Below, piece by piece: positions 1 through 41,461 of a DNA stretch of 41,461 bases. The stretch spans positions 1 to 41,461 of the forward strand of contig NZ_JADWYU010000120.1 in assembly GCF_016786325.1 (NCBI RefSeq). Direction: 5' to 3'. The notes beneath the pieces are model-generated. The model ran no database searches and was not told where the DNA came from. It worked only from the letters and a program-made list of their open reading frames with translations. A program made the position numbers and the translations under genes. This stretch comes from Frankia nepalensis (GTDB lineage: Bacteria; Actinomycetota; Actinomycetes; Frankiales; Frankiaceae). Numbering within the stretch: position 1 is the first letter of the stretch; each line of letters opens with the position of its first letter.

Positions 1-3107
<3,107 letters not shown>

Positions 3108-3357
3108 CGCCGTCCGCGCGCCACGGCCGCGAGCCGTGGCGCGCGGTGGTGCCGACGCCCCCCGCTCCGGCGACGCCGTCTCGCGCCGTCCCGCCGTCGT
3201 GTCGCTGCCGGCCGGCCCGACCGCGCTCGCCCGCCTCCCACCCACCCGTGCCCGGCGCCACCCGCGGCGCGCCCGACCCGCGCCCGCCCTCGCTCGTCAC
3301 CGCTCGTTCCCCGATGTCGGCTCGCTCGCGGCCGGCGTATTTCCAGAGGTGGACCCC
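3108..3357. other. Intergenic gap between the two NRPS genes
   Basis: This 250-bp gap opens with a long perfect hairpin just after the stop codon and ends in AGAGG about 7 nt before the ATG at 3358. The downstream reading frame is open back to a GTG at 3136, but that extension is Ala/Arg/Pro-rich and resembles no carrier or docking sequence, so it is treated as untranslated. No IdeR/DmdR iron box was found by eye. Confidence 0.5.
3114..3146 (+). terminator. 14-bp perfect hairpin after the first NRPS gene
   Basis: The arms at 3114-3127 and 3133-3146 pair perfectly over 14 bp around a 5-nt loop, starting 7 nt after the stop codon. There is no U-tract, as is common for terminators in high-GC actinobacteria. 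It could terminate, attenuate, or protect the upstream transcript end if both genes are cotranscribed. Confidence 0.6.
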
Positions 3358-6300
3358 ATGAGCCTTTCCCGACTCACCCCGGAGCCTGGAACCTCGGACC
3401 CCGCCCGAGGGGATGACGGAAACGGCCTGGCGGGCGGCGCCCGTTCCCAGGAGCGCAAGCGCGAGCTGCTGCGCCGCCGCCTGGCGGCCGAGCAGCTCGC
3501 CGCCCGCCGCCGGCCGTCCGAGCGCCGATCCGCGGACCAGCCGGCGCCCGCCGGCCGGATCCCCGGCCACGGATACCCGCTCACCCCCGGCCAGCTGCGG
3601 ATGTGGTTCCTCCAGCAGCTCGACCCGGGCGGCGTCGCCTACAACATCTGCGTCGCCTTCGACCTCACCGGCCCGCTGGACGCAGGCGACCTGCGCCGGG
3701 CGCTGAACGCCGTGGCCAGCCGCCACGAGATCCTGCGTACGACCTACCACGCCACCGCCGACGGGCAGCCCGAGCAGGTCGTCCATGCCGACCTCGCGCC
3801 CGGCTGGGCCAGCCTCGACCTCGGCGCCGAGCCGGCGGCCGAGGGCGACAGCCTGGTGGACGCGGCCGTGACCCGCGCGGCCCGGCACTCCTTCGACCTC
3901 GCCGCCGAGTCCCCGCTGCGGCTGACGCTGCTGCGCCAGGCGGACGAGCTGCACACGCTCGTCCTGGCCGCGCACCACATCGCCTGGGACGACGGCTCGT
4001 GGGCGGTGTTCTTCGGGGAGCTGCTCGAGCACTACGACCGGCACCGGCGCGGCCTGCCGCCGGCCGAGACACGCGCCGGCGCCCCGCAGTACCTGGACGC
4101 CGCCGCCGGCGGAGCCCCGGCGCCGGCGGCCGGGCTGGACTACTGGCGGGAGCGGCTGGCCGGTCTGCCCGAGCCGGCACGGCTGCCCGGTGACGGCGCG
4201 CTGACGCCGGACGGCGACCGGGGGACGACCGGCCCGACGGCGAGCGCGGCTGGTGACCTCTCAGCGAGCGCGGCTGGTGACCTCTCAGCAAGCACGGCTG
4301 ACGGCGGCCCGTCGGGTGACCTCGTCACCCGACGCGCCGTGGGCGGGCTCGCCCGCCGGGTGCGGGCGTTCGCGGCCGAGCACGGCGCGACCCCGTTCAT
4401 GGCGCTGTTGGCCGGCTACGGCACGCTGCTGCACCGGTACAGCGGCGCGACCGACCTGGTGGTGGGCTCGCCGGTGGTCAACCGCGACCGGCCCGGCGCC
4501 GACCGCCTGATCGGCTACTTCGGCAACACCCTCGCACTGCGGCTGCGGATCCGCCCTTCCGACTCGTTCGCCGCCGTCCTCGCGCACACCCGCGAGGTGT
4601 GCCGGGGCGCGTTCGCCCACCAGGACGTCGACCTCGAGGACGTCGTCCGGGCCGTCAACCCGGACCGGACGGACGCCGTCACCAGCCTGTTCGGCACCAC
4701 GTTCGCGGTTCGCGCCCGGCCGGGCGAGCACCTGGGCGGCGCCGCCGCCCCGGAACTGCGCGCGCGGCGGCGCCCGGTGCGCGGCGGCGCCGCGCAGCTC
4801 CCGCTCGGCGTCGTCGCGGAGCTCGACGGCGACGAGCTGGACCTGGAGGCGACGTTCCTGACCGACCGGCTGGCGGCTCCCGTCGCGGCCGACGTGCTGC
4901 GCCGGTTCGAACGTCTCCTGGGCGCGGCGCTCGCCGCCCCGGACCGGCCGGTCGGGGCGCTCGAGCTGCTCGAGGACGACGAACGCCATCGGCTGCTGGT
5001 CGAGTGGAACGACACCGCGGCGCCCGACCCGGCACCCGGCCAGGCCGCGAGCTGGGCCGAGCTGTTCACCCGGCGGGCGCTGGCCGCGCCGGAGGCCCCC
5101 GCCGTCATCACGTCCGGCGCGACCCTGAGCTACGGCGAGCTGGCCGCCCGCGCCGCCACGCTCACCCGGCACCTGCGCGCGCTCGGGGCCGGCCCGGGCC
5201 GGCTGGTCGCGCTCGCCGTGGGGCGCTCCGCCGACCTGCTGGTCGCGCTGGTCGGGGTGAGCCGGGCCGGCGCCGCCTACCTGCCCGTCGACCCCGACCA
5301 CCCGGCCGACCGGGTCGCCCACCTGCTCGCCGACGCCCGGCCCGCCCTCGTCATCACCACCAGCGCGTTGCTCCTCTCGCTGCCGGTCCCGGACGACGTC
5401 CTCGTCGTCCTGCTGGACCGGATGGCGGACGGGCCGGGCGCCGAGGCGGCGAACACGCCGTGGCCGGACGCCGACCCGGCCACGGCCGCGTACATGATCT
5501 ACACCTCCGGTTCGACGGGACGTCCCAAGGGCGTCGTCGTCCCGCACCGCGCGCTGTCGACGTTCCTCGCGGCCATGGTCGACGGGTTCGGCCTCGGGCC
5601 GGGTGACCGGGTGCTCGCGCTGACCACGTTCTCCTTCGACATCGCCGCTCTCGAGCTGCTCGCGCCACTGACCGCCGGCGCCGCCGTGCGGCTCGCCGAC
5701 CGGGACGAGGCGCGCGACCCGGCCTGGCTTTCCGCCCTGCTCGCCGCCGGTGAGGTCACGCTCGCGCAGGCCACCCCGTCCCTGTGGGCGTCGATCCTGG
5801 ACGCCGACGCCGTCCCCTTCCCTGGCGTGCGCGTGCTCGCTGGCGGCGAGCCGCTGCCGCCGGCGCTCGCCGACCGGCTGACCGCGCGCGCCGGACGGGT
5901 CTGGAACATGTACGGCCCGACCGAGACCACCATCTGGTCGACCAGCGGCCCGGTGCTGGCGGGCGGCGGTCTGCCGTCGATCGGCCGGCCGATCCGCGGC
6001 ACCCGGGTCTACGTGCTCGACACGGCGCTGGCCCCGGTCGCCCCCGGCGTCCTCGGCGAGCTCTACATCGCCGGCGACGGGGTGGCCGACGGCTACCTCG
6101 GCCAGCCGGGCCTCACCGCCAGCCGCTTCGTCGCCGACCCGTTCGGGCCAGCCGGCGCGCGGCTGTACCGCACCGGTGACCTCGCCCGCTGGCGGGTCCG
6201 GGAGCCGGCCGCCGCCGGTCCGGTGACCCCGGAGCTGGAGGTCGTCGGCCGGGTGGACGACCAGGTCAAGGTGCGCGGCTTCCGGATCGAGCCGGGTGAG

Positions 6301-9300
6301 ATCGAGGCGGTGCTCGGGCGACACCCGGAGGTCGCCCGCTGCGCGGTCGCCGCCCGGGCGGACACCGGCGCCACCCGCCGCCTGGTCGCGTACGTGGTCC
6401 CGGCCGGCCCGGGCGTGCCGCGGCCGGCGGCGGGCACCGCCGAGCCGCTGCCGGACGGCCTCGACCGCGCGCTGCGGGAGCACCTCGCCGCGGCGCTGCC
6501 GGAATACATGGTGCCGGCGGCGTTCGTCGCCGTCGCCGAGCTGCCGACGACGCCGAACGGCAAGCTCGACCGGCGCGCCCTGCCCGCGCCCGGCATCCCC
6601 CGCCCGACGGCCGGCGCCCGGCCGCCCGTGACCCCCGCCGAAGAACTCCTCTGCGCGTCGTTCGCCGCTGTGCTCGGCCTCGAGCGGGTCGGCGCCGACG
6701 ACTCCTTCTTCCACCTGGGGGGCGACAGCATCCTCGCCTTCGGCGTGCTGGCCCGCGCCCGGGCCGCCGGCCTCGCGCTGGGCCTGAGCGACGTCTTCGC
6801 GCATCCCACCCCGGCCGCGCTCGCCGACCGCCTGACGACCGGGCGTCCGGCGGCGGAGCCCGGCGTGGCCGAGCACGACGCCGCCTCGTCGGCCGACCTC
6901 TCGTCCACCGATCCTTCCTCCGTCGATCCCTCGTCCGGCGCCTCGGCGGCCGCCGAGGCCCTGCCCGCGGCGGCCGGCGGGACCGTGGCGGGTGAGCCGG
7001 CGCCCGCTGAGCTGGCCGAGGTGGCCGAGCTGGGGCAGGTCGTCGAACTGGCTGAGGTGGAGCCGGCGGACGTCGCCCGGTGGCGAGCCCGGTTCCCGGA
7101 GATGACAGCGGTGTGGCCGCTGTCGCCTCTCCAGGCGGGGCTGCTCTTCCACGCCCTGGCCGACGGCGACCCGGCGGACGAGCCAAGGCCGCCGGACAGG
7201 CCGGAGACGCCGGGCGCGCCGGACGTGTACGTCCTTCAGTTCGCCGTCGAGCTCGACGGCCGGCTCGACCGGCGGCGCCTGCGGGCGGCGGCGCGCGCCC
7301 TGATCGCGGCGCACGACAACCTGCGGACGGCGTTCGTCACCGACGCGCGCGTTCCCGCGCAGCTCGTGCTGGGGCCGCTCGAGCCGGACTGGACGGAGGC
7401 TGACCTGTCCGGCTGGCCGGAGGCCGAGCGCGCGGCCGAGTCGGCCCGGCTCGCCGACGCCGACCGGCTAACCCGCTTCGACCTGTCCGCGCCGCCGCTC
7501 CTGCGCTTCCTCCTGCTCACGACCGGCCCGGGGTCGCACCGGCTGGTCGTGACCGCGCACCACATCGTGCTGGACGGCTGGTCGCTGCCGCTCGTGCTGC
7601 GCGAGCTCTTCGCCCGGTACGAGTCCCCGCCGGCCGCGCCGCGCACGGCCGGCGCCGACGCCGGTACGGGCATCGGCGCCGGCGCCACGGCGGGCGGCCG
7701 GGTGAGCTCGCCGCCGTCGACCGGCTACGTCGACTACCTGCGCCTGCTGGCCCGCCAGGACCGGGACACCACCGCGGCCGCCTGGGCGGCGGCGCTGGCC
7801 GGGCTGGACGAGCCCACGATGCTCGCCGGTGACGCGCCGGCCGGCCCCGCCGGCCGGGCGGGCGCGGCGGACTCGGCGGGCACGGCCACCGTCGAACGGT
7901 TCGCGGACGCCGCGCTGACCGCCCGGCTCGCCCGCTTCACCCGGGCCGCGGGCGTCACCCTCGCCACGGTGCTGCGCGCTGGTTGGGCCGTCCTGCTCGC
8001 CCGCGCGGTCGGGCGTGACGACGTGGTGTTCGGCACGACCGTCGCGGGCCGCCCGCCGGAGCTGCCCGGCGTCGCCGACCTGGTCGGGCTGTTCAACGCC
8101 ACCGTCCCGGTCCGGGTCACGCTCGACCGGGCGGAGAGCGCCGCCGGGCTGCTGCGCCGCGTGCAGGCCGAACAGGGCGCGCTGGCCGACCACCAGCTGC
8201 TCGGGCTGGCCGGCATCCAGGCCGCCGCCGGGCTCGGCGACCTGTTCGACACCCTGCTCGTGCTGGAGTCCTACCCGTTCGACCGGGCCACCCTGCTACC
8301 CGCGGGCAGCGACCTGCGCGTCGTTTCGCTGGACGGCCTCGACGCGACCCATTACCCGTTGACGGTGCGGGTGATCCCCGGCGAGCGCCTGCGGCTGACC
8401 CTCGGGTACGCCCCGCGCCTGCTCGCCGAGCGGACCGTGACGGCGCTCGCCGACCGGCTGCTCGCCCTGCTCGCGGCGATCGTCGACGCCCCGGAGACGC
8501 CCGTCGGCGCCCTCGGCGCGGCCGTCGCTCCGGCCAGCGCTCCGTCCGTCGTCGTCACCGCGGCCGGCGCCAGCGCGGCCGACCTCACCGCGGCCGTCCT
8601 CGCCGGCACGTCCGCCGGTGAGGACGCCGCGACCGGTGACGCCACCGGTGACGCCGCCGCTGACGGGTGTGTCGCCGTCGACGGCGGCGCGGACGGCCCG
8701 GCCAGACGGGCGCGCCCACGCGGCGCGACCCTGCCGGAGCTGTTCGAGGAGCAGGCGCTGCGCGCGCCGACGGCGGTGGCCGCCCGCTGGCGGGACACCG
8801 AGCTCACCTACGCCGAACTCGACGCCCGCGCGAACCGGATCGCGAACCTGCTGGTCGCCCGCGGCGTCGGCCGCGAGTCGATCGTCGGGGTCGCGATCGG
8901 CCGGTCGACCGACCTCGTGGTGGCGCTGCTCGCCGTCCAGAAGGCCGGCGCCGCCTACCTCCCGCTGGACGTCGGCTACCCGGCCGACCGACTCTCCTAC
9001 ATGCTGCGCGACGCGGCCCCGGCGTGCGTGCTCACGGTGGACGGGGCCCGCGACGCCCTGCCGGCCCGGTCCGGCGCGCCGCTGCTCGTGCTCGACGACC
9101 CGGCGGTGCTGGCCGCGCTGGCGGCCGCGCCGACGACCAGCCCCACCCTGGACACCGACCGCCGCGCGCTCCCGAGCTCGCCGGCCTACGTCATCTACAC
9201 CTCCGGGTCCACCGGGCGGCCGAAGGGCGTCGTCGTCCCGCACGAGGCGGTCACCGCCCTGTTCGCGAACACGGACCACTGGTTCGGCTTCGACGACACC

Positions 9301-12300
9301 GACGTGTGGACGATGTTCCACTCGGCGTCGTTCGACTTCTCCGTCTGGGAGTTGTGGGGACCGCTGCTGCGCGGCGGCCGGCTCGTCGTCGTCGACCAGG
9401 ACGTCGCCCGGTCACCCGAGCAGTTCCTCGAGTTGCTGCGCCGGGAGTCGGTGACCGTGCTCAACCAGACGCCGTCGGCGTTCACCCAGCTGATGGCGGC
9501 CGAGGCGGATCTCGGCGGCGACCCGTCCACGCTCGCCCTGCGTTACGTGATCTTTGGTGGCGAGGCGCTCGATCTTTCACGGCTCGCCACCTGGTACGCC
9601 AGGCACCCGGACGACGCCCCGGCGCTGGTCAACATGTACGGCATCACCGAGACGACGGTGCACGTGACCTACGCGCGTCTCGACCGGGTGAGCGCCGCGG
9701 CGGCGAAGGGCAGCTCGATCGGCGTGCCCATTCCCGGCCTGCGGGCGCGGATCCTCGACCAGCACCTCACCCCGGTCCCGCCGGGGGTGGCCGGTGAGCT
9801 GTATGTGAGCGGCGATCAGCTAGCCCGCGGCTACCTGGGCCGGCCGGGCCTGACGGCGACCCGGTTCGTCGCCTGCCCCGACGGCGCGCCGGGGGAGCGG
9901 ATGTACCGCACCGGGGACCTGGCGCGGCAGGCGCCGGACGGCGGGCTGGAGTACCTGGGCCGGGCCGACGACCAGGTCAAGATCCGCGGCTTCCGGGTGG
10001 AGCTCGGCGAGATCGAGAGCGTGCTCGCCGAGCACCCGGCTGTCCAGACCGCGGTGGTGCTCGCCCGCCAGGACCGGCCGGGTCAGCGGCGGCTGGTCGG
10101 ATACGTCGTGCCGCGCCCCGGCTCGGCGGACGACGCGGCCGACCTGGGCGCGACGCTGCGCCGGCACGCCGCCGCCGCGCTGCCGGAGTTCATGGTCCCG
10201 GCCGCCGTCGTCGTGCTCGACACGCTGCCGCTGACCCGCAACGGCAAGCTCGACCGGGCAAGCCTGCCCGCGCCCGACCTGGCAGCGCCCGTCACCGCCA
10301 CCGCCGGTCGCACCGCGGCCGAGCGGACGCTGTGCGCGGTGTTCGCCGACGTCCTCGGCGTCGAACGGGTCGGCGTCGACGACGACTTCTTCTCCCTCGG
10401 CGGCGACAGCATCGTCGCGATCCAGCTCGTCAACCGTGCCCGGCGCGAGCGGATCACCTTCACCCCTCGCGAGGTGTTCCAGCACCGCACCCCGGCCGCG
10501 CTCGCGGCCCTGGCGGCCGCCGTCCAGAACGGCTCCGTCCAGGACGGCTCCGTCCAGGACGGTTCCGGCGGCGTCAGCCCCGCGATCCCCGGCGCGGCCG
10601 GCGCCGCCGCTACCGCCACCGCCGGGGACGCCGCCGCCGGCGCGCCGGCCGAGCCGGGCCACGACCCGGACGGGGTCGGCGTCCTCACCCCGCTGCCGGT
10701 CGTCGCCCGGCTCGCCGAGTGGGGCGGCCCGATCCGGCGGCTCAACCAGGCGTTCCTCGTCCGGGTGCCGGCCGGTGCCGACCTGGCGGCGCTGGGTGCC
10801 GCGCTGGATGCCGTGCTGGACCGGCACGACGGCCTGCGCGCGCGGCTGCTGCGCCCGGCGCCCGCGCTGTGGCTGCTGCGGACAGCCGCGCCCGGCACGG
10901 TGGCCGTCGGCGGGCTGCTGACCCGCGTCGACATCGCGGGCCTGGCCGCGCCCGAGGTGCGCGCCGTCGTCGCCGCCGAGTCGGCGGCGGCCGCCGAGGC
11001 GCTCGACCCGGACGCGGGGGCGATGCTGCGCGCGGTGTGGCTCGACGCCGGCCCGGCCGAGCCCGGCCGGCTCCTGCTGGTCGCGCACCACCTGGTCGTC
11101 GACGGCGTGTCATGGCGGATCCTGCTCGCCGACCTCGGCGAGGCCTTCGCGGCGGCGCGCGCCGGCCAGCCGCCGTGGCTGGCCCCGGTCCCCACCTCGC
11201 TGCGCACGTTCGCCCGGGTCTTCGCGGAGCGCGCCCAGGACCCGGACAGGCTCGCCGAGCTCGCGCACTGGACCGCGACGCTCACCCCCGGCGCCGGGCT
11301 CACCGATCCCACGGGTCTCGCGGATCCCGCGGGTCCCCTTGAGGGCACTGAGCTCACCGGCGGAACGGACGGAGCCGGCCACCCCATCGACGCCACCGGC
11401 GGCGCCGGCCGAGCGCTGGCGGGCCGAGGCGGGGCGGCGGGCCGGTTCGCGGACACCGCCCGGCACGTCGTCGAGGTACCGCCAGCGGTCACCGTCCCGC
11501 TGCTGACGGTGCCGGCGAGTGGGGTAGCCGCCGCCGGCACCGAGATAACCGACGTGCTCCTGGCCGCCCTGCGGGTGGCGGTCGCGCGCTGGCGGCACGA
11601 GCGCGGCTGGGACGGCTCGGCCGACCTGCTCGTCGACGTGGAGCGGCACGGCCGCGCGGAGATCGCCCCCGGGCTGGACCTGTCCCGCGCCGTCGGCTGG
11701 TTCACCAGCATCGTCCCGGTCCGCCTGCCGGCCGCCGCCGGGCTGGACGCGGCCGAGACGTTGCGGCTGGTGACCGAGCGGTGGCGGGCGACGCCGGACG
11801 GCGGCATCGGCTACGGCATGCTGCGCCACGCCAACCCGCTCGCCGCCGCGACGCTGGCCGCCGCGGCCCGGCCGGAGGTGCTGTTCAACTACCTGGGCCG
11901 GTTCGACGCCGACCCGGCGGCGGACTGGGCGCTCGCCCCGGAGAGCGACGCGCTCGCCGCGCACCCTGACCCCGACCTCGCCGTCGGCCACCCGCTGACC
12001 TGCGACGCCGCCTGCGTCCAGGGCGCGGACGGCCCGACGCTGCGGGCGACGTTCACCTACCTGTCGACCGTGCTGCCCGCCGCCGACGCGGCCCGGATCG
12101 CCGACGGCTGGGTGTCCGCGCTGCGCGAGCTCGCCGCGCTCGCGCCCGCCGGCCGGCGGGCTGGCCAGGCCACGCGCCAGGCCGAGGACCAGGCAGGAGG
12201 CCCCGCCGAGGGGCCGGCAGAGGGACGGATCGACTCGGCCGGGCTCTCCCCGGCCGACGTCGAGCGGATCAGGCGGGCGAGCCCCGCGCCGGTCGAACAG

Positions 12301-15300
12301 ATCTGGCCGCTGTCGCCGCTGCAGGAGGGCCTGCTGTTCCACTCGGCCCTCGACCGGTCCGGCGACGCGTACACGGCGCAGTTCAGCCTCGACTTCGCCC
12401 ACCGGCTCGACGGCGACCGGCTGCGGCGCGCCTGCGAGCAGTTCATGCGGCGCAACCCGGTCCTGCGGGCCGGCTTCGTCAGCGACGGCCTGCCCGCGCC
12501 GGCGCAGGTCATCCTCACCGGACTGCCGGCGCCGCTGGCCGAGGTCGACCTGTCCGGGCTCGCCGAGCCCGAGCGCGCCGCGCGCGCGGCCCAGCTGGCC
12601 GATCGCGACCGGACGACGCCGTTCGACGTCACCCGGCCGCCGCTGTTCCGGCTCCTCCTGCTGCACCTCGGCGACGGCCGCGACCGGCTGGTGATCAACC
12701 GCCAGGTGCTGCTCTGGGACGGCTGGTCCGGCGCGCTGGTGATCGACCAGCTGCTGGGGCTCTACGCGGCCGACCCGGGCGGCGATCCCGGCGGTGACGG
12801 CGAGACCGGGCAGGCCGCCGGGCCGCCCGCCCCGGCGGCCTCCTACAGGGACTTCCTGGACTGGCTCGCCCGCCAGGACACCGCCGTGGCCACGGCGGCC
12901 TGGCGCGCGGCCCTGGACGGCCTGGACGGGCCGACGCTCGTGGTGCCCGCCGCCCGTGGGCTCGCGCCGGTCGAACCCGGGCGGATCACCGTCGAGCTGC
13001 CCGAACGCACGACCGCCGCGACGCGGGCGCTCGCCCGTGAGGCCGGTCTCACGATCAACTCCGTCTTCAACGCGGCGCTCGCGCTGGTGCTGGCGAGCGC
13101 GACCGGTGGCGACGACGTCGTGTTCGGCACCACCGTGGCCGGCCGGCCGACCGAGCTGCCCGGCATCGACGACGTCATCGGCCTGTTCCTGAACACGGTT
13201 CCCGCCCGGGTCCGGCTGGACCCGGCGGAGACCGTCGCGGACCTGCTGCGCCGCGTCCAGGCCGAGCGCGTCGCGCTGATGGACCACGAGTACCTCGGCC
13301 TGGGCGAGATCCAGCGCGCCGCCGGGCATCCGGAGCTGTTCGACACCCTGTACGTGCTGCAGAACTTCATCGACGAGGTGGCGACGGACGCCACCAGCGC
13401 CCGCTACGGCATCACCGGCGGCACCAGCGTCGACCACACCCACTACCCGCTGACCTTCGTGCTGTTCCCCGGCGCGCGGATCACCGTCCGGCTGGAATAC
13501 CGCCCCGACGTCGTCGACGCCGCGCTGGCCGACGCGCTCGTGCGCCGGTTCGTCGCACTGCTCGACACGCTGGCCGCCGACCCGGCCGCTCCGGTCGGCT
13601 CGGTCCAGGTGCTGCTGCCGGCCGAGCGCGCGGCGCTGGCCGCCGCGCACGAGCCGCCGCCGTCCGGCGACGAGACGCCCGCTCGCCCGGGCGGCACGGA
13701 CCGGGAGGCCGCCGACGAGACCATCGCCGACCTGCTGGCCGCCCAGGCGGCGCGCACCCCCGACGCCACCGCCCTCGTGCTGAGTCATGGGTGGCCACGT
13801 ACGGGCCCGGGCTCCCGGCGGGTCAGCTACGCCGAGCTCGACGGCCGGGTGAACCGGCTGGCCCGGCTGCTGCGCGCGCACGGCGCCGGGCCGGAGCGGG
13901 TCGTCGCGCTCGCGCTCGGCCGGTCGCTCGACATGGTCGCCGCGCTGTTCGCCGTGCTGCGGGCCGGCGCCGCCTACCTGCCGCTCGAGCTGGACCACCC
14001 CGCCCCGCGGCTGAACGCGATGATCGCCGACGCGGGTGCCTCCCTGGTGCTCGCCACCAGGGCCACCGCCGGCTACCTCGGTGCCGTCGACGCCCCCACT
14101 GTCGCTGCCCTCACTGTCGATGCCTCCGCCACCGGCGCCCCCGCCCTCGATGGCCCGGCACACGCCCCCGACGCCGATGCCCCCGACGCCGGCGGACCGG
14201 GCTGGCTGGTGCTCGACGAGCCGGCGACCGCCGAGCGGCTGGCGGCCCAGGACGCCGGCGAGCTCACCGCCGCCGAGCTGGGCGGCTTCGCGCGCGGCCG
14301 CGCCGGCCGGCTCGACCATCCCGCGTACGTGATCTACACCTCCGGCTCCACCGGCCGCCCGAAGGGCGTCGTCACCCCCTACCGGGGCCTGACCAACATG
14401 CAGCTCAACCACCAGAAGGAGATCTTCGACCCGACGGTGGCCCTGGCCCGGGGTTCCTGCCGGATCGGCGAAGCCGATCTGGGAGGTCTGGGGCGGCGGC
14501 TGCGGATCGCGCACACGGTCTCGTTCGCCTTCGACATGTCCTGGGAGGAGCTGCTCTGGCTGGTCGAGGGCCACGAGGTGCACATCTGCGACGAGAACCT
14601 GCGGCGCGACGGCGAGGCGCTGGTCGCCTACTGCCACGAGCACCGGGTGGACGTCGTCAACGTCACCCCGACCTACGCCCAGCACCTGCTGGAGCTTGGC
14701 CTGCTCGCGGACGGGCCCACCGGCCCGGGTGAACCGGCCGGCGCCACCCGCGCCATCGGCGCCGCCGGCGGTGCCGCCGCCGGTGCCGGGCACCGGCCGT
14801 GCCTGGTGATGCTGGGCGGCGAGGCCGTCTCGGACACGTTGTGGAACCGGCTGCGCGACACCACGGGGACGGCGGGCTACAACCTCTACGGCCCGACCGA
14901 GTACACGATCAACACTCTCGGCGCCGGTACCGCCGACAGCGCGACGCCCACCGTGGGCCGGCCGATCCGCGACACCCGGGCCTACGTCCTGGACCGCTGG
15001 CTGCGCCCCGTCCCGGACGGGGTACCCGGCGAGCTCTACGTCGCGGGCGCCGGCCTGGCCCGCGGCTACCTCGGCCAGCCGGGCCTGACCGCGGCCCGGT
15101 TCGTCGCGGACCCGTCGGTGCCGGGCGGCCGGATGTACCGCACCGGCGACCTGGTGCGGCGCCGAGCCGGCGAGGCGAACCTGGACTTCCTCGGCCGCAC
15201 CGACGAGCAGGTGAAGATCCGGGGCCACCGGGTCGAGCTCGGGGAGATCACTTCGGCGCTCGAGCGGCACCCCGGGGTCGCCCAGGCCGCGGTGGTCGCC

Positions 15301-18300
15301 GCGGACGACCCGGCGCAGCCCGGCGGGCGGCGGCTCGTCGCCTACGTCGTCCCCGCCGAGCCGACGGCCGCCGACCGGGCGGCCGCCGAGGCCGACCAGG
15401 TCGGCGAGTGGCGGCAGGTCTACACCGACGAGTACACGGCGATCCCCACCGCCCTCACCAGGGAGGATTTCGCCGGCTGGGACTCCAGCTACGACGGCCA
15501 GCCGATCCCGGTCGAGGAGATGCGGGAGTGGCGCGCGGCGACCGTCGCGCGGATCCGGGAGCTCGCGCCCCGCCGCGTGCTGGAGATCGGCGTCGGCACC
15601 GGCCTGCTGCTCGGGCAGCTCGCGCCGGGGTGCGAGAGCTACTGGGGCACGGACTTCGCGGCGCCGGTGCTCGAGAAGCTGCGCGCCGAGCTCGACGCGG
15701 ACCCGGCCCGCTTCGGCGCGGTCGAGCTGCGCCACCGGCCGGCGCACGACCTGACCGGGCTGCCGACCGGCTACTTCGACACGGTCGTGCTCAACTCCGT
15801 CGCCCAGTACTTCCCCGGCGCCGAGTACCTGCGCCGGGTGCTCACCGGCGTCTTCGGGCTGCTCGCCCCGGGCGGCGCGGTGTTCGTCGGAGACGTGCGT
15901 GACCTGGGCCGGCTGCCCGTCCTGCACACCGCGATCGAGCTCGCCCGCGCCGGCGGCGGCGCCGTCCCGGCCGCCCGGCTCGTGGCCGCCGTCGACCGCC
16001 GGGTGGCGCTGGAGAAGGAGCTGGTCCTGGCGCCCGAGTTCTTCACGGCGTTCGGCGCCGAGCACTACGCGGCGGTGTCGGTACGTGTCAAGCGAGGCCT
16101 GGCCAGCAACGAGCTCAGCCGGCACCGGTTCGACGTGGTGCTGAGCCCGCGTCCGGCGAGCCCACCGGTGTCACTGGCCGCCGCCCCCGCGCTGGTCTGG
16201 GGGGAGCGGATCGCGGACCTCGACGGGCTCGCCGCCCTGCTGGCCACGGACCGGCCCGCCGCGCTGCGCCTGACGAGGCTGCCGGACGCCCGGGTGGCCG
16301 ACGAGGTCGCCGCGGCCGTCGCGCTCGGCACGGTGGCGGCCGAGCCAGCCGCCGGCCGGGCCGTCGACCCGGAGCGGCTGTGCCTGCTCGCCGAGCGTCT
16401 CGGCTACGAGCCGCTGGTCACCCGCGCCGCCGCCGGGCCGGGCCTGCTCGACGCGGTGCTCCTGCGCGCCGGCGCGGCCGGAGCCGGCCCGCGCGCCGAC
16501 GTCTACCTTCCTGACGCCCGCTTTCCTGACGCCCGTCCTGTCGAGGCCCGTCCCGCCGGCGGCCCGGTGCCCGCCGGCCGGGCGCGGGTCGCGAACGACC
16601 CGACGTCCGCCCGGCACACCGCCGAGCTCGTCGGGCGGCTGCGCGGTGACCTCGGCGTCGAGCTGCCCGACTATCTCGTCCCCGCCGCCTTCGTGCCGCT
16701 GGCCCGGATCCCGCTGACGACCAACGGCAAGCTCGACGTCGCGGCGCTGCCGCCGGCCGAGCCCGCCGTGGCCCGCGGCTCATCCCGGCCGCCGTCCACC
16801 CCGGTGGAGGAGACCCTCTGCGCGCTGTTCGCCGACGTGCTGGGGCTGCCCGAGACCGGCGTCGACGACGACTTCTTCGCCCTCGGTGGCCACTCGCTGC
16901 TCGCCACCCGGCTGGTCAGCCGGATCCGCGGCGCGCTCGGCGTGGACCTGGCGATCCGCGACCTGTTCGAGGCGCCGACCGTCGCCGCGCTCGCGCCGCG
17001 GGCCACTCCCGCGGCCGGCGCCGACGTCGCCGGCGAGGCCGGCGGCGGTTCCGCCGGGGCCAGCGCGGCGACGGCCGCGCCCGGGGCCGCGCGGCCGCGG
17101 CCGACCCGGGCCGCCCGCGAGCCAGGCGAACGGATCCCCCTGTCACCCGCGCAGCGCCGCCTCTGGCTGGTCGACCGGTTCGCGGAAGGCACCAACGCCT
17201 ACAACTACCCGCTGGTGATCGAGCTCGCCGGGCAGGTCGACCTAGCCGCCCTGGCGGCCGCCGTCGGCGACGTGATCGACCGGCACGAGATCCTGCGGAC
17301 CGTCATCGCCGAGCACGACGGTGAGCCGTACCAGCTCGTCGGTGACCCGGGCGCCGTCCGGCCCGAGGTGACGGCGCTCGACTGCGCGCCCGAACAGGTC
17401 ACCGAGCGGGTCAGGGCGGCGGCGTCCGCGCCGTTCGACCTGCGGACCGATCCGCCGCTGCGGCTGACCGTGCTGCGCCCCGGCCCGGCCAGCACGGTGC
17501 TGGTGATCGTGCTGCACCACATCGCGACCGACGAGTGGTCCGACCGCCCGTTCCTGCTCGACCTGGACGCCGCCTACGCCGCCCGGCTGGCCGGGAGGGC
17601 GCCGAGCCTTCCCCCGCTGGCGGTCCAGTACGCCGACTACACCCGCTGGCAGCGTGAGCTGCTCGGCGACCCGGCCGACCCGGGCAGCCGCGCGGCCCGC
17701 CAGCTCGGGTTCTGGGCGGAGGCGCTGGCCGGGCTGCCGGACGAGATCCCGCTGCCGCTGGACCGGCCCCGCCCGCCGGTGCGCGCCGGCGCGGGCGGGC
17801 GGGAGACCCGCGAGCTGCCCGTGGCGACGGTGGCCGCCCTGCGCGCCCTGTGCGCCCGGACGGGGACGAGCATGTCGATGCTCGCGCACGCGGCCGTCGC
17901 GGCCCTGCTGCACCGGCTGGGCGCCGGCGACGACATTCCCGTCGGCGTGCCGATCGCCGGGCGCACCGACGAGGCCCTCGAGCCGCTGGTCGGGTTCTTC
18001 GTCAACACCCTGGTCCCGCGGTCCGACCTGTCGGGAGACCCCACCTTCGTCGAGCTGCTGGCGAGGACTCGCCGCGCCGACCTCGCGGCGTTCGATCACC
18101 AGGACGTCCCGTTCGAGGACGTGGTCGCCGCCCTCAACCCGCGCCGCGTCGCCGGCCGCAACCCGCTGTTCCAGGTGATGGCCGGCTACCACCACCTCAC
18201 CGACGACGACCGGCGGCTGTTCGGCCTGCCGGCGAGCTGGCCGGACCCGGACTTCCACGTCGTCAAGTTCGACCTGGACATCACCTTCGTGGACCGGGCC

Positions 18301-21300
18301 GCCCGCGACCAGGTCACGGTGCTGGTCGAGTACGCGCTCGACGTCCTGGACGCGCCGACCGCCGCCAGGATCGCCGACCGGCTGGTCGCCCTGCTCGACG
18401 CGGCCGGCGCCGACCCGGACCGGCCGGTCAGCCGGCTGCCACTCGTCGGGGCCGGCGAGCGGGCCGCCGCGCTGGCCGCCGCGACCGGCGCGGTGCTCGA
18501 TGCGTCGCCGGCCGATGCGTCGCCGGCCGGGGTGCCGGAGCTGCTCGCCCTGGCGGCGGCCGCCCACCCGGAGCGGGTCGCCCTGGTCACCGGCGGGCGG
18601 CGGCTGACCTTCGGCGAGCTCGCCGCCCAGGCGAACCGGCTCGCCCGGCTGCTCGCCGACCCGGCGGCCGGCCGGGCGGGGGGCCTGGCCGCGGGGGAGG
18701 CCGGCGAACCGGTGGTGGCGCTCGCGCTGCCACGGGAACTGATGGTCCCCGCGATCTTCGGGGCGCTCGCCGCCGGCGCCGCCTACCTGCCGCTCGACCA
18801 CGACCAGCCGGAGGAGCGGCTGGCCTTCCTGCTCGCCGACGCCGCGCCCGCCGTCGTCGTCACCACCACGGAGCTCGCCGGCCGGCTGCCCGCGGCCACG
18901 GACGCGGTCACCGTTCTCCTGGACGAGGCGGAGACCCGGACGCGCCTCGCCGCGCTCCCCGGCACCCCGCCCGACCTCCCGTCCGCCGCCGCGACCGGCG
19001 GGCCCCCGGCCGGGGCGGCCTACGTCCTCTACACCTCCGGCTCGACCGGCCGGCCGAAGGCCGTCGTCGGCACCCACGGGGGCCTGGCCAACCTGTTCGC
19101 CGCGCAGCGCGCCGACGTCATCGACCCGGCCAGCCGCGCCGCCGGCGGGAGCGTCCTGCGCGTCGCGCACGCGGCGCCGTTCGGCTTCGACGCGTCCTGG
19201 GAGCCGCTGCTGTGGCTGCTCGCCGGCCACGAGCTGCACGTGGTGGACGAGGCCACGCTGCGGGACCCGGCCGTGTTCGCCGGCTACGTCACCACCGAGC
19301 GGGTCGAGGTCGTCGACGTCACCCCGAGCTATCTGGCCGAGCTCGCGCGGCACGGCTTCCTCGAGCCGGGCACGCACCGGCCGAGCGTGCTCGTGGTCGG
19401 CGGGGAGGCGACCCCGGCGGCGCTGTGGGAACGGCTGCGGGCACTCGACGGCACCGCCGTCCACAACCTGTACGGGCCAACCGAGTACACCGTGGACGCC
19501 TACGGCTGGCACTCCGCTGGCCGGCCGGGAGCGGCGGACCCGCCCGGCACCCCGGCGGAGTGGGCCGCGCCCGTCGCCAACACGCGGGTGTACGTGCTGG
19601 ACGCCGCGCTGGAGCCCGCGCCGGACGGGGTCCCCGGTGAGCTGTACCTCGCCGGGGGCGGCCTCGCCCGCGGCTACCTGCGCCGCCCCGGCCTGACCGC
19701 CGCCCGGTTCGTGCCCGACCCGTTCGGCGAACCCGGCGCGCGGATGTACCGGACCGGCGACCGGGCCCGCCGCCGCGGGGACGGCACGCTGGAGCTGCTC
19801 GGCCGCGCCGACGACCAGCTCAAGCTGCGCGGCCTGCGGATCGAGCCCGGCGAGATCGAGAACGTTCTGGCGGAGCACCCGGATGTCGCGGCCGCGGCGG
19901 TGGTTGCCCGCGAGGACGCCCCGGGCGCCGCCCGGCTCGTCGCCTACGTCGTTCCCGCCACCGTCCTGGCGGGCGAGGCGGCAGGCGCGGCTGGCGCTGG
20001 CGACGCCGCGGCGGCGGTCGACCTCGCGGCGCTGCGCGCCCACGTCGCCGCCCGGCTGCCCGCGTACCTGGTGCCGGCCGCGTTCGTCGCGCTGCCGGAG
20101 CTGCCGCGCACGGTCAACGGCAAGCTCGACCGCGCGGCGCTGCCGGCCCCGGACGCGTCGCCGCGCCCGGCCGGGCGCCGGGCACGGCCCGGGCGCGAGC
20201 AGCTGCTCGCGGAGCTGTTCGCCGAGGTGCTCGGCGTCGCCGAGGTCGGCGTCGACGACGACTTCTTCGCCCTCGGCGGGCACTCGCTGCTGGTGATGCG
20301 GCTGCGCGGCCGGATCCGGACGGTCCTCGGCGTGGACGTGGCGCCGCGGGCGGTGTTCGACGCGCCGACCGTCGCCGGCCTGGTGGGCCAGCTCGACGCC
20401 ACCCGGGCCGCGTGGCCCGCGCTCGCCGCCGATCCCGGCCAGCCTGATCCCGGCCAGCCCGCCCCGCTGTCCTGGGCGCAGCGCCGGATGTGGGTGCTCG
20501 GCCAGGTCGCCGGCCCGAGCCCGGCCTACAACATCCCGATCACCTGGCGGCTCACGGGCCCGCTCGACGTCGACGCGCTGCGGCTGGCGGTGTCCGACGT
20601 GGTCGGTCGGCACGAGGTGTTGCGCACCGTGTTCCCCGCGCCGGACGGGGACCCGGTCGGGCGGGTCGTCGCCGCGGCCGAGGCGCGGGTCCCGTTCGTG
20701 GTGGAGGACGTCGAGCCGGACCGGCCGGACGCGCTGGCGCACCGGCTGGCGGCCGCCGCCGCGCACCCGTTCGACCTCGAGACCGAGATCCCGGTCCGGG
20801 TGACCGTGCTCCGGCTTGGGCCGGCGCTGCGCGTCGTCCAGTTCCTGGTGCACCACATCGCGGCGGACGAGGGCTCCGACCGGCCGTTCGCCCGTGACCT
20901 GACGGCCGCCTACCGCGCCCGGGCCGCCGGGCACGCGCCCCGCTGGGCGCCGCCGCCGCTGACCTACGCCGACTACGCGCGCTGGCAGCGCGCGCTGCTC
21001 GGCGACGAGCGCGACGCTGACAGCCGGGCGGCTCGCCAGCGGGAGTTCTGGCGCCGGACGCTCGCCGGGCTGCCCGAGGAGCTGAGCCTGCCGACAGACC
21101 GGCCACGGCCGGCCCAGCCCAGCCACGCCGGCGGCGTCGTCGAGCGGACCTGGGACCCCGAGCTGGTCGCCGGGCTGCGCGCGCTCGCCCGCGAGCACGG
21201 CGTGACCGTGTTCATGGTGCTGCGAGCCGCCGTCGCGGCGCTGCTGCACCGGCTGGGCGCGGGCGACGACATCCCCCTGGGCAGCCCGGTCGCCGGCCGG

Positions 21301-24300
21301 GTCGACGAGCGGCTCGAGGGCGTCGTGGGCCTGTTCCTGAACACGCTGGTGCTGCGGACGGACCTGTCCGGCGACCCGACGTTCGCCGAGCTGCTCGCCC
21401 GGGTGCGCGCCGTGGACCTCGCGGCCCTCGACCACCAGGACCTGCCCTTCGACCGGGTCGTCGACGCCGTGAACCCGCCGCGCTCGCTCGCCAGGCACCC
21501 GCTGTTCCAGGTGATGGTGGTGTACCTGCCGGCCTCCGACGCGGCCGGCGAGCTCGACCTGCCGGGCGTCGCCGCCAGCCCCGAGCCGGTCAGGACCGAC
21601 ACCGCCAAGTTCGACCTGTCGTTCGACTTCGTCGAGCACCCCTTCGTCGAGCACCCCACCGCCGAGCACCCCACCGCCGAGGACCCCTCCGTTGGGCACG
21701 CCGGGGCGGACGGGAAGGCCGCCGGCCTGACCGTCGGGATCGCCTACAGCGCGGACCTGTTCGACCCCGAGACGGTCGAGGCGCTGGCCGGCCGGCTGCG
21801 CCAGCTGGTCGAGGCGGCGCTCGCCGGGCCGGGGACGCGGATCGGGTCGCTGCCGGTCCTCGACCCGGCCGAGCGGGCACGGGTGCTGGTCGACTTCAAC
21901 CGCACCGACCGCGACGTCGTCGAGCTGACCTGGCCCGCGGCGTTCGAGGCGACGGCCCGGCGCCTGCCCGACGCGGCGGCCGTGGTCTGCGAGGACGTCG
22001 CGCTGACCTACGCGGAGCTGGACGCGCGCGCGAACCGGCTAGCCCGGCTGCTCGCCGCCCGCGGCACGCGGCGCGGGGACGTCGTCGCCGTCGCGGTGGG
22101 GCGCTCGGTCGACCTGGTCGTCGCCCTGCTCGGCGTGCTCAAGGCGGGGGCGGCTTATCTGCCGATCGACCTGGACCATCCCGCCCACCGGGTCGCGTTC
22201 ATGCTGTCCGACGCGGGCGCCCGGCTCGTGCTGTCGACCACGGACCGCGCCGCCGAACTGTCCACCCTGGCCGCGGGCGACTCCGAGGCCGGGCCAGGTG
22301 CCCGGGCCGACGACGACGGCGACAGTGGCCACGCCAACGCCAACGCCAACGCCAAGGCCAACGCCGTCTCCGTCGCCGCCGACGGCGTTGGCGCCGACGG
22401 GGGCGGCGGCGCCGCTGAGCGCGATCGCGCCGGCCGCCGGCTGGTGTTGCTCGACGACCCGGCGACGGTCGCGGCGCTCGCCAGCCACGATCCGGCCTCC
22501 CCGGGCCCCGGGACGGCCGAACTGTGCCTCGACGACGCCGCGTACGTGATCTACACCTCCGGGTCGACCGGACAGCCCAAGGGTGTGGTCGTCACCCACG
22601 AGGGCATCGGCAGCCTCGTCGCCACGGCCGTCGACCGGCTCGGCGTGGACGAGCGCTCCCGCGTCGCGCAGTTCGCCTCCGTCGGGTTCGACGTGACGGT
22701 GTTCGACCTGTGCATGGCGCTGTGCGTCGGTGGGTGCTCGGTCATCGTGCCGGAAGGGCGCCGGGTGGCCGGCCCCGAGCTCACCGACTACCTGGTCGAG
22801 CACGGCGCCACCCACATGATCCTGCCGCCCTCGCTGGTGGCCGCGCTGCCGCCGGGCTGCGCGCTGCCGGCGGGCGGGGTGCTGGTCGTCGGTACCGAGA
22901 TGGTGCCGACGGAGACGGTCCGGCGCTGGGCGCGCGACCTGCGCGTCGTGGCCGCCTACGGGCTGACCGAGGCCACCGTGAACTCGACGCTCTGGGCGGC
23001 CGACCCGGACTGGCGCGGGCCCGTCCCCATCGGCGTACCCGACCCGAACACCCGGGCCTACGTCCTGGACCCGGCGCTGCGGCCGGTCGGCGTCGGCGTG
23101 GTCGGCGAGCTCTACGTCGGTGGCCGGGGGCTTGCCCGCGGCTACCACGGCCGCGCCGGCCTCACCGCCTCCCGGTTCGTCGCCGACCCGTTCGGCCCGC
23201 CCGGCGCGCGCCTGTACCGCACCGGTGACCGGGCGCGCTGGCGCGCGCGAACCTCCCAGATCACGACCTCCCAGATCACGACCTCCCAGATCGACTTCGT
23301 CGATCCGGCAGGGACCCCGTTCGTCGATCCGGCAGGGACCCCGGGGGTGCTGGACTTCCTGGGAAGGGCCGACGACCAGATCAAGATCCGGGGATTCCGG
23401 ATCGAGCCGGGCGAGGTCCAGGCCGCGCTGATGCGCCATCCGGACGTGCGGCAGGCCGCCGTGCTCGCGGTGGCCGACGCGTCCGGCGCCAGACGCCTGG
23501 TCGCCTACGCCGTCCCCGAGGGCGCCGGGCTGGACCCGGCGGCCGTGCGCGCGCACGCGGCCGAGCACCTGCCGGAGTACATGGTCCCGGCCGCCGTGGT
23601 GGCCGTGCCTGGGCGGCTGCCGCTGACCCCCAACGGCAAGCTCGACCGGGCGGCGCTGCCCGCCGTCGACCTCGCCGCGGGCGCCGCTGGCCGCGCGCCC
23701 GCGACCGAGCTGGAGGCGCGGCTGTGCGCGCTGTTCGCCGCCGCGCTCGGGCTGCCCCGGATCGGCGCGGACGACGACTTCTTCGCGCTCGGCGGCGACA
23801 GCATCGTCGCGATGCGGCTGGTCAGCCGGCTGCGCGCGGACGGGTTCCCGCTCGCCGCCCGCGAGCTGTTCCGGCATCGGACCCCGGCGGAGCTGGCCGC
23901 GGCCCTCGAGGCCCGCGCCGCCGCGAACGGCCGCGGCGCCGGGCGGCGGCCCGCCGACGGCGCTCGCGCGGGTGCTCTTCCCAACGGCGACGTTCCCGCC
24001 GGCGGCGATGGTCTCCTCGGCGACGGCGGCCTTACCAGCGACGGCAGCCTGAACGGTGACGACGGTCCCGGCGGCGGCGGCGTCCGGACGGCCTCGGGCG
24101 CCGCCACCGGCGCCGGCTTCGACGGTGGCGACGACGAAGGCACAGGGCTGGCGGCGGCGACCCCCGCGTTGCGCGCGCTGCGTGACGAGGGCGGTGGCGT
24201 CGATGGTTTCTCCTCGCCGGTCCTGCTCCAGGCGCCGGCCGGCCTCGACCTGGACACGCTGGTCGCCGTCCTGAGGGCCCTGGCCGACCGGCATGACCTG

Positions 24301-25788
24301 CTACGGGCCCGGCTGGTCCGGGCCGGCGGCGCTGGCGGTGCGGGCCGGGAGCCGGACTGGCTCCTCGACGTCGCCCCGCCCGGCTCCGCCGACGTCCACT
24401 CCTGGGCGCGCCGCGTGGACGTCCGCGGGCTGGCCGGCACGAGCGGCGGCGAGCGGCGGCTCGCCGCGATCATCGCCGCTCACGCGCGGGCCGCGGACGC
24501 CGAGCTGGACCCGGACCGCGGCGTGCTGGTCCGCTGCGTGTGGTTCGACGCCGGTGCTGGCGGTCCGGGCCGGCTGCTCCTGCTCGTCCACCATCTCGTC
24601 GTCGACGGGGTGTCCTGGCAGGTGCTGCTGGCGGACGTGGCCGAGGCGGCCGCGGCCGTGGCGGCGGGGCGCGAGCCCCGGCTGGCCCCGGTGCCGACGT
24701 CGTACCGACGGTGGGCCGGCCGGTTGGCCGAGCGCGCGCTCGCCCCGGACGTCGAGTCGCAGCTGCCCTTCTGGACGCGGCTGCTCGCCCAGGGGACCTC
24801 GCTTCCCCGGCCGCCCGGCGACCCGGACCGCGGCGAGCCTCGCGGCGGTGCGTATGCCGGCGGTGCGCATGTCGACGGTGGGCCCGGCGACCGTGGGCCT
24901 GGCGACGGTGAGCCCGGCGGCGGCGAGCCGGGCGGGCCGGTCAGCGTCACGCTGACCGGACCGCGGGCGGCCGACCTGCTCGCCGCCGTGCCGGCGGCGT
25001 TCGGGGCGCGGGTCGACGAGGTGCTGCTCACCGCGCTGTCGCTGGCGGTCGCCGACTGCCGGCGGCGCTGGCTCGCCGGGCAGGCGAGCGACGAGCCCGG
25101 CGTGAGTGGCGTTCTCGTCGCGCTGCAGGGACACGGCCGTCACGAGCACCTCGTCGACGACCTGGACCTGTCCCGCACGGTCGGCTGGTTCGCCGAGGTC
25201 GTCCCCGTCTGGCTCGGCCACGACGCCGTCGAGCTCGGCTCGGCCCCGGCATCCGCCGGCGGCGCGTCCCGCGGCGACGCGTTCACCGGCGCGGCTGTCC
25301 AGGATCGCTTGGCGCCCGACCAGGCGGGTCCGGATCACGCGGGTCCAGCTCGCGTGGGGCCGGACCACGCGGCGCTGGCCGCCGCGGTGGCGCGGACCCG
25401 GGCGCTGCTCGCGGCGGTGCCGGACGGCGGCACGGGCTACAGCCTGCTGCGCTACCTGAACCCGCGCACGGCCCCGGTGCTCGCCGCGGCCGGACGGCCG
25501 GCGGTCTACCTCAACTACGAGGGCCGGCTCACCCGCCCCCGGCCGGGCGACTGGGACGTCGCCGCCGAGGACGAGGCGCTGTTCGCCGACTGGAACGCCG
25601 ACCGGCCCGACCCGTTCGGGCTGACCGTCCTGGTGCGCGCGCTCGACCGGGCCGACGGCACCGAGCTGGTCGCCCGGTGGAGCTCCGGCCCGGGCGGGCC
25701 GCCCGCGGCCGCGGTCCGTGAGCTCGCCTCGGCCTGGGTCCGGGCGCTGGACGCGCTGCGCGCCGCCGCGGGGGTCGCCGGCCGATGA
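3358..25788 (+). CDS. Giant five-module siderophore NRPS, C-A-T-C-A-T-E-C-A(nMT)-T-C-A-T-C-A-T-E
   Basis: The 7476-residue protein starts at ATG 3358, preceded by AGAGG. Domain order with approximate residues: C1 73-530, A1 566-1075, T1 Ser1124; C2 1250-1715 (HHIVLDG at 1401), A2 1791-2308, T2 Ser2351, E1 2442-2935 (HHLVVDG at 2577); C3 about 2980-3430 (QVLLWDG at 3116, both His lost), A3 3456-4468 with an inserted N-methyltransferase 4015-4265 (EIGVGTG), T3 Ser4513; C4 (HHIATDE at 4720), A4 5059-5598, T4 Ser5643; C5 (HHIAADE at 5832), A5 6190-6768, T5 Ser6815; E2 to the C-terminus (HHLVVDG at 7078). By-eye codes: Gly, Thr, N5-OH-Orn, Orn/Lys-like, unresolved. No thioesterase follows. Neighbours (a salicylate ligase fusion upstream, a siderophore-binding lipoprotein downstream) support siderophore assembly. 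Linkers carry many in-frame 15- and 24-bp repeats. Confidence 0.95.
3571..6860 (+). other. NRPS module 1 (C-A-T), predicted glycine
   Basis: C1 opens with [11 protein letters not shown] and has [10 protein letters not shown], keeping the catalytic His and Asp but with Asp for the usual Gly. The A1 pocket residues read D-I-L-Q-L-G-M-I-W (from [17 protein letters not shown] and [10 protein letters not shown]), matching the glycine code family seen in DhbF. The carrier has LGGDS. As the first module of this protein it would accept the acyl chain from the upstream salicylate protein. Tandem 24-bp repeats sit inside C1 at 4240-4304. Confidence 0.7.
4240..4304 (+). repeat. 24-bp in-frame tandem repeat in C1
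   Basis: Two identical 24-bp units (4240-4263, 4264-4287) are followed by a degraded third. They encode S-A-S-A-A-G-D-L-type octapeptides in a loop of the first condensation domain. Confidence 0.85.
7090..12170 (+). other. NRPS module 2 (C-A-T-E), predicted D-threonine
   Basis: C2 has the DCL-like start [13 protein letters not shown] and an intact HHIVLDG. The A2 pocket reads D-F-W-N-I-G-M-V-H, the canonical threonine code. The carrier LGGDS precedes an epimerisation domain with [10 protein letters not shown] and [11 protein letters not shown], so D-(allo)-Thr is expected. C2 follows a module without an E domain, which is acceptable if residue 1 is achiral glycine. Confidence 0.75.
10529..10567 (+). 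repeat. 15-bp in-frame repeat in the T2-E1 linker
   Basis: Near-identical 15-bp units encode [10 protein letters not shown] and VQDGS in the linker between the second carrier domain and the first epimerase. Confidence 0.75.
12280..17000 (+). other. NRPS module 3 (C-A-nMT-T), predicted N-methyl-N5-hydroxyornithine
   Basis: C3 starts [14 protein letters not shown] (DCL type) but its active site reads [11 protein letters not shown], so both His of HHxxxDG are absent. The A3 pocket reads D-M-E-N-M-G-L-I-N, one change from the DMENLGLIN code of N5-hydroxyornithine domains in coelichelin and erythrochelin synthetases. Between A8 and A10 lies an N-methyltransferase domain (about 15400-16160) with SAM motif LEIGVGTG. 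The carrier is LGGHS. A palindromic repeat insertion lies at 14449-14488. Confidence 0.7.
14449..14488 (-). repeat. 40-bp palindromic repeat element, copy in A3
   Basis: Read on the minus strand, this segment matches 37 of 40 positions of 23280-23319. Its core is a 7-bp inverted repeat around a 3-nt loop (GATCGGC / GCCGATC, 14463-14479). It adds about ten residues to A3 between cores A3 and A4 that are absent from the homologous loop of sister domain A4, indicating an in-frame insertion. Confidence 0.7.
17100..20400 (+). other. NRPS module 4 (C-A-T), Orn/Lys-like substrate
   Basis: C4 is of LCL type ([15 protein letters not shown]) with [14 protein letters not shown]4 is clearly a sister of A3 ([18 protein letters not shown] beside [18 protein letters not shown]), and its pocket reads D-A-E-D-V-G-L-V-D. 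The shared Glu at the third position suggests a basic or hydroxamate-forming side chain such as (hydroxy)ornithine or lysine; this is not an exact match to a code I know. The carrier has LGGHS and there is no epimerase. Confidence 0.6.
18500..18530 (+). repeat. 15-bp direct repeat before A4
   Basis: Two identical 15-bp units encode DASPA in the linker between C4 and A4. Confidence 0.7.
21632..21692 (+). repeat. 15-bp in-frame repeat, four units, in C5
   Basis: Four consecutive related units encode [15 protein letters not shown] and TAEDP, near the end of the fifth condensation domain. Confidence 0.8.
22333..22367 (+). repeat. GCCAAC hexamer repeat in A5
   Basis: A short run of GCCAAC-type hexamers encodes alternating Ala-Asn (one Lys) in a loop before core A3 of the fifth adenylation domain. 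Confidence 0.8.
23251..23343 (+). repeat. Compound repeat with palindromic element, copy in A5
   Basis: Three copies of a 12-mer ACCTCCCAGATC start at 23251, 23266 and 23281 (15-bp period). The third begins a 40-bp element (23280-23319) whose last 24 bp are duplicated at 23320-23343. The element contains a perfect 7-bp inverted repeat (23289-23295 / 23299-23305) and is the inverse of the copy at 14449-14488. It adds about 30 residues between cores A7 and A8 that other A domains here lack. Confidence 0.8.
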
Positions 25789-25971
25789 CCGCCCAGGCCC
25801 GTGTGCCGCCCCGCGCGCCGCCGCGCGCCGGCATGCCCCCGACCCGGCAGCCGCGCGACTCGGCGGCGGGCGCGACGAGGCGAGGCGCGAAAGACCGGAA
25901 CGCGAGGGCCGCCACGAGGGCCGCGGTTTCGGAAAGCCCCACGGTCGGGGAAACGAAGGAGGAGAACCGGA

Positions 25972-26979
25972 ATGAGAACCTTAGGACGGGCAAGAACGGC
26001 GCTGGTCGCCGCCGTCGCGGTCGTCGTGCTGACCGCCGCCGGGGCGTGCGGTGGCGACGACTCGGACGAGCCGGCGACGCCCGGCGGTGGCCAGTCGGCG
26101 GCGGCGAGCTTCCCGGTCACGATCGAGCACAAGTTCGGCTCGACCACCATCGAGAAGGAGCCGACGCGGATTGTCGCGCTCAGTTATGAGGAGGACACCC
26201 TCGCGACCTTGGGGATCACTCCGGTCGCGTACGGCAAGAACGAGTTCAAGCCGGACGGCGCGTTCCCCTGGCTCGAAGGGAAGATCGATCTTTCGGGAGC
26301 CGCCGCGCTCGACACCTTCTCGGAGCTCAACCTGGAGCAGGTGGCCGGGCTGCGGCCCGACCTGATCCTGGCCACGAACTTCTACGGCCTCGAGGACTAC
26401 TACGACAAGCTCAGCGAGATCGCGCCGACGGTGGCCTACGGCGAGGAGGCCGGCATCGCCACCTGGCAGGAGGTGAGCACGGTCATCGGCAAGGCCGTCG
26501 GCCGCGAGGACGACGTCGCGGCGGCCATCGCCGACACCGAGAAGAAGATCGCGGACTTCGGCGCCGCCCTGCCCGGGCTGAAGGACAAGACCTACAGCTA
26601 CAGCTACTACTACGAGCCGGACGGGCTGGCCGTGATCGACGATCCGGAGACGATCTCGGTTCAGCTGTACTCCCAGCTGGGGATGCGGCTGTCTCCCCAG
26701 GTCACCGAGAACGTCGTGGACCGCTCGCTGAGCATGGAGAACATCGGCGCGCTCGACGCGGACTTCCTCCTGATCGGGTTCGCCTCGGCGGAGCTGCGGA
26801 CCGAGCTGGGCGCCAACCCGCTGTTCGCCCAGATCCCCGCGGTGGTCGCCGGCCGGGTGTACCAGGCCGACGCGTTCACGGCGGGCGCGGTGAACAACCC
26901 GACGATCCTCAACATCCCGTGGCAGCTGGCGGAACTGCGGCCGACCCTCGAGAAGGTCGCCGCCGCCCAGGCCGGCTGA
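25972..26979 (+). CDS. Siderophore ABC transporter substrate-binding lipoprotein
   Basis: The 335-residue protein starts at ATG 25972, 7 nt after a strong AAGGAGG. It begins with an Arg-containing n-region, a hydrophobic stretch and a lipobox-like AGAC, then an acidic/Gly linker, as expected for a lipoprotein held on the outer face of the membrane. The body has the class III periplasmic-binding fold signature of iron-siderophore receptors: PTRIVALSYEEDTLATLGI near the N-terminus, LEQVAGLRPDLILA, and a C-terminal VYQADAF...NPTILNIPWQL segment. Family knowledge: such FepB/DesE/FhuD-type proteins deliver ferric siderophores to a FecCD-type permease. No permease or ATPase gene lies beside it in the window. 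It follows the NRPS by 183 bp in the same direction and probably binds that product. It ends at a hairpin. Confidence 0.9.
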   Translation: MRTLGRARTALVAAVAVVVLTAAGACGGDDSDEPATPGGGQSAAASFPVTIEHKFGSTTIEKEPTRIVALSYEEDTLATLGITPVAYGKNEFKPDGAFPWLEGKIDLSGAAALDTFSELNLEQVAGLRPDLILATNFYGLEDYYDKLSEIAPTVAYGEEAGIATWQEVSTVIGKAVGREDDVAAAIADTEKKIADFGAALPGLKDKTYSYSYYYEPDGLAVIDDPETISVQLYSQLGMRLSPQVTENVVDRSLSMENIGALDADFLLIGFASAELRTELGANPLFAQIPAVVAGRVYQADAFTAGAVNNPTILNIPWQLAELRPTLEKVAAAQAG

Positions 26980-26993
26980 GCCCGCCCGCGGGA

Positions 26994-27016
26994 CCGGGCG
27001 GGAGCCTCCCGCCCGG
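26994..27016 (+). terminator. Hairpin terminator after the binding-protein gene
   Basis: A 10-bp perfect GC stem (26994-27003 / 27007-27016) with a 3-nt loop starts 15 nt after the stop codon. It lacks a U-tract. It is followed by a short run of GGCCCCGCCC-type repeats. It probably ends the siderophore transcript. Confidence 0.65.
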
Positions 27017-27263
27017 CCCCGCCCGGCCCCGCCCGGCGCTGGCGGGTTCGGACGGTCGGCATCGCGTAGCGCGAACCGTCCGGCTCCCGCGGTGACTCCC
27101 GAGCGCTCATGTGTGGGCAGGTGACAGCGGAAGGTCGTTCGCGCTGACAGCCAGGGGGTGTCCACGGGCTCGTAGCAGGCATCCGGCTACGGTGTGGACC
27201 AGGATCCGTCGGGCGACGCGGGCGACGGGGACGAATCGCTCACGCCGACGGATGGAGTTCCGG

Positions 27264-28196
27264 GTGTCCTCAGGCCCTGCGCGTGCCGCCCAGGCCGCGG
27301 TGCTGCTCGACGGCCGCTCGTTCCTCGAGGGGCCCCGCTGGCACGACGGACGGCTGTGGGCGTCCGACCAGTACCTGGGCGAGGTCATCGCCCTCGACCC
27401 GGACAGCGGCGCCGTCGAGGTGATGGCCAGGACCGTGGGCCAGCCCGCCGGCCTCGGCTGGCTGCCCGACGGCCGGCTGCTCATCGTCTCGATGGCCGAC
27501 CGGCGCCTGCTGCGCCAGGAGCCCGACGGCGACCTGGTGACGCACGCCGACCTGTCCGGCTACTGCGGCGGCCCGCTCAACGACCTGGTGGTCGACGCGG
27601 CCGGGCACGCCTACGCCGGCAACTTCGGCTTCGACCTGATGGCCGGCGAACCGGCGCGGCCCACCGTGCTGGTCCGGGTCGACCCCGACGGCACCACCAG
27701 CGTGGCGGCCAAGGACCTCAGCTTCCCGAACGGCGCGGTGATCATCCCGCCGGCCGGGCCCGCCGGGCCGGCGGGAGGGACCCTGGTCGTCGCGGAGACC
27801 TTCGGGCACCGGCTGACCGCGTTCGACGTCGCCGCCGACGGAGCGCTCGGCGGTCCGCGGCTGTGGGCCGACCTGACGGACGGCGCTCGCCGGGCCCCCG
27901 GGCTACCGGCGGATGACCGCCCGACCGCCCCCGACGGCGTCTGCGCCGACGCCGAGGGCGCGCTCTGGGTCGCCGACGCCTTCCACAACCGGGTGCTGCG
28001 GGTCCGCGAGGGAGGCGAGGTCGTCGACGAGGTGTCCACCGGCGTCGAGGGCGCGTATGCCTGCGCGCTCGGCGGTGGCGACGGCCACACCCTGTTCGTC
28101 TGCACCGCGCGTTCCTTCGTGCCCGAGGAGCGCGCCGCGACCCGGGACTCGAAGGTGCTCGCCTACCGGGTCGGCGTCCCGGCCGCCGGGCGGTAG
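27264..28196 (+). CDS. SMP-30/gluconolactonase-like beta-propeller protein
   Basis: GTG 27264 is chosen because GGAG lies 6 nt upstream; ATG 27252 is an in-frame alternative without a ribosome site. The 310-residue product has the SMP-30/gluconolactonase/LRE pattern: an early FLEGPRW with the metal-binding Glu (about residue 22), a PLNDLVVD block with Asn (about 103), FPNGAVI (about 155) and a late PDGVCADAEGALWVAD with the Asp ligand (about 223). Family members are six-bladed propellers that hydrolyse lactones or esters with a divalent metal. No signal peptide is seen. It lies 284 bp beyond the siderophore hairpin, so membership of that cluster is doubtful; a sugar-lactonase role is equally possible. 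Confidence 0.85.
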   Translation: MSSGPARAAQAAVLLDGRSFLEGPRWHDGRLWASDQYLGEVIALDPDSGAVEVMARTVGQPAGLGWLPDGRLLIVSMADRRLLRQEPDGDLVTHADLSGYCGGPLNDLVVDAAGHAYAGNFGFDLMAGEPARPTVLVRVDPDGTTSVAAKDLSFPNGAVIIPPAGPAGPAGGTLVVAETFGHRLTAFDVAADGALGGPRLWADLTDGARRAPGLPADDRPTAPDGVCADAEGALWVADAFHNRVLRVREGGEVVDEVSTGVEGAYACALGGGDGHTLFVCTARSFVPEERAATRDSKVLAYRVGVPAAGR

Positions 28197-28237
28197 CCAC
28201 CCGGCGGCCACCGCCACGTTCGTGCCCCGGCGCTGCC

Positions 28238-28253
28238 CGCGCCGCCCGGCGCG
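28238..28253 (+). terminator. Short GC hairpin after the SMP-30 gene
   Basis: A 6-bp perfect stem CGCGCC/GGCGCG around a 4-nt loop lies about 40 nt after the stop codon. It is short, so the terminator call is tentative. Confidence 0.3.
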
Positions 28254-28293
28254 TGGGAACATCTGGAGCTCGGCGGATCGGTGGGGGACAAGG

Positions 28294-30912
28294 GTGGGTG
28301 CCCGCGCGCTGGACACGTGCGCCACGGTGATCTTCCGTGGGCTGGCGGTGCTGCGCGGCCTCGCGCTCGTCTTCACCGTCGCCTACGTCGCGATCTGGTG
28401 GCGTGACTGGTACGGCGTGCACCCCTGGCGGCTGCTCGGCCCGGCTCTGGTGTTCGCCTGGGGCACCGTCTGCCTGATCGTCACCGCCCGCCGGACGCCG
28501 TCGCGGCCGACGGTGCTCGGCCACGTCGCCGTGGGCTGTGCCGTGGGGCTGACGGCGCCGTGGACGGTGCCCGACGCGTCGCTGGGTGACCCGAGCTCGT
28601 GGATCCTGATCACCGTCATGCTGGCGGGGCTGCACGCGGTCAACGCGCTGCGCACCCGCTGGTCGCTGGTGGCGCTGACGCTGCTCGCCGCGGCCCATCT
28701 CCTGCCGGCCTACCAGCACCGCCCGCAGGTCATCACGTCGACCGGGCTGCTGCTGTTCACCGGCGTCGCGATGCGCCAGGCGGTGGTCCGGCTGCGCCGG
28801 GTGGCGCTGGCCGCCGACGCCTGGCTGGACGCGGTCGGCGCGCGGTCGCGCGCCGAGGCGGTCGCGGCCGCCCAGGCTCGGGCGGACCGCGCGCATGAGC
28901 GTTTCCTGCATGACACGGTCCTGAACATGCTGGCCGGCCTCGGCCTCGGCGGCGCGGGCGGCGCCGGCCAGGCGGGTCCCGAGGCCTCGGCGGCGCTGGC
29001 GCGGGTCCGGGAGCGGTGCCAGCGCATCGTCGCCCAGGTCGAGCGGATGCTCGCCGGCGCGGGGGGCGAGGCCAACCTGTCCATCGGCCCGCCCGCCGGC
29101 CCGCCGGCCGATTCCGACGCGGAGCTCGCGCGGCTGATCGCGGAGGTCGTCGAGGAGGCCGGGGACGACGGCCTGGCGGTGACGGTGAGCATCGAGCGCG
29201 TCGAGGCGCCCCGGTGGGCCCGGCCCGCGCGCCTCGGCCCGCCGGCCGCAGGGCCGGCGCGGCGCGAGGAGCGGCTGCCGGCCGACGTGGTCACGGCGCT
29301 CGCCGCGGCGCTGCGCGAGGCGTTGATCAACGTGCGCAGGCACGCGGGCGTCGCCGCCGCCCGGGTCGACGTGGCGCGCTGGCTGGACGGGGTGCGCGTC
29401 GAGGTCCGCGACGAAGGAGCCGGTTTCGACGCCGCCCGGTTCGACCCGGCCCGCCCCGACGAGGAACCGAGCCAGGACGCCGCCGGGCCGGCTGTCCGGG
29501 CCGACCGGGCTGACCGGGCCGGCGAGGTCCGGCTGGGCCTGCGTGGGTCGGTGCACGGCCGGCTGGCCGACGTGGGCGGCTGGGCGCGCATCGACTCGGC
29601 CCCGGGCGAGGGGACCACGGTCGGGCTGCACTGGCAGGCGCCGCGGCCGGCGGTCGCGGGCTCGCCTGACGGCGCCGACCTGCGCCGGTCCTACGAACGG
29701 GCCGCCAGGCGGGCCGTCGGTGTCGCGCTGCTGGCCGGCGTCGCGGTGCTCGCGCTGCCGGCGATCGCCTACCGCGGCCACTCGACGCCCTCACTGGCGG
29801 CGCTCGAGCCGATCGTGCCGGTCGCCTCGCTCCTGCTGTGGGCGGTGGTCGCGGCCGGTGCCGGCCTGATCGCCGCCGTCACCTGGCACCGCCCGCTCAC
29901 CGGTCCCGAGTCGCTGGCGACGCTGGGCTTCGCCGTCGCCTGCGTGCTCGCCGGCGCCGCGACGACCTCCGGTGGCGAGGTGATCAGGATCTACAACTGG
30001 GCGGGGATCATCGCCCCGACCCTGCTGCTGTTCTCGATCACGGTTTCCCAGCCGTGGCCGCGCTGGGCCACCGCGGTCGCCGTGGTCTCCGGGACCGCGC
30101 TGGCGGTCAGCCTGCCGCGGGTCGGGTCGAGCCCGCTGGAGCTGGTTCGGCTGCTCGGCACGCTCTACGGGTTCTCGACGCTGCAACTGCTGGTGACGGT
30201 CGCCGGGCCCGTGCTGATGGCGACCGCGGAGACGACCACACGAGCGGCGGCGCTGGACGCCGAGCTCGGCGCCGCTCAGGAGGCGGCGGCCGCGGTGCGC
30301 CGGGACCGGGCCCGCCGCCTCGCCCGGCTCGACCGCGACGTGCTCCCGCTGCTGCGCGCCGTGGTGGACGGCTCCGCCGACCCGCGCGACGAGGACATCC
30401 GCCGGCTGTGCGCCAGCCGGGCCCGGGCGCTGCGGCGGATGCTCGTCGGCTCCGGCGGGCGCGCGGGCCCGCTCGCCGAGCTGGAGACGGCGATCGACGC
30501 GGCCGAGGCGCGCGGCGCGACCGTGGTGCTGCAGGTCGCCGGGGATCTGGCCGCCGTGCCGCGTGAGGTCCGCGAACAGATCGTCGACCTGGTCAGCGAG
30601 ACCCTGCTGGCCACGCCGCCCGGGCGGGTGATGGTCACCCTGCTCTGCGACGGCGCGGCCGGCGAGGGCTACCTGTCCTATCCGCTGGCGGCCCCGGAGG
30701 CCGCGGCGACCGGTCTCGACTGGCCGGCCGCCCCGGTGGGGGCCGGCCTCGACTGGTCGTCCGTCCCGGAGCCGGAGCCGGGGCTCGCGGAGACCGGCGA
30801 CGCCGACCCGGCCGGCCCGGAGCCGGCCGCCCTGACCGTCCGCGCCGAGCAGGACGAGGACAACGCGGTCGTCGAGCTGCGCTGGCCGGCGCTCGCGGCG
30901 TCGATCGGCTGA
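28294..30912 (+). CDS. Tandem sensor histidine kinase with degenerate second half
   Basis: Start GTG 28294 follows a GGGGGA site; 872 residues. The N-terminal 190 residues contain about six membrane segments. Next comes an HisKA_3-like helix with HERFLHDTVLNML (His about residue 206), then an HATPase domain with N-box EALINVRRHAG, G1 DEGAGF and a GLRGSVHGRLADVGG region, closing with GEGTTVGLHW: a complete NarL-type kinase. After about residue 470 a second set of membrane helices begins, followed by a coiled segment RLARLDRDVLPLLRAV, similar to the phospho-acceptor helix but with Arg in place of His, and an ATPase-like remnant (REQIVDLVSETLLATPPGRVMV) without glycine boxes. So one active and one dead kinase half appear fused. 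No response regulator gene is adjacent; the signal is unknown. Confidence 0.8.
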   Translation: MGARALDTCATVIFRGLAVLRGLALVFTVAYVAIWWRDWYGVHPWRLLGPALVFAWGTVCLIVTARRTPSRPTVLGHVAVGCAVGLTAPWTVPDASLGDPSSWILITVMLAGLHAVNALRTRWSLVALTLLAAAHLLPAYQHRPQVITSTGLLLFTGVAMRQAVVRLRRVALAADAWLDAVGARSRAEAVAAAQARADRAHERFLHDTVLNMLAGLGLGGAGGAGQAGPEASAALARVRERCQRIVAQVERMLAGAGGEANLSIGPPAGPPADSDAELARLIAEVVEEAGDDGLAVTVSIERVEAPRWARPARLGPPAAGPARREERLPADVVTALAAALREALINVRRHAGVAAARVDVARWLDGVRVEVRDEGAGFDAARFDPARPDEEPSQDAAGPAVRADRADRAGEVRLGLRGSVHGRLADVGGWARIDSAPGEGTTVGLHWQAPRPAVAGSPDGADLRRSYERAARRAVGVALLAGVAVLALPAIAYRGHSTPSLAALEPIVPVASLLLWAVVAAGAGLIAAVTWHRPLTGPESLATLGFAVACVLAGAATTSGGEVIRIYNWAGIIAPTLLLFSITVSQPWPRWATAVAVVSGTALAVSLPRVGSSPLELVRLLGTLYGFSTLQLLVTVAGPVLMATAETTTRAAALDAELGAAQEAAAAVRRDRARRLARLDRDVLPLLRAVVDGSADPRDEDIRRLCASRARALRRMLVGSGGRAGPLAELETAIDAAEARGATVVLQVAGDLAAVPREVREQIVDLVSETLLATPPGRVMVTLLCDGAAGEGYLSYPLAAPEAAATGLDWPAAPVGAGLDWSSVPEPEPGLAETGDADPAGPEPAALTVRAEQDEDNAVVELRWPALAASIG

Positions 30913-30933
30913 ACCGACCGAGCGCCGGCCGGG

Positions 30934-32553
30934 TCAGCGGACGGGCGGGGAGGCCGCGAAGGCCTCGAACAGCCGGGCGACGGCCGGCAGCGCCGCGGTC
31001 CGGTCGGCCTCGACCAGCCCGATCCGGGTGCGTCGGTCGAGCAGGTCGTCGACGTCGCGGGCCCCCTCGTGCCGCAGCGCGAACAGCAGCTCGGCCCCGG
31101 TGACCGAGGTGCCCGGGGCGATCGGCGCCAGCAGGCCCGGGTCGCCGCCGGCCTCGGCGAGCACCGCCGGCGCCTCGGTGCCGTAGCGCTCCACCAGCCG
31201 CCTCGGCGCGTCGATCGCGGCGAGCCGGGCGCGTGGCGCCGAGCCCACCAGCCCCAGCCGGGCGGTGCGGCACGGCCCGGCGGCCAGCCCCGCGTGGGCG
31301 ACCGCCGCGTCGACCGCGTCGCGCGCCATCCGCCGGTAGGTGGTCAGCTTGCCGCCGACGACGGTGACCACCCCGTCCGGCCCGACCCGCACCGCGTGCC
31401 GCCGCGACAGGTCAGCGCTGCGCGCCTCGGCCCGGCCCCCGCGCCGTCGCCACCCGCGGGCGCTCTGGTCGTCGGCCAGGTCGAGCAGCGGGCGCAGCCC
31501 GGCGAAGGCGCCGAGCACGTCGGCCCGGTCGAGGGGGGCGTCCAGCACCGCGGACACGACCCCGAGCAGCGTCTCGATCTCGGCGGCGCTCGGGCGCGGC
31601 ACGTCGGCCACGTCGTCGGCGGGGACGTCGGTCAGGCCGACGTAGACCCGGCCGTCGTCCTGCGGCAGGACCAGCGCGTAGCGGTTGCGCTCGCCCGGCA
31701 TCGGGACCGTCAGTGCCGTGCGGGTGCCACCGAACGCGCCGGCGGCCACGACCAGGTGGGTGCCCCGGCTCGGCCGCAGCCGGATCTCGGGTGCCAGCGT
31801 CGGCGCCCACACCCCGGTGGCGTTGACGACGGCGCGCGCCCGCAGGGTGAACGTGCCGCCGGTCGCGGCGTCCTCGACGAGCGCCTCGGTGCCGTTCAGC
31901 GCCACCGCGCGCAGCCGGGTGAGCACCCGTGTCCCGTAGGACGCCGCGGTGCGCGCGATCGCGACGACGAGGCGGGCGTCGTCGACCAGTTGCCCGTCCC
32001 AGTAGAGCAGCCCACCGCGCAGCCCGGCCGCACGCAGCGCGGGGGCGAGCTGGTGGGTCTCCACGGCGGTCAGCCGGCGCGGCGGAGGCAGGGTGCCGCT
32101 GGGCGTGCGCGCGCCGCGGCGCAGCAGGTCGGCGAACCGCAGGCCCGCGTCCATCGCCGCCGCGTCGGCCTGGCTCACGGCCGGCGTCAGCGGCACCATG
32201 ATCGGGACAGGGTGGACCAGGTGCTGGGCGGTCCGGCGCAGCAGGATGTCGCGCTCCTGGGCGCTTTCGGTCGCCAGCCGCAGGTCGCCGCTGGCCAGGT
32301 AGCGCAGCCCGCCGTGTACCAGCTTCGAGCTCCACCGGCTGGTGCCCCAGGCGAGGTCGCGCGCCTCGGCGAGCGCGACCGACAGCCCCCGGCTCGCCGC
32401 GTCGAGCGCGACGCCCGCGCCGGTCACCCCGCCGCCGACGACCAGCAGGTCGACGACCTCGCCGCCGGCGAGCCGGGCGAGCTCCCGGTCGCGCCGCGCC
32501 GCCGACAGCGAGGACCCGGGCAGGGGCGAGGGCCCGCCGCCGGCCCCGGTCAT
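30934..32553 (-). CDS. glpD: FAD-dependent glycerol-3-phosphate dehydrogenase
   Basis: The 539-residue protein oxidises sn-glycerol-3-phosphate to DHAP, passing electrons to the quinone pool at the membrane. The FAD-binding motif VVGGGVTGAGVALDAASRG lies at residues 38-56, followed by the family signature WGTSRWSSKLVHGGLRYL, and further on by VNATGVWAP, a substrate region with RPSRGTHLVV, and VVGGKLTTYRRMA. The C-terminal domain (about 400-539) matches the usual GlpD helical cap; the length is normal for actinobacterial GlpD. ATG at 32553 is used; an in-frame GTG at 32571 is possible. It converges with the kinase gene (21-bp gap) and diverges from the alkyl-DHAP-synthase-like gene. Confidence 0.93.
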   Translation of the reverse strand: MTGAGGGPSPLPGSSLSAARRDRELARLAGGEVVDLLVVGGGVTGAGVALDAASRGLSVALAEARDLAWGTSRWSSKLVHGGLRYLASGDLRLATESAQERDILLRRTAQHLVHPVPIMVPLTPAVSQADAAAMDAGLRFADLLRRGARTPSGTLPPPRRLTAVETHQLAPALRAAGLRGGLLYWDGQLVDDARLVVAIARTAASYGTRVLTRLRAVALNGTEALVEDAATGGTFTLRARAVVNATGVWAPTLAPEIRLRPSRGTHLVVAAGAFGGTRTALTVPMPGERNRYALVLPQDDGRVYVGLTDVPADDVADVPRPSAAEIETLLGVVSAVLDAPLDRADVLGAFAGLRPLLDLADDQSARGWRRRGGRAEARSADLSRRHAVRVGPDGVVTVVGGKLTTYRRMARDAVDAAVAHAGLAAGPCRTARLGLVGSAPRARLAAIDAPRRLVERYGTEAPAVLAEAGGDPGLLAPIAPGTSVTGAELLFALRHEGARDVDDLLDRRTRIGLVEADRTAALPAVARLFEAFAASPPVR

Positions 32554-32885
32554 CTGGCTCGTGGCGTCCACACCCCGGTCAACGAGCCGGGGAGGGCGTG
32601 CCGTCCCAAGTTGGACACCGGTGTGATCTCCGTCAAATGTGAGGGTTGACCGGGAGAGGGGCAGTTCGCGGTCTTCGGGCCGGTGTGCGTGATCACCCGA
32701 GGTGTGGATCAGGCCCGGGCCGTCCCCGCCGACGCGGGGATCTCCCTCAGCGTGCGCGGTCGACGGCTCGTCCGTCCATCCCGACCTTCGAAACGGCCGG
32801 AGGGTGGCCCGTGGCCCGCGCCAGGCCGGCCTCGCGGCCGGCGGGCCCCGCGCGCTGGCTGTGGCGCGCACCGGCTGGGAGTGAC
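32554..32885. other. 332-bp divergent intergenic region, glpD / AGPS-like gene
   Basis: This holds a candidate glpD promoter with a palindrome in its spacer (32608-32636) and a 10-bp perfect inverted repeat CCCGGTCAAC (32574-32583) / GTTGACCGGG (32645-32654) flanking it. The rest, about 32660-32885, shows no other structure. The downstream frame is open through it from 32646, but codons there look non-coding. Confidence 0.5.
32608..32636 (-). promoter_or_regulatory. Candidate glpD promoter with palindromic operator
   Basis: On the minus strand TTGACG (32636-32631) and CAACTT (32613-32608) are exactly 17 bp apart. The spacer contains the perfect palindrome ACACCGGTGT (32615-32624). The -35 matches consensus well and the -10 poorly. 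The position, about 55-80 bp before the glpD start, is suitable. The palindrome could be a repressor site. Confidence 0.35.
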
Positions 32886-34592
32886 GTGGCGTGCCGGGTC
32901 CGGCACAGTGGTCGGGTGAGCGAGTCGCCCGCGGTGGACGAGACCGGATCCGGCTCCGGGTCCATTGCCCGGACCGGGCCGGACGGGGCGGGTGAGCCCG
33001 TGTGGTACGGCTGGCGGCGCGCCGGCGAGGAGGCGCGGCTGCCTCCGGCGGCACGGGAGCTGCTGGTCGCCGGGCTTGGGTTCGCCGACCGGCCGAGCCC
33101 GCCGGTCGAGCTGGCGGCCGTGCGGCTCGCGCCGTCGAAGCTGCCAGAGCCGGCGCGAGCGGATCTTGTCCGGGTCCTCGGCGCCGAGCACGTGCGCACC
33201 GACCACGAATGGCGAGTCCGGCACAGCCGTGGCCGCTCCACCCTGGACCTGCTCGCGTTGCGCGCCGGCGACGCCTCCGCCGCGCCGGACGCGGTGCTGA
33301 CGCCGGCCAGCCACGACGAGGTCGCCGCGGTGCTGGCGGCCTGCGCCGAGCACCGGGTCGCGGTCGTGCCGTTCGGCGGCGGCACGTCGGTGGTCGGCGG
33401 GCTCGCGCCGCGCCGGGCCGGGTTCGCCGCCGTCGTCGCGCTCGATCTGCGCCGGATGGACCGGCTGCTCGACGTCGACCCGGTGTCGCTCACCGCGACG
33501 CTCCAGCCGGGGCTGCGCGGTCCGGACGCCGAGGCCCTGCTGGCCGAGCACGGCCTCACCTTGGGCCACATCCCGCAGTCCTGGGAGTACGCCACCATCG
33601 GCGGATTCGCCGCCACCCGGTCGGCGGGGCAGGCCTCCAGCGGCTACGGCCGGTTCGACGCGGTCGTCGTCGGGCTGCGGGTCGCGACCCCCGTCGGCGA
33701 CTGGAAGCTCGGCCGCGCGCCCGCGTCCGCCGCCGGGCCGGATCTGCGCCAGCTCGTCCTCGGCTCGGAGGGCGCCTTCGGGGTGATCACCGAGGTCCGG
33801 GTCCGGGTGCGGCCGCTGCCCGCCGCCCGGCGCTACGAGGGCTGGCGCGTCGACGACTTCGCCACCGGCCTCGCGGCGCTGCGCGCGCTCGCCCAGCGCG
33901 ACCTGCTGCCCGCCGTGGCCCGGCTCTCCGACGAGCTGGAGACGGCGGCCGGCGCCGCGAACGCCCATGCCGCGGGCGAGTCGACGACCGGAGCGCCGGG
34001 CGACGCCGGCGGGTGCTACGTCGTGCTCGGCTTCGAGGGCGAGCCCGAGCGGGTGCGCCGGCACGCCGCCGACGTGGCCGCGCTGCTGGGCGCCAGGGGC
34101 GCCCGCCCGCTCGGCGCCGAGGTCGGCGAGGAGTGGGTGCGCGGGCGGTTCCACGGCCCGCGGCTGCGCGACGCGCTGCTCGACGCCGGGATGTTCGCCG
34201 AGACGCTGGAGACGGCCACGTTCTGGTCGGGTCTGGGGGAGCTGTACGGGGCGGTCCGGGAGGCGCTCGCGAAGGCCTACGCCGCCGCCGGGGTGCCGGC
34301 GGTGGTGCTCTGCCACGTCTCGCACCTGTACCCGACGGGCGCGTCGCTGTACTTCACCGTCGTCGCCGGCCACAGCGAGGACCGGTCCGGCCTGTGGGCC
34401 GTGGCGAAGGCGGCGGCGAGTGACGCGATCGTCGCCGCCGGCGGGACGATCACCCATCACCACGCCGTCGGCACCGACCACCTGGCCTGGCTCGGGGCCG
34501 AGATCGGCGACGTCGGCGTCCGCGTGCTGCGCGCCGTCAAGCAGGCGCTCGACCCGGCCGGCGTCCTCAACCCCGGCGTGCTCATCCCGTAG
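32886..34592 (+). CDS. Alkyldihydroxyacetonephosphate synthase-like FAD-binding oxidase
   Basis: A VAO-type flavoprotein, 568 residues from GTG 32886 (GGGAG 4 nt upstream); GTG 32916 is an equally possible start and the conserved part begins only at VWYGWR. The FAD domain shows VVPFGGGTSVVGG (about residue 160), HIPQSWEYATIGGFAATRSAG and GSEGAFGVITEV. The C-terminal domain has SHLYPTGASLYFT and the His-rich THHHAVGTDHL (about 524), matching the active-site Tyr and His blocks of alkyl-DHAP synthase. Family knowledge: AGPS makes the ether bond of alkyl-DHAP from acyl-DHAP; many bacterial homologues are of unknown substrate, and some resemble glycolate/lactate oxidases. Its divergent partner glpD produces DHAP, which fits a G3P/DHAP lipid role by inference. 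Confidence 0.85.
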   Translation: MACRVRHSGRVSESPAVDETGSGSGSIARTGPDGAGEPVWYGWRRAGEEARLPPAARELLVAGLGFADRPSPPVELAAVRLAPSKLPEPARADLVRVLGAEHVRTDHEWRVRHSRGRSTLDLLALRAGDASAAPDAVLTPASHDEVAAVLAACAEHRVAVVPFGGGTSVVGGLAPRRAGFAAVVALDLRRMDRLLDVDPVSLTATLQPGLRGPDAEALLAEHGLTLGHIPQSWEYATIGGFAATRSAGQASSGYGRFDAVVVGLRVATPVGDWKLGRAPASAAGPDLRQLVLGSEGAFGVITEVRVRVRPLPAARRYEGWRVDDFATGLAALRALAQRDLLPAVARLSDELETAAGAANAHAAGESTTGAPGDAGGCYVVLGFEGEPERVRRHAADVAALLGARGARPLGAEVGEEWVRGRFHGPRLRDALLDAGMFAETLETATFWSGLGELYGAVREALAKAYAAAGVPAVVLCHVSHLYPTGASLYFTVVAGHSEDRSGLWAVAKAAASDAIVAAGGTITHHHAVGTDHLAWLGAEIGDVGVRVLRAVKQALDPAGVLNPGVLIP

Positions 34593-34607
34593 CGCCGCGT
34601 CGCCGGG

Positions 34608-34631
34608 GCGCCCGGCCGCCCGGCCGGGCGC
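34608..34631 (+). terminator. 11-bp hairpin after the AGPS-like gene
   Basis: A perfect 11-bp stem (34608-34618 / 34621-34631) with a very short loop starts 16 nt after the stop codon. All-GC, no U-tract. Confidence 0.6.
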
Positions 34632-34837
34632 GCGGGCGCGCGGGCTAGCCGGGGGAGCGCGGCGCGGCCCGGGTGGATAGGCTGACAAAGCCGTCGGTCG
34701 CATCGGGTGTGACGCCCCGAGGCGCGGCCACCGGGCTCCTGGTGCCGGGCTTCGCCCGGCCTTCGGGGGACACCGGCCACGGCGCGCGAAACGCTTGCCA
34801 GGCGCCCCAGGCGGGGCGCGAAAGGGAGAGGTGCGGA

Positions 34838-34999
34838 GTGGAAGTCATCGGTGCCGTGGTGATCTTCGCCTTGCTGATGGCGATCCCGCCGCTGTTCGTC
34901 TTCCCGCCGCTGTTCTACTACTACCGCAAGAGCCACCCGCTGCGGGTCGAGGCGGAGGCGGCGCGCGCCCGCAAGGCCCGCGAGCTCGCCCACCACTAG
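34838..34999 (+). CDS. Small single-span membrane protein, 53 residues
   Basis: GTG 34838 follows GGGAGAGG by 6 nt, which supports a real start. The product has one long hydrophobic helix (residues about 3-27: VIGAVVIFALLMAIPPLFVF), aromatic residues YYY at the interface, and a basic/acidic amphipathic tail (RVEAEAARARKARELAHH), so the C-terminus is probably cytoplasmic. I do not recognise a family. A TAGGCT at 34678-34683 could be a -10 element, but no matching -35 is seen. It lies between the AGPS-like gene and an SDR gene, in the same direction as both. Confidence 0.65.
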   Translation: MEVIGAVVIFALLMAIPPLFVFPPLFYYYRKSHPLRVEAEAARARKARELAHH

Positions 35000-35074
35000 C
35001 GGCGTGCCCGCCGCCGGGAACGGCGGCGGATTTCTCGGCAACTCGGCGGCGGGGCGGCGGGCGGACAGGCCAGG

Positions 35075-35824
35075 ATGGGACGCATGCCACCCGATCCACC
35101 GGCGACCGCCGTGCCTGAGCCGGCGGCGCCGGCCACGCGCGGGCTGATCCTGGTGGGGCCGGGCGCCGCGTTCGGCGGCGAGCTGCTCGTCCGCTTCGGC
35201 CTCGAGGGCTTCCGGCTCGGCGTGGTGGCCCGCTCGGCGGACACCCTCGGCCGGCTCACCGGCGAGCTCGCCAGCGCCGGGCTGACCATGCGCGGCGCGG
35301 TGGCCGACGTCACCGACGCGGCCGGCTTCACGGCCGCGCTCGAGGGGCTCGCCGACGACCTCGGCGGGCTGACCGTGCTGGTCTACAACGCGAAGCTGTC
35401 GATCCGTGGCAACGCGTTCTCCGTCCCGGCCGACGTGCTCAACCAGACGCTCGCGGTGAACGTCACCGGCGCCCTGACCGCCGTCCAGGCGGCGACGCCG
35501 TTGCTGGTCGACCGGGTCGGCGCGACGATCCTGGTCACGGCGGCCGGCACCCGTACGGAGCCACCCGGCGGGCGGTTCGCGCTGGCCGTCGGCAAGGCCG
35601 GGCTCGCGGCGCTCGCCGCGGCCGTCGGACCGACGCTCGCCGACCACGGGGTGCGACTGCGCACCGTCGTCCTGGACGGCCGGGTCGGCCCGTCCGGCCC
35701 GCTGCGCCCGCAGGCGGTCGCCGACCACTTCTGGCAGGCGTACGCGGCCCCGCGGGGCACGGTCTTCCGCCTGGCCGCGCCGGGCCCGCGCCGCGCGGCC
35801 GCCACCCTTCCCCTCGAGGTCTGA
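35075..35824 (+). CDS. Atypical short-chain dehydrogenase/reductase-like protein
   Basis: About 249 residues; ATG 35084 is an alternative start nine bases in. The Rossmann order is that of SDR proteins: a glycine-rich turn VGPGAAFGGELL, ARSADTL, an acidic VADVTD, LVYNAK in place of NNAG, and NVTGALTAVQAATPLL. The active site is degenerate: where YxxxK is expected the sequence is LAVGK, so Lys is kept but Tyr is Leu, and the Ser strand reads LVTAAGT. Atypical SDRs with a GPG turn are common in actinobacteria; many lack proven activity. It may bind NAD(P) without classical catalysis. A hairpin closes the gene. Confidence 0.8.
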   Translation: MGRMPPDPPATAVPEPAAPATRGLILVGPGAAFGGELLVRFGLEGFRLGVVARSADTLGRLTGELASAGLTMRGAVADVTDAAGFTAALEGLADDLGGLTVLVYNAKLSIRGNAFSVPADVLNQTLAVNVTGALTAVQAATPLLVDRVGATILVTAAGTRTEPPGGRFALAVGKAGLAALAAAVGPTLADHGVRLRTVVLDGRVGPSGPLRPQAVADHFWQAYAAPRGTVFRLAAPGPRRAAATLPLEV

Positions 35825-36124
35825 CCACCGTCCGGTATCCGGTCGCCCCTGAGGGCGTACCGGTCCGGCGGCGGCACCTCCCGTGCCGGGTACGTCCTCG
35901 CGCGGGACGCCGCCGGCCGGCCGCGCGGCCTCCCGGAGGCGCCGGGCCCGCGGCGGCCGACCGGACGGGGCAGCGGTCAGAAACTGGACACCGTGTGGCG
36001 AGGACGATCACGCCCCGGACGCCCCAGAGCGGGCCAGGACGTGCGACCATCCGGAAGATGAGCCGACGGGGTGGGGATGTCCTCGCGCGCGTGGGTCGGC
36101 GCGTCCCTGATCGGAGATAACCCC
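35825..36124. other. 300-bp intergenic region before the DUF2993 gene
   Basis: A terminator-like hairpin lies at 35839-35863. The remainder is GC-rich without a clear promoter. The next gene's frame is open from a GTG at 36071 and an ATG at 36077, but GGAG at 36113-36116 points to GTG 36125 as the start. Confidence 0.45.
35839..35863 (+). terminator. Bulged 10-bp hairpin after the SDR gene
   Basis: CCGGT-CGCCC pairs with GGGCG-(T)-ACCGG around a CTGA loop, with one bulged T, starting 15 nt after the stop codon. Confidence 0.5.
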
Positions 36125-37906
36125 GTGAACAACGCTGCAGACGACGAGGCGTACGACTCGCCGGAGGCGACCCGGCTCCGGCGTGACTCCGGTGACACCG
36201 GGCGCAAGGGGCCGAGTCGTCCTGGCGCGCCGAGCGCGCCGCCGCCGCCCGCGGAGTCCTTCCGCCCGGCCGGTCCGCCGCCGCCCGCGGACTGGTTCAA
36301 GCCGGCATCCGGGCGGGGTCCCGGCGCGCCCGGTGGCCAGCCCGGCCGCGGGGGCGACACGCCGGCCCGGTCGCGCCGCGACTCCGGCGACGAGACGGTC
36401 CGGCCGCGGCGTGACCAGGCGCAGGGCGGCCCGGGCAGCGCCGGGTACACCTCGCAGCCGGGCATCCCGGCGGAGCGCTACCCGACGCCGCGTCCCGGCG
36501 AGTACCCGGCACCGGTCCCGCCGGCCCGCCGGACCACGCCTCCCGCCGCGCCCCCCGTGCCCCCGGCTGCTCCGTCGCCGTCGACGTCGGGTGGCACGCC
36601 CCGGCCCGCCCAGAACCCCGCCGGCGCGGCTGGGCCCGGCCGGGACCGGCCGACCGAGTACATCGGACGGGTCGGCTCCGAGGACGCCACCGGTCCCCGG
36701 TCGCTGAACAAGGGCGCCGGCGCCGGCGAGCCGACCGAACAGCTGCGCTGGGGCGCGCGTGGCGGCCCGGCGAGCGCCGAAGAGCAGGCGACCGCGCTCG
36801 GCGGCCAGTACGAAGCCGGCAGGGGAGGCTGGGTCGCCGGAGGGGACAGCGGCGGCTGGGGCGCGGGCGAGGGCGGCGGCTGGGTCGACGGCGCGGGTGC
36901 CGGCGGGCCGGGAACAGGCGGCTACGTGCTCGGCGCGCCGGCGACCGGTGGTACGCCCGTCCCGGGCGGCGGCGCGCCCGAGGAGAAGAAGCCGAAGCGG
37001 CGCAGGCGCGGCCGGAAGATCGCGCTCATCGTGTTGCTGGTGCTGGTGGTCGGCTTCATCCCGGCCGACCGGCTCGCGGCGAACTTCGCGGTCGGCCAGA
37101 TGCGCAAGTCGGTCGAGGACAGCCTCGCGGTGAGTCTTGAGCTCAAGGAAGGGGAGCAGCCACCGATCGTGCGCAAGGTGAGCATCGGGGGCTTCCCGTT
37201 CCTCACCCAGCCGCTGCTCGGCAAGTTCAAGGACCTCGGCGTCGTGGTGGAGCAGATCCCCACGCCGGGCCCCAAGATCAGTAGCGTGGACGCCCACCTG
37301 AAGGGCCTGCACGTCCCGCTCGGGGACGCGATCACTGGCAACATCGGCGAGATCCCGGTGGACGACGTCACCGCCACCGTGAAGATGAACTACACCGACC
37401 TGAACGCCTTCCTCAAGGACCAGCCGCTCCACCTGCAGCTCGAGCCGGCCGAGGATGGCAAGAAGGTCAAGCTCACGGGCACCGCGACGGCGGAGGATCT
37501 CAACGGCGACCTTGGGGACCTCGCCGATCTTCCGGGGCTGGGCGACATCCCAGGCCTTGGAAATCTGGGGAACCTGGGGATCCCGGGGCTGGGAGACGCC
37601 AACCCGCTGTCCGACGCGACTATTGAGTTCAGCGGTATCGGCGCCTTCGAGGTCAAGGACAACATCCTGTTCATCCGGCCGACCAGCATCTCCGGAAAGA
37701 TCAAGATTGATGCGTTCGGTGTCGACTTCAACGAGGGCGGTGGCCTCAAGCTGCCGCCGGGCCTGACTGCCCCGGTCGAGGTGCCGCTACCGGACGAGCT
37801 GCCGTTCGAGCTGAACATCGTTAGCGCCGGCTCGGACGCGACCGGGCTGTCGCTGACCGCGAACGCCAAGGACGTCATCCTGCCGGAGGCCCCGAAGGCC
37901 AAGTAG
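36125..37906 (+). CDS. DUF2993 (LmeA-like) membrane-anchored protein with long Pro-rich N-terminus
   Basis: GTG 36125 follows GGAG by 8 nt; 593 residues. The first ~285 residues are low-complexity Pro/Gly/Ser/Arg, with PPPP runs and Gly-Trp-rich stretches. A cluster KKPKRRRRGRK is followed by one membrane helix (IALIVLLVLVVGFIPADRLA). The rest is the exported domain of the DUF2993 family: VRKVSIGGFPFLTQPLLGKF, then alternating beta segments such as VDAHLKGLHVPL, and a C-terminal half with SATGLS-like SDATGLSLTA. Family knowledge: the mycobacterial member LmeA binds lipids and affects lipomannan elongation; other members are uncharacterised. A Gly-Leu-rich insert (GLGDIPGLGNLGNLGIPGLG, near 37540-37600) is unusual. 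The Pro-rich tail would lie in the cytoplasm, perhaps for protein contacts. Confidence 0.85.
   Translation: MNNAADDEAYDSPEATRLRRDSGDTGRKGPSRPGAPSAPPPPAESFRPAGPPPPADWFKPASGRGPGAPGGQPGRGGDTPARSRRDSGDETVRPRRDQAQGGPGSAGYTSQPGIPAERYPTPRPGEYPAPVPPARRTTPPAAPPVPPAAPSPSTSGGTPRPAQNPAGAAGPGRDRPTEYIGRVGSEDATGPRSLNKGAGAGEPTEQLRWGARGGPASAEEQATALGGQYEAGRGGWVAGGDSGGWGAGEGGGWVDGAGAGGPGTGGYVLGAPATGGTPVPGGGAPEEKKPKRRRRGRKIALIVLLVLVVGFIPADRLAANFAVGQMRKSVEDSLAVSLELKEGEQPPIVRKVSIGGFPFLTQPLLGKFKDLGVVVEQIPTPGPKISSVDAHLKGLHVPLGDAITGNIGEIPVDDVTATVKMNYTDLNAFLKDQPLHLQLEPAEDGKKVKLTGTATAEDLNGDLGDLADLPGLGDIPGLGNLGNLGIPGLGDANPLSDATIEFSGIGAFEVKDNILFIRPTSISGKIKIDAFGVDFNEGGGLKLPPGLTAPVEVPLPDELPFELNIVSAGSDATGLSLTANAKDVILPEAPKAK
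37540..37600 (+). repeat. Gly-Leu/Pro periodic repeat inside DUF2993 domain
   Basis: Imperfect short units encode LPGLGD, IPGLGN, LGNLG and IPGLGD. They look like an expanded loop between beta strands. Confidence 0.7.
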
Positions 37907-37912
37907 CGCCAT

Positions 37913-37939
37913 GGCCGGCGATCAGCCCTGTCGCCGGCC
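37913..37939 (+). terminator. 9-bp hairpin just after the DUF2993 gene
   Basis: GGCCGGCGA (37913-37921) and TCGCCGGCC (37931-37939) pair perfectly around a 9-nt loop, starting 7 nt after the stop codon. Confidence 0.55.
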
Positions 37940-38048
37940 TGAGCGCTGTCCTTCCAGAGCGCGGGAATCTCCCTGGGAGCGTCCCGGTCGCCGGGTCTGT
38001 CGACTAGGTGACCCACGAAGCGGCGGCGTCGAACGCGGCTGTGTCGAA

Positions 38049-38065
38049 TTCCATGATCGATGGAA
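38049..38065. promoter_or_regulatory. TTCCAT-N5-ATGGAA dyad, possible operator
   Basis: A 6-bp perfect dyad around GATCG lies in the AT-richer part of the gap. It resembles a dimeric regulator site; the regulator is unknown. Confidence 0.3.
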
Positions 38066-38144
38066 ATCGGTCGTGAGCGTGTCGAAGGTGCTTGAAGTCT
38101 CGCGCGCCAAGGGCCCTCCGGGGAGCCCGTGACCTGTCTGGGTG

Positions 38145-38181
38145 CCCAGGGATGTTCCTGATGTTTCCCGGCATCCCTGGG
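38145..38181. other. 10-bp perfect stem with 17-nt loop
   Basis: CCCAGGGATG (38145-38154) and CATCCCTGGG (38172-38181) are exact inverted repeats. The site lies 240 bp after one gene and 660 bp before the next, so it is not an obvious terminator of either. It could be a structured RNA element or a protein-binding dyad. Confidence 0.5.
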
Positions 38182-38550
38182 GCTGACAGTGTTACCTGGT
38201 TGCCCGTCGGTGGGGTGACCTGGCGGTGAGGCGCTCCCGGCTGGGCGATCCGGGTCGGTTCAGCGACACAGGTACGCGTTCGCGGACGGGTGACGGCATG
38301 CTCAGACCGGTCCGATCCGGATATCTCGTCGACGGGTCGGTACCTTCGTCGCAACGGATGCGGGACGCGTCGGACGACGCGTGCCGACCGGATGGCCAAT
38401 CGGGAGGAGCGGGAGTCCGGATGGTGGGTGGTGACGTCGTGGGCCGCACGGCGCGTGGCCGGCCGAGGCCGCTACGTGCCGATGGGACCCCGCCCCGTGG
38501 GGTACGCCCGGCAGGCGGGCCAAGGGGCCGTCCGTCCGGTCACCCGGCCG

Positions 38551-38579
38551 GAACCGGCCGGGGTACGCGACGCTACGAT
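38551..38579 (+). promoter_or_regulatory. Weak promoter candidate for the FHA-ABC gene
   Basis: TACGAT at 38574-38579 resembles an actinobacterial -10; 17 bp upstream is GAACCG within GGAACC, a poor housekeeping -35 but reminiscent of ECF-type GGAAC elements. The leader to GTG 38843 would be about 257 nt. Confidence 0.25.
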
Positions 38580-38842
38580 CCGGCCATCCCGCAAGATCGG
38601 TCGTTTCGAGACGAGGTTGGTCCGGTAGTGACGCCGCCGCACTACGCGTCCCACGCCTGGGGGACGTCCCGGAGTCCGGGTGTCCCGGCGCTGGGCAGAT
38701 TGGCGGCAGGCGGTCAGAGTGAGCCGTTTCCATCGTCGTTTCGGACGGGGACCGGCCTTCGTGCGCACCGGATGAGACGGAAAAGGCTCAAAGAGCTCGG
38801 CGGGGCAGCCCGGCCAGCGTCCCGGCCTGAAGGGGGAGACAC

Positions 38843-41410
38843 GTGTCCACGGCCGTTCTGAGAGTAGTGAGTAACGAATCCGGCCAGATCGTCGTTCCGA
38901 CGGGGCAGCCGCGGTTCATCATCGGCCGGGCCCGCAACGCGGACTACGTGATGGCCGACAGCCGGGTCTCCCGGCAGCATCTCATGATCGAGTCGACCGC
39001 CTACGGCTGGGCCGTGCGTGACGTCAGCTCGAACGGCACCTGGCTCGACGGCCAGCGCATGCTGAACACCGTCGAGGTGCGCGGCGAGACCCGCTTCCGG
39101 CTGGGTACGCCGACCGGGCCCGAGGTCATCATCGTCACCGAGTTGCCGGCGCAGCGCTCCGGCTACGACGACCGGTACAGCCCGGACGCCGACATGCAGA
39201 CGATGCTGCCGAACCAGAGCGGGTACACCCCGCCGCGCGGCGGCAACCGGCCCACCCGGCCGACCCGGCGCGACGACTACGACGACGGCGGCCGCCGTGG
39301 CACGGGCGGCTACGACCGCGAGTACGAGCAGGCCGAGGTCAGCGGGCACTCCCGGCTCGACCGCGAGCACGACCGCAGCACGACCTACCCGCTGCGACAG
39401 GGGACGATGACGATCGGTCGCGGCCGCGACAACGACGTCACCATCACCGACCTGCTCGCCTCCCGGCACCACGCGCAGCTGACCGTCCGGGGCGGCAACG
39501 TCGACCTCGTCGACATGGACTCGGCGAACGGCACGTTCCTCAACGGCAAGCGGGTCCAGCGCGGCCGGGTCAACCAGGGCGACGTGATCGCCGTCGGGCA
39601 CCACGTCTTCCAGCTCGAGGGCAACCAGCTCGTCGAGTACGTCGACTCCGGCGACGTCAGCTTCGAGGCCGACGGCCTCAACGTCTGGGCGCCGGGCGGC
39701 GGCAAGCAGCTCATGCACGACATGACGTTCCGGCTGCCCGGACGCGCGCTGCTCGGCGTCGTCGGCCCGTCGGGCGCCGGCAAGTCGACGCTGCTGAACG
39801 CGCTCACCGGCTTCCGCCCGGCGGACAAGGGCACCGTCCGCTACGCCGGCCGGGACCTGTACGACGAGTACGACGAGCTGCGCCGCCGGATCGGCTACGT
39901 GCCGCAGGACGACATCCTGCACACCTCGCTGACCGTCCGGAAGGCCCTGGAGCTCGGCGCCGAGCTGCGGTTCCCGCCGGACGTCACCCCGGCCGAGCGC
40001 ACCGCCCGGGTCGACGAGGTGCTCGGCGAGCTCGGCCTCACCCAGCACGCGAACACGGTCGTCTCCCGGCTGTCCGGTGGCCAGCGCAAGCGGACCTCTG
40101 TCGCGCTGGAGCTGCTCACCCGCCCGACCCTGCTCTACTTGGACGAGCCGACCTCCGGTCTCGACCCGGGCATGGACCTCAACGTCATGGAGTCGCTGCG
40201 CAAGCTCGCCGACGACGGCCGCACGGTCATCGTCGTCACGCACAGCGTGCTGCAGCTCGACCTCTGTGACTACGTCCTGGTGCTCGCGCCGGGCGGCTAC
40301 GTCGCCTACTTCGGCCCGCCGCAGGACGCGCTGCCGTTCTTCGGCGAGAGCAACTACCCGCGTGTCTTCCGCGGCCTGGAGGCCACGCCGGGCGCCGACT
40401 CCGCGTCGAAGTTCCGGGCGTCGCGGCACTACGTGCCGTCGGCGGTCACCGCGCCGTCGGCCCGGCCGGCCCCGGAGGAGCTGCCCAGCATCCGGCAGCA
40501 GACGGTGGTCAAACAGCTGTTCACGCTGAGCCGACGAACATTCGCGGTCATCGCGTCCGACAAGGGCTACCTACGATTGTCGATCGCGTTGCCGTTCGTG
40601 CTCGGCGCGATTCCGTTGGCCATCGGCGGTGACTTCAAGGACACCAACGACAACTTCTCGCCCAACTCGGACGCACCCACGATCGTCCTGATCATGGTGT
40701 TGTGTGCCTGCTTCATGGGCATGTCGAACTCGATCCGCGAGATCGTCAAGGAACGCGAGATCTATCGCCGAGAGCGGGCGATCGGTCTGTCGCGGGGCGC
40801 CTACGTGGGCTCCAAGGTCCTCGTCCTGATGGTCATCTCGCTCCTGCAGGCGATCCCGTTCACGCTCATCGCGATCGGCACCCGGATACCGCCGGACGCG
40901 CTGCTGGTGAACACGCTGCTCGAATTCATGCTCGCGGTGTTCGTGGTGCTCTTCGCCTCCGCCATGGTCGGCCTGATGATCTCCGCGCTGGTGGACAACG
41001 CCGACAAGACGATGCCGTTGATGGTGGTCGTCACGATGATCCAGCTGGTGTTCAGCGCCGGCATCGTGCCGGTGTCGGGCACGCCCGGCCTGCAGCAGGC
41101 CGCCGTCGTCTCGCCCGCCCGGTGGGGCTACGCGGCCATGGCCTCGGTCGGCGACTTCAACCTGCTCACCAAGGCCGGCCTGAAGCGCCCGGAGACCAAG
41201 AACGGCCAGGTGGTGCCGAACAGCGAGGTGCCGGTCAACCCGCGGGCGCCAGAGCGGGACGCGCTGTTCGACCACACGTCAAAGCAGTACGTGACCGACA
41301 TCGGCCTCGGCCTGGTCGGCGGCGTCGTGTTCATCGGCATCACGTCCTGGCTGCTGCGCCGGCTGGATCCGAAGACCAACAAGCGAAGGGCCGCGGCCCC
41401 CAGCGCTTGA
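38843..41410 (+). CDS. FHA-FHA-ABC transporter (ABCG-type half transporter)
   Basis: GTG 38843 is preceded by GGGGGAGA; 855 residues. Two forkhead-associated domains come first: FHA1 (about 22-95, IIGRARNADYVMADSRVSRQH, SSNGTWLDG) and FHA2 (about 185-260, TIGRGRDNDVTITD, SRHHAQL, SANGTFLNG), separated by an Arg/Asp/Tyr-rich linker. The ATPase follows with Walker A GPSGAGKST (about 308), signature LSGGQRKR (about 411), Walker B LLYLDEPTSGLD and an H-loop VVTHS. The last ~280 residues hold about six membrane helices of the ABC2/ABCG type. FHA domains bind phosphothreonine, so control by a Ser/Thr kinase is expected; the mycobacterial relative is Rv1747. The substrate is unknown; lipid or glycolipid export is plausible next to a DUF2993 gene. 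All catalytic motifs look intact. Confidence 0.93.
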   Translation: MSTAVLRVVSNESGQIVVPTGQPRFIIGRARNADYVMADSRVSRQHLMIESTAYGWAVRDVSSNGTWLDGQRMLNTVEVRGETRFRLGTPTGPEVIIVTELPAQRSGYDDRYSPDADMQTMLPNQSGYTPPRGGNRPTRPTRRDDYDDGGRRGTGGYDREYEQAEVSGHSRLDREHDRSTTYPLRQGTMTIGRGRDNDVTITDLLASRHHAQLTVRGGNVDLVDMDSANGTFLNGKRVQRGRVNQGDVIAVGHHVFQLEGNQLVEYVDSGDVSFEADGLNVWAPGGGKQLMHDMTFRLPGRALLGVVGPSGAGKSTLLNALTGFRPADKGTVRYAGRDLYDEYDELRRRIGYVPQDDILHTSLTVRKALELGAELRFPPDVTPAERTARVDEVLGELGLTQHANTVVSRLSGGQRKRTSVALELLTRPTLLYLDEPTSGLDPGMDLNVMESLRKLADDGRTVIVVTHSVLQLDLCDYVLVLAPGGYVAYFGPPQDALPFFGESNYPRVFRGLEATPGADSASKFRASRHYVPSAVTAPSARPAPEELPSIRQQTVVKQLFTLSRRTFAVIASDKGYLRLSIALPFVLGAIPLAIGGDFKDTNDNFSPNSDAPTIVLIMVLCACFMGMSNSIREIVKEREIYRRERAIGLSRGAYVGSKVLVLMVISLLQAIPFTLIAIGTRIPPDALLVNTLLEFMLAVFVVLFASAMVGLMISALVDNADKTMPLMVVVTMIQLVFSAGIVPVSGTPGLQQAAVVSPARWGYAAMASVGDFNLLTKAGLKRPETKNGQVVPNSEVPVNPRAPERDALFDHTSKQYVTDIGLGLVGGVVFIGITSWLLRRLDPKTNKRRAAAPSA

Positions 41411-41445
41411 CACCAGAGCACAGCCAGCTAACGGCCGACGGCCGG

Positions 41446-41461
41446 AGCCCCTCCTGGGGCT
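41446..41461 (+). terminator. Hairpin at the window edge after the FHA-ABC gene
   Basis: AGCCCC pairs with GGGGCT around a TCCT loop, 35 nt after the stop codon; the stem may continue beyond the window. Confidence 0.45.

Follow-up and report, generated by a model that had tools for sequence, protein, structure and literature searches.

A condensation domain lacking both motif histidines in a Frankia nepalensis NRPS: sequence comparison indicates a conserved domain of a wider actinobacterial group

The third condensation domain (C3) of a five-module siderophore NRPS of Frankia nepalensis carries the motif NRQVLLWDG, with Gln-Val where the His-His pair of HHxxxDG is expected and with the DG retained. 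The enzyme is encoded in a window of 41,461 nucleotides (the whole stretch of DNA analysed here, contig NZ_JADWYU010000120.1; Table 1). Sequence comparisons indicate that the His-less motif is genuine, that it does not stem from a sequencing error or from decay of a relic domain, and that C3 belongs to a distinct, wider group of actinobacterial condensation domains, here named C*. We propose, with a probability of roughly 0.6, that C* domains are working catalysts whose acylation target is the side-chain N-OH of hydroxyornithine; the product would be a backbone hydroxamate, for the formation of which a His base would not be needed.

Between E1 and A3 there is no C domain other than C3. The layout E1-C3-A3(MT) agrees with the initial annotation, which had placed it between D-Thr and N-methyl-hydroxyornithine, on our assumption that the A2 code DFWNIGMVH is Thr-type and that A3 is to be read as hydroxyornithine; at the site corresponding to FDMSWEEL of A3, the letters of A4 are FDASWEPL. 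No TE domain was seen in the NRPS ORF. The aryl-AMP ligase-like domain of the upstream ORF scores 689 bits against DHB_AMP_lig, below the curated cut-off of 723.55. An ornithine monooxygenase is encoded in the same genome, which also contains four Formyl_trans_N and two acetyltransferase matches, neither informative on the linkage. Residue numbers used here run from the ORF start at 3136; with numbering from the ATG at nt 3358 (aa 75), the Gln-Val pair becomes Gln3116-Val3117, as in the initial annotation.

Table 1. Coordinates of the NRPS, of the domains around C3 and of the neighbouring genes in the window
Feature	Position	Strand	Details
Upstream ORF, truncated at the contig end	3..3107	+	partial A domain, T, aryl-AMP ligase-like domain
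Whole NRPS	3136..25788	+	C1-A1-T1-C2-A2-T2-E1-C3-A3(MT)-T3-C4-A4-T4-C5-A5-T5-E2
A2 and T2, donor side of C3	8728..10515	+	A2 code DFWNIGMVH
E1, epimerization domain	10669..12090	+	HHLVVDG kept
C3, His-less condensation domain	12283..13605	+	aa 3050-3490, limits approximate; Pfam Condensation, AlphaFold, fold match
Degenerate HHxxxDG motif of C3	12697..12729	+	Q3190 and V3191 in place of the His pair
His3434 (local 394) of C3	13435..13437	+	shared by every His-less domain read, absent from the rest
A3 core	13723..15375	+	hydroxyornithine-type; FDMSWEEL ... YGPTEYTIN
Methyltransferase domain inside A3	15388..16155	+	Pfam Methyltransf_12/11/25
T3, acceptor carrier of C3	16798..16995	+	LGGHS
Siderophore-type periplasmic binding protein	25801..26979	+	Pfam Peripla_BP_2

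By profile and by fold, C3 is a member of the NRPS condensation superfamily. In a 2500-aa piece of the protein, Pfam Condensation (PF00668) was matched with an E-value of 4.4e-169, the best stretch (554-1001) being C3, and the AlphaFold model of the domain (pLDDT 86.8) superimposes on the C domain of SrfA-C (8f7h) with Z 39.4 and rmsd 2.7 over 421 aligned residues. The HMMER alignment to the SrfA-C structure is gapless across the motif, so that Q3190 (nt 12703-12705) and V3191 (12706-12708) occupy the two His positions ahead of D3195 (12718-12720); the loss of both active-site histidines claimed by the initial annotation is thus borne out. Its statement that DGWS, a DCL-type N-terminus and the rest of the fold are kept also stands, on the motif reading, on the fold match and on the position of E1 directly upstream, which is the placement of a DCL domain; the canonical HHxxxDG of that class is the feature that C3 lacks. 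The partner residue Arg3337 is present, as is Asn3353, the DCL-type N-terminus has a Gly where FscG has R2577 (alignment by eye), and the reading frame continues intact through the A, MT and T domains. Assignment as a heterocyclization (Cy) domain was rejected, as DxxxxD is absent and NRQVLLWDG is without the first Asp.

The C* group, to which C3 is assigned by the missing catalytic-position His, the W before DGWS, the YTIN-type A domain that follows and its place within the C* clade, comprises 137 unique domains in our set. None of them has the second, catalytic His; 89 retain a His one residue earlier, while the other 48, C3 among them, are without any motif His (Q, E or R takes its place), and each of these has a His close to the acceptor pocket, at aa 3434 in the NRPS of the window. 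The nearest His-bearing relatives read HHxxxxDG, with the HH shifted one residue earlier, so that the catalytic position is without His there too; in the predicted model of one His-bearing C* domain (L080), the motif strand likewise ends at -5. The module context is strict: among the NRPSs read, the next A domain is of the YTIN type (the hydroxyornithine signature) after 81 of 82 C* domains, the remaining one being unread, and after none of the 179 ordinary HH C domains of the same NRPSs with a readable next A (a further 34 with an unread next A and 12 without an A domain were excluded). The loci compared are the best 80 of a scan, picked for their likeness to C3. In another set, four of 73 readable YTIN-type A domains (L171, L203, L204 and L233) follow a C domain with a catalytic-position His, and the same holds for the second YTIN-type A domain of L175. 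C* and its A domain may, moreover, have been inherited as one unit, in which case their association would not be independent evidence. In the CC-licensed PMC literature searched, we recognised no description of a bacterial elongation C domain that is specific for hydroxamates or devoid of the His pair.

A sequencing or assembly error at 12690-12720 as the cause of the missing pair is refuted, its likelihood being negligible: in 58 genomes (the own one and 57 others) 17 orthologues with 68-74% identity were found in 17 other genomes, which span three genus codes, and every one of them reads NRQVL[LV]WDGWSG, none HHxxxDG, while a domain of Pseudonocardia xinjiangensis (L071) has the same motif letters as C3. 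C3 could also be catalytically dead, its module being skipped or served in trans by another C domain, as the initial annotation had considered in calling it a possible structural relic. Such a reading would account for the loss of both histidines and is in line with FscG C3, a domain joining through the alpha-amine, in which a His to Gln change leaves about 1% activity (PMC8097023). However, in ten aligned NRPSs (that of the window and nine others) C3 has the highest mean pairwise identity of C1-C5 and E1 (0.773, against 0.666, 0.672, 0.743 and 0.742 for C1, C2, C4 and C5 and 0.700 for E1), and the A3 core (0.819) and T3 (0.813) are conserved as well. The HH is kept in all ten by C1, C2, E1, C4 and C5, and in nine by E2, for which the tenth (G006) lacks aligned sequence. 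A scan of flanking stretches in three genomes (G029, G001 and G002) revealed no stand-alone C domain (ORFs longer than 100 aa, profiles built from the C domains of this analysis, E up to 1e-5; the upstream side in the own genome ends at the contig end). We therefore regard a dead C3 as very unlikely and abandon the idea of a relic. About as unlikely is a role in docking a tailoring enzyme, in the manner of X or interface domains, to which the altered motif on a C fold and the presence of an X-domain structure (4tx2) among the fold matches would point: ordinary C domains are equally among those matches, and C3 is not an extra domain, so that a docking role would leave the bond without a catalyst.

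A more serious competitor, if still a rather unlikely one, holds that C3 is active and forms an ordinary peptide bond on the N-methylated alpha-amine, with the catalytic His relocated to aa 3434 beside the acceptor pocket. A His at local position 394 occurs in 62 of 62 His-less rows, in 0 of 94 other non-canonical rows and in 0 of 26 canonical ones, and it maps to FscG T2944, between the pocket residues P2941 and E2950 (by eye, via the C4-FscG alignment). On the tree, however, it accounts for two independent changes in total, only one of them supported; positions 43 and 150 segregate as completely between His-less and other rows; and the C* domains with His at -5 have neither a catalytic-position His nor His394. 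A direct-coupling analysis intended to place residue 394 was dominated by near-neighbour and gap artefacts and was set aside.

According to the preferred reading, that of acylation at the side chain, C3 would be a working domain that adds free N5-hydroxyornithine to the growing siderophore. The acceptor would attack via its side-chain hydroxylamine (delta-N-OH) rather than the alpha-amine, D-Thr would thereby be joined as a backbone hydroxamate and become an iron ligand, and the alpha-nitrogen of the hydroxyornithine residue would only be methylated. Hydroxylamine is mostly unprotonated at neutral pH and is a strong nucleophile, and hence no His base would be required; proton transfer might be effected by water, by Gln/Glu/Arg or, less surely, by His3434. 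Both a catalytic role of this residue and the delta linkage by C3 are what we infer. The good conservation of C3 despite the lost His pair is probably explained by the building block being joined via the more reactive N-hydroxy group. A delta linkage is reportedly present in coelichelin, erythrochelin and scabichelin. Coelichelin- and scabichelin-type products are reported as made (PMC8914351, PMC9854754), and since the synthetases bear C* domains, a catalytic-position His would be dispensable there; the available part of the description of albisporachelin (PMC6024995) gives no linkage of the kind sought. The authors of the FscG study consider that water may serve as the base in some C domains (PMC8097023). 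A formyltransferase may be encoded in the Frankia genome (the Formyl_trans_N matches), which would make an alpha-linked formyl-hydroxyornithine a possible alternative. The different mechanism or hydroxamate-related task suggested by the initial annotation is favoured by the C* clade and its strict module context. More tentatively, we consider it possible that C* is a family specialised in backbone hydroxamates whose ancestor had already given up the catalytic His, and that in one sub-group (Frankiaceae, Pseudonocardia, Rhodococcus and relatives) no motif His was left and the acceptor-pocket His was acquired, as a second catalytic design on the C fold.

Whether the second His of HHxxxDG acts as a base is still debated (PMC8097023), and the 137 unique natural domains that lack it, in which H, Q, E or R occupies the adjacent position, constitute a natural test of this question. 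Rules that call C domains dead for a missing HH would fail on the C* group. Should C* be a marker of side-chain hydroxamate formation, genome miners could use the motif to predict backbone hydroxamates from sequence, and engineers would gain a domain acylating hydroxylamines.

Among known systems, the module-3 C domain of coelichelin-type synthetases (L172 and L173, CchH-like by layout only) shares the C* motif (SYHL/SHHL-LLWDGWS), the position after E and before a YTIN-type A domain, and a sub-clade of 39 rows with C3; unlike C3, it keeps the His at -5, has no His394 and lies in a module without a methyltransferase. The C domain before N-methyl-hydroxyornithine in Streptomyces scabiei 87.22 (L137, matched with the scabichelin cluster through its organism and layout rather than a gene name) likewise has a C* motif (GRHLILWDGWS) and a YTIN-type A domain with MT, but it retains the His at -5 and has no E domain directly upstream; C* is also found in the scabichelin-type synthetase of S. 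turgidiscabies (L131). The X domain of glycopeptide NRPSs, an extra, P450-recruiting domain with an altered motif, has the C fold in common with C3 (4tx2, Z 32.7), whereas the module of C3 has no other C domain. FscG C3 of the fuscachelin synthetase (PDB 7KVW, 7KW0) shares the condensation fold (Z 33.8-33.9); in contrast to C3 it has an ordinary HHxxxDE, the second His of which is essential (PMC8097023).

The NRPS of the window reads C1-A1-T1-C2-A2-T2-E1-C3-A3(MT)-T3-C4-A4-T4-C5-A5-T5-E2 from its motifs and profile matches, E being an epimerization and MT a methyltransferase domain. Its third condensation (C) domain, C3, reads NRQVLLWDG at the active site, where a gapless part of the HMMER alignment to SrfA-C places Gln3190 and Val3191 at both His positions of HHxxxDG (here -5 and -4). 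The other DCL-type features are retained (SPLQEG, DGWS, the Arg of AGRP and the Asn of LNT), and the AlphaFold model (pLDDT 86.8) matches the SrfA-C domain with a Z score of 39.4. We class C3 as a variant condensation domain, not as a canonical one, because HHxxxDG is absent. The A-domain codes, whose letters we take to mean Gly for A1, Thr for A2 and hydroxyornithine for A3, lead us to expect that C3 joins D-Thr to N-methyl-hydroxyornithine, in agreement with the initial annotation. The domains of the upstream frame fit an aryl-capped siderophore resembling frankobactin, as we take its structure to be. No thioesterase was seen within the NRPS, which ends in an E domain, so release must be done by another protein.

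Coordinates of the features discussed (window unless stated)
Feature	Coordinates	Strand	Remarks
Upstream frame	3-3107	+	End of A domain, T domain and aryl-AMP ligase-like domain in one frame
NRPS ORF	3136..25788	+	7550 codons, GTG start
C3	12283..13605	+	Approx. aa 3050-3490
Terminal E domain	24178-25788	+	Ends the NRPS
His-bearing C*, own-genome contig C368 (L049)	14497-15810		SHHFLLWDGWS, before YTIN-type A domain
Frame adjoining orthologous NRPS, genome G001 (L237)	907-6228	-	1774 codons; chorismate-binding (salicylate-synthase-like) domain and Cy-A-T; one genome

Among 58 genomes searched with C3, own included, orthologues were found in 17 others (68-74% identity), and all 17 carry NRQVL[LV]WDGWSG; the motif conservation that was to be checked is thus confirmed, and a sequencing error is ruled out. 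The initial annotation had also considered a structural relic helped in trans. A relic is opposed by the mean pairwise identities of C1-C5 and E1 in ten aligned NRPSs (the window's and nine others), where C3, with 0.773, exceeds C4 (0.743), C5 (0.742), E1 (0.700), C2 (0.672) and C1 (0.666); help in trans is disfavoured as well, as no stand-alone C domain was found in the NRPS flanks scanned in three genomes (G029, G001 and G002). The C-like matches in these flanks were the NRPS end and proteins of Cy-A-T layout, two of three of which have DxxxxD. In the same ten NRPSs the A3 core reaches 0.819 and T3 0.813, and HH is kept in all ten for C1, C2, E1, C4 and C5 and in nine for E2, the tenth having no aligned sequence there. 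Module 5 seemingly lacks its A domain in six of them (G006, G005, G022, G001, G008 and G002; L037-L048), with the T5 motif about 570-600 aa past T4 and no A8 motif between; A5 is present in the window, G026, G020 and G029.

C3 belongs to a group of actinobacterial C domains without the second, catalytic His, which we call C*. Its closest His-bearing relatives read HHxxxxDG, with HH shifted one residue earlier and the length unchanged. In a scan of named genomes (the best 80 loci among the matches listed) the motif was NRQV in Frankiaceae and Pseudonocardia xinjiangensis, NRQF or NREF in Rhodococcus, NRHL or SHHL in Amycolatopsis and GRHL, SHHL or THHL in Streptomyces, among others. A second search, started from A3 (199, 393 and 301 genomes, partly overlapping), led to 76 loci that were read, 73 of them with a readable upstream C domain (exceptions: L186, L201 and L202). 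C*-like domains made up 69 of the 73, 42 of them with neither His; the catalytic-place His occurs in four, L171 (QHHILTDG), L203 (HHHATD), L204 and L233 (both EHILLDG). The last two read FEHILLDGWS before a YTIN-type A domain, with Glu for the first His and the second kept. After near-identical rows were removed, 164 of 182 readable domains remained, 137 of them C*-like (138, with 90 His at -5, if one terminal VMHY domain is counted); position -4 is Leu in 84, Phe in 31, Val in 21, Thr in one and His in none, and position -5 is His in 89, Gln in 37, Glu in eight and Arg in three. The C-domain classes named in the portion of PMC10212144 available to us, where the fungal LCL-A motif is SHxxxD, include none for bacterial elongation domains that are His-less or tied to hydroxamates, and our searches of CC-licensed PMC papers turned up no such group.

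The module context was surveyed for 333 C domains of 82 NRPSs, namely those of the 80 loci (best among the matches listed), the window and C368. The A domain after C* bears YGPTEYTIN, a hydroxyornithine-type signature (YTIN type), in 81 of 82, one being unread, and none of the 179 readable A domains after the 225 ordinary HH domains does (next A unread for 34, none following for 12). In 26 of the NRPSs (C368, L049-L050, included) a terminal C domain, followed by no A domain, reads [HVQT]YxxxDE, so that Tyr occupies the place of the catalytic His; these domains are perhaps diketopiperazine-forming, and none of the 26 has MT within its C* module. In reverse the rule does not hold strictly, for a YTIN-type A domain follows a catalytic-His C domain in L171/L174, L203, L204 and L233, and also in L175 at its second hydroxyornithine module. 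The A domain alone therefore does not demand C*; the way hydroxyornithine is joined might. Since C* and its A domain were possibly inherited as a unit, their association is no independent proof. The two successive YTIN-type modules of L175 (genome G442), the first after NHTLLWDGWS and the second after an ordinary HHIAGDEWS, are suited to comparing delta with alpha linkage, and the His-bearing C* of C368, a second NRPS of the same genome, offers a natural control beside C3.

We built a quick LG+G4 tree from 132 rows after deleting the motif columns, with SH-aLRT as its sole support measure. C* forms a clade there that comprises 104 rows (support 99), and all 35 His-less rows lie within a sub-clade of 39 (support 97), whose other four rows retain one His or more (SHHL and SYHL of coelichelin type, also TYHL and TSHF). 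The canonical L171 and L168 (NHTLLWDGWS, second His lost, first retained) fall just outside, both on long branches flagged by the tree program. Absence of any motif His requires two changes; in our reading the second His was lost before the first, with the details of the order unsure. The catalytic His could have moved to local position 394 (aa 3434): among the 182 readable rows, His is present there in 62 of 62 His-less rows and in none of the 94 other non-canonical or the 26 canonical rows (48 of 48 and 0 of 90 without near-identical rows). Aligned by eye via C4 and FscG C3, this position corresponds to FscG T2944, which lies between the acceptor-pocket residues P2941 and E2950. However, the tree holds a single supported independent change (two in total) and positions 43 and 150 segregate just as fully, so His394 is kept as a lead from the alignment, not as a result.

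The pKa of hydroxylamine is near 6, and a hydroxylamine acceptor would require less catalytic help than an amine. In the ordinary FscG C3 the acceptor amine is 3.6 A away from the second His, and a Gln in place of this His lowers activity to about 1%; according to calculations the bond forms first and deprotonation follows, and water is proposed by the authors as another possible base for some C domains (PMC8097023). A lesser need for a base would match the lack of the second His in every C* domain and the later drift of the first, as well as the link to hydroxyornithine modules, the frequent methyltransferase and the terminal Tyr-type domains, by which a diketopiperazine may be closed via a free alpha-amine. 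We infer that such a hydroxylamine-acceptor mechanism applies to C3, and the product of the window would then carry three bidentate groups, i.e. an aryl heterocycle, a backbone hydroxamate and a terminal hydroxyornithine.

In coelichelin, erythrochelin and scabichelin the chain is presumably joined to the delta-nitrogen. The coelichelin synthetase is reported to have a module each for formyl-hydroxyornithine, Thr and hydroxyornithine, the first two of the three with E (PMC9854754); L172 and L173 match this layout, and the third C domain of both is C*. Scabichelin is made by S. scabiei 87.22 from an NRPS cluster (PMC8914351), to which L137 of that strain, also with a C* domain, is likened by organism and layout. 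Since both compounds are made, C domains that lack the catalytic His must be functional in these synthetases, unless they are helped in an unseen way.
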